Of a DNA stretch of 64,000 nt, positions 1-64,000 are shown one piece after another (the first letter of the stretch is position 1; each line of letters opens with the position of its first letter). Under the pieces are notes generated by a model. It was not told where the DNA came from. It saw nothing but the letters and a program-made list of their open reading frames with translations, and made no database searches. Source of the stretch: Deroplatys truncata (lineage: Eukaryota; Arthropoda; Insecta; Mantodea; Mantidae); assembly GCA_030765065.1 (NCBI GenBank), contig CM060990.1:464674321-464738320 (forward strand). Direction: 5' to 3'. Position numbers and translations under genes: made by a program.

Positions 1-2300
1 ACCTGTTATTTTATACAGATTGTTAAAATGTTGGGATTTCCGAGAGTAAGAATCCTTTTGTTTGTGTTTTCAGCAATGTAATTTTTCCATATAGCATTGT
101 AGTTGTAATATTTCTTTTTTCTTGGTATATAAAACTACATAAGTCTGTACCTACAGGCTACTATTTAATTTTCAGCCTAGTTATATATTTTCTTGGTTAT
201 TCACAGCAAAATATATCACAATTTTTGATTTCTCAATGCATTAAGATAATGACACATTCAGAAGTTTGCAGAATACACCCCCTTGAGTATTTACTGTTAA
301 TGTCATACCATTCGCATTAACCGCAATGTTGTGAATTTTCTCTGAATTTGTTCAACCAGTAAATAATTTAATTTATGACTATTCTTGAACTATACGGACT
401 TTTTCTGCTGCTAAATTCTTGTTATTATTTGTGCAAATTTACAACCCCTGCATTCCTTTGTGATAATTTGGAAGCAGAATAAACTATTGATTTACCTAAC
501 GCACTGCGTATGGTATGTGAAAAAACCAACAAGCACACACACACGCAAACAAACCTATCACCATCAATTTCTAATGCCAATTCATTACCGGAATTCCGGT
601 GTAATATCTTCATTATGCTTTTCAAACCTTCTCCTTTTTCGAATTTTGTGCAAGATATATATTCTTTTCAGCCTCCCCCTCCTTCCACTACCGAGAGAAA
701 ATTCTATATATGGTCTTTGTAAACATTTTAAGGCTGTGGACTTATGCTGCATTATATCTGACACTTCAGGAATTGTATATAAATATAAAGCATGTACTAA
801 CTTTTTTGTGTATGGCATATATCCCATACCTCCATTGAGATTCATCCAATATATACCATAATCCTTTTTGTAACATCACCATAAAACGTCGTTCCTACGT
901 CACCTTTTTGTTGTACAGAAGTAATTACCGCTGTTCCACGCATCGCAGTTAAAATGGAACTGAAACTTCGCTATATGCAATTACTGCGTGTAAATAACAA
1001 AGCTTCCATTTACTCAGTCAGGCTTTTGAGGTATGAAAATCATTCTGCCATCAGCAGATTCCATTGGTTATAGTACTAGGTAATCTACCTGTGCCTTCTG
1101 GATTTTTCCGAACGCTGTTGGCTTTATGCATTTTTTTCTTCCTCCTTTTTTACCGCTGTTCATAATGTTGCTGCTTAAGCAGTTTGTTTGTGCTCCCTTC
1201 TGCGTTGACTCACATAGCCGCGTTTTTTTTATCTGTATCAGTTTTGTGCGTTCTATATGGCAATTGTATCTTATGTTTTTATGTGATATAATCCAGATAA
1301 TGCGTATACTGATTATTTTTATGCCTTCGCGGGTCCTGACTGCTCTGCACCGGTTAAGCCACCGGAGATTATTGATGCTTACAATTGTAGTTTTGATATG
1401 CTGTTTTCGGAGGCATTATTCAGACTCTATTCCAATCATTTTTTAACTCTGTTCCCTAGCGTTTAGATTATTTTAAAACCCGTCACTAGTTGTTACAGAG
1501 CAGGATTTTCTGCAAGCGCTTATAACTACTTCGACCGTGCGGCCTTATTGATACGAAATGCTACGTCTCCAGTTCTCTCATCACTTGTGTGTAATTCTCT
1601 TTGTTTCCAATACACTTCCTGCAGCCTAGTTATTTATGATTAAAACGTCTTTCTTTCATGCTTACGTTTTTTACGTTACTTACATGAGTTTTAAGTTCTT
1701 TTACAGATTTTTGGGGCTCCGTAGCCGTATGTACCCTTGCATTCCAGTAAAATGCTGTCACCCCGCCTGGAAATGGCATGATTCTGTTTATGTTGTCTCT
1801 GCAGCAACCCCCTCGAGTTCAAACCTCTACAGAGCTTGCTACAGCTGTTACTCCCGTCGCCGCCTGCTAGACGTCATTTGTCTAATAAGGATTCTTGTTT
1901 CTTTTCTTACAGAATAAAAAAAATAATTAACGAAACCAGAAAATCAACCGTACGCAAGTATAAATATGGTATACCATACAAGTTATTTCCGATCACTTTT
2001 TGTAATTTACTTTCGTCAGCTTTGTGCGCTTCGCACACCCATCACTCTTTTACAGTTATGGATTTTATACATTAAGTTTCTATTTGATATTATCTTTCTC
2101 TTCTTGGTTACATTATTATGTTTTTCTCCCAATAATTTTCATCTATTTATTTATTTATTTTTTGTATTTTTGCGCTTGAGAAGTCTTACGGCCCATAGTG
2201 TTGTTTGTTGAGACGCTGTAATGTTGAGCGTCTGTCCCAGAGTGTCAAACCTAATGGTCTCTGATGTTATTTATTGTTGTATTAAGTTTTGTGATGATGA
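1..2300. other. AT-rich stretch with no supported gene
   Basis: Several short open frames occur here (for example around 460-861 and 1126-1446), but their translations are low-complexity Phe/Leu/Ile/Ser-rich strings without any domain I recognise. No splice or start context supports them. A short CA-type run lies near 531-545. I see no transposon signature, so this is probably decayed intergenic DNA. Confidence 0.5.
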
Positions 2301-2310
2301 TGATGATGAT

Positions 2311-2515
2311 GAACTGAGTTTCATTTATGGACGCTCTTTAACTACTATGGTCTTTAGCGTCCCATTCTATATTGGACATGAAAGACCGGAAATCTTACTC
2401 AGAGGACTCTTTATCAGGATTGAGGTTCTTTTGCGTACGTAAATCTACGACACGGGACCATCGGATTTACTGCCCTTCCGAAGGAAACCATGCTAAGGAT
2501 TTTTTCGCGTGTAAA
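2311..2515 (-). repeat. tRNA-derived SINE (family A), copy 1, truncated
   Basis: This is a diverged copy of a repeat also found at 7277-7525, 21806-22086 and 36331-41735. Shared landmarks, read on the plus strand, are a TTATTTATGGACGC motif, a TAGCGTCCC block, a GAAAGACCG block and a CTTCCGAAGGAA block. The SINE reads on the minus strand, with its tRNA-like head to the right. In this copy the head (A and B boxes) is missing, and it ends in a foldback at 2473-2544. Confidence 0.75.
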
Positions 2516-2544
2516 AATCCTTAGTATGGCTTCCTGCGGAAGGG
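2473..2544. repeat. 72-bp hairpin at the SINE end
   Basis: The SINE segment CCCTTCCGAAGGAAACCATG, followed by GCTAAGGAT, is repeated inverted as ATCCTTAGTATGGCTTCC, then TGCGGAAGGG. The ~20-nt loop contains a T run and an A run. A near-perfect stem like this is not seen in the other SINE copies, so it arose in this copy. Confidence 0.75.
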
Positions 2545-2671
2545 AAGTAAAGCAGCGAGGGGAAATTGCCGTCCATGAAAGGTGGCATCTGTGAGGAAGT
2601 TGACACAGCTGGCGTTGAAAGATAGGTACAGAGGTGCCTTTTTGCTTTATTGTAAAATTAAGGTATTATAA

Positions 2672-2875
2672 TCAACCCTTATAATTGGCAGCCGGAGCTT
2701 CTCCACAATTAACGCAGCAGGGAGGAGTTTCTATCGGTTTTGCGCATTGGGAAAATGTGTGAGTTCCTGTGCATTTAACACGCCGAGGAGGAAGATGACA
2801 GAAAATTTTAGTGTGCCCATAACGTTGGTAATTGGTGCACTGAAATGCGGTCGGAGATCTGCGGCGATACTGCAC
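2672..2875 (-). pseudogene. LINE ORF1 zinc-knuckle fragment (Jockey-like gag)
   Basis: The 67-codon minus-strand frame encodes a remnant of the tandem CCHC knuckles of non-LTR retrotransposon ORF1 proteins, which bind element RNA in the ribonucleoprotein. The motif QCTNYQRYGHTKIFC is a CCHC knuckle with its second Cys replaced by Tyr. It is followed by VKCTGTHTFSQC and by CCVNCGEAPAANYKG, where the expected His of GExH is also lost. The order (knuckle, PPR, knuckle, TPP, CVNCGE) matches Jockey/BS-type ORF1 proteins. No pre-knuckle domain or ORF2 is visible nearby, so this is an isolated fossil fragment. The clade call comes from motif recall, not from an alignment. Confidence 0.75.
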
Positions 2876-3224
2876 AGAGAATAGCTTGTTGTATGTGCTT
2901 AATGCTTAAACAGAAACATCGGTCTGCGAGACCTTTGTCATTATTTCATTTTGCAATGTGGCAGCACTGTTTGGTATGCGGCTCCACCCATCCTAAAACC
3001 TTCTTATTAACCAATTAACTACACAAACCACGCATTTCCTTTCAGTTCGTGGCTGTGTGTTGCCAGGTGCGCAGTGTTTTCTCAAAACGTCCAGGTCTCG
3101 CTGACCGGGTGTTTCGTATTACGCAAGAAGCGTCTAGGTAGGTGAGACGAGGTGTTTTGTGTTTTGTATCATTCATAATATTTTATTGTCTTCTGAAAAG
3201 ACTGTTTTCACTTTATGTCACATC

Positions 3225-5063
3225 ATGGATACTCCATCAACGAGTACTGGTGGATCGTCAAGAGCTTCGATGCTGGAGAGAGTGCGTGTCAGCGATAAAA
3301 ATTTGGAAGGTAATTTCAAAGTGGTTGGTGGATAGCGGAGATGAATTATAAGAGGAAGTTGACGACTCAGACACATCCTGACTACATAATATATGAAAAG
3401 GAACTGTAAAATGAAAATTTTAAGGAAAGGAAGGCTCAACCTGGGCTAGGAAACGAAAGTAGCAATGATGATGATCTTTTGGAAGCTGTAAAAGCAATCG
3501 CTACAGGAATTACCATACTGAAATGCTGCAGTTTTTCATAGGAATAAAGGACGGACAAGACTGTAAATGGCTACAGCAGGAACCCCTAGAACGAGAACTC
3601 CAAGTTATAATCTAGTTCTGCAATTACCTGCACTAAGTATAGAAGCTACTAAATTGCAAAATCCCACCATGAGAACATTTTGGGAGTGTTTATTTGATTG
3701 GCAAATGATTGAAACCATTGTTTCGTGCGCAAGTGTGAAACTGCGGTCCGTCAGAACTAAGCTCAACCCCATAACCAATCAATCTAATTCCCGAGACACG
3801 TGCTTGATCAGTCTGCTCACGTATACTTCAATTCTCAAATCCGATCATGAGAAGATGCTCTCCCTTTCTGATAAACATTTGACTCGAAGGCCCATATTTA
3901 GGGCAACTATGTCAGTTAAGAGTTTCGAAATACTGATAAACTGCCTTCGGTTTGACGATTCCAAAACTCGTGAGGAGAGAAAACAAAATCGACTGTACAG
4001 TCGCTATGTCACAAGTGATTGAATCTTTCATACACAATTCACAACAGATGCATTGTCCTAGTGATAATGTAACATGCTTGTCCCTTTCAGAGTCAGATGC
4101 GGGTTTCGAATGTACATGTCCAAAAAAGCCCGCAAAGTATGGTATCAAAGTTCAGTGCAGAGGTGACTCATTCATTTCTTACACTTTCGATGGTTATATT
4201 TTTCCTGGGAAAGACAGTAATTACATTAGACTTTCCGAAGAAGAAATAAAATGTTGAAATTAACTCGGTCAACGGTGCGCTTATGCAAAGTTATTGAAGG
4301 ATCTAACCGGAGTTTCACTGTAGACAATTGGTTTTCATTCTTACAACTGGCAGAGGAATTGAAAAGAGATCTCTGGTCCTTATTGGTTCAATGAAGAAGA
4401 ATATAGCTGTTATATCACCAGAGTTCAAGGCTAGTAGAACCAGCTGTCCATGGATTTTCAAATATCCTGCCGACAACACTGCTGGCTGTTGCTCTCAGGA
4501 AGAATGCATCAGTTGTACTCATATCTTCCATGAACCATAGCACTGAACTAGACTCCGAAAATAAGCCCGAAATTATTTGCTATTTCAATAAGACGGAAAC
4601 TGATGTTGACCTTCTGGACCTAAAGTGCGCTCTGTACTCGCCCAGTATGAGAACGAAGAGATGGTCATTGGTCATTGGTCATTTTCTACGCCCTTTGGAA
4701 TGTGAGTGGTGTCAACAGCATCATTCTCTACTTGTTCTACCGTCAAAATACACTAATTAGAATTGTCAATTTTATTAAAACCTTAGCTAAATCCTTGTTG
4801 GAATCACATCTCAGAAGATGGCTCAATATTACTAATCTTCCCGAGATATAGCACTGATCCAGCAAGAAATACCGGAAGAGGAAAATGCTGACTCATAAGA
4901 TAATACAGTTCCGAGCGACAAGCTTGAGAATAGAAAGACATGTTCCAAGTGCCCATCCTTCAAGGACAGGAAAACTTCCCACGACTGCATCAAATGCAAC
5001 CATCCAATTTGCCTGGAATGCAGCAGGAAAGTGTACATTATGCGTGCTATAACAAATGAGTGA
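3225..5063 (+). pseudogene. piggyBac-family transposase, decayed
   Basis: This is a degenerate copy of a piggyBac (DDE_Tnp_1_7) transposase, the enzyme of TTAA-specific cut-and-paste transposons. Pieces lie in order over three frames: an N-terminal Ser/Thr/acidic segment from an ATG at 3225; a block with RRPIFRATMSVKSFEIL and NCLRFDDSKTREER (about 3870-3990), which is diagnostic of the family; KPAKYGIKVQ (about 4125-4155); a VDNW-like segment near 4320; KPEIICYFNKTETDVDLLDL (about 4566-4625); and TKRWSLVIGHF (about 4650). A C-terminal Cys-rich finger (CSKCPSFKDRKT, then CIKCNHPICLEC) runs at about 4938-5025, and the stop is at 5061-5063. At least four frameshifts and several stops break the frame, so it is inactive. 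I could not identify terminal repeats or flanking TTAA sites convincingly. Confidence 0.88.
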
Positions 5064-7276
5064 AAGTTTGCACTGATGTGTATAATTTTGGTTTTGTCAT
5101 ACATTTTTCTTAGTGATTTTCTTTGTTTGTAATTGCTTTATCAATATACTCGAGTTATACTAAATCAAGGATACCAGGAAGTGATTGTACTGTACAATTC
5201 AATTTCAGTTTTTGTTGCCAGAATTCGCTTCATTAAAATGAAGCTTTGGAGTTTTAGAGAACAAGTGTTTCTGTATTTAATAAGTGCGTAATATTTAAGA
5301 TAAATACGAAAACTTTTATGGAAAAGTGGCATAAGGCAGATCATGTTTTCTAACAACAAAATTTGTTCCTCATATTTCTGGTGCACTTCTCTCCCTAAGT
5401 GCTGGTTGTACAGTCGCCTTTTTTTCTGTGATACTTTACATCTAATTTCAGATGTAGAACTAAATAAAATTTAGATATCATAAAAATCAGAAGGGAAGAA
5501 AAATGATGCACATTTAATCATACAAATGACCTTTTTTTCTTTACGGGTTACTAATATTTTTTCTATCTGCATTAAACCTAATATTAAATAAAAAGGTAGT
5601 TCAATAGCTAAATTAGGTAACCATACATGCACAGATAAAATCTCATGACAATAGCTTTAATAGTGTTTGAGAAATGTGCACTTGAAATGTAAAAAAATTA
5701 AGTTATGAGAAATTGAGATGAAAGTTGGAAGTGTAGTTTATACTCATTTACTCACTTTTTTAGATCATGTCAGCTCCATGATCCTCATCATTGGGATTAT
5801 TTTCAGTGTCTCTCTTCTTCCTCTTGGGCTTAGCTTTGTCATCAATTATCTGAGCTGCCTTTTTTGCCGCTGAGAGTTGAGGTATATCATTTCTTAAAAA
5901 TGCTGCTTTAATATTTTCACCGATTTGATACCCATTTTTGCACAACTTTAAGCTTACCGCTACGCCCTTCATTAAAACAAATTACACCATCATGCACACA
6001 TATTTCCATGCCCCCAAAAACGCAGTTGAATTCTAAGCGGAAGAAATATTCAAACTCATATTTCAAGTTTGGGGGAGGCGTGTCCTAGCGCCACCATATT
6101 TATCCCCTTCGCTGATATAGACGCGATATGACGTCCTGGGCAGCAATTTTAAATACTGCTAACCGTTAAGTAATTAAAGCTACTTGGCTTCGACATCGGG
6201 ATTTAGGACCGTGCGGTCTAACGCACGATAGGAGTAGCTAACCTATCAAACCAAGGATCGTAGGATCTAATCCCGGTAAAATGCATGTTCTGCATTCAAA
6301 AGCTGTGGAAAAGGGTGGGGAGGGCCCAACTAAAGCAAGCGGTGTTACAGCACGGTTGGATGCTGACGGGTTTCAATTGAATGCAGATATATGCATGTTA
6401 CCCTTTTATTTTGTTTTAAAAGATTACGCACTTAGGAGATCAGACAATGCTGCAACTACCATGTGTTCGGATGGCCGAGAGTCTCTTTGATAGGATATGG
6501 TGATGTGATATGGTCAGAGATTCGTGCCCAACGTTACAAAATACTTTTTATTTAATTTATATACATATGTCATTTATTTGTTTATGCATTAGGTATATCA
6601 TTTTAAAGCTAAGGAGATGTGCCGCTTTTTTAGAATAGAGAACAAAAAATCTGTAGTTTTGCGGAAATTCACTTCTCGGTGTCCTCAAGTTGCTCATTTA
6701 TTGCCTTCTCTCAAAAATAATAATTGTAGCTCTAATATGTCAGCAAATAAATAGAGAAAAAATAAGGTCCCTCAGACCAGATGTTTCTAATTAAGTACTA
6801 TAGACCCATAATTCTGTTTAAGAGTTTAGTTCAAAGATTCACCTCGCGTCTTCATTGTGGACAAATCCGACCACGTGCAGGGTCATCGGTTGTTTGTTGT
6901 TGTAGAACACATGAAAAACGTTCGTGATTGGCAGGTTTTCCGCTTCTAGCTCCTGAAAAACCTTTGCATCTGTGATGGAGTATGGGGCTCCGCGTAATAT
7001 GACTTCCAGTTTTTATGAGGGTCCCTGAAAGCATTAAAGGGTAAAGTGCTTCAGAGAAAACCTTACCCTCCGAGCGGTAGTTATCAATGAATGCGGTGTT
7101 AATTTTTAACATATTACCACATTGCTGCATGGTAAACTCGGTAGTGGTGAAAGAAGTTAAATTTGCCATTACTCGTTGATAATTATTTACATCATGCAAA
7201 AATATTAATGGAATGTTGACCTTTCGTCAAATTCCACATCCCCTATGGTCTCCAGGATTGCAAACATAATGTAAAT
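5064..7276. other. Intergenic, no recognised gene
   Basis: Mostly AT-rich DNA. A 70-codon minus-strand frame at 5760-5972 ends in a Lys/Arg-rich then acidic tail; I do not recognise it and cannot say whether it is coding. A tRNA-like block with a degenerate B box (GGATCTAATCCCGG) lies at about 6190-6280 and may be an old SINE head. A 115-codon minus frame at 6852-7199 has no recognisable domain. Confidence 0.4.
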
Positions 7277-7525
7277 AAATTGAGTTTTATTTATGGACGC
7301 CCTTTAACTACTATTGCCACTAGTGTCCCCTTCTATTGGGCGTGAAAGACCGTAAATTTTGCTCAGAGGCCTCTGTCAAGCTTGAGGTTCTTTGAAGTGC
7401 CGTAAATACGACAAGGGACCACCGGCATTACTTCCCTTCCAAAGGAAGCTATGCTAAGGATTTTCACGCCCGAAAAAATCCAACGTCCTCCGCCGGGTTT
7501 GAACCCGCGACCTCGGGGACTAAAA
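7277..7525 (-). repeat. tRNA-derived SINE (family A), copy 2
   Basis: Same family as 2311-2515 and 21806-22086. On the minus strand it begins with a tRNA-like B box (reverse of TTTGAACCCGCGACC at about 7498-7512) followed by GGCGGAGG, then the shared body. It ends with an AT-rich tail (ATAAATAAAACTCAA) at about 7277-7292. The A box is missing, so the copy is 5'-truncated. Confidence 0.8.
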
Positions 7526-8045
7526 CTTACTGTGAACAGATGGTGAATCCGCCATATAGTTCTGGCGGACATAGAAAGCACAAATAATTTTTCGTTTATT
7601 TAAGGGTATACATCTCACCGTTGCGAATATCCGAGTCGGCGATATTGCGTTTAGCTGTCCCCATAGGTGCAACAGTGGTAGGAGCATGCCGAACGCAGCA
7701 CCACTCCGGCATGATGCTAAGCTGGAGCACGCTGCTTGAGTTGTAGAGAATGTTGTGGAGATGTGCTGGCAAGTGCTGGAGAAAGACTGCTGAAGCGATG
7801 ATGAAAGACAAGAGGACTCTGGTAGAACGTCAGTGCTATATGCAATGTTGAGAGAAGATCGGACAAGGTTGCCGGTATCTTTCGATACGGAATCCATGCG
7901 AAAAGTTAAATCTGTATCACTAATAAACAACAAGCTCAAATAGATTACCAGTATGAAGCTGAATATGGGAGGACCCGAAATGGTGCGACAGTTTCACACT
8001 GGAATGTAGTTGTCACCTTTTCTCGTTGTCTCCAATATTTGCTGT
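7526..8045. other. Intergenic, unassigned
   Basis: A 139-codon minus-strand frame (7520-7939) is Ser/Thr-rich and carries no motif I recognise; it overlaps the SINE head at one end. This segment directly abuts the left LTR at 8046 and is the pre-insertion flank of the LTR element. Confidence 0.35.
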
Positions 8046-8781
8046 TGATTCTGCTGCCGGCTGCCCCAATGGTAGAGCTATGAGCATTTTTCCTCGGCGT
8101 ATGCGTGGATGTATTGTGAAGGACAGCACCATTTTCAATTAACTGAGAAATTTATTGTGAACTGAATTTGAGTTATTGCAGTGAGTTGCCGACCGTTCGA
8201 AATGAAGAAATAGATTGACTCTGAATTGTAGAACTCGAAACTATAGCACTTGAATTATTATACCTGCTAACTTCTGCAGGATCAATTTCAAGGTATGAAA
8301 TAACTGTTTCCGCAATGAAAGAAACCAGAGGCGTAAGTCGCTAAGGTGCTAAAAGGTTGACCAGCAGGATCCCTCGTGTCAGTCGCAAATTCTTAATCAC
8401 GCAAGCGCGTCACTAAGCACTTAAAATATCACGCGAGTCACTGCCACTGATGGTACGAGAGAGAGAGAAACCCTCGGAGATAGATGCACGAATATTTATT
8501 AATTTTAGCTCCGCCTACATATTATTCCCCCACCAACGTTTTTTTCCACGCGCAGCCAATCATCACTTCTTACGTGTTTTTACATCTCTGACTTTGATAC
8601 TGAGGTTGCCTAAATTCCCAGAATGTAAATGCCTTTCTCTTTTCCAGAATTGGTCTACATGCCTGTGTAACGTACTGATGAACTTAACTATAAACTGCGT
8701 TCCCAGAAATCCTAAAGCTAACGTATTCGCTCCTTCTCAGCTCACTAATGACTCCGGCTAACCTGACTCCTAATTACCCTC
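8046..8781 (-). repeat. Left (3') LTR, first part
   Basis: Matches the right LTR from TGATTCTGCTGC through GGATCCCTC (about 8377). It then contains ~390 bp absent from the right LTR, and rejoins at TCCTAATTACCCTC (8768-8781), where the LINE interrupts it. Confidence 0.8.
8768..8781. repeat. LINE target-site duplication, left copy
   Basis: TCCTAATTACCCTC, identical to 14635-14648. The right LTR has the same 14 bp once, at about 17730-17743, which is the empty site. Confidence 0.93.
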
Positions 8782-9363
8782 CCCCCAGGGAGTACGGATT
8801 TGGCGTACACGGGAGTTCCCGAACCACTCGTCGCCATATTCATCCCTTCATCCCGTCCGGTCGAGGTGGGTTCGTTCTCGTTCTCAAGATAGGCTCTCGT
8901 TCGTTCTGTGCATTTCATTACATGACGCTCCTCGCCATCGTTTCTTACTTCTCTTCTATTTACGCACATTTCGCCTCACGTCCATTCATTTACACATCTT
9001 TCTTCCTTCTTCGCCGGCCTACCTTGCGTGCGAAACGCCCACACACTTTTAGTTTCTTTTACCCTTTTATTTTAATCCTCCGTGGACACAGCCTGACGGA
9101 TACCCGCGCACTGCGTGCGCAGCTGGGTGAAGGGGTAATGGCGTCATCCCCACCACACGGGGTCGTCATGTAGGGTATGTGTTCATATCCGCTGTTCAAC
9201 GGCAGTCCCGTGGGGAGGCCATTGCATGAGCTGCTGACTTCTGACGGCGATTGGGTCCCTCTATGTTCTGGGAGGTGTGACCCTGGGGTGAGTTTGGTAT
9301 AGATAGGCCACTCACCCAAGCCGGGGTAACGCCCGGAAAGTCAGAGCCCGAGGTCGGAGACGG

Positions 9364-10252
9364 TTGCAATGGTGGAGGATTTATTTCGCTATGAAGCCCT
9401 CTTTCTCCATTACTACCCACAAGCGCCGAAAAGTTTATGTAACGGAAGTAGCACCGCCGACATCTGGTTGTTACTTGGTAATTAGAAAAACAGAGGAAGG
9501 CCAATCCTTTGAGAAGGTGAACCTTTTTATTTTACAAAAGGGGATTGACGCTATTGCTGGTCCTGTTAATTCCTGTACTCGCCTTAGAAATGGTTCATTA
9601 TTAGTACAAAGACCAATCAGCAAAGTAGGAGCTTTTGCGCGCTACGCTTCTCCACGATTATCCCATCCGTGTTGAGAAGCACCGCTCCTTGAATTCCTGT
9701 CGAGGCGTCGTTACCACCCATAGCCTCGAAGGTATGTCGGATGAAGAACTAGTCGAATATCTTTCCGACCAAAAGGTAACGGCAGTTCATCGAGTGCAGG
9801 CTAAACGCGACGGAGTGTTTGTACCTATTCGTACTTTGTTTATCACCTTCGATGGCGTCGATCTGCCCACGAGTATTTCAGCAGGGTACGAACGTATTGC
9901 GGTGAGACCTCTGCGTTGTTTTAAATGACAACGTTTTGGGCATACGCAAGTCTCTTGCAAGACTGCTGCCGTTTCCATCTGTGCCTATTGTAGTGAGCCC
10001 TCACACGAAGGTACCTGTTTATCCGCCCCCGTCTGCGTGAATTGCAAAAGGTTTGGTTCTGCTTCATTTGCCAACTGTCCGCGGTATTTGGACGAGAAGG
10101 CGATCCAGGAGATCCGGGTAAAGCAGAAACTCTCCTTCGCCGAAGCCCGGAGGCGTTTCTATGCGCACCTACCTTCGCTCCTGCGATCGGGTACATTCAG
10201 TTCTGTTGTTGCCTCGCAAGTTCCCCGGAAGGATGCACAGACTCAAACTTAG
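9364..10252 (+). pseudogene. LINE ORF1 (gag-like, zinc-knuckle protein), broken
   Basis: This is the nucleic-acid-binding ORF1 product of the LINE. An N-terminal part in one frame includes NLFILQKGIDAIAG and RLRNGSLLVQ, typical of I/R1-type ORF1 proteins. A frameshift around 9605-9630 moves the reading to a second frame with VEKHRSLNSCRGVV, KVTAVHRVQAKRDG and VRPLRCFK. The first knuckle is then cut by a TGA at 9926-9928 exactly where its second Cys should be, and the frame continues as QRFGHTQVSC. Further knuckles (CAYC, then CVNCKRFG) and a basic C-terminus ending at 10252 follow in the same frame. One frameshift plus one nonsense change suggests moderate age. The exact start is uncertain; 9364 marks the first open stretch, not a verified initiation codon. 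Confidence 0.85.
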
Positions 10253-10689
10253 ACCATGACTGCATTGACCGCCACTACCATCCGGCCATCCATTACAGCT
10301 ACAGTTGTCAAGCCATCTAAAGCTGGTCCAAAGGTTATGGAGTCTCAAGGCACTGAAAAGTAATCGAAGCAGACATTTCGTAGGGAAGATTTTTTGAAAG
10401 ACCCTCCGCGTGCGCGCGGCAAGTAAAGTTCACCTTCTCCTCCTCGAAGGTCGCAGTCCCAGGATGCTCCTGGGACTAGCCGCGCTCAGCGGCCCCCTTC
10501 ACCCCCTGCCACCCAGAACCGATTCTCGGCGCTTGAATCGGCTTCTGGGACTGAGCGCGTGGGCCCTCCCTTCGAGGAGCCTATGAGTCTGACCAACTCC
10601 ATACAAAAAGCGCGAGCACCAAGGTTAAGCAAAAAGTTATTTTAAGCCGCCCTTCTAAGTAAGACGTTTATCCCTTTCATTCATCGCTA

Positions 10690-13600
10690 TCCTGGCCTGG
10701 AATTTACGTGGTGTGCGATCGCATAGGGCGGAACTGCAACTTTTTTCTGTTCCCATTCACCTATGGTCGTGTGTTTACAGGAGACTAAGCTTCGCCCTCA
10801 CGATCCTTTTGATCTCTGAGGGTACACTCCGATTCGCTACGATCTTGAACCGGAGGAGGGTACTCCTGCTCATGTAGGTGTCATGATATTAGTGCGTAAC
10901 GACGTTTATTTTCAAACTGTCACACTTACGTCCGACTTGCAAGCTGTTGCCGTTACACTCCACTTATTCGGCTTTTTCTTTTCCGTTTGTTCTGGGTATT
11001 CACCTCCATCGTCCCCCCTCGCTCACGCGGACATTCGAGATCTCTTGTCCGCTCTCCCAACACCATCCTTCTGTTGGGAGATTTTAATGCCCATCACCCC
11101 CTGTGGGGTTCGCCAAGGGCTTGTGCGAATGAAACCCTTCTTTCCGACATTTTTTATCAATTCAACCTCTCCATCCTCAATACAGGTGAATCTACTTTTC
11201 TTTCTGACTCTTCTGGCACATTCTCTCACTTGGACCTTGCTGTTTGCTCACTCCAGCTTGCTAGTCGTCTGCAGTAGTACGTCGACGCTGACACCTACTC
11301 CAGCGACCATTACCCCTGCATCGTTTCTCTGTTGTCTCACCACGTCCAGCTTTCCAGAGTACCTACCTGGATATTCAGAAAAGCCGACTGGAGATTGTTT
11401 TCCAGCCTCGTGCATTTTGACGACCAGCCCTTCACCGACGTTAACCAAATGGTGCAGCACCTTACGTCTACGCTGCTATCTGCCGCCTTACGCGCCATTA
11501 CCCGTTCGTCCTCTCACCCTCGGCGTATTCCTGTTCCGTGGTGGAACGAGGACTGTCGGGACGCCGTTCGTGTCCGTAGAACTGCGCTTAGGGTGTTTCG
11601 GCGACACCCTACACTTCATAATTTGGTGACTTTTAAACAATCGCGCGCCAGGGCTCGTCGCATTATTCAGGCTTCTTGGACTCGTTTTGTCGAGTCTTTT
11701 AATCGCTTCGCGCCTTCCTCTGTTGTTTGGGATAAACTCCGTCGCTTCTCCGGTAAACTGTCGCATTGTACTGTGTCTGGCCTTCAGGTTTCCAATGCCA
11801 CCGTAGTGGATCCGGCTGCCAATGCTAACACCCTGGGTGCTGCCTTTGAGGCGGTTTCCAGTTCTGCCCATTATTCCGCCGGCTTTCGCGCTCTCAAAGA
11901 CCGGCTGGATTCCGAGACCTATAATTTTCGGTCTGCTATGAAGGAGTGTTACAATGAACTTTTCACAATGAGGGAGCTGGAGCACGCTCTTCATTGCTCT
12001 AGGCACACCGCTCCTGGGCCGGACGGCATTCATGTCCTGATGTTGAAGCACCTTTCAGCCGACAGTAAACTCTTTCTCTTACAGGTCTATAACCGTATTT
12101 GGCAAGACGGCGCTTTTCCTTCAGTTAGGCACGAAGCTACCATCGTCCCTATACTTAAGCCTGGGAAGGATCGTCAACTAACTTCCAGCTACCGCCCTAT
12201 CTCCCTCACCAGTTGCATTTTCAAGGTGATGGAGCGCATGATCAACGGGCGGTTGACATGATGGCTTCAGTTTCATAAACTTCTAGCGAACCCTCAGTGC
12301 GGATTTCGTCGTCACCGCTCTACCGTCGACCATCTGGTCTCTCTGTCGACGCATATTATGAACGGGTTTCTGAGAAAGTGTCAAACAGTGGCTGTGTTTC
12401 TTGACCTAGAGAAAGCTTATGACACTTGTTGGAGGGGCGGCATTTTACGTACACTTCACGCATGGAATTTACGTGGTCGTCTTCCCATATTTCTTCGGGA
12501 GTTTATGACCGACCGCGTCTTTCGTGTACGTGTGGGCTCGGTTTGATCTAGTCGTTTTATTCAAGAGAACGGCGTACCGCAGGGCTCTGTACTCAGTGTC
12601 ACACTTTATGCGATTGCTATCAACCCCGTTGTTAAATTATTCCACCTGGCATTTCATCGTCCCTTTTCGTCGATGATTTTGCCATTTATTGCAGTTCCCG
12701 GCGGACGTGTCTGCTCGAATACCGTCTCCAGAGCTGTATCGACCGTCTCTACGCCTGGCGTAACGCCAACGACTTTAATTTCTACTGCCGAGAAATCCGT
12801 TGCATCAATTTCAGGCGCCGGAAAGCTTTCCCTCCGCCCTCTCTCCATCTTGGGTCGGAGGTCCTTCCGTTTGCAGACGAGGTGAAATTTTTGGGGTTGG
12901 TCTTCGACCGAAAGCTGAGTTGGACTTCTCACATTTCCTTTTTAAACGCAAAGTGTGACCGTTCTCTTAATCTTTTACGTGTTTTAAGTGGCACATCCTG
13001 TGGAGCTGATCGGACCGTCCTTCGTCTTTATCGCGCTTTGGTCCGATCCAAGCTTGATTACGGGTGTATTGTCTATTCGTCGGCACGTCCATCTGTTTTA
13101 CGTCGATTGAATGTCATTCACCATCGTGGCATAAGAGTCGCTACAAGGGGCCTTTCTAACCATCACTGTGCCTAGTCTATATGCTGAAGCTGCAGAGCCT
13201 CCGCTGTCCTCCCGGCGTGAGATGCTTTTGTGCAGCTATGCCTGTCGAGTCTCAAGCTTGCCTGACCACCGGTTCTTCGAGTTATTTTTCGCGGAGTCGC
13301 TTGATCGGCAATATTTAATTAGCTCCTCTGCATTGCTCCCTCCAGGGGTTCGATTTGGACAGCTTCTTCGACATCTGGACGTTACGCTAGCGTCGGCCGT
13401 TCCTAGGGGGGAAACGCGTTTTCCTCCATGGCTGTGCGCTGAGGCCCACTGTCACCTTGGGTTAGCGTCGATTTCGAAGAATGAGACCCCTTCTTCAGTC
13501 TTTAGATCAGCATTTTTAGAACTTCAGGCGCAATTCGGGGACTTTCATTTTATCTTTACCGATGGACCTAAGACTGATGCTGGAGTAGGGTGTGCCTTTG

Positions 13601-14400
13601 TTTGTGGTGGAAATAGTTTTACCTTTCGTTTACCGGGGCGATGTTCGATTTTTACCGCCGAACTTTTTAGCCTTTATCAATCTCTTTTATACATTCAGCG
13701 GCACGACTTACGGCACTGTTTTATTTGTTCAGACTCCCTGAGTGCTCTTCAAAGTATTAGCGCGCTGTACAGTTACCACCCGCTCGTACAGCGCATTCAT
13801 GACCTGCTCCACTCGCTTGGTGTTTCCGGCATCAGCGTCTCCTTCGCGTGGATTCCAGGTCATGTGGGCATCTCAGGGAACGAGTCTGTCGACGCCGCTG
13901 CCAAATCGGCGATTTTATCACCCAGAAGTTTTACCTCTGTTGTTCCCTCGTCAGATTTGTTTATTATTTTACGTCGCCGCATCCTCTCGCTTTGGAGCGA
14001 TGAGTGGACGGCCCTCCGGGGGAACAAGTTGCGGGAGGTTAAACCTCTCCCGTTAGTCTGGGCTACCTCTTCCCGTGCTTCTCGTCGGGAAGAGGTAATT
14101 TTAACACGCCTTCGTATCGGACATTGCAGTTTTAGTCATAGATATCTGCTCAGTGGTGACCCCGCACCACTCTGTGGACAGTGTGATGTGCCGTTAACGG
14201 TGCGTCACATTTTAGAAGAGTGTCAGGTTTTAGCTGCATTGCGTGTTCGTGTGTGTCTGCCTGTTAGCATATCCAATGTTTTGGCAGACGACGCGCATGC
14301 TGTTACATGTCTTTTACGTTTTATAGGTGACTGGTTTTTATCGGCGCATTTGATGCCCTCAGCGTCTTTTAGATTTGTTATTTTATATTGCCTGTTTTAG
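10690..14400 (+). pseudogene. LINE ORF2: AP endonuclease, reverse transcriptase, RNase H; broken
   Basis: This encoded the enzyme for target-primed reverse transcription. Endonuclease motifs in order: AWNLRG (about 10695), QETKL (about 10779), GDFNAHHPLWGS (about 11070-11110) and SSDHYP (about 11300). Reverse transcriptase: TAPGPDGIHVLMLKHL, SYRPISLTSC, LDLEKAYD (motif A), NGVPQGSVLS (motif B) and LFVDDF (catalytic Asp pair, 12663-12680). The RNase H near 13550-13900 keeps all four acidic positions: FTDG, TAEL, SDSL and VDAAAK. A Cys/His cluster (CGQCDVP, then HILEEC) closes the protein. Disabling changes: TGA at 10817, a frameshift near 11055, TAG near 11275, TGA at 12259 and 12544, and frameshifts near 12633 and 13165. 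Confidence 0.9.
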
Positions 14401-14634
14401 TGATGGCTCTTGTGTTTTGCCTTTTACAGTTCCTGGCACGTCTTTTTAATATTTTCTTGACCATTTTTTTAGTGTGTTTGTTTTTAGAATTTGCCGATTT
14501 GTTTTTTAGTGTTTTTGACGCCTTGGGTTAGTGGCCCGTATATTGGTTTTTGGGTTTTAAATTTTATACTTTGTAAGGGCGCTGATGACCGTTGATGTTT
14601 AGCGCCCTTAAACCCCATTTCATCATCATCATCA

Positions 14635-14648
14635 TCCTAATTACCCTC
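14635..14648. repeat. LINE target-site duplication, right copy
   Basis: TCCTAATTACCCTC directly after the CAT-repeat tail. Sequence to its right (ATCTTTCCGGA) continues the LTR exactly as in the right LTR. Confidence 0.93.
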
Positions 14649-14789
14649 ATCTTTCCGGAAAAACCGCTCAACTCACACTTGTTATATTCTACACTAATTT
14701 AATATACGGAAATTATTTACTACAATTAATTCTTACTGTTATTTCTTTATTTAATTATTTATACACTCCCGTAGATAATTACAGTATCA
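14649..14789 (-). repeat. Left (3') LTR, second part
   Basis: Resumes the LTR after the LINE. It matches 17744-17887 (shared CTTGTTATATTCTACACTAA and TTTAATATACGGAAATTA) and ends at GTATCA, after which the two copies diverge. Confidence 0.8.
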
Positions 14790-15449
14790 AAAAACCCGTT
14801 ACATTAGTTTATTATTCTCAATTATAAAATAATATACACTTTGCCGGAATAAAATTTTAACTTTAATGTATCTAATCCCTTGTCGGCAACTCTTTCAACT
14901 TTCATAAAATATTTTACAAATTTCTTCCGCTGTATCACTTATGATTACATACAAACATTTCATTTACAGCTAATAACTCTCATATACATAAATTCATACT
15001 CTGTATACAATTTTACTGCGCTATTTTTCTTTACATTGTTAATTTCTCTTCTGAATTTGTATAAATTTCGAAGAGTTTGTTTTCTTTGTATTTGGTTTTC
15101 AGTTTGTCTATGAGTATTTTGTTCGAAGCACTGATTCCAATTTTGTTAAGTTCACTGCACTTCACTTTCACTGCATTCTTAATACTAATTTTTTACAATC
15201 TTGTACTTGTTATCTAGTTGCAATTTCCAGAACCTTGTCTTCCAAGCCATGCATATTTATTATAGCAATTTAGGAACAAAATTTGTACCCATCACTTTAT
15301 TTATCGAAAGTTAGAAGTACTTGACTGCATTCTACTAATTGCACCCGTTACTGATAAACTGCTATTTGCAATTCTGTTTTCACCCGTTTGATTTTGGCTA
15401 TTTCCTACCTTTTGCCTTGTTATTTCTGTTACTTCCGCCCTATCTCTTT

Positions 15450-17204
15450 CTATCGGTGAATTTCTCCCACTTCTATTTTTTTCTCTTGTCTAGGCGATTT
15501 AGGTCGAAATTCATAATTATTTTCAGGTCTCCAATATGCACTATTTGAGTTATGTGTACCTCTAAGCTGCTGATTTCCTTCCCTACGTCTATCAAATCTT
15601 CCCATATTCATATAAGTAACCTGAATAGATCCACCTCTTTCGTCTGAATTTCTAAGTTGCTGATTTCTATCGAAACGATTTCTGTTTCTATTTTCCCACT
15701 GTGTGGGTTCTTATCTAGGAACTGAACCTCTATATTTATTCCTAACCTCATTTTGACTTCCATTTCTATGAAACTGTGTCCCATGCCCGAATAAATGTGG
15801 ACTTTCGTTGTATTGCTGCTTGATTTCTGTCAATTTCTGCCCTGGAACTCTGTCTAATACTATCAGCACATCAATAATTTCTAGCGCGTTGTTTGGATTT
15901 TCTATTACTAGATAATGCTGAATAGTTTCTGGAAAATGCGATGTTATAATATCTATGAGATGTTCTTCACTTATTGGTGGATATAACACCCTTGATTTCC
16001 TGGTTAGTTTCATAAAATAATTAACCATTGAATAGTCAGTTCTCTGGTTACATTTTCCATTGCTCAACTCTAACCTAATGCTTGCTTGTCTATTTGCTCC
16101 CCAGTATCTACTCATGAATTTATTTGTAAAGGCTCTCAAGTCATTGTCATTTCCCACGGTTACATCTAGCCAAGTTGGTGCATTCTCCTTGAAGCATTTC
16201 CTAACTATGGTCATTTTGTACTCTTCCGATACACATTTCATAGTGAAATATTCCTGCAATTCTCTGATAAAAGATTTTAGATCTTCTTAATCCTCATTTT
16301 CAAAAGTTGGCGGTGCAATTTTGTTTAAGATATCATTAGACCAATACATGGTATGGTTCTGATCTCTGTTTCTCTGTACATTAATTCTTCCAGGTTCGCT
16401 ACTGGAAGTACTTGCACCTGCATTTGACAAAGAGATGTCTGCTAACACATTTTGTATCGCTTCGTCTCTCGCTGCTGGTTCACTTACATTACTACAATTT
16501 GAACTTGGTACATTTATACCCATCTTTATATTTTCCAATGCACATCTCATTTGTGTTACTTCTGTTGCTACCTCTTTAACCTAATCTGTGATTTCTTCTA
16601 AGTCTCTAACTTGTCTCCTACCTACCCTTTCTGCTTTTTCTTGCCTATTTATCCTTTCTTTTAATTCTTTTCTAACTACTTCCATAGCTTGTAGCATTTC
16701 TTTATTGGCTAATTAACCTTTCTGTTTCAAATTTCTTTGCTACTTCCTCCCTAATTTCCTAACTTCTATCTCTGATTTTTCATCGACTTATTAACAAATT
16801 TTCTTTTCAGATTTTTATTCTTCTTTGCTAATTTCTTTCTTAACTTGTTCTGCGTTTTGTTTGATCTCACTTCTTACCTTACTTATTTCCCCTCTAATTT
16901 CATTCTGGATTGATTCTAATGCAAGCTGTTGATTTTCTAGCCTCTTTCCTAATTCCTGTCGAGTATTTACTAATTTCTGATTATTTTCCTCTAATTTCTT
17001 TCCTAGCTCTTCCCCTGATTTCTTTCCTAGCTCCTGTTGACTACCTTCTAACTTCTGATTATTACTCTCCACCTTTTCCTCTAATCTCTGTTGACCATTT
17101 TCAAACCTCTGATTAGTATTTTCTAATTTCTGTTTAATAGTCTCCATCTTTTCCTCTGTAACTTTCCACATTCCTATCACTGCCATTAAATCACTTCCTT
17201 CCAT
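15450..17204 (-). pseudogene. LTR-retrotransposon Gag, broken
   Basis: Structural polyprotein of the LTR element. Reading leftward: a Lys/Glu/Gln-rich segment (17204-16815) with heptad-like repeats (NQKLE, QELGKK), almost certainly coiled coil; a short Ser/Asn-rich stretch (16550-16287); and a capsid-like region (16259-15714) resembling the retrotransposon gag domain, with ENAPTWLDVTVGN, FTNKFMSRYWG, SMVNYFMKLTRKSRVL and HLIDIITSHFPETIQHYL. A TAA at 15713-15711 is followed by an open Arg/Asn-rich tail (NRNRFDRNQQLRN, GRFDRR) to a stop at 15450, typical of a basic nucleocapsid. No CCHC knuckle is visible. Interruptions between 16815 and 16550 and the internal TAA indicate it is inactive. The exact superfamily (Ty3/gypsy versus other) is not settled without pol. 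Confidence 0.75.
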
Positions 17205-17324
17205 TCCTAAAATATTTCCTGTTTCTCCCAGACTTCTATTGTTTCCTGTTCCCTTTCTAAGCTATTCTGCATATTTAGACTATTTTATCGCATTTCTGTT
17301 ACTCTATTCTATACAATTTCATGC

Positions 17325-17401
<77 letters not shown>
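17325..17401. repeat. (CTA)n microsatellite
   Basis: About 25 perfect CTA units abut the inner edge of the right LTR, where the primer-binding site of the minus-oriented element would be expected. The long Tyr-run frame across it is an artefact. Confidence 0.97.
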
Positions 17402-17402
<1 letters not shown>

Positions 17403-17405
17403 TAT

Positions 17406-17887
17406 TGATTCTGCTGCGGCCTGCTCCAATGGTAGAGCTATGAGTATTTTTCCTCAGGATATGGGTGGATATATTGTGAAGGACAACACCACTTTCAATT
17501 GACAGAGCTTGATACTGAACTCAATGAGTTACTGAAGAGAGTTGCCGACCGTTCGAAATGAAGAAATAGATTAACTGAATTGCATCACTCGAAACTTTAA
17601 CACTTGAATTATTATACCTGCTAATTTCTGCAGGATCAATTTTACGGTCTGAAATAACTGTTTCCACAGTAAAAGAAGTTTAGACGCGTAAGTCGCCGTG
17701 AGTCGCTAAAAGGTTGACCGGTAGGATCCCTCCTAATTACCCTCATCTTTCCGGACAAAACTCTCAACTGAAACTTGTTATATTCTACACTAATTTAATA
17801 TACGGAAATTACTTATTCCAATTATTTCCCTATCTTACTGTTATCTCTTTAATTATTTATATATTCCCGTTGATAATTGCGGTATCA
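17406..17887 (-). repeat. Right (5') LTR
   Basis: A 482-bp LTR matching the left LTR except for one ~390-bp gap at GGATCCCTC/CTAATTACCCTC (about 17727-17743). It carries the unoccupied version of the LINE insertion site. Confidence 0.82.
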
Positions 17888-18287
17888 AGTATCACACGGC
17901 GACTGAGAACAATACGAGTGGAAGGCATATACAAGTAAACGACACTGATAAACACGCGAACAGCTGAGGACACTCTTCTCTCACGAGGGTCTCCAGACAA
18001 CTGAGCTTTATATGAGAAGTACGGAATAGATTTTATGTATACAGGAACGTTCTTGTCTCCTGATTCTTAAAATTGTGTCCACGGAGGAGTATTAATGACT
18101 TTCGTTTCTTGTCGACAGCAATAAACTCTCAAATTTTAATTTTATTTTCTGCTTCTACTTTAACAATGCATATTGCAACCCTATAACACATCCAGACCAG
18201 TATCTGTGTTTCTGCTTGAGGTAGAGGCAACTGAATCATCTTCAATATTCATGATGACATAAGAAAGCACAGCCTTTTTTCAGGCGC

Positions 18288-19737
18288 TACTATCTTTCAA
18301 GAAAATAAATGTACTCTTTTCGCGGGTCAGTATCATTCAGGCGTTCCGTGAGTAGGGGGTATGGAAACTAAATCGGCCGTGACCGTAGATGTATACTGTC
18401 GTGGTCGTCATTTAAGCCTGTTACTCACTTCGAGGATTTCTGTGGCTATATTAACCCAGTATGGCAAAACATGGACTAAATATCACTAAACAAGTTGCAA
18501 TTCTCTTGCTGCTGAGTTATTAATTGCATAGCATTGGCAAGAAAACGGAAAACACGTGGAACGATGATTCTAATAGAACCAACATCTATGTTATATATAA
18601 CCCAGATGCTAGCATCTACTGCCGTAACTCATTGGTAAAACGCAAGTTCTGTTTTTTCAACTGTGCCGAGGATTTACGGTTCGAACTCCAGCATGTGGTC
18701 GTTCTTTTTATTCAAACTCTTCCACCTTGTAAGACGCAGTAATAAACAAATTTACAGTTCTCTTGCAGCTAAGTTATTACTACATGATAAAATCAAGATT
18801 TCATTTTTGTTTTCCATTCGTTATTTCGACAAGTTACTTGTTCCAGGAGAAATACATTATCTATAAATCTGAAATGTTTCAGAAATTAATTTATATCTTC
18901 ATATACGGCGTGGCCTCAGTTATGAAATAGCAGTTGTTTAGTTAGCTTTTTAAGCACCATTTTCCTTAGCTATCGCTTTCTTTTTGTTATTTATAATAAG
19001 TGGAGTAACTATAGTGTAACTAGCAGTTACACAGAATATACCCTTTCAGTTTTATGCATTATACTTCATCGAATTATACACAATTATATTTGCAGCTGTA
19101 AGTTTGCTTTTCTCAAGATGAGAATTTATTAGTTTCTTGTTATTTTATGTATTAGTTATTGTTGTGACCAGATGCAATGTATACAGCATTTAGAAGATGA
19201 TTCCATTAAAATTATCATTCAACCTCCTCGCATTTTCTTCGAAATCATGTAGTAAAAGCTTAGCTGCAATAGAACTGTAAATTTGTTTACTACTGCGTCT
19301 TACAAGGTGAAAACGTTGGAATAAAAAGTACAACCACATGCTGGGACTCGAGTCGTGAACCCTCATTTGACTTGAAACAGCGTGCGTTTTACTAATGAGC
19401 TACGGGAACAGATGCTAGGATGGGGGATTTATATTTAACATAGATGTAGGTTCTATTAAAATCGTCATTCCAAGTGTTTTCCCTTTTCTTGCCAATGTCA
19501 TGTAATTAATAGCTGAGCAGTGAGAGATTTGTAACTTGTTTTTGATATTTAGTCCATGCTTCGCCATACTGGGTTAATATAGCCATAGAAATCTTCGAAA
19601 TCAGTGACGTTAAAATGGCGACCACGACAGTATAGATCTAGACCACGGTCGATTTAGTTTTCATATCCCCTACTCACGGAACGCCTGAATGATACTGACC
19701 CGCGATAAGGGTACATCTACTTTCTTGAAAGATAGTA
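18288..19737. mobile_element. 1.45 kb element with ~0.5 kb inverted arms
   Basis: The left arm (about 18288-18788) is the reverse complement, with indels, of the right arm (about 19245-19737). Shared blocks include TACTATCTTTCAAGAAA at the outer ends, GGGTCAGTATCATTCAGGCG, CCAGTATGGC, and TTACTACATGAT at the inner ends. Each arm contains a tRNA-like block with a B-box-like GGTTCGAACTCC near 18680 (left) and its counterpart near 19350 (right). The ~455-bp spacer (18789-19244) has no coding potential I can see. There is no clear target duplication (GGCGC versus AACAC). It is most like a foldback/MITE-type non-autonomous DNA element. Confidence 0.75.
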
Positions 19738-20984
19738 AACACCGCCAGCAACAGAGCACTCACCGAGCACCATATATAGCAAAAGTGAGTAAAAATAGCC
19801 GAGCGCTCACTGTCTGCCTGCTTCGCCATTCACCGGGAACAATCGTAAATCCATATAACCGATCTTCACTACTGCCAATTAGAGGCTATGCTCGCTCACT
19901 TGCGGGCCTGTAATGTACTGAAGGCTCCAAATGTTTTCTGGTAGACCAGGGATTGTACAGGAAGAGGGGGAAGGAATGTCTTCTTGAATAGTAATGCCTG
20001 GGTATAGCCGACAGTAAGTGCCGTCTCTAAGGTATAATTCAGCGATCTGACTCTAAGAGGAAAGAAGACGAAACTAAATACTTTTCTTTTTACTAGATAT
20101 ATCCAAGCGAAATAAATTAACATTTTCTTTACATACGTTGTTTAAAAATCAAATATTGCACTCTTTATGACGGTGCTACGGAAGTTTAAGATGCATTATT
20201 CAGTAATTTTCTTGAGAAACAAGGTTCACACAATGTATATCTTGTTTTTAACCTTTGTTGGAAGTAATAAATAATAATATTAATAGTTTTATAATTACCA
20301 TTCAATAGACTATTCTACGCACACTCCGAAGCAGAAGGTATTTATTATCTTGAATATAAGTTTGTTTTGCTTTTTAATTTTCATAGAGTTTGATCACAAC
20401 GTTTAGAGCTAAGTGGGTAGTTCCATACGGTTGGCACATTAAATTCTGATAATATTCAAGTAATGTTTTAAAAGTACAGAAGCAAAAGTAATATTAATGT
20501 CAAACTGTTGAAGCAGTTTGAGCACAATTAAGTGCAACATTCAGTTTTCTTCAACATGCGATATATTTTGCGTTTATTAGTGAAAAACGAATAAAGATTG
20601 TTTTATTTGAAACACAATTCCCCTTACACACACTCGCATGAGAAAGGAAGAAAAACCGTGCCAGTCGTATAGTGGACGTACAGTAAAGACCCCTATGTAG
20701 GTATTGTATCTAAAAGGAGAAAATGTTAATAGATACCAGGAAACCACTTTTAGCGCAAAATATGTGGTACATCATTGTTGATTCTCGTTCAACGAACCGC
20801 CATCAGTTGACCGTGTGCTAGGTTGCTGAACGCTTATGATTCTATGAGAATTACTCAAGGGGAAGCACCCAACTCTATAATCAACGAGGTTGCAGTGCCA
20901 TTACAATTTCGTTGTGTACATCGCCTTTTGTTTTGTTTTGAACTGCTGTATGTTGCACATTCCTTTGGCGGTAAACGAAAATGC
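19738..20984. other. Intergenic, no recognised feature
   Basis: AT-rich, without domains, repeats or RNA genes that I can support. It ends in a 17-nt A run (20985-21001). Confidence 0.4.
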
Positions 20985-21170
20985 AAAAAAAAAAAAAAAA
21001 AGAAAAGAAACAGTTTTTCTCAGCATGAGATAGACGTTCTGTTGGAACCAGCTGTCTCATATTCCAATAAAATCGAAAATAAAAGGACTGACTCATTTTC
21101 TTTAAAGAGCAAACAGGAGGCATGGATATACTTAGCCATGCATTTAAATATGACGCCAGGCGAGTTGTAA
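20985..21170 (+). pseudogene. Zeste-type Myb/SANT-like DNA-binding domain fragment
   Basis: After an A run encoding Lys residues, the plus frame reads RNSFSQHEIDVLLEPAVSY, then IENKRTDSFSLKSKQEAW and IYLAMHLNMTPGEL, stopping at 21170. This matches the pattern of Myb/SANT-like domains related to the zeste regulatory protein (basic lead, E-x-x-LL, IENK-TD, K-x-x-AW-x-x-IA-x-x-FN). Such domains are found in host factors and in accessory proteins of Harbinger-type transposons. Only about the first two-thirds of the domain is present before the stop, and the upstream part of the same frame is unlike a protein. It is probably a fragment of a duplicated gene or transposon accessory gene; a lone exon cannot be excluded. 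Confidence 0.55.
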
Positions 21171-21805
21171 TAACGAAATAAGTAAATAAATCGCTATTCG
21201 TCAACATAGCGTGAGTCCTGATGTGTAAACTTTCGGGAAATTTAAAAAGTTATTTGTAAACTGCAGTATATCTAGCATTTTGAAAATACTGCAGAATTCC
21301 CAAACGCATAATAATGGTGTGACGTAAATTGTAGATTAACAAACGTAATAACTGTATTTTATTGTATTTCATACTGCATTGACTAATGTTATTAAAGTGA
21401 TGACTGAAGTTTAACAAATGTAGAAATAAATGTAGGTGTATATTTCATACGACACACAGAAATCCATCAATTTGATCCCTCACAGTTCTTAATTCTGCCT
21501 TCCGAGGGCGCGATACAAATCGTGGACAAAAAGTAGCAATTATAGCTGACACATACTGATTACAGGCAACGCCATTGTTCGGCGGATGCTAAAAATACCC
21601 CCAGTCACAATACTAAAAGCTCCTGTAACGTGTAATCTACTTGCTAAAACTATATTCATGATTGAACTAGGATGATGCAGTTCATAGGGCACTCTAATCT
21701 CTCAATCATTTGATTCACTAGCTACCACACTGCATCATTCGATAGCCGGAGCGGTTCTTCAAATTTCCTATCCCCATAATCTTTTAAGAGGAAAAATTAA
21801 ATTAA

Positions 21806-22086
21806 ATTGAATTTTATTTATGGACGCCCTTTAACTGCTGTGGTCCTTAGCGTCCCATTTTATATTGGGCGTGAAAGATCGATACTTTTGCTCAGTGGCC
21901 TCTTTATCAGGTTTGAGGTTCTTTTACGTGCCGTAAATCTACAACACGGGACCACCGGCTTCACTTCCCTTCCGAAGGAAGCAATGCTAAGAATTTTTAC
22001 GACCGAAAAATTCATCGCCCTCCGCCGGGTGTGGACCCGCGGCCTCGGGAACTATAGGCTAGCATAGTAACCACTATACTACGGAG
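21806..22086 (-). repeat. tRNA-derived SINE (family A), copy 3, with complete head
   Basis: The most complete copy. On the minus strand the tRNA-like head begins CTCCGTAGTATAGTGGTTAC, which contains an A-box-like TAGTATAGTGG. A B-box-like GGGTCCACACCCGG follows ~35 nt later. The body has the CTTCCTTCGGAAGGGAAG, GGTGGTCCCGTG and CACGCCCAATATAAAATGGG blocks, and the tail is ATAAATAAAATTCAATT. The internal polymerase III promoter arrangement supports a tRNA-derived SINE. Confidence 0.85.
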
Positions 22087-22319
22087 TAACTCTAACTTTA
22101 ACCCTTTAAGAGGATCGCCTCTTTCTATAATGATTCGGTTTTGACGTTGGTCCCGATTTAAGTATTCTATGTACATTATCTCACCCTCGCTACCTTCAAA
22201 AAACCGAAACGGGCAGCAGTAGGATAAAGGTGGCGTTATAAGAGCAAAAAAGGATGCGGACAACTGATAATATGTAATGTGATATCGTTTGTTCCACGCC
22301 GCCGGCCACGGCCCCCTCC

Positions 22320-22620
22320 TTTGTGGCCTACTCCGAACACCGCCGACCATGCCCAACTCTCCTTTGTGACCGGGTCTGAATTCCGCCCGGCGGAGAATTG
22401 GGACAATGGGCTATTGTACTTTGTGGCCCGGTCTGAATGCCGCCCGGCAGAGTAGAACAATGGGCTATTGTACTTTGTGGCCTGGTCTGAATGCCGCCGG
22501 CAGAGGAGTAGAACAATGGACTATTGAGCTCGTACGAGGACAATAGAACACTCTTCTCGTCGCTAACGGAGGTGCTTTGTGCGTTACTGATACCGGCAGA
22601 CGGAGACCGTCGAACAATGG
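22320..22620. repeat. GC-rich minisatellite, ~55-65-bp units
   Basis: Tandem units share TTTGTGGCCCGGTCTGAATG, CCGCCCGGCAGAG and ACAATGGGCTATTGTAC. About three full units plus degenerate flanking ones are present. The GC-rich, CpG-containing units stand out from the AT-rich surroundings. Short open frames through it are repeat artefacts. Confidence 0.75.
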
Positions 22621-24455
22621 GCTATTGTTCTCGTCGCGTGCCATCATCACCGCCCCCCGCAAATCGATGGAGGAGATAAGTTCTAAAATATCTGTGTCAA
22701 TCAATCAGGTAATGTTCGTCCATGCATAACACCATCTAATGTTGTTGAAAAAATCAAGGATTCATACTGCTAACGTCCCGGTATCGTGCATCTAAAAGGT
22801 GGGACGCTGGTCGTCGATCGGTGATTGCAATTATTCCAATTAAGTCTTTCTTTATTATTACAGTATAAAGAGTATCCCGCTTATCCGCAAATATATTTTC
22901 TCAAACTTAACTAGGTGATTATTACGACTAATAACACTTGTATAATTCTGCTTTGAGGGACACTTTTTGGGCTTATAAGAACATTACATCACTTAGGTAA
23001 ATTAAAAAAATCTATGACTGAAAGGAGTAAGCGTAAATAGCTATTGCGAGACGTTCACGAGTGGTTCTTTCCCGGGAAACCCGACCGCACGCTACCTCTC
23101 TAGACAGCGCTCTCGCGCGAATGGAATGTTTTCCTGACTGGCTCTCTGTTTCAAGCGACAGGTACCTTCTCACAGCGCTCTGGCGGGCACCAGCGGAGGT
23201 TCATTCTTCCGACCTGGAAGGAACAAGGTGGAAGCCCGCCATCTTGTGTTTTTAACACACGAAGGCGGCCAATATAGGTCTTTATTATTCCAAGGAAATA
23301 ACTAGCATAAATCTATTGTAAAGGTGATAAGGAACTTCGCGCTTCAAGATGTTTTTCTAAGGTTTGTTTACACGTAGAGTTGGCTCTGAAAAATAAATAA
23401 ATAAATACAGTTTAGCATTATAGTTGAATAATACATGCAATGCGTTATTTATAAATAAATAAATAATGAAATGTGGAGAGCACCATAAACAAAACATTTC
23501 CTTTGTTGCTCTTTTAATTAACACCGGTCAAAGAGCGATCATAAATAAAAACTATTTTTTTATTCCCGTAAAAAATGAAAAGACGAACGTAACAGACCCG
23601 TGAATGTTTAGACATGCAATGTCTAAAGCGGTATTGAATACCAGCGGGGAATTGAACCCTGAACTCAATCTAAAAAAATACATGACATTTTCAAACATGC
23701 ATTTCTCTCTTAGAAAATATATAAGTATCGGGAAAAGGTGTAAATAACATAGGGAGAGGACTTCAAAACATTCCCCAAAAAGATATGTTGACTACTCCAG
23801 CAGAGATCGAAACATTACGACGACTTCAAATATAAGTTTGATATTCGTTTTAAATTTTTTTCTAAAGACGCACACCAGTGGTCTTCGAGAAATTCGACGA
23901 GTTATTCAGTTGTACACCCCTTGCAAAATATGTTATATATCGATGACGACGGTAAACCAGGGTCCGCTCGGGATTTCCAGTTTCAGGACCATCTGCACGT
24001 CTTTACAGCTTAATTAACGGGTTCCTAACAGCATTCTTGAGTAGAGATAACATCTACAAATGAATGCTTCAAATATAACCGTTTTGGTGGGTTTTTAGCA
24101 ATACATGCATTCAAAAGAATAGCCCAGACTTATACACGCAAGTGAATTTACCCTACAGACACTGGGAACTCCTAAGTCTAGCAATTATAAGACCCCTACA
24201 TCACACCAGGAAAAATATATCAAGAGAAACAGTACTTTCTTTTTTCGTTATTTTCACTCTAAAATTATAGTTAAACAATACAGGCAATACGTTATTTATA
24301 AATAAATAATGAAATATGGAGAGTACCCTAAACAAAACATTCCTTTTGTTGCTCTTTTAAATAACGCTAGTTAAATAGCGCTCATAAATAAAACCCGATA
24401 GAAAATATACAAAGACAGTCGAGGTAAAATACAGAGGGTCTTCCAGAAGAAAAAT

Positions 24456-24650
24456 AACATAGGCGGGACCTTAAAACAGTCGTCGATACAGTATCCCACA
24501 CTCTCACGCAAGCACGCGCATGGGCAGGGACTTTAAAACAGTCATTGTCAATAAAATACCCCACCCACTCACAAAAGCGCGCTCATAGGCAGGAACTTTA
24601 AAACACTCATTGTCGGTAAAGTACCACACCCACCCGCGCAAGCACACTCT
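24456..24650. repeat. ~65-bp tandem array in the left arm (3 units)
   Basis: Three units share GGCAGGGACTTTAAAACAGT and TATCCCACACTC-like ends. The mirrored array at 34054-34279 has four units. Confidence 0.75.
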
Positions 24651-25414
24651 CTCACTCTCTCCTTTGCGCCAGCACAATGCTGCAGTAATATAATTGAAAA
24701 TTCACTGATGCGTTATGCCGGAGACGCCAACGATTTATATAGTAGCTTACACATCCCTTGCAAAAATATGTTGTACACCCTTTGAAGAGGGAAAACCAGG
24801 TCTCCGGAAATTCCACTTTAAAAGACAAGCATAGATGCAGGTCTTTACGGCTTAATGGATGGGGCCCTAACAGCATATTTGAGAAGAGATAACATCGCCC
24901 ATATACCTGGAATGCTTCAAATTTAACACTTGAGTGGGTTTTTAGCAATACATGCATTCAAAGAATAGCCTGCGCGTTATACGGGCAGCAGAATTTCCCA
25001 GCTGACACTGTAAATTCCTAAGGTCTTAAAACTACAGGAATCCTACGTCGCTCCAGGAAAACTATATCAAGAGAAGCAATGCTTTCTTTTTCATTATTTT
25101 TACGCTAAAATTATAGTTAAATGATACATGCAATACGTTATTTATAAGTAAATAATGAAATCTTTATAAGCGCAGGCGCAATATATTTCCTAGAGGGTAT
25201 GGTGTATAGAACCTATAGAAAGCTGTACTTAAACACTCGTAAATATCGCTATTATTTCCATGTATTATTTCCTTCTTCGGTGCGGCAATCAAGTTTATTA
25301 TTATTATCGTAAAGAAAGCTTTTTTGTTTATTCCATTTAAACATACTGGTGTTTCAACCTCCATGTCTAAAAATTATATGATCACGCATCGCTCCACGAT
25401 GATAATCATTAAAT

Positions 25415-25500
25415 AGCAAACTTCTCTGCTAGGTAGCGTCTCTACTTCACATTCGAGGGGTCGCGAGTTCGAATCTCAGTTAGGTGAGTTACCGGATAAG
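25415..25500 (+). repeat. tRNA-like block in the left arm (SINE head)
   Basis: A-box-like GGTAGCGTCTC and B-box-like GAGTTCGAATCTC, followed by AGTTACCGGATAAGG. The mirror copy is at about 33160-33255. There is no closed cloverleaf, so it is a tRNA-derived repeat rather than a tRNA gene. Confidence 0.6.
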
Positions 25501-25925
25501 GGCAAGCCCTCCCATTAACCGTCTTTATATTTGCAGGTGTAATATATTTCCTGGGGTTATGGTGTATAGATCCTGTATAACCTGTACTTAAACATTCGCA
25601 AATATCGCAATTATTTCCAAGTATTATTTCCTTCTTCAGTGCGCAGTCAAGTTTATTATTATTATTACCGCTAAGAACGCTTATTTGTTTACTCCATTTA
25701 AACAGTCTGATGTTTCAGTCCCCAATGTCAAAATTATGAGATCACTATATTGCTCGAGGAAAAAGGGCAACCCAGAGGCTGATATGGAAATGTCTTTTGT
25801 CGGAAAAGACTTCATAGTTTGATCTTAAGAAATAAGATTCGTAACTAGCGCCATCTGTAATCAAGTTAGTCCTCTAAGACGACTACGCAACTAAGGTCAT
25901 TTTCGTGTAACACACTAACTAATCG

Positions 25926-26150
25926 ACCGGAATGGTTCAGACGGTAACCTCTATGGACCGCATTCGGAGGTTCTGAGTCTAATTCCTAGCAGCTGGCTCT
26001 CCTGATCTCCGGTTTTTTCGGAGTTTTCTCTGGACGCAAGGCGAATGCTGCGAAGGTTCATTACAACCGCGAATATTTCCTCCATTCCGTTTCACCTACA
26101 TTTTCATTTTACTCCACCGTTCACCTCCTCGGGTCTGACCGGTAATATTT
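25926..26150 (+). repeat. tRNA-derived SINE (family B) in the left arm
   Basis: The tRNA-like head (GGTTCAGACGGTAACC ... GAGTCTAATTCC) is followed by CTCCGGTTTTTTCGGAG and GGCGAATGCTGCGAAGGTTC. The same architecture is seen at 45055-45245. The mirror copy is at about 32545-32755. Confidence 0.65.
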
Positions 26151-26539
26151 AATACTGAACACCGGAACTCAAGCGATACAAATGCTTTATGAATAAAAAA
26201 AACGTAGATGTTATTGCATGTGGCTAAAAGGATAGGAATGGGTGGTGTTTAAAACATGTGTTTTCACAAATTCAAAGTAAAATACAGGCAAGATCCTCAA
26301 AACATGCATTTTCCTAGAAGATAAGAGGCATATGTCCTGTGTATAGAGCTCTATACTTAAACATCCGTAGAAGGAAGGGGAAGCCATTCGAGAATATCGC
26401 ATCAGGCATTTTTCTTTACGTGTCTTTGAGGCAAACCTGCTTCTACGGCCTGGGTTATAGATGAATAAAATACTTGATGAATGACAGTCTTATTTAACTT
26501 GGGTAAAAGGTGTTGAAACCATGTTTTGATAAAAACTAC

Positions 26540-26800
26540 TTCGCGGTAACGTGTGAGGCCTGCATTCGAGATGTCGCCGGTTCGATTCCCAGTGACCACC
26601 CTGTCTGACTTTAGCATCTGCATGAAGGTCTACGAATACATAAATACAAGCGCTCACTCCCTCAAATCACCCGAACCTGCGCGAGGACGTACGAACATCA
26701 CCGAACAATAGTAACCTTCTCTGCGTGGTAGCGTGTGTACTCATTCGAAAGGTCCCGAGTGCGAATCTCGGTTAGACGAGTTACCGGATAAGGCAAACCC
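26540..26800 (+). repeat. Two further tRNA-like blocks in the left arm
   Basis: The first has CGCGGTAACGTGTG and CGGTTCGATTCCC (about 26550-26595). The second has GTGGTAGCGTGTGTAC and GAGTGCGAATCTCGG (about 26723-26783). Both are mirrored at about 31890-32130. A 73-codon frame running across them on the outward strand is identical in the two arms, but it reads through tRNA-like DNA and is probably not coding. Confidence 0.6.
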
Positions 26801-27041
26801 TCCCATTACGAGTCTTTGTAAGCGCAGGTATAATATGTTCCATATGTGGCATGGTGTATAGATCCTATATAACACTGTACTTAAGCATCCGTAAATGAAA
26901 GCTCATTCGCATGTATCACATGAGCATTTTCTTTAGTTGTTATGGATATATGTAGAGAATTTTAAGTAATACTTTATAAGAAGTTAACTATCGCAGTATT
27001 TCTAAGTATTATTTCCTACTTCAGTGTAGTAATCAAGTTCA

Positions 27042-27042
27042 C

Positions 27043-27074
<32 letters not shown>
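27042..27074. repeat. (ATT)n microsatellite
   Basis: About 11 units. It is much shorter and imperfect in the mirror position of the right arm (about 31610-31630). Confidence 0.9.
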
Positions 27075-27076
<2 letters not shown>

Positions 27077-27652
27077 GTCAAGAAAGCTTGTTTGTTTATT
27101 CCATTTAAACAGACTGGTATTTCAGCCTCTATGCCTAAAATTACAGGATACCTACATCGCTCCAGGAAAAGTTTATCAAGAGAAACAATACATTCTTTTC
27201 ATTACCGACACTAAAATTATTGTTAAATAATACATGCAACACGTTACTTATACAATCATATGTATGAGGTTGTGGTTCCAGGTGATGGCATCAGCGACAC
27301 CAGCCACAATCATATCATGATAGAATAACACCTGATCGTAGATGGGTGCTTCAAATATAATACTGGAGTGAATATTTTGGTAATATAATAATAAACAATG
27401 AATTATAGCAATAATGTATTCAAAAATAATAATAGTCTAGAGTGCTATACAGCTGGATTTTCCCTACATGCATATTATCGTATGACGCCGGAATTACCCA
27501 TAGCTGGTTTAAACGCGTTTTATGAAATACACCCTGCTCGAGGCTAGCTTTCCTCCACGACTCCTTCTACTCGAGTGGGTGGAGTAGCCAACCAAAATCG
27601 ATGTATTTTAGAACGTCCCGCCTCTCGCTTCCAGTTTTATATGTAAAAATGA

Positions 27653-27686
27653 TATAAAAGACTCAGCTTCTCCGGCAATTTTCACT
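27653..27686 (+). promoter_or_regulatory. Inward promoter of the left arm (TATA + initiator)
   Basis: TATAAAAG at 27653-27660 and an arthropod-type initiator TCACT at 27682-27686, with the initiator A at 27684, 31 nt after the first T of the TATA box. The same two motifs with the same 31-nt spacing are kept in the right arm, where surrounding bases differ. That argues for function rather than chance. Confidence 0.75.
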
Positions 27687-28773
27687 CTGTCTTGTGAGAA
27701 CACATCGACCTAAGTACTCTTCTTGTTCTTTACATTAATCTGTGACATTTCATCAAATATCATGTCTGGTAAGTTGTAAAAGCATCTTATTTACTTTAAA
27801 AGTTAACTTATTACTACATGCATTTAACTTATAAATGTGTTCTTGTTTTTTTGAATGTCGTGTTTATATACAAATAGTTGAACTTGGTTACGTGGCGTTG
27901 TAACGTGATGTTACGCTGTTAGGACGGTCCAGGAAGCATCACAGGTAAAGGTCTGGGTCCCTACCCTTTAAAGATTTGAACCTGGAGTGTGTTCCAACCA
28001 ACCTCGCGTGTACGGATCCTGAGACCAATCGCTGTCTAGATGACTAATGTTTCCAGAGAGCAACCTTTCCCACTACTATGCATAGGTCGAACTTCCCTCC
28101 ACCGTTCTCATCCGAGATATATACATAGGTGCGTGTTATGTATTCATTTGTTCGCTTTTAATTCCTTCAGGCGTATTTATTTAATTTCTTTTACAGCTTT
28201 ATCATGAGCTATTGCTAGAGAAAATCGGTGCAATCAACTTATGAGAAACTCAATTTTTCATACATTACACATGGAGGGAAACGGGTCATTAAATGCTGTA
28301 TATGTGGTCGGATTTTAAAGAATCGTTCTTTGTCAAGACTTAAGCTTCAAAGAGCAAGGTGTTATACTGAATCGGCTCTTTCTCCTACACTTGAGTCTCC
28401 TGTAGGCGAGGAATCAGAATACAACGGAAGTCGTGTGCTTACTAATTTGACGGTTCCATATGGTGAGAATTCAGTGATATCTACGCTTGAAGATCCGAAG
28501 ATGTATAGAGCGGAATGTTATACCGGATCGGGTCTCTGTCCTTCACTTGAGTCTACTGCGGGTGAGGAATCTGGATACAGCGGAAGTCGCGTGTTTACTA
28601 ATTTGAAGTCTCCATATGATGATAATTCAGTGATATCTACGCTTGAAAATCCGAATAGACTGGGAAATATATTGAGGTTACTAATTGCATCGAAAAAGGC
28701 TGGTATTAGCGATCATACGATGGAGATTGAAGAACTTATAAGTAAGCTAAAGGCATCTAAAGTTAAAGCATGA
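27684..28773 (+). CDS. Core gene L: Cys-rich N-terminus with internal 52-residue duplication
   Basis: I do not recognise this gene. The predicted first exon runs 27684-27768, ending ATG TCT G before a strong donor GTAAGT. The intron would end at a CTAG acceptor at 28218, after a pyrimidine stretch with a better-looking TTTTACAG at 28196. The long open frame (about 185 codons, 28219-28773) contains KCCICGRILKNRSLSRL, a Cys cluster that could be half of a zinc finger. Two 52-residue repeats follow (nucleotides 28351-28506 and 28507-28662) sharing GEES, YSGSRVFTNL and NSVISTLE. The C-terminus NILRLLIASKKAGISDHTM and a Lys-rich end look helical. The open frame starts in phase 0 while ATG TCT G leaves one base, so either a 1-nt change near the A run at 28221-28224, a different acceptor, or an untranslated leader must be invoked. 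No ATG opens the frame locally. A poly(A) signal-like AATAAA lies near 29042. Confidence 0.5.
28351..28662 (+). repeat. Two 156-bp tandem units within core gene L
   Basis: Units 28351-28506 and 28507-28662 are in frame (52 codons each). Shared blocks are GAATTCAGTGATATCTACGC or close variants, and CGGAAGTCG. Confidence 0.9.
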
Positions 28774-29461
28774 TAGGAACAAGAAGTTGTGTGAATCAAT
28801 TTCGACGATAGTTAACAGGAACTTTGAAATATCAAGAACTTATACTTATAGAATACATTATCCAGACATTGCAGAGATGCTTAATTTCTTTACGGAAAAC
28901 GTGTTTACATGCAGGTCTCTTTCTCTGTGATGTATATGATTATATAATTGAGTGTTTAGGAGCCCTAGACTGTTATCATTATCTTTAGGAAATATGTATG
29001 TATGGTTTTTATTAAGGATTGTAATAGGATAATGTTTATAAAATAAATAATGTTTATATTACATAGTTCTCATTTTTATAAATCTTATTATACACTTCAT
29101 ATCACACCATCAAATATTAGATTGTTCTGGCTTCTAGTTTCCCATTTATTCAAGCGTCTATTAGAAATAGTTCAATAAATTTTTTGTTGTAGATTTCATA
29201 CAGCATCAATTTTAAGATTTGCATATCCTTTAAACAATTATGCAATTATTTATGAAATGAATGGTATCGACAAGTAAAACAATAATAATGAGCAAATAAT
29301 TTATAGTATTGCTATATTCTACACACGCAAATGTTTTCTGCTTGCAGGTTCCACGCTACCCGGTGCTGCAACTCCTCATTGAATAAGATCTTTGGGAGTT
29401 TTTGAGAATGTTCCTAATACATTTCTGTTTTGGTTGTTTTACGCTATCTCGTTCTTCCTCT
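28774..29461. other. Core intergenic region between convergent genes
   Basis: AT-rich 3' flanks of the two convergent core genes, with several AATAAA motifs (for example near 29042 and 29174). No further gene is seen. The minus-strand frame at 29356-29586 overlaps the predicted last exon of core gene R but in another phase. Confidence 0.45.
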
Positions 29462-31001
29462 TCATTTGACTTCATCCCTGCATTCCTGTAACACACATTC
29501 ACATTATTTGCAGCTTGTTTTAGGTATATGCTTTGAGGTAAAGAATCATTGAAAGTGCTATTACACTTCTTTCTGCATGACCACACCCAGGGTACAACCT
29601 AGACGTTATTTACACATATTTGTTTTAATCCAGTGATGCATACTTTAGACAGATGATATTCTACTGCAAATTATTTCCAGCTTGTTGTAGGTATATGCTT
29701 TGAGGTAAAGAATCATTGAAAGGACTGTTAAACTTCTTTCTGCATGACCTCACCCAGACCATAACCTAGACGTTAATTACACATATTTTTTTACAACACT
29801 GATGCAGACTTTAGACGAATGTTATCCTACTGCAAATGATTTGCAGCTTGTTGTAGCTATGTGCTTTGAGGTAAAGAATCATTGAAAGGACATCAAACGT
29901 CTTTCTGCATGACCTCACTCAGACTACCACCTAGAAGTTATTTACACATATTCGTTTTAATACAGTGATGCATACTTTAGACAAATGTTATCCTAGTGAA
30001 GCGTGTATTTATAAACTCAATGGTTGTAACTATAAATGAAACAAGAAAGGTTAGCTGAATTATTTCTACAAACCTTAACAGGAAGAAAAGACCATTTACA
30101 TGTGTTAAACCTGCCAGCTGGTACTAATCCGTGATATACCATTTGAAACTTCCCTGGCATTTCCTCCAACTGTTGGCTTGTTAGGGTTGAATATCTTGAT
30201 GGAAGAAAAACCTGATTTTCGCCTAAGACTGCAACCACTCTAGCACCGTATCTCGTGTCAATTTTTCTTGTGACGTTTATATTATAACGCTCCTCTGGCT
30301 GAAGATCCTGTAGTCTGAACAGTCGGGAAAATGCTATTCCCAGCCAGTGTGTAAAGTTGAGTTGCCAAACTCTCTGCATTAGGAACAGAAAACATTTATT
30401 AGAGAATGTATTTTATAAAAAAAATTATTTGAAAGTCACGACATTATTAACATTTTATGTGTAATACAATAATAATGATATGTGTAAATATAAAGGAGGT
30501 TCTTATTAACTAATGAAGTTCATTAAGCACTCTACTTTTTTCGATTTAAATGTTTTAATATAATGTAAACCTTTATTTATTAGAGCGAATGATTCGCACA
30601 ACAGACTTTTTTGCAATATTCTAAAAGCAAAAACGTTAAGAAGATAATAAACTAATTTTATTTTTCCCTAGAAATGATATAATTCACACGCTAAATATCC
30701 CTTATTTAAACATCTAGAAAAATAAGTTTCCTTAAAAGTGAATAGCGAACTAAACTGCTTGCATTTGAGAAAAATGAAATACACACAGCTAGGTATTAAC
30801 TGTTCAATGTTCAACGCTTTGTATATAAACACCGACATTAAAAAAACACATTTATAAGTTAAATGCATAGAGTAATAAGTCAAATTTTAAAGTAAATAAG
30901 ATGCTTTTATAACATACCAGACGTGATGTTTGATGAAATTTCACAGAGCGATGTAAAAAAAAGAAGAGTACTTAGGTCGATGTGTTCTCACATCACAGAG
31001 T
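29462..31001 (-). CDS. Core gene R: small three-exon gene, conserved-looking protein of unknown function
   Basis: The predicted transcript starts at 31001 (initiator of the right arm). Exon 1 is 31001-30918, donor GTATGT. Exon 2 is 30373-30074, with acceptor CCTAATGCAG and donor AAG/GTTTGT. Exon 3 starts at 29485 after acceptor GTGTTACAG and reaches a TGA at 29462 in phase. Exon 2 encodes about 100 residues, including LFRLQDLQPEERYNI, TRKIDTRYGARVVAVL, NQVFLPSRYSTLTSQQLEEM and GKFQMVYHGL. The compact beta-rich pattern (TRYG, then a hydrophobic strand, then VFLPSRY) reminds me of small OB-fold-like proteins scattered through insect genomes, but that is recall and not proof. The start is damaged or unused: the exon 1 ATG is ACG in this arm (30924-30922), and ATG-TCT-G phase would not match the exon 2 frame. 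Confidence 0.5.
29503..30000. repeat. 166-bp tandem array (3 units) inside the last intron of core gene R
   Basis: Units begin at about 29503, 29670 and 29836, giving periods of 167 and 166. Shared blocks are GCTTTGAGGTAAAGAATCAT, TTTCTGCATGACC and GTGATGCATACTTTAGAC. The array lies entirely between the predicted donor (30073) and acceptor (29486) of gene R. Confidence 0.9.
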
Positions 31002-31032
31002 GAAAATTACCGGAGAAGCTGTCTCTTTTATA
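31001..31032 (-). promoter_or_regulatory. Inward promoter of the right arm (TATA + initiator)
   Basis: On the minus strand TATAAAAG begins at 31032 and the initiator TCACT has its A at 31001, the same 31-nt spacing as in the left arm. The following leader (TGTGAGAACACATCGACCTA) is also shared. Confidence 0.75.
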
Positions 31033-31859
31033 TAATTTTTTCCATATAAAACTGGAGGCGAGAGGCGTGACGTTATAAAATATATCGACTTTAATTGGCT
31101 ACTACACCCCCCCCCCCGAGTAGAAGGAGTCGTGGAAGGAAGCTAGCCTCGCGCAGGGAGTATTTCATAAAACGCGTCTAAACAAGTTATGGGGAATTCC
31201 GGCGATAATATTTATGTAGGGGAAATCCACCTGTATATCACGCTAGACCATTATTATTTTTGAATACATTCTTGTTATAATTCATTGTGTATTATTACAT
31301 TACCAAAATATTCACTCCAGTTTTATATTTGAAGCACTCGTCTGCGATCAAAGTGTTATTCTATCATGATATGATTCTGAGTGGTGTCGCTGATGCCATC
31401 ACCCGGAACCCCAACCTCACACATGGGATTGTATAAATAACGTATTGCATGCATTATTTAACAATAATTTTAGTCTCGGTAATGAAAGGAATGTATTGTT
31501 TCTCTTGATATAATTTTCCTGGAGAGATGTAGGTGTCCTGTAATTTTTAGACATGGAGGCTGAAACACCAGTCTGTTTAAATGGAATAAACTAATAAATT
31601 TTCTTGGCGGTAATAATGATAATAATAAAAATAGTGAACTTGATTGCTACACTGAAGAAGGAAATAATACTTAGAAATACCGCGATAGTTAACTTCTTAT
31701 AAAGTATTACTTAAAATTCTCTACATATATCCATAACAACTAAAGAAAATGCTCATGTGGTACATGCGAATGAGCTTTCATTTACGGATGCTTAAATGCA
31801 GTGTTATACAGGATCTATACACCATGCCACATATGGAACATATTATACCTGCGCTTACA

Positions 31860-32130
31860 AAGACTCGTAATGGGAGGGTTTGCCTTATCCGGTAACTCGT
31901 CTAACCGAGATTCGCACTCGGGACCTTTCGAATGAGTACACACGCTACCACGCAGAGAAGGTTACTATTGTTTGGTGATGTTCGTACGTCCTCGCGCAGG
32001 TTCGGGTGATTTGAGGGAGTGAGCGCTTGTATTTATGTATTCGTAGACCTTCATGCAGATGCTAAAGTCAGACAGGGTGGTCACTGGGAATCGAACCGGC
32101 GACATCTCGAATGCAGGCCTCACACGTTAC
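31860..32130 (-). repeat. Two tRNA-like blocks in the right arm
   Basis: Mirror images of 26540-26800, nearly identical. On the plus strand the B-box complements appear as CCGAGATTCGCACTC (about 31906-31920) and GGGAATCGAACCGG (about 32086-32099). Confidence 0.6.
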
Positions 32131-32544
32131 CGCGAAGTAGTTTTTATCAAAACATGGTTTCAACACCTTTTACCCAAGTTAAATAAGACTGTCATTCATC
32201 AAGTATTTTATTCATCTATAACCCAGGCCGTAGAAGCAGGTTTGCCTCAAAGACACGTAAAGAAAAATGCCTGATGCGATATTCTCGAATGGCTTCCCCT
32301 TCCTTCTACGGTTGTTTAAGTATAGAGCTCTATACACAGGACCATACCTCTTATCTTCTAGGAAAATACATGTTTTGAGGATCTTGCCTGTATTTTACCT
32401 TGAATTTGTGAAAACACATGTTTTAAACACCACCCATTCCTATCCTTTTAGCCACATGCAATATACATCTACGTTTTTTTATTCATAAAAGCATTTGTAT
32501 CGCTTGAGTTCCGGTGTTCAGTATTAAATATTACCGGTCAGACC

Positions 32545-32755
32545 CGAGGAGGTGAAGGGTGGAGTGAAATGAAAATGTAGGTGAAACGGAATGGAGGAAA
32601 TATTCGCGGTTGTAATGAACCTTCGTAGCATTCGCCTAGCGTCCAGGGAAAACTCCGAAAAACCCGGGGATCAGTAGTACCAGCTGCCGGAAATTACTCA
32701 GAACCTCCGAAAGCGGTCCATAGCCGTTACCGTCTGAACCATTCCGGTCGATTAG
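32545..32755 (-). repeat. tRNA-derived SINE (family B) in the right arm
   Basis: Mirror of 25926-26150, diverged by several substitutions. Confidence 0.6.
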
Positions 32756-33159
32756 TTAGTGTGTTACATGCAAATGACAGTTGTGTAGTCGTTTTAGAGG
32801 ACTATCTTGATTACAGACGGCGCTAGTTACGGATCTTCTTTCTTCAAGATCAAACTATGAAGTCTGTTCCGACACAAAGGCATCCCCACATCAGGCTCTG
32901 GGATGCCCCTTTTTCCTGGAGCAATGTAGGGATCTTATAATTTTTTAGACATTGGGGACTGAAACGTCAGACTCTTTAAATGGAATAAAGAAATAAGCGT
33001 TCATAGCGATAATAATAATAAACTTGATTGTCGCACTGAAGAGCGAAATAATACTTGGAAATAATTGCGATTGTTACGAATGCTTAAGTACAGGTTATAC
33101 AGGATCTATACACCATAACCCCAGGAAATATATTACACCTGCGCTTATAAAGACGGTTA

Positions 33160-33255
33160 ATGGGAAGGCTTGCCCTTATCCGGTAACTCACCTAACCGAG
33201 ATTCGAACTCGGGACCTCTCGAATGTGAAGTAGACACGCTACCTCGCAGGGAATC
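33160..33255 (-). repeat. tRNA-like block in the right arm
   Basis: Mirror of 25415-25500, with the B box as CCGAGATTCGAACTCGGG on the plus strand. This is cleaner than its left-arm partner. Confidence 0.6.
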
Positions 33256-34053
33256 TTGCTATTTATTTATTATTACCGTGGAGCGATGCGTGATCGTATA
33301 ATTTTTAGACATGGAAGTTGAAACACCAATCTGTTTAAATGGAATAAACAAATAAGCTTTCTTGACTATAATAATAATAATACATTTGATTGCCGCACTG
33401 AAGAAGGAAATAATACTTGGAAATAATTGCGATAGTTACGAATGTTTCAGTATAGTGTTCTACAGGATCTGTACATCATAACCTTTAGGAAAGATATTAC
33501 GCCTGCGCTTATAAAGGCGTCATTATTTATTTATAAATAACGTATCGCGTGTATCATTTAACTATAATTTTAGCGTAAAAAATAATGAAAAAGCAAGTAT
33601 TGCTTCTCTTCATATAGTTTTTCCTGGAGCGACATAGGGTTCCTGTAATTTTTAGGCCTTAGGAATTTCCAGTGCCTGTAGGGGAAATTCTGCTGCCCAT
33701 ATAACGCGCAGACTATTCTTTGAATGCATGTAATGCTAAAAACCCACTCAAGTGTTAAATTTGAAGCACTCCCAGGTATATGGGCGATGTTATCTCTTCT
33801 CAAATATGCTGTTAGGACTCCATCTATTAAGCCGTAAAGACATGCATCTATGATAGTCTTTTAAAGTGGAATTTCCGGAGATCTGGTTTTCCCTCTTCAA
33901 AGGGTGTACAACATATTTTTCAAGGGATTTGTAAACCACTATATAAATCGCTGGGGTCTCCGGCATAACGTATCAGTGAATTGGCAATTATGCTGCAGTA
34001 TTGTGCTGGCGCAAAGGAGAGAGAGTGCGCGTCCTGGCGCGGATGTGTGTGGT

Positions 34054-34279
34054 ACTTTACCGAAAATGACTGTTTTAAAGTCCCTGCCTATGAGCGTGCT
34101 TGCGTGATTGGTGGGGTACTTTATTGATAATGACTATTTTTAAGTCCCTGCCTATGAGCGTGATTGGGTGTGGTACTTTATCGGCAATGACTGTTTTAAT
34201 GTCCCTGCCTATGCGCGTGCTTGCGTGAGTGGGTGGAATACTTTATCGACAACGACTGTTTTAAAGTTCCCGCCTATGT
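34054..34279. repeat. ~65-bp tandem array in the right arm (4 units)
   Basis: Four units sharing TACTTTATCGGCAATGACTG or variants and AAGTCCCTGCCTATGAGCG. One more unit than the left-arm array. Confidence 0.8.
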
Positions 34280-35853
34280 TATTTTACTTCTGGAAGACCT
34301 CTGTATATCACCTCGATGTCTTTATATATTTTCTATTGGGTTTTATTTATGAGCGCTCATTAACTAGCGTTAATTAAAAGAGCAACAAGGGGAATGTTTT
34401 GTTTAGGGTACTCTCCATATTTCATTATTTATTTATAAATAACGTATTGCATGTATTGTTTCACAATTATTTTAGAGTGAAATAACGAAAAAAGGAAGTG
34501 TTGTTTCTCATGATATAATTTTCCTGGTGCAATGTAGGGGGTCTTATGATTTTTAGACTTAGAAATTCCCAGTGTCTGTAGAGAAAATCCACTCGCGTGT
34601 ATACGTCTGGGCTATTCTTTTGAATGCATGTATTGCTAAAAACCCACTCAAACAGTTATATTTGAAGCATTCACTTGTAGATGTTATATCTACTGAAGAA
34701 TGCTGTTAAGAACCCGGCTATTAAGCTGTAAAGACGTGCAGATGGTCCCGAAACTGGAAATTTTGCGTGGACCCTGGTTTACCGTCTTCAGCGATATACA
34801 ACATATCTTGCAAGGGGTGTGGAACTGAATAATTCATTATCGAATTTCTCGAAGACCACTGGTGTGCGTCTTTAGAAAAACTTTTAAAAGAATATCAAAT
34901 TTATATTTGAAGTCTTCATAATTGTTCGATCTCTCTGCTGGAGTAGTCAACATATCTTTCGATACGGAATGTTTTGAAGTCCTCTCCCAATGTTATTTAC
35001 ACCTTTTCGCGATACTTATATATTTTCTAATAGAGAAATGCATATTTGGAAAGGCCATGTATTTTTTAGCTTGAGTTCACGGTTCGATTTCCCGCTGGTA
35101 TTCAATATCGCTTTAGACATTGCATGGCTAAACAATCACGGGTCTGTTACAGTCGTCTTTTCATTTTTGTTATGTGAATAAAAAATAGAGCTTTTATTTA
35201 TGATCGTCCTTAACCGGTGTTAATTCAAAGAGCAACAAAGGGAATGTTTTGTTTAGGTACTCTCCATGTTTCATTATTTATTTATTTATAAATAACGCAT
35301 TGCATGTATTAATTAACTATAATGTTATTCCGTATTTATTTATTTTTCAGAGCCAACACTACGTGTAAACAAACCTTAGAAAAAATCTTGAAGCGCGAAG
35401 TTCCTTATCACCCTTTTAAATGATTTATGCTAGTTATTTCCTTGGAATAATAAATACCTATAATCGCCGCCTTCGTGCGTTAAAAACCCAAGATGGCTGG
35501 CTCCCGCCTTGTTCTTCCAGGTCGGAAGAGTGAACCTCCGCTGGTGCCCGCCAGAGCGCTGTGAGGAAGTGCCTGTCGCTTGAAACAGAGAGCCAGTCAG
35601 GAAGTACATATTAGAAGAAATGTAATAAGTTCCCTTCCATCCTGTATAGCTCGAAAAGAATCCTGCGTACTACATTCTCTGTCAGCTTAGTAAGGTGCTT
35701 GAAAGTTATAGATTGAAATACCAACATTTAAGCTATCAAACATAGAGCATAAAAGATGCGTTTTCATATATGATGTGGAGCAATGCTTCTTTCTCGTACA
35801 AATGAGTTAACAGGAGCAACCTTAGTCATACTTTTACTTTCTCTACCATGTAA

Positions 35854-35857
<4 letters not shown>

Positions 35858-35922
<65 letters not shown>
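35858..35922. repeat. (TA)n(GA)n compound microsatellite
   Basis: A TA run (35858-35892) is followed directly by a GA run (35893-35922). The Ser/Leu/Tyr frame across it is an artefact. Confidence 0.97.
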
Positions 35923-35926
<4 letters not shown>

Positions 35927-36314
35927 TATAACATTCCACCCAAAATTTCTAGTGAGATTTGTTTGAAAATACGTGTTTGGAGACCCCTTGGATCCAAAAG
36001 CATTTTAGAAAAAGGTCCACGCGCGCGTGTATGTATATATATATGCACATCATAACTAAAAAACGAAATGTCGAATGAATACTAACCGGGTATTAAGGTT
36101 GAGTGTCTTCTAAGGACACATGACGATTTTTCAGAAACTCTTCATACCCTAAAATACGCTGTGCATGGAAAATGTTTCGTTATTGTTTATTTTCTCAAAA
36201 ATGACTCCCAAAATTTTGATTAAAATGTCACATATTTAGGATATAAGTGGCAAAATATTGTGAGATTAGTCAGAAATTTACCAACCAAAAAATGTACATC
36301 TCTTTAAAGCATAC

Positions 36315-36330
36315 ATTTTATTTCAAGTAA
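36315..36330. repeat. SINE target-site duplication, left copy
   Basis: ATTTTATTTCAAGTAA, identical to 41736-41751 over all 16 bp. Confidence 0.9.
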
Positions 36331-36559
36331 CTCTAGTTGCCGAGATCGCGGGTTCAAACCCGGCGGAGGGTGGTGGATTTTTTCGGGCACAACAATCCTT
36401 AGCATGGCTTCATTCGGAAAGGAAGTACACCCGGTGGTTTAGTGTCTTAGATATACGGCACGGAAAAGAACCTCAAAACTTATAGAGGCCTCTGAGCAAA
36501 ATTTCCGGTCTTTCACGCCCAATATAAAATGGGACGCTAAGGACCATAATAGTATAGAA

Positions 36560-38149
36560 ATCGCAGGCTAAGAATCCCAACCGGCGGCTTTTGTACAGTA
36601 GCCAAACACTTGTTCCGTAACTCCGCTAACCGCAACCACCATAAACATCTTAGTGACCTCCATGTGCACGTGCACGTTGTTGCCGCAGTTTAAGATAGTA
36701 TTTGAAAGCAAAACTTTGCAGCTGATTACCGCATATACACAATACAATCATGTAGTTTGTCTTGCTTGCTTTGCACACAAATGCAGTAAATAACTATGCA
36801 TCGCATAATAATTACATTACATTTATGTTACAAACGCTTTCGAATATAACTGAGGACGATCTGAACAATATACTACGCTACAAGAATGGAAATGCATGTT
36901 AACATATCCGATAGAAACTTAGAAACATGTCCCGAATAAACCATGCATTGTTGCACTATCATTAAATAATTAAATACATAAATATGAATTTATTTTAAAA
37001 GGAACGTTTGCTCCCAAAGAAAATCATTATCTTTTATTGTTATTTATTCTAGTAGTTAATTTTTATAAATAAAGGTTTTATTTTTGCAGTTCTGCTTACT
37101 GTAATTATTATTGTGCGCGGAGCTATGGTGAAAGTATTCTTTATTTTGTTTGTCCTGCAACCACAGAATGTAGAAAAACCAAGTTCCTGGAAATGTAAAC
37201 AAAAAAGCACTAAATATGTAAAAGTTAAAAAGAAAAAGAAGTAACAGGTGAAAAAAGCAAAGCGAAGGCAACTCCTTTTGTCACTCTTGGGAGATAGGTG
37301 CCTTTTTGTACTTTTGAAAAGACAATAAATTTCCTTCATAACAATATTTTTATTAATATAAAGTTAATATAAGAAGAAATTGTGTATAGTTTAGGATGAG
37401 TAAGATTTATAAGCATGGCATTTCTGTTTACTTAAATGTATAGCTTTATTATAAAATGCAGGACAAGTAAATATACGAAAGACAAAGGTGAGAAAAAAAA
37501 TTCACGGGTTATATTCACATGATTATCTCTACTCACTTTTCCATAAATAACTTTTACAAAAGCTTATTCTTCTATCCGCTTCTTAAACGAGATAAACTTT
37601 CATAGCACATTTCGTTGTAATTATAAGGATACATAGGCTAAATGGATAGTCAGATTTTTAAAACCCAGATGACTTTGAAATTCTATGCTTTTAGCATAAA
37701 CATCAGGAAAATAGAAATAGGGACTTACCACTTGTAAAAAGTACAAGTATTTCAACATTCAAACCAATAGCAAAGAATTTCTCGGAAATGATTAACACAA
37801 TTTGACATAAGTTGTGTCCTTTAATGAGATTGCATTTTACACAGTAGGATTTTTTCTATCCCTTACAGTTTACCAGTTATACAAAAAGTTGAGAATGAGG
37901 AAGATTTGACAGGTTATTCTCAGAAAATAAAATTCAAGATAATACACATTTTACTTTTAATACAAATATCTTAAACATGTGGTGTTTTAATAAAAATCGT
38001 TATGGCTATTTTTGAGAAATTTAAAACAATAACGAACAATTTTCCTCCTAAAGGACTCTTTTCTACATATTGTGAGCATTACATACAAAAATCTGGCTTT
38101 GTTTATTCAATGCTTTGTAACTCTTTTCTTCGTGGTCCTGGCTACTGGC
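36560..38149. other. Interior of the TIR element, no recognised gene
   Basis: AT-rich. Short minus-strand frames at 37049-37339 are Phe/Leu-rich and unconvincing. The segment from about 37480 shares a GCAAAGAATTTCTCGGAAATG-type block and AAAATTCAAGAT with 42258-42540. Confidence 0.4.
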
Positions 38150-41100
38150 ACTCTTTGTAACCATCAACAACACCCGCGTACTACTAGTCTCCGCGTACAA
38201 CCAACCAGGCGACCTAGAAATAGACGACCTGGATGCACTCCTCAACCATCACCCACAGGTACTTCTCATGGGTGACCTAAACTGTAAGCACGCACTCTGG
38301 AACTGCCGCACCTCAAACACTGCCGGAAACAAACTCCTTCAATATGAGAATCGGTCCGACTTTATTATCTATGCACCCACTGACCCTACGTTTGTATCGC
38401 TCAACCGAAACCTGCACCCAGACATTCTGGATATAGCACTTGCCGGAAATATTGCCTTTAACATTGAGATCACCACAATTAATGATCTCCCCTCAGACCA
38501 CCTGCCAGTGATAGTAACCACCAGAGGCACCCTTACCCAAGACACTCAAGTACCGCACCACAACTTCAACAAGGCCGACTGGCAACTCTTTAGCTCCACC
38601 ATAACGGATCAGCTCAAACTAACGCCCATCACCTCAGAAGCAGAACTAGAACAAGCCACAGCACACCTTGAGAATACCATTAAATATGCCATATCGCGAG
38701 CCGCACCAATCAGCATCCAGAGCAATCGTAGCCCCGCCCCTCCCGCAGACCTAAAGCGCCTCACAGCACTGCGCAACAGAGCCAGACGCGCCTGGCAGCG
38801 CTCAAGACACTACGCTGACTTAGACGACTTCCGACGACGCAATGCTGCAGTGAGGGAATGCACTGCAGAGCACATTACAAACCAATGGAGTGCCACTCTT
38901 ACGAACCTTGATTTGGAAAACCAAACCGTCTGGCGTATCGCCAAATGCCTCACTAGGCAACCAATGTCTGTTCCTCCATTACACCTCAACCAACGCATAG
39001 CAACCACAAACACGGAGAAAGCTGAAGCCCTTGCAGACGCTCTCCAAGAAATCCTCGTGCCAAACCCTCAGCCGATTGACCACGCCTTCGTCGCAGATAC
39101 CCTGGCAATTACAACTGATTTCCGAACGCGCCAAACGCGTAACAAACTCCGAAATACCTGCCCCTCTGAACTTGCCTGGATGATCAAACACCTCCACAAC
39201 AAGAAGGCCCCTGGCCCAGATTCTATTCCTAACATTGCGCTGAAGCGTTTACCACTCGCCGCCCTTCAGGCGCTGTCCAACATCTGCAACTTTGGCCTAC
39301 AACAAGGATATTACCCTGAGCTATGGAAAAATGCCAAAATTCTACACTTTCCTAAAAAGAACAAAGACAACACGAACCCTAACAACTATCGACCCATCAG
39401 CCTACTCAACTCTCTGAGCAAACTACTGGAAAAGGTCATACTCAAACGGTTAAATGCACATCTTGCGCGACAGAATATCCTAATTCCAGAACAGTTCTGC
39501 TTCCGCGCCAAACACTCTACCACATTGCAACTCCTCCGTACCACTGAACACATCACGCAGGGGTTTAACGCGCGAAAAACCACAGGAGCCATATTCCTCG
39601 ATCTTGAGCGGGCGTTCGACCGGGTATGGCACGAGGGACTACTGCGTAAACTCAACCAATACAACTTCCAAGACATCGCACTCAAACTCATTGCCAACTA
39701 TCTACACAACCGCAAATTTCAGTGCTCTGTTAACTCCTCTCTCTCCACGCTCCGCCCAGTCCTGGCTGGGGTCCCCCAGGTAAGTGTACTGGGACCGGTC
39801 CTCTTCACAATATACATGAATGACATCCCAAAAACTAACAACACGCTCCTCTCACTCTATGCAAACGACACTGCCCTAATGGCACAGTCCGGTGACTTAT
39901 GGTACATTAATTCTCGCCTTCAGCGAGCACTTTCTGCACATGAGGAATGGCTGACCAAATGGCGCATTAAAGTCAACCCAACCAAGTCACAAGCTATAAT
40001 CTTCACCAAGCGGGTCAAACACCGCCAACATGCGCGAACGCTGCCACCAATACAACTATTTGGTACTCCCATAGCATGGACTAACTCTGTTACCTACTTA
40101 GGCATTAAGATGGACCAGGGCCTCACCTGGAAAGACCACGTAATTACCGTCCGCAGAAAATGCAATGCGCAGCTATGCAAACTATACCATCTTATCAACT
40201 ACAACAGTACCCTTCAGATTCGACTAGGCCTCACTCTCTACAAAACGCTACTCCGACCCATACTCACCTACGCGGCCCCCGTCTGGGGGTATGCAGCTAA
40301 AAGCCACATCAATACGCTCCAATCCCTCCAGAACAAAATCCTCCGTATCATAGCCAGGGTGCCCAAACTTGCACCTTCCAAACTCCTACACCAAGAACTC
40401 AGGATGCACACCATTGAGCAATTCATCAAAAAACTAGCAGCCGACCTGTACACTAACTGCACCAAGAGCACAAACCCCCTCATCCAAACACTAGGCACCT
40501 ATGAAACCACCATCAACAAACACAAACGACCACTAGCGCTATTTGACCGCAACCTGTCCGATGAAGTACCCATTGAAGATATCCTCGAACACTTAAACCG
40601 GTTTATACCTCCTTAGCTATGCCACATTCACACACACTATTAATACTCTTAAGTTGCAGGAAACCATACTGAACTGGAACTTTAAAACAACGGTCTGCCC
40701 CTGCCAATGCGCCAACCCATAAAGGAACCGTCTATAGGCCACCCACCATCACAGGAACACTGCAGCAGCAGCTCGGCAACCAAAGGTAAAATCCCGCCAC
40801 ACCTTTCATTACGATCACTTGCATGATGTTAACACCCGCGCCATACCATTTAATTTTAAGCCGAAGCTCATAACGCATCCCTGTCAATCCCACCCAACCT
40901 AACCCGTAATAACCACCGAGCGCCAGGCAGGGCCTGCCATGGCTGGCGCCGGTAAACCCAACCAGGCACGCCTGCATGTTCTGCATGCTCGCATGAGTAG
41001 TTTAACTTACTAACCGGGGTGCTTCCGCGGAACCCGACCATGTTTAACTCACATCTTTCTCCACGCACTAGCACGTCACTACTAACAAAGCACCCCCCTA

Positions 41101-41206
41101 GGTGCATGTTAGAACTAACAGCATGGGGAGACGATGTAGCCTCAGGATGATCGTCACCGGGGGCGGCGGGTGTGGAGCCGCCCCTTTAAAAAAAACGAAA
41201 AAAAAG
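38150..41206 (+). mobile_element. 5'-truncated Jockey-clade LINE (copy J1)
   Basis: Starts abruptly inside the endonuclease domain. The first base shared with the longer copy at 57064-62561 is near 38150, matching about 59530. Its ~590-bp 3' UTR matches that of the second copy (shared AACCGGGGTGCTTCCGCGGA or variants, and AACAGCATGGGGAGACGATG). It ends in an A-rich tail at 41188-41206. Such 5' truncation is usual for target-primed reverse transcription. I cannot see a target duplication. Confidence 0.88.
38154..40616 (+). pseudogene. Jockey LINE ORF2 (partial endonuclease + reverse transcriptase), long but catalytically altered
   Basis: About 820 codons stay open without interruption, unusual for this window, but there is no native start because the N-terminal endonuclease is truncated. 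Motifs: LLMGDLNCKHALWNCR (endonuclease), SDHLPV, NKKAPGPDSIPNIALKRL, NYRPISLLNSLSKLLEKV, FLDLERAFDRVW (motif A Asp), GVPQVSVLGP (motif B, with Gly to Val at the normally invariant GVPQGS) and LYANDTAL (motif C). The first catalytic Asp of YADD is Asn here, while the second copy has YGDD. The C-terminal thumb-like region (TYLGIKMDQGLTWKDHV) and the tail to IPP are complete. There is no RNase H, as expected for Jockey. The altered motif C implies a dead enzyme despite the open frame. Confidence 0.9.
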
Positions 41207-41696
41207 ACAGAAGGTCACTGTGGCCGGAGGGGTGGAAACTTAGTTCGTTTCCCAAGGCCTCTACATTTTAATCAAACTATTAAATGCTAATAACTATTAA
41301 ACACTGCTAAACTTACAAAATTGCACTAAGTAAAACACTATATAACTTCTCTGAAGGTTCATATATAAGTTTAACTAACAGACGGAAGAAAACTACATGC
41401 GAACAGTCACAGCTGCTAAAACGTGCTGAAATCGAAGAAACAACAGAAATGACGTTGCAACAACGCTTTGTTTTGGTGGAGCTAGTGAAAGGACCACGTG
41501 CTGTAGTTGGGGGATGGGAGGATCCTACTAATCAATTATAACAGCCCGGAAAATCATATTAGTTATAATTGTGACACCGGCCGTGAAAACCTACGTTCTT
41601 ACATGATCCTACTAATCGTTTACTGATGGGTTTGTGATTAGGTTTCAAAGCGTTCCGTTCGCTTTATAGCCGGCTGGGGAAACGTTGCCTACGACC
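41207..41696. other. Remainder of the TIR element after J1
   Basis: No coding potential. Contains two direct copies of AGGATCCTACTAATC-like and ATGATCCTACTAATCG sequence near 41519 and 41602. Ends in the right terminal repeat. Confidence 0.4.
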
Positions 41697-41735
41697 AGTA
41701 TACTTAAAGGGCGTCCATAAATAAAACTCAATTTA

Positions 41736-41751
41736 ATTTTATTTCAAGTAA
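41736..41751. repeat. SINE target-site duplication, right copy
   Basis: ATTTTATTTCAAGTAA. To its right the older repeat resumes (GTTTTATGGCATCAGCC). Confidence 0.9.
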
Positions 41752-43453
41752 TGTTTTATGGCATCAGCCATTTCGGAGATATCCGTTCATATTGGTCTGA
41801 ACTTTTCAATACTCTGTACTTTTTCTGACGTGCTGTCTTATTCAGGTTGTTTCCTGCGATGCTATGGCAACATTATGGAATTTCAAGGTCTAAATATAGA
41901 GACCCGCTTTTAAACATTTGACTAGCTTCGGTCTCCCAGATACCCCTTGTACCTACCACGGAATGTGTAATGAAACTATTTCTGCAAGAGTTTATCCCAT
42001 AAAAGATACGCTTCTGCAAGAACAGTAAGCAGAAGCAAAATAAAATTAACGATAGTGGGTAGAGAAAGTCATATGAATGTGACATCAGGTTCCAAAAGTT
42101 CGATGTGGAGATTTCGCTGATAATACATATTTTATGATCAGGGGCCTCCAAACATGTTATTTCCGTTGAAATCTTGATATCGAATTTTTGGTCGCATTGC
42201 AATACTTTCTCTATTAGGTACGTGGTCAACAAAGTAAAAATGACAAATGTTGAAAAAATCAAACCAATAATGAAGAATATCTCAGAAATGGATAATGCCA
42301 CGAAAAAGTTATTTGTAATACATTGTGTGTTATAAAGATTACATTTTTTTGTGTGTGTAGTACGTTTTAATCTATATCTTATGCTTTAACCGTTATGCAA
42401 AATTAACGAGAAAATTTCTTCCGAATGAAGGGGACTTGACAAGCTATTCCTATAAAATTCAAGATGTACAACTTATTTGTCATGAAAATATCTCAAATAT
42501 ATGGTCCTTTAATCAAAATCGTTAGTCATTGAAATATGAAAAATATTTCCGTGTAAAAGTACTTTGAGGTGGGGACTTTCTTGTAAATCTTCGTGTCGCA
42601 TCTTTGGAAGATATTGAACTAAGTACCAAGTTTGATATTTATGAAAAATTTCGTTTTGGGGTTAAACTGTTCACCCACAAGTGGACCTTTTTCTAAAAAT
42701 GTTTTTATCAATGGGACCTCAAAGGATGTATTTCTGGTGAAATCTGGACATCGAATTTTTGGGTGGAATGCAATACTTTCTCTAACGAGGTATGTTGTAG
42801 GGAAAGTAAAACTCTAGAGCTCTTTAAAACACACAATTTATTTTAGCACTTTTGTGGCATCAGCCATTTCCAAGTTACCAGTTGTAATATGTTTGGATTT
42901 TCCAATACTCTGTCATGTTCGACGTAGTTACCATTCAGTTCTTTCTCGCGATATCATGGGAAAATGTGGAATTTCTTGACTAGCGTATAGCGACCCGCTT
43001 TGGAACATTTGACAATAGCTTCGCTCTCTTGTATCCCTCTTACATGCACCTACAACGAAATGTGTAGTGAAACTATTTTTGCAAACGTTTCTTTCGATAA
43101 GCATGAAGTAGAAAAATAAGGTTCTGCAAGATTAGTTAATAGAAGCTACATAAAAGTAAGCGACAGCGGATAGAGAAAGTCATGTGAATGTAGCTCTTAA
43201 GATTCTTTTTAAAGTCGTCATGATTCAGTTATTTCCGGCGATTTGGAATTTTAAGGCCAGCATATAGCAACCCGCTTTTATACTTTTGACTCTCTCTTCG
43301 GTCTCCTGTATCGCCCTTGTACCTACAACGAAATGTGTAATGAAACTATTTCTGCAAACGTTTGTCTAAATTAACATGAAGTAGATTGAAAACTAAGTTT
43401 TTGTAAAAATAGCTTGTTGATAGAGAAATTCATGTGAATGTAACACATCTGAT
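41752..43453. repeat. Non-coding repeat with three ~250-bp units
   Basis: Three diverged units at about 41844-42095, 42930-43198 and 43220-43453 share GACCCGCTTT-type, ACGAAATGTGTAATGAAACT and AGAGAAAGTCATGTGAATGT blocks. A second motif pair (GACATCGAATTTTTGG, then GCAATACTTTCTCT) occurs at about 42175-42215 and 42747-42783. No protein domain is visible. The unit left of the nested stack (about 36120-36330) belongs to the same repeat. Confidence 0.7.
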
Positions 43454-43499
43454 GCTTTGTAATATGAACCTACTTAACCAGGCACAGGCACGCACACAC

Positions 43500-43760
43500 A
43501 CACATATTTCTTATCAGTGTTTAACGCCCTTTCTTACAGCATAGACACCACAGGTGGTGAAAACTAATGATACATGAAAGCAAGTAAAAACTGGAAAAGG
43601 AAATTCGGGAAGGAAACGTTCCAGATCTAAGTTTAGAGAACCTCTGAAGGAGAACCTGAAACAAACCTCAGGCAGGGAGGACGGTCCGGACGGGGTTTGA
43701 ACCGCGCATCGCCTGTTCTCAATACCATGCCTGAACAACATCGGCCACCTTTGTTGGTTT
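43500..43760 (-). repeat. tRNA-derived SINE, minus orientation
   Basis: On the minus strand a tRNA-like head (GGCCGATGTTGTTCAGGCAT ... GCGGTTCAAACCCCGTCCGG, a good B box) is followed by a ~190-nt tail containing CAGAGGTTCTCTAAACTTAG. The 75-codon frame over it is not a gene. Confidence 0.65.
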
Positions 43761-43814
43761 AACTGGGCAGTTCATATCGGAGGGTAATCCGTGAATACTC
43801 AAATAATCTCCGGG

Positions 43815-43965
43815 TTATTTGAGCTTAGAGTTGCCGATGAGACAAGGGAGGAGGGAAAAAAAAGAAAACCCTTCACCCAGGTAACTTACCCCAATCGAGA
43901 TTTGGTCTCGGATCATTCCGGATATAAATGCGTTACCTCCAAACCACAGAGGTAGGCTCAGAATA
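43815..43965 (-). repeat. tRNA-derived SINE fragment, minus orientation
   Basis: On the minus strand the A-box-like TGTGGTTTGGAGGTAACG and the B-box-like GAGACCAAATCTCG are followed by TTGGGGTAAGTTACCTGGGT and a T-rich segment. This resembles the tRNA-like blocks in the 12.5 kb element (GAGTTACCGG motif). Confidence 0.6.
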
Positions 43966-45050
43966 CATTGAAATGCTACTTGTAGCGTATTGTAACAAAT
44001 GTTAAGTTCAGCCAAAGTTATCAGTGATTTTTCTTCTCTCAGTATAAGGGTTTTATGATGCCGAAAGACTATAAAATCATTGTAGTTTATTGTATTTCAT
44101 TTAGTATCGTATTATTAAACCTGCGCAAAACTTAAGCCTAAACGACTTGATGTTCTTGTTTTCAAAAACATAACGCAAACCTGTTCTAAGCTATTTAGGG
44201 ACAATGATTTTGACATTAAAATCTGTGTATCATATATTCCATCTTCACAAAATAAATTTCACATTTTAACCAATCCTTACATTGTGACCGTTAACAATCT
44301 GTTATCCTAACTTGTGGTGAAACAAAACTTAATTACGCTGTAGACGGAAGGATGCTATTAATTCATTAAATTCATGATCGGTTTACTGACCTGTGTGGAG
44401 TGAAAATGTACGTGTAAAAATATCAACGTTAAGACAGGTTCACAACTGACACGTAACATTGGCTGAGGCACGCAAGGTTTGTGCATGAAAAGTTCACTGT
44501 GTTTATTTCTGTGTTCATGTCGATTGAAAATGTGAGTTACTGTGAAGGGACTGCAAATGTACACACGCTGAAGTCCTTTCTTGAAATAAGTCGCTTTGTT
44601 GTTTACTGGGTACTGCTGGGGCTTGAAGCGAGTGTAACTTCGTCGAAGTTGTGTTTTATGGGAGCGAACACTTCGTATTTGATTCTATTAATATCTCTCT
44701 AGAAGATTAAGTGTGAGGGCTTTTGCTTCATAATCCGGAATACGAACATTTGTAAAGTTCAAACCGGGCGAGATTTATTCAGAGCCTTTACTCTGAAAAA
44801 TATCATTCTCAAGTGTTTTGGGCTCCTCTGTATATGCATATATTAGTCTCATTAAATGTATTAATTTTTTTCTTTATGTTTTAGCTAAATGGTATATTTC
44901 CAAACCTTCTCAACTGTAGCCCCGTTTTTTAATGTCTGCAATTGCCGTTACCTCTACGGCTTATGCAGAGATTTTTCTCCCAAAATCGCTTATATTTTAG
45001 AATATTGAACAATTATGAGAGCGTTGCAAAATGCACAATAGTACAGTATA
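43966..45050. other. Intergenic, no recognised feature
   Basis: AT-rich with short unremarkable frames. A possible tRNA-like trace (AAAGTTCAAACCGGGC) lies near 44754. Confidence 0.4.
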
Positions 45051-45054
45051 CTGG

Positions 45055-45245
45055 CGTTATTACCGAGCGAGATAGCACCGCGTTAACGTATGCGATTCGC
45101 ATTCGAGAGGTCCGGATTCGATCCCCGGCAACTGCCTACTGGGTTTTTACTGCTTTCCCCGGATCGGCAGGCGAATGCTGGGGTGGTTCATCTTCTATGA
45201 CGACTTTACTGCACCTCCATTTACTGTACCTATAATCTTCCTTGG
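45055..45245 (+). repeat. tRNA-derived SINE (family B)
   Basis: The head GAGCGAGATAGCACCGCG (A-box region) and CCGGATTCGATCCCCGGC (B box) is followed by TTTTTACTGCTTTCCCCGG and GGCGAATGCTGGGGTGGTTC. It has the same body plan as 25926-26150 but a better-preserved head. Confidence 0.75.
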
Positions 45246-45259
45246 CATCTATTTCAGGG

Positions 45260-45700
45260 TTGTAGGACCAGGAGACGGTGTTCTGCGGGTTGCGGCTGGG
45301 CGATGAATGTGCGCTCTGTAGAGGTTTCTTCCTTGGCGTCGCTGCGGGACTGCTGATTAGGATCCGCCTCCGAGTGCTCTCGGACGGGCACCCCTTCGGG
45401 GGACCCCTGGGGTGGGCGGGCCCGGGCGGCTCGGATGCGTTTGATCTGGAAACATTGGAGGCCCGTCCATTCTTGCACCTGTCGTCATCCGAACCTGGTC
45501 GCCCTTTGGGTCTCTCCCCTCATCCTTCCGTTCCTAGGTGTCGGCAGAAGCAAAAAGGTCCGTTGTGACCTACTTGCGGCGCTCTGCCCCGTTTCCGGGA
45601 AGCCCTCCGTTCGTCCGTACCTTTATCTTTACACTGGTGTTATTGGATCGCAAGTTTTCTATAGATCATCAACACCTGCAAATATCAACCAAGGAAAATT
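45260..45700 (+). other. GC-rich island of unknown origin
   Basis: Markedly GC-rich compared with its neighbours. Overlapping open frames (45278-45568 and 45435-45704) are Pro/Arg/Gly-rich, with no motif I recognise. Possibilities are the 3' part of a LINE ORF1, a retroelement leader, or a host CpG-rich segment. None is supported enough to name. Confidence 0.4.
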
Positions 45701-46049
45701 TTAAGAAAAAATAGAAACTGTCTAAATGCATGGAATGTTAAATTAGACTTGAAAAGTTCAATGAAACGGCCGAATCGGCTATCCATGCCGATGCTCTTAT
45801 AATTGGCGCAACAGTTCTAGACATGTGAAAATCGTAATGACAGCTATGAAGCGAGTTACTAACAGATCAGGAGGTGACCGGTCGTCTGCTTGCTGGAGGA
45901 TGGAGGAGTGCGTGGGACAGTCAGTGTCAAATATCCGCACACTGGTTATGCACAGCACTGTATTGCACTACACTGCGCCGCAGTGATAAATTTATAGTTA
46001 TATGTAGTATATTTAAATCTAGCGCTGTAAAAAGTGTTTAATATAAAAA

Positions 46050-46432
46050 CACTGTCTATCATCTGCATCTAATACCTCTACACCTGCCAGCCTTTCCTCT
46101 TCTGTGGAATCACTCACATCAGTGCCGTCATCACTGCTGTCGCTACTTTCTGCACCATTATTCTGGATAAGAATTCTTTCTGTTTGATTTTCTACAATTC
46201 CATCTTTTTCGAAATAATGATTCTCAATTTGTTCTACATGTCGACATACATTTTCCCATTCTGACCTTACAATTTCTGCAAGTCACTGGCAACATCTTTT
46301 AATTTAAAAGTAATATTTCTGAATGCCCCAATTTTTGACATCAGCCCAGATTAATTGGATTGGGTTTAGATTTGGGTGATACGGTGGCAGTCTAATACAT
46401 TATGGCCATGTTGTATTAATATCTGGTCAGGT
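46050..46432 (-). pseudogene. IS630/Tc1-like transposase, C-terminal part
   Basis: DDE-superfamily endonuclease remnant. Reading leftward from 46432: ILIQHGHNVLRLPPYHPNLN, then PIQLIWADVKNWGIQ, the highly conserved last catalytic block of the Tc1/IS630-like family found widely in insects (LPPYH-x-x-LNPIE-x-IW; the catalytic Glu after NPI is Gln here). After a frameshift come TFKLKDVASDLQKL, then VRSEWENVCRHVEQIENHYF and an acidic Ser/Asp-rich tail, which is also typical. The N-terminal part of the same gene lies at 46815-47218, separated by a mariner fragment. Gln for Glu and two frameshifts make it inactive. Confidence 0.85.
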
Positions 46433-46433
46433 A

Positions 46434-46812
46434 CAGGGTTATTCAAACAGAAGAAACGGAATTTAAATATTTATTTCTAATGAAGGACAATAGATAGCGA
46501 CACATACGAAACATCATTGAATAGAGGAAGGTTCAAAGTTTTACGCCCCACCAGTTCCATTCAGTGCCTACAGCGGCGCTGTGTTTGTTTACGAGAGAAT
46601 GGCAACGCCACAGGAAAAGTCGTTTTGTGTGCTGCATTATGCAAAGAGTAAATCCATTGTTTCATTGCAGCGTGCATTTTTTTGTAACTTCAACAACGAG
46701 CCGCCTCGTCATAAAAAATTTACAGTTGATATAATAAATTCCTAGAAGATGGTGGCGTATGCAAACGGAAAAGAACTGGTTGTCCTCGCATAACAAATGG
46801 TGCTCATTTTGA
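46434..46812 (+). pseudogene. mariner-family transposase N-terminal fragment with left terminal repeat
   Basis: A terminal-repeat-like start TACAGGGTTATTCAAACAG lies near 46432-46450, with TA as the expected target dinucleotide. An ATG follows at 46599-46601, opening with MATPQEKSFCVLHYAKSKS, then IVSLQRAFFCNFNNEPPRHK. This is the characteristic N-terminal helix-turn-helix of mariner-related transposases that begin MATPQEK. The frame stops at 46745, but a shifted frame continues LEDGGVCKRKRTGCPRIT, the next conserved segment. It then breaks off near 46812, where the IS630/Tc1-like sequence resumes. No catalytic domain is present. It is a truncated copy sitting between two halves of another transposase. 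Confidence 0.8.
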
Positions 46813-46814
46813 GT

Positions 46815-47218
46815 ACATAAAATATAATTTTGAATCTTTCTGAGACTTGTAGCACCACTTTGAAAGTTTATGTTGTCTTTCAGCTTGAGCAATCTGCTTA
46901 TTGTTGGTACAGTTTATTCTTCCACATAGAAATTGTGAATCGTGCGCCGAATGACGCAATTGTCGAAATCGTCTATTTCTGTAACACGTTTAGGGACCTT
47001 ATGTTTCTTCCCAGGTGTGTCTAATGGTATTCCTTCATCCATGTGTTTTTCTATCTTTGAGAACTCTGGAACCGGAACTCAATGAAACGCCAGTTGCGTT
47101 GGCTACTCTCTTTCACACACTCAAAGCTTTTGTGGAACTCGGGTGAACATATGCTTTCTTCCTTCATCTCTGCTTCTTGCTTCATGAAGTCGAGGACATT
47201 TGCAATTATTTCCCTGCT
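46815..47218 (-). pseudogene. IS630/Tc1-like transposase, N-terminal part
   Basis: Reading leftward from 47218: REIIANVLDFMKQEAEM, a segment with degenerate ESSQRNWRF, then in shifted frames THMDEGIPLDTPGKKHKVPK, DDFDNCVIRRTIHNFY and KDNINFQSGATSLRKIQNY. The order and motifs (RRTIHNFY, SLRKI) match the N-terminal region of the same insect IS630/Tc1-like family whose C-terminus lies at 46050-46432. The middle of the gene, including the first catalytic Asp, is missing where the mariner fragment lies. Confidence 0.8.
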
Positions 47219-47319
47219 TTGACTATGTAATTACCTTACCACTTAACTTTGAGAACGTAGGAGCCATGGTTATAAATGTCACAAATATAAAATAAGCACC
47301 ATTTAGGTACTGCTCCCAC

Positions 47320-47400
47320 GAGGCAGCAATCAGGGTCACGATTCCAGAAGTTTTGCGCCAGCTATAGCGCTGAGCTACTATGGCGCATTAAACCTCATCT
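47320..47400 (-). repeat. tRNA-like block (old SINE head)
   Basis: On the minus strand ATAGTAGCTCAGCGC resembles an A box and GGAATCGTGACCC a B box. A second trace (GGTTCGAGCGCC on the minus strand) lies near 47630. Arms do not close into a tRNA fold. Confidence 0.45.
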
Positions 47401-48214
47401 AATTCAAGGAACGCGTAACCTTCAAGGTGATCTCAAATATTCGAGACATCAAATCTCAACGACTTTCAATCCTGTAAGTGATTTTTAATTTTCAATTTAC
47501 TATTTTTATAGTTAACCACTATTACGGCCAGTTTGTTTGATAACTGTCATTTTTCACTAGCCGAGTGTACACACACTAAGGTGGAAAATTGACTCAAACT
47601 TCAAAACTTCAATGCCACAGCCGGCGCTCGAACCAGTATGAGCAAGCGCAAGTTTAAGTACTATTAAACTCTTATTGGTGTTTTAATGTCATTAACACGC
47701 CGGTTTTCAAGTGTCACAAGATATATGCGTTTCACAAAAAGGAGGCTAGAAAGAGAGTGAAGATAGAGAACGGTAGACGGACAAAGACAGAGTGGGAGAA
47801 AGAGGAAGAGTACGAAGGGCAACATCAATCTGCGCAACAAAAATTAAAATCACTGTCGACCTTGTATCAAAGTCCGAAACACTCCCTTCACATCTCTTAA
47901 CCCAATCTTTCCCCGTGCGCTCACATCAATACCAAGCAAATTTGCCTCACACTTCAAAGTAAACAAATTATGTAGTTATGTCAAAATTGTTTACTCTGTT
48001 CTAGTCTCAGAACTATCAGTATATGCCTTTATGTCGGTCAATGCTGAAGGTTTAAAAATTGTTTCCTTCTAATGTTAAACAGATCACGACAAAATCCATT
48101 AGGCCTATTAAAATCTCCTTGCTAACTTAAGAACCTACTTTTTGTAACGGTATGAAGCACGCAATAAGTACTGTAGTCTTGTTGTCTGCTTGCTATGGCA
48201 GAGCTGTGGTCATT
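47401..48214. other. Intergenic, no recognised feature
   Basis: No domain or repeat beyond the tRNA-like trace near 47630. A purine-rich patch lies at about 47740-47820. Confidence 0.4.
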
Positions 48215-48222
48215 CTTGTAGA

Positions 48223-48367
48223 TCAGAGGTGGCGAAAACGTGACTCGCGAGTTATTTTGACTCGTAGGCGCCGTTCCCTCTCTGCAACCGTCCCTTTGCT
48301 TTTTAACATGCTGCTGAGTGTTGCATGTTTGGTGACTCGCGGAAGGAAGTCGTTTTCGCCATCCTTG
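48223..48367. mobile_element. hAT-type MITE with 8-bp target duplication
   Basis: A 145-bp element starting CAGAGGTGGCGAAAACG and ending CGTTTTCGCCATCCTTG. The inverted ends also include a CTCGCG block further in. TTGTAGAT flanks it on both sides (48215-48222 and 48368-48375). An 8-bp duplication and a CAG-R-G start are hAT hallmarks. Too short to encode anything; moved in trans. Confidence 0.88.
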
Positions 48368-48375
48368 TTGTAGAT

Positions 48376-49920
48376 ATTGGTTCCTCTTTCTATATTTAAG
48401 GTTAAACGTTTATTTGTAAGTATTATCGCTTTATATTTTAACATAAACGTCTATCTATACAGCTTTAAGTACTTGAATGAATACAAATATATTCGGATAT
48501 GAACTAATAAATGCTTCTTAAAATGATATGATGTAGGTATATACAAAATGAACACTACGCCAGTTGTGGAGTAATAAGTGAGCCATAGCTTCGCGCAGAG
48601 TAATCATTGCTGCGCGCGCACACGGAAAATAGTCCCCGAGCTGTCACAGTAGTTCGAGGTAATTATTGTTATTGTGACCTCGAAGCATACTTGTGCATGT
48701 TGAATATGTATTTGCGCAGCTTCATAACACCGAGTACGAATGGGGAAAGGTGTGAGTGAGAGGGATAAAAAAGGAAGAATACTTTACGCAACAACGCGGG
48801 CGGTGCTGTGGGTTCTACTAGATTGTATACATTACCTAAAGTAGTGCCAAAAGTTTAACGTGGGCCAAAACAATATCCATAATGTTCTTACCTAGGTTGT
48901 CCAGTCTGACGTCACTTAATGCCTATGCTTACCTACAGAGTCTCCAGAAAGTATTCGTCTCCACATTCGAAAATTATGGCACCAAATTAACGAAGAGAAA
49001 CATCTCATTTTTAACAGTATAGAGAACAAACGATATTACAGTTAATGTGTTCTGGCGTTTTACAAGTTTTTTCATTCATGACATAACTTTTCATCTTTTT
49101 TGAAAATTCTAGGGGTTTTTCAGCTTCTACATGTGTAGTGTTTACAAACTTATTTTAATTTCATTTAGTACAGAAAATTATACATTCCCTGAAATGTCAC
49201 TAACATATGATTTGATCCGAAGTAAAAACTGAGGTGTTAACAAGGAAGATCGGTAAAACCGTTGAATATTCCTGACTTTGATATATTTTTTCCCTGCGTT
49301 ACCCAAACCCCATTTTCATCGCAATTTCGGGTGTCCTACCAAAGAACATTCTCTACTTAATACACATAAATTAATTTTGCCAACACTACACACTAAAAAA
49401 ACTGAAAAATCTGTGCAATTTTCAAAAGTTATGAAAATAATAAAACGAATTATCTAAAATAACATCAGAACACGTAAACTCTAATATAATTTCTTATTAT
49501 ATTTCTCAATATTAAAAATGAGACTATCCTCTACATGAATTTGACGTCTAGCATTTTTTGAAGTGCGGACGAATACTTTCTGCAGTCATTGGTCGCTAAG
49601 CTTAAGACACCTTACAGTATTGTTCCTTTTGGCCCAACGATATATATTTATTTCCTAAATCCTTCCCTGTCTATCAGAACAGCGTGCCTGCTTTAGAATT
49701 AACTTTGTGACTTCGGAAGGATGACTGATCTAAGAAGATATCTTGCATTAATAGTTATATTACAAAGATAGGAGTTTCTTTCCGCATTTACCTCACTTAC
49801 CTTTATAGTTATTAGTAAGTGCAATGTACAAACTCTGGAAACTCCTGAGAAAACATTGATGTGGTTTACAGACGTCACAAAGGAAGGCTCAGAAACAGGA
49901 TCCGGATTATATAGCATAAG
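48376..49920. other. Intergenic, no recognised gene
   Basis: AT-rich. A short hairpin (GTTCGAGGTAA ... TGACCTCGAA) lies at about 48652-48686. Otherwise no support for features. Confidence 0.4.
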
Positions 49921-49925
49921 TAGTA

Positions 49926-50090
49926 TTGTCCCCTGATTAAGAAACGGATTAAGTTAATTCTGCCACCAGAGGCACTGGTGTCGCCGTTAATCCTCTCCTT
50001 AATCCGTGTGGATTAAGATTGTTGGCGGTTAGTTTTAAAGTGTTACTAACGGTAGGATTATGTTAATCCGCCTTGCTTAATCCGGGGACA
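49926..50090. mobile_element. 165-bp MITE with TGTCCCC ends
   Basis: The left end TGTCCCCTGATTAAG matches the inverted right end (CTTAATCCGGGGACA) with one mismatch. A second inverted pair (GGATTAAGTTAAT / GTTAATCC) extends the similarity to ~30 bp. The interior is also rich in AATCC/GGATT. No clear target duplication, so the superfamily is undecided. Confidence 0.65.
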
Positions 50091-50699
50091 GATTGAGTTT
50101 GAAGATAAGGGCGTCATTGGATATGTGGGCAAAATAAAAAAGGTTTTACGTTGAAGAGTGAGATGGTGATGATTAATCCCGGATGAGAGATAGAAGAAGG
50201 TGATTCTTGTAAGAAGATTAGGGAAGAAAGAAGGATACCGGAAAGGACAAGTTGGATTAGGATGAATGAAATGAAATAGGAGGAGAATGTGACGTGATTT
50301 AGAGGAAAGGAGTAGTGAGGTGTTGTTGGTGTGGATTGCGGGAATAAGAAGAGGTAAAAGATGGTGAGTGCTGTATAAAAAGCAGAATAACAGGAAGTAA
50401 CGTGGATGGTTTTTATTGGTGAAAATAAGACGAGATGGTATTGGTGGTTAGGAATGTAATGAATGGTGTTGGTTTGGTGGAAATAAGAGGCGTTGTGATT
50501 GGATGTTGGAATAGATTAAGGATGGGGTAGAGGATTAGGAAAGAGAGAAGTGTTAGTGGTGAATTGTTGAACTAACATGGTGTGGGATTAAAGGGATGGA
50601 TAAAATAGATAAGGCAACAGTGACGGTTAACGGGAAACGCTGGTGCACGCGTGGATGCGCGTACGTGCGCAGGTGCGCGCGTGGAACAAAATTAGGAGA

Positions 50700-51335
50700 T
50701 AAGTGATTGTTGCGAGAAGATTAGGAAAGAAAAAAGTTACGAAGGAAGATAGTGGATGTGACTAGAGTGGTGCAAAACTGACGAAACAAGATGGTGGATG
50801 GCGCAAGGTGGAAAATGTTACGAAACAAGATGGCTGTTGGAACTAGAGAAAAATGAATGCAGTAAGATGGTGAAATAATTTGGAATACGAATTTTGAAAA
50901 ATGTTAAATACTAGGGAAAAGAAACAACTTACATGATTTTGAGAGGTGGTAGAAATAGCGAAAAACACAGAATGGATAATGCGTATAGAAGAATAATGCT
51001 TTATTGACAAAATACATGGATTAACCCGCAAAATAGACGGGTAAAACGTTACAACATAAGATGGCGGATGGCGTTAATTTTGCGGTAAAAGTTACGAAAG
51101 AAGATGGTGAAATGGCGCAATGCGGAAAGTGTTACGAAACAAGATGGCTGTTGGCACTAGTGAAAAATGAATGCTTGAAAATAATGAAATAATGTGGAAT
51201 AAGAAATTTGGAAAAATGTTAACAAAATAGGGAAAAGAAGAAACCTACATGATTTTGTGAGGTGACAGGAATAGCGAAAAATCTAGATTGGTTAAACCGT
51301 ATAGATAAATAATAACTGTAGAGATTAAGCGCGAG
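50700..51335. repeat. ~317-bp tandem duplication
   Basis: Two units share TGTTACGAAACAAGATGGCT (50817-50836 and 51132-51151), AAAATGTTA, GGGAAAAGAA and ACATGATTTTG. Both are rich in AAGATGG motifs. The second unit overlaps the outer limit of the palindrome visible in this window. Confidence 0.75.
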
Positions 51336-51689
51336 ACACGTTAGCTTAAGAAAACAGGCTGGAAAAATGTGGCGTTAAAGGCGGAGATATTGGATTTAAT
51401 GATGGAAAACGAGCCAAGGTGACGAGGGAAAAGTGCTTGAGATTAATTGATTCAAAATTGGGTGTGGATTGAGAAAAAAAAGGAAAGGCTGGTATTGTTG
51501 TCCTTAGGCGGACGGAATTTATTAATGCGTTACGACTAGCCGTTAAAAATAGGAAAATACGTTTTTTTACACAAAAATAAGCTATGGGATGACGAAACAA
51601 CAAAAGCTTAAACACAAAGAGAAACATGATATAACGGATACGGAATAACTTTGCTGTGCGGAAGCACAAATGCAGAGGAGCAAAAGAAA

Positions 51690-52049
51690 TAAGTGACTAG
51701 GAATGTCGATGTACACGCACACAGGTATTTACACTTGCAACGTATGAGAACACGAAGAACGATATTTATAAAAAAAAATGCCAAGGCACGATGGACAGAC
51801 AGGAAAGCAGCATATGCTGAGAAAGCTAAGTGTGTATTATTGCGTGTGGGAAATAAAGCACTGCCTGAAGAAGTCGACAGCAAAGAAAAACGTGGCGTAA
51901 ATTGCCAAGCGATAATAGCATTGGTGCTTGCTAACGGATGTCTGCGGTTTAAGATTACACAAGCTAGCGGGACCTTGACGGTAGAAAGCTATAATATTTT
52001 ATGGGACGAAAAAACACAAATTAAGGAAGGTAAACGGAATACGCACTAG
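51690..52049 (+). other. Open frame in the left palindrome arm, mirrored on the right
   Basis: A ~119-codon inward-facing frame opening with GTG (ending RNTH, stop at 52047-52049). The mirror frame is at 63256-63609. I count about 16 amino-acid differences and one gap in ~118 positions, most nucleotide differences being replacement changes. That argues against selection on the protein. I do not recognise the sequence. It is more likely a chance frame than a gene. Confidence 0.3.
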
Positions 52050-52779
52050 CAACAACAGCGAAGGAACCATAAATGCAGGCTATTAGCGTATAAATAATAT
52101 GTAAATGCAAACATAGTTTCTGCAGGTTAGCAAACAGTTATGATAAACACGCTACAAGATATTAGATGCTAAATATATTGCGGTGTATAATGCTGTGTTT
52201 AGATGACAATTATTGTCGGAAATGTAATGCTTGGGTTGCTGATAGTTAAGAATTGGTGCCCGAAACAGAAAATAATCATAGAAACGAATGAATACCATAC
52301 AATGAAATTGAAAATAGGTAAATATAGAGCTTAAATAAAAAGGAAATAAAACCACATTAAAAAGAAGGGTGTAATATGTGTAGTGTATTGTATTGAATAA
52401 AATTAGTAAGCGAACAACATTACAAAAATTGAATTTTAAATGGTTGTGTGCAAAACATATATAAGATGCGGTATGTGTGGTGTATTACAAATTAATAATA
52501 AACCAAAGCACAGAAGAACATTCGCAAGTTATAAGCGAAGTCTGTTGTACTTGCAGTGAAAATCTGGTATTTGCTGGCGAAGTTTGGAGAGGTCTTGAAA
52601 ACAGTGAACTTCGCACCTGAAGCAAGGGTGCGTCCTACGAGGATTGTGCACTTGGGCGTTACAGCAGGAGCAGCGGTGCGCTGTGCACGAAATGCCTGGA
52701 TTCCTGGACGTTAGATCCGCACTATGTGAGGGGTAAATTGGAGTGAATATACATGGGGAAAACACTGGAGGGGGAAAAG

Positions 52780-53230
52780 TGCCCCACATCCGCCGGAACC
52801 ATTGGAGGGGAAAAGTCCGTTGCCCCATATTCGGCGAAAGCGTTAATTGCACGTGCAGGAAGGAGTACATCCTGCTGGAGGGGAAAAAGTCTGTTGCTCC
52901 ACATCAGGCGGAAGCGTTAATTGCACGTGCAGGAAGGAGTACATCCGCAGGAAACCGCTGGAGGGGAAATAGTCTATTGCTCCACATCAGCCGGAAGCGT
53001 TAATTGCACGCGCTGAAGGAGTACATCCGCAGGAAACCGCTGGAGTGGGAAAAGTCCGTTGCCCCACATCCGCCGGAAGCGTTAATTGCACACGCAGGAA
53101 GGAGTAAATCCGTTGGGAAGTTGATGATAACATCCGCCGGAAGCATTAATTGCATACGCAGGAAGGAGTACATCCGTTGGGAAGTTGACGACCATATCCG
53201 CCGGAAGCGTTGATGATGCTACACACAGGA
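52780..53230. repeat. ~80-110-bp tandem array, left arm
   Basis: Units share GGCGGAAGCGTTAATTGCAC or GCCGGAAGCGTTAATTGCAC, GCAGGAAGGAGTACATCC and GTTGCCCCACATCCGCC. About five to six units. The mirrored array in the right arm (about 56800-57020) has only two to three. Confidence 0.8.
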
Positions 53231-53789
53231 AGTAGCACATCCGTGGGAAAGAACCGCTGGTGTGAAAAGACTGTTGGGTTGTTACCACCAGACGTTGCTT
53301 TGTTGCTTCAATATGGAGCTGTCATCGTCTTCTTTTTGGACGATAACCCTGTGTTCGTTGACGGTGAACAGCCAATCACCGTGTATATGATGGAGTAGAA
53401 TGTAGGGTGGGACATTGTCCAAATTGAACCAAAGCACATGAGGACTTGATTTATGTTTTCGTGCATTTTAGCTACGAAATGTACTGTTGTTCGTAGAAAA
53501 TGATGTATAATCCCCTTGTGGCAACACATTGGAAACACTGGTGAGACGATTGTTGTTCTTCATCACTGTCACGTGTTCTATGGGTGTGGGTAGAAAAACA
53601 GCGCGTATCGACTCAAATTAAGCACGCAGTGATAAAATATGATTTAAAACAGGGCGAACGACCGAAAGGGGGTACGTAAGGATAGAGTAAGGACTCAAAT
53701 AGAGGGGTAGAGGAAGAAGAAGCGTTGCAAGGTAAAGCATAGGAAATGCAACAGTGGGACATGAGCTGTAACAGTATTCTAAAGCCTAC

Positions 53790-54655
53790 CGACCTGGGAA
53801 AACTACGAAAAAAGATAGAAAGAGGTTTAGCAACTGCTGCGGCATTCGCCTACCGAACAGAGAAAACCCACGAAAAAGTAGAAAGAGCTTTAGCATTCGC
53901 CTACAGAATAGGGAAACCCACGAAAAAGCAGCTTCGAGCGCGAATGTGTGTGGTGTGTGTTTGTGTGCACTCAGTATGCACCCACCAACAAGGGAAACCC
54001 ACAAAATAGGAGAATGATCATAATCAATAGCCTACCGATCAGGGAAAACCAAGAAAAATAGAAAGAGCTTCGGCAACAGCTGCAGCAAATACCTACGACC
54101 AGGGAAACCCCGAAAAAACAAAAAGAGCTTAGTGCGCGAATGTATGTGTGTGCACTCAGCATCCGACCACCAACAAGGGAAATCCGCGAAATAGGAGACA
54201 ACTCAATTGCCTACCGACCAAGGAAAACACGAAAAAGCTGGGAAACCCCGAAAAAATAGAAAGAGGTTCGTGCGCGAATATATGTTTGTGTGTGTGCACT
54301 TAGCATCCGCCCACCAACAAGGGAATACCACGAAATAGGAGAAAGAACTTCATCAATAGCCTATTGACCAGGGAAAACCACGAAACAGTAGAAAGACCTT
54401 CGGCAACCGCTGCAGCAGTCGCCTACCGACCAGGCAAAAGCTATAAAAAAAGTAGAAAGAGCTTGCATTCGTGTACCGACCAAGGAAAACTTCGAAAAAA
54501 TAGAAATAGCTTCCAGCGCGAATGTGTGTGTGTGTGTGTGTTTGTGTGTGCACTCAGCATCCACCCACCAACAAGGAAAAACCATGAAACAGGAGAAATA
54601 ACGTACTCAATTGCCTATCGACCAAGGAAAAGCAAGAAAAAGCTAGGAAAACAAA
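53790..54655. repeat. Inner tandem array, left arm
   Basis: Repeats of CTACCGACCAGGGAAAACCA, CGAAAAA and TAGAAAGAGCTT, interleaved with GT-rich runs (for example 54521-54549) and CACCAACAAGGGAA. About 200-260-bp higher-order units. Confidence 0.85.
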
Positions 54656-56235
54656 GTCCTTTCTATTTTTTCGGGGGTTTCCCTGATCGGTAGATGAATT
54701 TAAGCTCTTTCTACTTTTTTCATAGTTTTTTCCCTGATCGGTAAGCGATTGCCGCAGCGGCTGGCGAAGCTCTTTCTATTTATTCGTGGTTTTCCCTGGT
54801 CGGTGGGCAATTGATTAACATCATTCTCCTATTTAGTGGTATTCCCTTGTTGGTGGGCGGATGCTGAGTGCACACATACATATGCATTCGCGCACGAAGC
54901 TCTGTCTATTTTTTCGTGGTTTCCCTAGATTTTTGTGATTTTCCCTAGAAGATAGGCAATTGATTAAACTCTTTCTCCTATTTCGTGATATTCCCTTGTT
55001 GGTGGGCGGATGGTGAGTGCGCACACACACATACAATTCGTGCAAGAAGCTCTTTCTATTTTTTTCGGGGATTTCCTAGTTTTTTCTTGGTTTTCCTTGG
55101 TCGTTGGCAATTTATTAAGTTCTCTCTCCTATTTCTTGGTTTTCCCTTGGTGGGCGGATGCTGAGTGCACACACACACACATTCGCGCTCGTAGCTATTT
55201 CTATTTTTTCGGGATTTTCCCTGATCGGTACACGAATGCAAGCTCTTTCTTCTTTTTTCATTGTTTTTCCCTGGTCGGTAGGCGACAGCCGCAGCGGTTG
55301 CCGAAGCTCTTTCTATTGTTTCGTGGTTTTCCTTAGTCGGTAGGCAATTGATTAAGCTCTTTCTCCTCTTTCGTGGTATTCCCTTGTTGGCGGGTGGATG
55401 CTGAGTGCACACACACACAAACACATTCGCGCACGAAGCTCTTTCTATTTTTTCGGGGTTGCCTGGTTTTTTCTCGTTTTTCCTTAGTCGGTAGGCAATT
55501 AAGTTATATATCCTATTTCGAGGATTTCCCTTTGTTGTGAGCGGATGCCGAGTGTACACACACACACACACACACACACACATATTCGCGCACTAAGCTC
55601 TTTTTATTTTTTCGGAGTTTTCCCTGGTCGGTACACAAATGCAAGCTCTTTCTACGTTTGTCATAGTTTATTTCCCTGGTCGGTAGGCAATTGGAGCAGC
55701 GGTTGCCAAGGCCCTTTCTATTTTTTCGTGGTTTTCCCTTGTCGGTAGGCAATTGATTAAGTTCTTTCTCCTCCTTCGTGGTTTTCCCTTGTTGGTGGGC
55801 GGATGCTGAGTTCACACACACACATTCGGGCACAAAGCTCTTTGTATTTTTCGGGGTTTCCCTGGTTGATAGTCGAATGCAATCTCTTTCTACTTTTTTC
55901 ATAGCCTTTTCCCTGGTCGGTAGACGTTCGCTGCAGCGGTTGCCGAAGCTGTTTATTTTTCGTGGTTTTTCCTGGTCGGTAGGCTATTGATTATGTTGTT
56001 TCTCCTTTTCCGTGGTTTTCCCTTGTTGGTGGGTGCATGCTGATTATCACACAAACACACACACATTCGCGCTCAAAGCTGTTTCCTTTTCGTGGATTTC
56101 CCTAGTCTGTAGGCGAATGCTAAAGCTCTTTCTACTTTTTCGAGGTTTTTTTTCTGGTCGGTAGGCGAATGCATCAGCAGTTGCTAAAGTTCTTTCTATC
56201 TTTTTTCGTAGTATTCCCAGGTCGGTAGGCGTTAG
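54656..56235. repeat. Inner tandem array, right arm
   Basis: The same units inverted (AAGCTCTTTCTATTTTTTCG, GTGGTTTTCCCTGGTCGGTA, TTCCCTTGTTGGTGGGCGGA) with CA-rich runs (for example 55555-55582). It has almost twice as much array as the left arm. The Cys/Phe/Gly-rich frames here are repeat artefacts. Confidence 0.85.
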
Positions 56236-57063
56236 AATACTCATAAAGCCCATGCCCAACTGTTGCATTTTCTATGCTTTACCTTGCGACGCTTCTTGTT
56301 CTTCTTCTACCCCTCTATTTGAGTCCTTGCCCTATCCTTACATACCCTCTTTCGGTCGTTGGCCTGTTTCAAATCATATTTTATCACTGCGTGCTTTCTT
56401 TGAGTCGACACCCGCTGTTTTTCTACCCAAACCCATAGAACACGTGACAGTGATGAAGAACAACAATCGTCTCACCAATGGTTCCAATGTGCTGCCACAA
56501 GGGGATTATACATCATTTTCTACGAACAACAGTACATTTCGTGGCTAAAATGCTGGAAATCATAAATCAAGACCTCATGTGCTTCGGTAGATGCCTATCG
56601 GTCAATTTGGCCTATGTCCCACCCTACATTCTACCCCATCATATACACGGTGATTCGCTGTTCACCGTCAACGAACACAGAGTTATGGCCCAAAATGAAG
56701 ACGATAACAACTCCATATTGAAGCAACAAACCAACGACTGGTGGTAACAACCCAACAGTCTTTTCACACCAGCGTTCTTTTCCATGGATGTGCTACTTCG
56801 TGTGCAGCATCATCAACGCTTACGGCGGATGTGGTAATCAACTTCCCAACGGATATACTCCTTCCTGCGAGTGCAATTAACCCTTCCGGCGGATGTGATC
56901 ATCAACTTTCCAACGGATGTACTTCTTCCTGCGCGTGCAGTTAACGCTTCCGCCGAATGTGGGGCAACGGACTTTTCTCCTCCAGTGGTTACGGCGGATG
57001 TGAGGCACTTGTCCCCCCTCAGTGTTTTCCCCATATATATTCACTCCAATGTTTAATCCTCAC
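56236..57063. repeat. Right palindrome arm between inner array and LINE
   Basis: Reverse complement of about 52745-53760, including GTGCTGCCACAAGGGGATTA (mirror near 53509-53526) and GAACACGTGACAGTGATGAA. Ends at the LINE insertion point in ATTCACTCCAATGTTTAATC. Confidence 0.8.
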
Positions 57064-57640
57064 TCATTCCAGCTCTGGGATCCGACGAGAGAACATCAAG
57101 AAAAAGAGGAGCTCCGCTGCAGAGATTCGCCGAGACCCTGATTGACGGAGGCCGCACCGCAGCTAACGCCGGGAAGCCACCAGCCGTCCACCGGTAGCTC
57201 GCCGCAGAAATCTCCGGAGGACAGGCAGCTACTAGTAGCGATCCTGCGGTGATAAACTTCTTTTTCAGGCACTCTGCAACCTCGATAGATAGAGCACTAG
57301 GGCCACAGCCAACGTTTCCCTAGGGAATACGGTTATACGGCAACACATTACGTGTTCCGGCCCTCTGGTGCTCGCGTCTCTTGGCGCATACGAGTTGCCT
57401 CTTTTATCGCTTTTACTCCGTTCCTCTGAACTGTCTAGCACTTAAGCACCCTCTCACCCAGTTTTCTCTGCCACAGGGACATACTTTGAGCAGATAGTCC
57501 ATTTGTCACCGGTTGCACACTTCCTCTTCCTTCTTTACTTTACCTAGGATAAGAAAGAAAAAAATCCCTGCACAAACAACCAAATTAAGTGTAACTAGAC
57601 ATATCCAAACAAGCGCCGAAAGCACTCCGAGCATCCCACA

Positions 57641-58706
57641 ATGGAACTGACGACTCGGAGGAAAGCACAGGCAAAGGAGCCGGCCGCGAAAATTGCTTCA
57701 GCCCCACCAGATCCTCATAGCCCTCGCTCCCCGACTCCTGATGCTAGCGACATCTCGTCGCGCCCATCGGCTGCTTCACCACCCTCTGTTTCCTCTTCAA
57801 CGAGCACAACCTCACACCCTACTACTCCTACAACCGCTCAACCTGACCACGTAGAAGTAGCAGCCGGCCCCAGCAGCCAACCGGCAACCGTTGTAATAGC
57901 AACAGCCAACACACCCAGACACCACCCAAGCAACCGGCAGAGGCATTGCTACGGCGCCTGGCCCTTCCCTGGCCTTCTGCCCAAGAAGGCACCGCACCGA
58001 CTTATGCCGAAGCGGTCAGCACTAACCTTCAGCCACCGCTGTATGTAAACAAGCAGCACTCTTCACAGATCAGCAGCCTCATGGCTGAATTCGACAGGGA
58101 ACACTCGAACCAGGGCTTCGTGATCACCAGAGCCCCCTCTCCGGGGACTTCATGGTTCGCACACGAACCCCAGCTGACTACCGAGCTCTGGTTCTGTACC
58201 TTCAGGGTATGAACATTAATCTGAACATGACCAGAAACATCGGCGAAAGATCGCACAGATTGGTACTTAAACCGATTTATGCAGACCTTGCCGAGATAGA
58301 AATAAGCAACCACCTGATAATGATGGGCTTAAATCCCACCAGGGTAACACAGCTCAAACCATTGAACAGGCAGCGCACCCTCATCCCAATATACATGGTG
58401 GAGGTACGCTCTCCTGACGATAGGGACAACCTGAGACAGATCACAGAAACCATACACCTTAAAGTCAGAGTGGTGGACTATTCGGCTCCGAAAATTTCTG
58501 CGCAGTGCAACAGGTGTCAACTCCTGTTGCATACCGAGCCGCAATGCTTAAGCAGGACGAACGTCTGCTCAAAATTCGCGAGAGAGCACGAATCAACCTC
58601 TTGCTCATTCCGATTGAACGTAGGCGATGCGCCCTCTGTTGAGGCAGCGGACATGGCGCGCGCTGGCGCTACTGCCCAGAATATCGCCGGCAAGCGGCAC
58701 TGTTAA
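57641..58706 (+). pseudogene. Jockey ORF1 (gag-like, pre-C2HC and zinc knuckle), broken
   Basis: Starts at an ATG (57641) with MELTTRRKAQAKEPA, followed by a long Pro/Ser/Thr-rich N-terminal region. A frameshift (about 57946) leads to GTAPTYAEAVSTNLQPP and HSNQGFVITRAPSPGTSWF. A second shift near 58170 leads to ADYRALVLYLQGMNI, then LGLNP-like MMGLNPTRVTQLK and IPIYMVEVRSPDDRDNLRQI, then TIHLKVRVVDYSAPK. This is the pre-C2HC arrangement of Jockey ORF1 proteins, which precedes RNA-binding knuckles. The first knuckle QCNRCQLLLHTEPQC keeps its Cys and His residues; later ones are degenerate. The region to 59264 holds a Pro/Ala/Asn-rich tail in broken frames. Confidence 0.8.
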
Positions 58707-59264
58707 GAAGCTGCACTTCCAGGTTCAACGCTAACACAGCTCCATACAGGCCCACCGCACATGCGGGTGCCACTAACCAAGTACCGGCACAGACCAATGA
58801 CCACACGGCCCCCATAACTCAAAATGCGCCTAAAGCCCAAGCAACAGCAAATACGGAAACAGCCTAAGGTATTTATAACGCCACGATGCCCAGCACTAAT
58901 CCGCCAGTATTCCCGTTCAATGCTGTGCCAAAGACCAACGGCGACGGTGAAGCAACACCGCGCCGTGTGAACAATAATAACACGCCACGCCCACACAGAA
59001 ACACAGCGCGCCAACCAGAGGACTATCCCCCAGCTGCGGAATCTCTTCTCATCTCCATGGGACACAGAGAACACAGCTGGGATAAGGTCAGAGACCGAGC
59101 GATAGCTGTCCTACAAGAGCTGAGTGCTAGGCCCGACTCATTTCTGAACACCATAATGAAAAACGCTGTCTTCTTCAGCATGTTCAGCGGCCACAATTGA
59201 CGCCGACCAACAAACAATGGGCTCAAACAGACTATACGTCACAACCAATTAAAGGGCGACCCTG

Positions 59265-61960
59265 CAAAGTCTAAGGATTATCACATTGAACGCTAACGGG
59301 ATACGCCGTCGGAAAGCCAAGTGTACTAACTTTTAGATCAAACGCCAGATTGACATTGCCTTACTCACAGAAACACACCTAAATGCTAGACAAACTCAAC
59401 ATGCCCGGGTACCTAGTCTACCGCACAGACCGAAATCGCCGCGGCGGGAGCACAGAAATTGCCATCAAACGAGGCACAGACCACTGCGAGGCCCTACCTC
59501 CCCCACTTATCAGAACCAAAGGAACAACTGCTTTTGTAACTATTAACAATACCCGCGTACTACTAGGCTCCGCGTACAACCCACCAGGCGAACTTGAAAT
59601 AGACGACCTGGATGCGCTCCTCAACCATCACCCACAGGTACTTCTCATGGGTGACCTAAACTGTAAGCACCCACCCTGGAACTGCCGCACCTCAAACACT
59701 GACGGCCACACCCTACTTCACTATGAGAATCGGTCCGACTTTGTCATCTGTGCACCCACGGAACGTACGTTTGTACCACCAACCGAAATCTACACCCAGA
59801 CGTTCCCGCAACATTGCCTTTAACATTGAGATAACCACAATTAATGACCTCACCTCCGACCACCTGCCAGTGATAGTAACCACCAGAGGCAGCCTTGCCC
59901 AAGATGAACAAATTCGGCACCACAACTTCAACAAGGCCAACTGGCAACTATTTAGTTTTACCATTACAAACCAGCTCAAATTAACGCCTATCACCTCAGA
60001 AGCAGAACTAGAACAAGCCACAACACACCACGAGAACACCATTAAATATGCCATATCGCGAGCCGCAACAATCAGCATACAGGGCAACTGTAGTCCCGCC
60101 CCTCCCCTAGACCTGAAGCACCTCACAGCTCAGCGTAACAGAGTCAGACGCGCCTAGCAGCGCTCAAGACACCAAGCTGACCTAGATGACTTCCGCCGGC
60201 TCAATGCTGCAGTGAGAGAACGCACTGCAGAGCACATCACAAACCAATGGAATGCCACTCTCACTAACCTTGATCTAGAAAACCAAACAGTCTGGCGTAA
60301 TGCCAAATGCCTCACTAGGCAACCGTTGACCATTACCCCATTACACCACAACCAACGCGTAGCAACCTCCGATATGGAGAAAGCTGAAGCCCTTGCAGAC
60401 GCTCACCAAAAAACCCTCGTGCCAAACCCACAACCGATTGACTACGCCTTCGTTGCAGATACCCTAGCAGTCACAACCGATTTCCGTACACGCCAAACCA
60501 ACAACAAACTTCGAAAAACCTGCCCCTCTGAACTTTCCTGGATGATCAAGCACCTCCACAACAAGAAGGCCCCTGGCCCAGACAGCATTCCTAACATCGC
60601 TCTCAAACGTTTACCATTTCCCGCCCTTCAGGCGCTGTCCACCATCTGCAACTTTGCGCTGCAACAAGGATATTACCCTGAGCAATGGAAAACCGCCAAA
60701 ATCCTACACTTCCCTAAAAAGAATAAGGACAACACAAACCCTCAAAACTATCGACCCATTAGCCTACTCAAATCTCTGAGCAAACTACTGGAGAAAGTTA
60801 TACTCAAACGACTGAATGCACATCTTGCTCGTCATAACATTCTGATTCCAGAGCAATTCGGCTTCCGCGCCAAACACTCCACCACATTGCAACTCCTCCG
60901 TAACACTGAACCAATTACGCAGGGGTTTAACACTAGAAAAACGACAGGCGCCATATTCCTCGACCTTGAGCGGGCGTTTGACCGGGTATGGCAGGAGGGA
61001 CTACTGCGCAAGCTCAGCCAATACAATTTTCAAGACACCGCAATCAAACTCATTGCTAACTATCTACACAATCGCTAATTTCAGTCCTCTGTGAACTCCA
61101 CTCTCTAAATGCTGCGCCCAGTCCTGGCCGGAGTCACCCAGGGAAGTGTACTGGGACCGGTCCTCTTCACAATATACATGAATGACATACCGAAAACTAA
61201 CAACACGCTCCTCTCACTCTATGGAGATGACACTGCCGTAATGAAACAGTCCGGTGATTAAAAATACATTAATTCTCGCATTCGGCGAGCGCTTTCAGCA
61301 TATGAGGAATGTCTGACCAAATGGCGCATTAAAGTCAACGCAACCAAGTCACAAGCGCTAATTTTCACCAAGCGGGTCAAATACCGCCAACTTGCGCGAA
61401 CGCAGCCACCAATACAGCTCTTTGGCACTCCCATACCATGGACTACCTCTATCACCTACTTAGGCATCACGATGGACCAGGGCCTCACCTGGAAAGACCA
61501 CGTACTCAACGTCCGCAGAAAATGCAATGCACAACTATGCAAACTATACCCTCTTATCAATTACAACAGTACCCTTCAGATAGACTAGGCCTCACACTCT
61601 ACAAGACGCTACACGGACTCATACTCACCTACGCGGCCCCCGTCTGGGGGTACGCAACTAAAAGCCACATCAGCACGCTCCAATCCCTCCAAAACAAAAT
61701 CCTCCGTATTATAGCCAGAGTACCCAAACTTGCACCCTCCAAACTCCTACACCAAGTACTCAGGATACACACTATAGAACAATTCATAAAAAAAATTAGC
61801 AGCCGATCTATACACCAACTGCACCAACAGCACAAACCCCCTCATCCAAACACTAGGCACTTGCGAAACCACCATCAATAAACACAAACGACCATTAGCC
61901 CTGTTTGACCGCAACCTGTCCGATGAAGTACCTATGGAGGAGATCCTCGAACGCCTGAAA
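59265..61960 (+). pseudogene. Jockey ORF2 (AP endonuclease + reverse transcriptase), broken
   Basis: Begins near LRIITLNANGIRRRK, with LLTETHLN (catalytic Glu), LLMGDLNCKHPPWNCR and SDHLPV. The reverse transcriptase has NKKAPGPDSIPNIAL, NYRPISLLKSLSKLLEKV, FLDLERAFDRVW, GVTQGSVLGP and LYGDDTAV (61220-61243), so both catalytic Asp of motif C are kept, unlike in J1. There are stops at 60155 (TAG for Trp, by comparison with J1), 61076 (TAA for Lys), about 61107 and about 61258, and frameshifts near 59385, 59800, 61580 and 61790. It has more interruptions than J1 but milder catalytic damage. No RNase H. Confidence 0.88.
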
Positions 61961-62561
61961 AGCCTTTACTTCCATAACTTTGTAACTTTGCCACACTCTC
62001 CACGCAATAATACGTCTTCAATTACAGGAAACCATACCGAACTGGAACCTCAGAACAACGATCTGCCCCTGCCACTGCGCCAGCCCATAAAGGAGCCACC
62101 TTTAAGCCATTCACCACGACAACACTACAACAGCATCACGGTAACCAAAGGTAAAATCCCGCCACACCTCTCATTTCGATCACCTGCATGATGTTAACAC
62201 CCGCGCCATTCCATTTAATTTCTAAGCCGTAGCTCTTAACGCATCCCTGTTATTGCCACCCTAACCTAAACAACACTGACCACCGAGCGCCAGGCAGGGC
62301 CGGTAAACCCCACCTGGCACGCTTGCATGTTCCGCATGCTCGCATAAGTAGTTTAACGTTTACTAACCGGGGTGCTCCCGCGGAACCCGACCATATATAA
62401 CACACTTCTTTCTACACGCACCAGCACGTCACTACTAGCAAAGCACCTCCCCTAGCTGCATATTAGATACTAACAGCATGGGGAGACGATGTAGCCTCTG
62501 AGGATGATCGTCACCGGGTGCGGCGGGTGTGGGACCGCCCCCAGAAAAACTAGAAAAAAAA

Positions 62562-64000
62562 CTCACACAGTGCGAATCTAACGTCCAGCAATGCCAGACG
62601 TTTCGTGCATAGCGCACCGCTGCTCCTGCTGTAACGCCCAAGTGCACAATCCTAGTAGTTTGCACCTTTGCTTCAGGTGCGAAGTTGACTATTTTCAAGA
62701 TGTCTCCAAACTTCGCCAGCAAATACCAGATTTTCACTGTAAGTACAACAGACTTCGCTCATGACTTGCGAATGCTCCTCTGTGCTTTGGTTTATTATTA
62801 ATTTTTAATACACCACACATACCGCAACTTATATATGTTTTGCACACAACCATTTAATATTCAATTTTTGTAATGTTGTTCGCTTACTAATTTTTTTCAT
62901 TACAATGCACTACACATATTACTCCTTTCTTTTTGATGTGTTTTTATTTGCTTTTTACTTAAACTCTATATTTTACCTATTTTCAATTTCATTGTATGGT
63001 ATATATTCTTTTCTATGATTACTTTCTGTTTCGGGCAAGAATTCTTAAACTATCAGCATCCCAAGCATTGCATTTCCGACAATATTTGTCATCTAAACAC
63101 AGCATTATACATCGCAATATATTTAGCATCTAATAGCGTAATCTTGTAGCGCGTTTATCATAACCGGACGTTTGCTAGCCCGCAGAAATTATGTTTGCAG
63201 TTACATATTATTTATACGCTAATAGCCTGCATTTATGGTTCCTTCGCTGTTATTGCTAGTGCGTATTCCGTTTATCTTCCTTAATTTGTATTTTTTCGTC
63301 CCGTACAATATTATAGCTTTCTACCGTCAAGATCCTGTTAGCTTGTGTTATCTTAAACCGCAGACAACCGTTAGCAAGCACCAAGGCTATTATCGCTTGC
63401 CAATTTACGCTACGTTTTTCTTTGCTGTCGACTTCTTCAGGCAGTGCTTTATTTCCCACACACAATAACACACACTTAGCTTTCTCAGCATATGCTGTTT
63501 TCTTGTCTGTCCATCGTGCCTTTGCATTTTTTATACATATCGTGCTTCGTGTTCTCATACGTTGCAAGTGTAAATACCTGTGTGTGCCTACATCGACATT
63601 CCTAGTCACTTATTTCCTTTGCTCCTCTGCATTTGTGCTCCTGCAGAGCAAAGTTATTCCGTATCCGTTATATCACGTTTCTCTTTGTGTTTAAGTGTTT
63701 GATCTTTCGACAGTCCATATCTCATTTTTGTGTAAAAAAACACATTTCCCTATTTTTAACCGCTAGTCGTAAAGCATTAATAAATTCCGTCCACCTAAGA
63801 ACAACTTGCCTTTGCCTTTTTTCTCAATCCACACCCAATTTTGAATCAATTAATCTCAAACACTTTTCCCTCGTCACCTTGGCTCGTTTTCCATCATTAA
63901 ATCTAATATCTCCGCCTTTAACGCCACATTTTTCCAGCCTGTTTTCTTAAACTAACGTGTCTCGCGCTTAATCTCTACAGTTATTATTTATCTATACGGT
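62562..64000. repeat. Right palindrome arm, outer part
   Basis: Reverse complement of 51296-52735. Shared blocks include CGCACCGCTGCTCCTGCTGT and AACGCCCAAGTGCACAATCC, the last 38 bp to 64000 pairing with 51296-51333. It is cut by the window edge. Confidence 0.88.

Follow-up and report, generated by a model that had tools for sequence, protein, structure and literature searches.

The palindromic element in the window (the 64,000-nucleotide stretch of Deroplatys truncata DNA analysed here) is an old, broken and now fossil member of a common dispersed element. We put at roughly three in four the probability that it represents a large and numerous family of non-autonomous palindromic DNA transposons, which use a Maverick-type integrase in trans and whose arms serve both as ends and as expression modules. 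On this reading the AGTAGT...ACTACT ends would be cut and joined by a retroviral-like integrase of Maverick/Polinton type, supplied by autonomous Mavericks present in this genome, and integration would leave the 6-bp target duplications. The arms would thus be integrase substrates that also drive gene expression, each carrying a TATA promoter and a tiny start-codon exon to be spliced onto one of the two core genes, L or R. When a copy is made, its two arms would be produced or homogenised jointly, by way of a hairpin, a panhandle or arm-to-arm conversion, and would diverge after insertion.

Boundaries, termini and dispersal

The window copy consists of two inverted arms around a unique core with two converging frames, and its kilobase-long inverted repeats, which contain internal repeats and make up most of the element, give it a foldback structure. 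The initial annotation had placed the mirror-image arms at 23131–27883 and 30809–35603, with sharply bounded ends. The arms are real (~90% identical when aligned end to end) and their core-side boundaries, at 27886 and 30805, are indeed sharp, but the left arm reaches 22218. In four other copies (A, B, C and D) the outermost 0.9 kb shows homology to 22218–23130, so the full left arm is 22218–27886 on the plus strand (5.67 kb), of which 23131–27886 pairs with the right arm. It begins with the terminus AGTAGG (22218–22223, plus strand), which is mostly AGTAGT in the family. No homology of that kind to the outer 0.9 kb of copies A–D was found in the right flank, and from the arm pairing and the comparison with other copies the right arm (30805–35603, minus strand) is truncated at its outer end, with ~0.9 kb missing. 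The outer ends TTCCTGACTGGC therefore mark a deletion break and not a terminus, and for this reason a search for target duplications that took 23131 and 35603 as the element ends found none. One tract of the left arm (26212–27065, plus strand) is 96–100% identical to 31611–32463, suggestive of conversion. Searched by blastn against the rest of the window, 23131–35603 gave no match at 1e-3. The repeats shared by 21841–22057 and 36331–36546 are another family, also seen near 2.3 and 7.3 kb.

The proposal that this is a mobile, repeated element is borne out by genome-wide searches with an arm piece, with R and with the termini, which found dispersed copies; the case of a single locus is excluded by this repetition across the genome. 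In the 4.29-Gb genome the arm piece has at least 47 matches, on many contigs (40 of 1345 candidates scored), and the R protein at least 150 (150 of 7483 candidates scored). The terminus pattern AGTAGTAAAAAGRTGGGGNCTTGAG, with up to 2 mismatches, has 50 matches, against 0 for the reversed control, and it alone is free of the bias that comes from ranking the arm and R matches by likeness to the window copy. Among the matches listed, C16 holds 31 of the 47 for the arm, 32 of the 50 for the terminus and 78 of the 150 for R. Copies with both ends span ~5.6–17 kb.

AGTAGT is the usual terminus: C2 and C7 have it at each end, and most of the 50 pattern matches show it; besides the AGTAGG of the window copy, variants are AGGAGT at the right end of A and AATAGT at the left end at C16:86.78M. 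The 6-bp flanks agree at five or more positions in six of the seven two-ended copies: 5/6 in A, C2 and C7, 6/6 in D and 6/6 in two further pairs (GTTGAT and TACACT; C16:86.78 Mb and C16:131.73 Mb), whilst copy B (2/6) fails the duplication test. The rule, an AGTAG anchor plus 6 bp, was chosen after A, B, C2, C7 and D had been seen and was then tried on the two new pairs, fetched once it was fixed. When the flanks of the first five copies are paired in 120 ways, the true pairing alone reaches the sum. An 8-bp duplication TACCGGCA with the start GTAGG had been our first reading of copy D and was dropped in favour of AGTAG and 6 bp on the evidence of C2 and C7. The family thus has the (AGT)2//(ACT)2 termini and the 6-bp target duplication that are described for Mavericks (PMC8097293). 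With this published signature, and with no room for a viral-type polymerase frame, the element would be non-autonomous and integrated by a Maverick-type enzyme. To this extent the earlier suggestion of a DNA-virus-like genome holds, but the element has no recognised viral gene.

In the younger copies the arms are closer to each other than to those of other copies; in old ones this is less clear. The pair L051/L052 is 98.0% alike over 3.3 kb, compared with 90–94% to five other loci, and the arms of the C1 copy are 100% alike over the 179 bp seen. The window arms are 88.5–90.6% alike, compared with 78–85% to copies A–D. In copy A (mainly 85–87%, pieces 79–91%) and in the inner arm parts of copy B (81%) the likeness is hardly above that between copies.

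Promoters, first exons and the core genes

Each arm contains a TATA box. The left-arm promoter (TATAAAAG, 27653–27660, plus strand) faces L and is followed by a predicted first exon of 7 nt, ATGTCTG (27762–27768, plus strand), and the donor GTAAGT. The right-arm box, aligned to that of the left arm, lies at 31025–31032 on the minus strand and faces R, whose first exon (30918–30924, minus strand) has the mutated start ACGTCTG. Between them the core (27887–30804) holds the two converging genes. The second exon of L (28197–28773, plus strand) has its acceptor TTTTACAG before 28197, is open over 28219–28773 (184 codons) and contains a 156-nt internal duplication (28342–28653). The main exon of R (30017–30379, minus strand; acceptor TAATGCAG, exon from 30373) has the conserved domain ..DLQPEE.YNI..RKIDTRYGARVVAVLG..QVFLP.RYSTLT... 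A putative last exon (29359–29598, minus strand) forms a tail ending in a stop, and the start of this tail exon is carried by three tandem 166-bp copies (29503–29995); a tail like it, often with stops, is found alongside R in the other R loci fetched.

Both frames of the convergent pair first reported, L on the plus and R on the minus strand, exist, but in the window copy both genes are broken. R is dead there, with ACG for ATG in the right arm and its frame shifted with respect to the first exon. L has a single in-frame ATG beyond its acceptor (28204), closed soon afterwards by a TAG at 28216; joining the left first exon at 28197 gives five codons and then TGA. Of 20 R regions examined, 18 have a recognisable domain start. 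In eight of these the first exon would join R in frame and with no intervening stop, two of the eight, L051 and L052, being one copy; in the other 10 it is shifted (6) or was not found (4). Of the 19 R loci fetched besides that of the window, 13 have a match to L opposite R.

The median dN/dS of R is 0.34 over 77 of the 78 pairs of 13 sequences, whose choice for open frames favours low values, and their differences at the three codon positions number 384, 185 and 578; the window R paired with L045 and L047 gives dN/dS > 1. These substitution patterns show coding constraint on R. For L, one pair (dN 0.069, dS 0.111) and the internal copies (0.196/0.271) show a weak constraint.

Searches with L and R gave nothing above the curated cut-offs of Pfam, no PDB hit with E below 0.25 and no relatives in IMG/VR, nor any in a protein collection when single sequences were used. 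A profile of R recovered at least three proteins of metagenomic origin, at E 9e-6, 2e-3 and 0.47 (8000 candidates scored). R may be akin to small proteins of arthropods that show an OB-like pattern; its two structure models, with mean pLDDT of 44.3 and 43.2, are too poor to use. A sigma-70 promoter scan was set aside as having no relevance for an animal genome.

Source of the integrase and alternative readings

No replication or integration enzyme had been recognised initially, and none was found here: the longest frame of the window element is 184 codons, and neither L nor R has a Pfam match over cut-off. In other copies, the search for a retroviral-type integrase covered L and R and, in copy B, the central part. 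Viral-type polymerase frames (PF03175) sit elsewhere in the genome, with at least 152 matches (76 of 11882 candidates scored) and frames of up to 1350 codons, and are probably Mavericks; the window element has no room for such a frame. Among the copies seen, none combines AGTAGT-type ends with a polymerase or an integrase. Among the matches listed, 18 of the 76 polymerase loci are on C16, and none of the 150 R matches lies within 30 kb of any of the 76, both sets being small parts of thousands.

A more specific form of the preferred explanation, compatible with it, is that the element is a satellite of Mavericks, a putative linear episome that their protein-primed polymerase would copy and that may be packaged, its own replication being aided by R and L. 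Such a palindromic hyperparasite would borrow integrase and polymerase, remake identical arms in each round of copying and encode its own replication or packaging helpers from the promoters and start-codon exons of its terminal repeats; it would be an animal counterpart of the virophage-associated transpovirons. The Maverick ends and duplication, the many long viral-type polymerase frames, the near-identical arms within two younger copies and the small, constrained R with distant metagenomic relatives (E 9e-6 and 2e-3) all agree with this. Against it stand the R models (mean pLDDT 43–44), from which no fold was obtained, and the lack of relatives in IMG/VR, and both the satellite and its hyperparasitic elaboration are tentative; any role of R and L is one that we infer. 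Among the titles and abstract openings listed in literature searches for such elements, none pointed to a non-autonomous or satellite Polinton in animals.

Less probable still is a reading in which the element is of foldback type, comes from the Mutator (MULE) or P (Galileo) superfamily, and has expanded its terminal repeats and lost its transposase. Target duplications of Mutator and foldback elements are 8–11 bp, with 11 bp the upper limit of the range, whereas those here are 6 bp. No MULE transposase was found in the window element, and this together with the long composite arms and internal repeats does fit Tetris and Tm1 (PMC4079207, PMC3169594). MuDR, moreover, drives two convergent genes from promoters inside its repeats (PMC3310237), so that the generality first offered, of terminal repeats in transposons carrying no duplicated promoters, is incorrect. 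However, the duplications of Tetris and Tm1 are given as 8–10 bp (PMC4079207, PMC3169594), the AGTAGT termini are of Maverick type (PMC8097293), and among the arthropod MULE repeats of one survey the maximum length was 1193 bp (PMC13359780).

A chromosomal inverted duplication (a segmental palindrome or gene pair, with no transposon) would account for the unrelated flanks and for arm similarity maintained through a conversion-like tract, but it is refuted by the copies dispersed over many contigs, which share their ends and are flanked by duplications, and we give it hardly any weight. Least credible is a false inversion join in the assembly, to which long palindromes are prone, given that the window arms differ by ~10%, that A, B, C2 and C7 also have inverted outer arms, and that all 32 neighbouring R pairs closer than 20 kb face inward (among the R matches listed; in young copies the inward pairs are known from R matches and the AGTAGT ends from other copies).

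Comparison with known systems

Mavericks stand between transposons and viruses. An abundant Maverick-ended family with no recognised Maverick genes offers a substrate for learning what the integrase recognises, and natural material for asking whether Mavericks have parasites of their own. An arm that combines end, promoter and start-codon exon would be an unusually compact means of expressing two genes. Since the arms are 98–100% alike over the parts seen in two younger copies and related loci are 6–10% apart, palindrome copying is directly testable.

The family shares with Mavericks/Polintons the (AGT)2 ends, the 6-bp duplication and inverted terminal repeats, and its size is comparable with the 12.7–24.6 kb given for vertebrates, but the vertebrate repeats of 46–1447 bp compare with 5.7 kb here (PMC8097293). 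It also differs in that no polymerase, integrase or capsid gene was recognised and in its two small converging genes, whose first exons lie inside the repeats. Maize MuDR has repeats of ~215 bp and 9-bp duplications. It resembles the present element in its two convergent genes with promoters inside the terminal repeats (PMC3310237), but it has other ends and encodes a transposase, and here the start-codon exon itself lies within the repeat and would be spliced on. FB, Tetris, Tm1 and Galileo likewise have composite inverted repeats that are very long and contain internal repeats, often with no transposase, and the two repeats of one Tm1 element are on average 93% alike; Tetris copies are described as having no conserved frames, in contrast to the constrained R (PMC4079207, PMC3169594). 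Teratorn, too, is large and mobile, and has long inverted repeats as well as additional ends in its interior, but it is an unrelated herpesvirus–transposon fusion of 41–182 kb with 18-bp terminal repeats (PMC6431247).

Extent, ends and target duplications

The two arms of the window copy as first delimited (23131–27883 and 30809–35603) align from end to end with ~90% identity, as their initial description as mirror images implied, and include a single tract of 96–100% identity (26212–27065 against 31611–32463). The flanks had also been called unrelated, and a blastn comparison of the element with the rest of the window gave no match at 1e-3. Both proposed ends have had to be revised, with the left arm now at 22218–27886 and the right arm at 30805–35603. 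The sequence at 22218–23130, to the left of the end originally placed at 23131, aligns with the outer 0.9 kb of four other genomic copies, A (C16:187.59 Mb), B (C4:247.79 Mb), C (C16:227.28 Mb) and D (C16:211.67 Mb), all of which run past the position matching 23131. The right flank of the window copy has no match to this outer 0.9 kb; since only the left side matches it, the right arm is truncated at 35603, which had been taken as a true end.

Likeness ceases at or near AGTAG in the seven outer ends compared. The window terminus reads AGTAGG, the right end of copy A is AGGAG, and both ends of the copies on C2 and C7 read AGTAGTAAAAAGG and AGTAGTAAAAAG, respectively. With AGTAG as terminus, an anchor picked once copy D had been read with an 8-bp duplication, the 6-bp flanks agree at 6/6 positions in D, 5/6 in A, C2 and C7, and 2/6 in B; of the 120 left/right flank pairings, none but the true one gives a sum as high as that observed. 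A genome search with the terminus gave 50 matches (reversed control, 0). Two new inward-facing pairs from this search served as a prospective test, with 36 bp fetched per end, and the 6-bp flanks of both are perfect (GTTGAT/GTTGAT and TACACT/TACACT).

In copy B, the core carrying genes L and R is replaced by an unrelated 4.2-kb centre (~C4:247798746–247802962) whose frames are all of 127 codons or fewer.

Arm likeness and the genes of the arms

The arms within a copy resemble each other more closely than they resemble those of other copies, both in the window copy and in younger ones. The window arms are 88.5–90.6% identical to each other and 78–85% to those of A–D. L051 and L052, the R-bearing arms of one C16 copy, are 98.0% identical over 3.3 kb, against 90–94% to five others, and the arms of a copy at C1:61.17 Mb match at 100% along the 179 bp available. 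In copies A (mainly 85–87%) and B (81–90%), likeness within the copy is barely or not above that between copies. Copying through a foldback intermediate would keep the arms of one copy alike, as would strong arm-to-arm conversion. The centre of the C1 palindrome (189–1461 of the locus C1:61171901–61173540) is a 24-nt minisatellite of 1.27 kb that reads open in several phases.

The 150 listed R matches include 32 neighbouring pairs less than 20 kb apart, and all 32 run plus then minus, which places R inside the arms of these copies; the L051/L052 arms hold L as well. The window arrangement differs, with a single core and the outer arms as the repeats.

The inner edge of each arm carries TATAAAAG, a leader, the 7-nt ATGTCTG and then a splice donor, GTAAGT in the left arm; on its right side the window copy has ACGTCTG followed by GTATGT. 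R has a good acceptor ~71 nt upstream of its conserved domain. Of 20 R regions, from the window and 19 further loci, 18 have a recognisable domain start. In 8 of these 18, two of which (L051 and L052) are arms of one copy, ATGTCTG joined at the acceptor is in frame with R without a stop. TATAAAA lies ~106 nt upstream of ATGTCTG in seven of the eight. Of the remaining ten, six have a shifted frame, among them the window with its ACG, and for four no ATGTCTG or no acceptor could be found. As far as the sequence can tell, the arm would thus supply both start codon and promoter for R, and the left arm probably does likewise for L. Opposite R, 13 of the 19 further loci have a match to L, and many of these matches carry stops or shifts.

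The median dN/dS of R is 0.34 (range 0.07–1.53; 77 of 78 pairs, with dS > 0.02) and differences at codon positions 1, 2 and 3 number 384, 185 and 578, for 13 sequences selected for an open frame and in pairs that are not independent. Constraint on L is weak at most (dN 0.069 and dS 0.111 for one pair; dN 0.196 and dS 0.271 for its internal duplication). A profile of R recovers the unnamed metagenomic proteins P0001 (37% identity, E 9e-6) and P0002 (E 2e-3), whose contigs are no longer than 2.3 kb, and R seems to be part of a wider family absent from Pfam.

Genomic setting

The assembly comprises 4.29 Gb in 818 contigs, and the window lies on C16, a contig of 707 Mb that makes up 16.5% of the bases. 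This contig is enriched for the family: it holds 32 of the 50 terminus matches (binomial p 7e-14), compared with 18 of the 76 polymerase loci among the matches listed (Fisher p 7.5e-6). The element is surrounded by other transposons, including two direct copies, 87% alike, of a LINE that we take to be Jockey (38154–41205 and 59533–62561), and a nearby frame with an IS4-type transposase domain, presumably piggyBac; a Ty3-capsid match is weak and below its cut-off. Another repeat forms an inverted pair, 92% alike (51296–52730 and 62562–64000), which abuts one LINE copy, and diverged local repeats in both orientations are densely packed at 52700–57000. At C4:104898268–104899091 a piece of the outer arm occurs three times in tandem on one strand, possibly the start of satellite formation.

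Relationship to Mavericks and other elements

The family is best read as non-autonomous and palindromic, integrated in trans by an integrase of the Maverick/Polinton type. Vertebrate Mavericks are reported to have the end motif (AGT)2//(ACT)2 and 6-bp duplications (PMC8097293). The longest frame of the window element is 184 codons, and it therefore cannot encode a polymerase or integrase. In the assembly, PF03175 polymerases gave 11882 first-look candidates and at least 152 matches from 76 scored, with frames among the matches listed reaching 1350 codons without stops. The PF03175 family takes in other protein-primed polymerases too; number and length point to Mavericks here. Many frames among the matches listed are long, often 1261–1281 codons, with equal scores, which suggests recent activity of Maverick-like elements. 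Against integration in trans stand copy B, which lacks a duplication, and the copies examined, none of which combines a polymerase with these ends. No polymerase locus of the 76 listed comes within 30 kb of any of the 150 listed R matches, which is weak evidence given that both lists are small samples. The boldest reading, that the element is a satellite of Mavericks, we consider unlikely. An autonomous Maverick is ruled out by the lack of the defining genes.

The titles and abstract openings listed from the openly available Polinton literature mention no animal Polinton, non-autonomous or satellite, that has both genes and kilobase arms. The duplication length (6 bp here, against the 8–10 bp reported for the foldback elements Tetris and Tm1) speaks against membership of the Mutator or foldback groups. 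In appearance the family is similar to foldback elements, and it shares with MuDR, the maize Mutator element, a convergent gene pair with promoters in the terminal repeats (PMC3310237).
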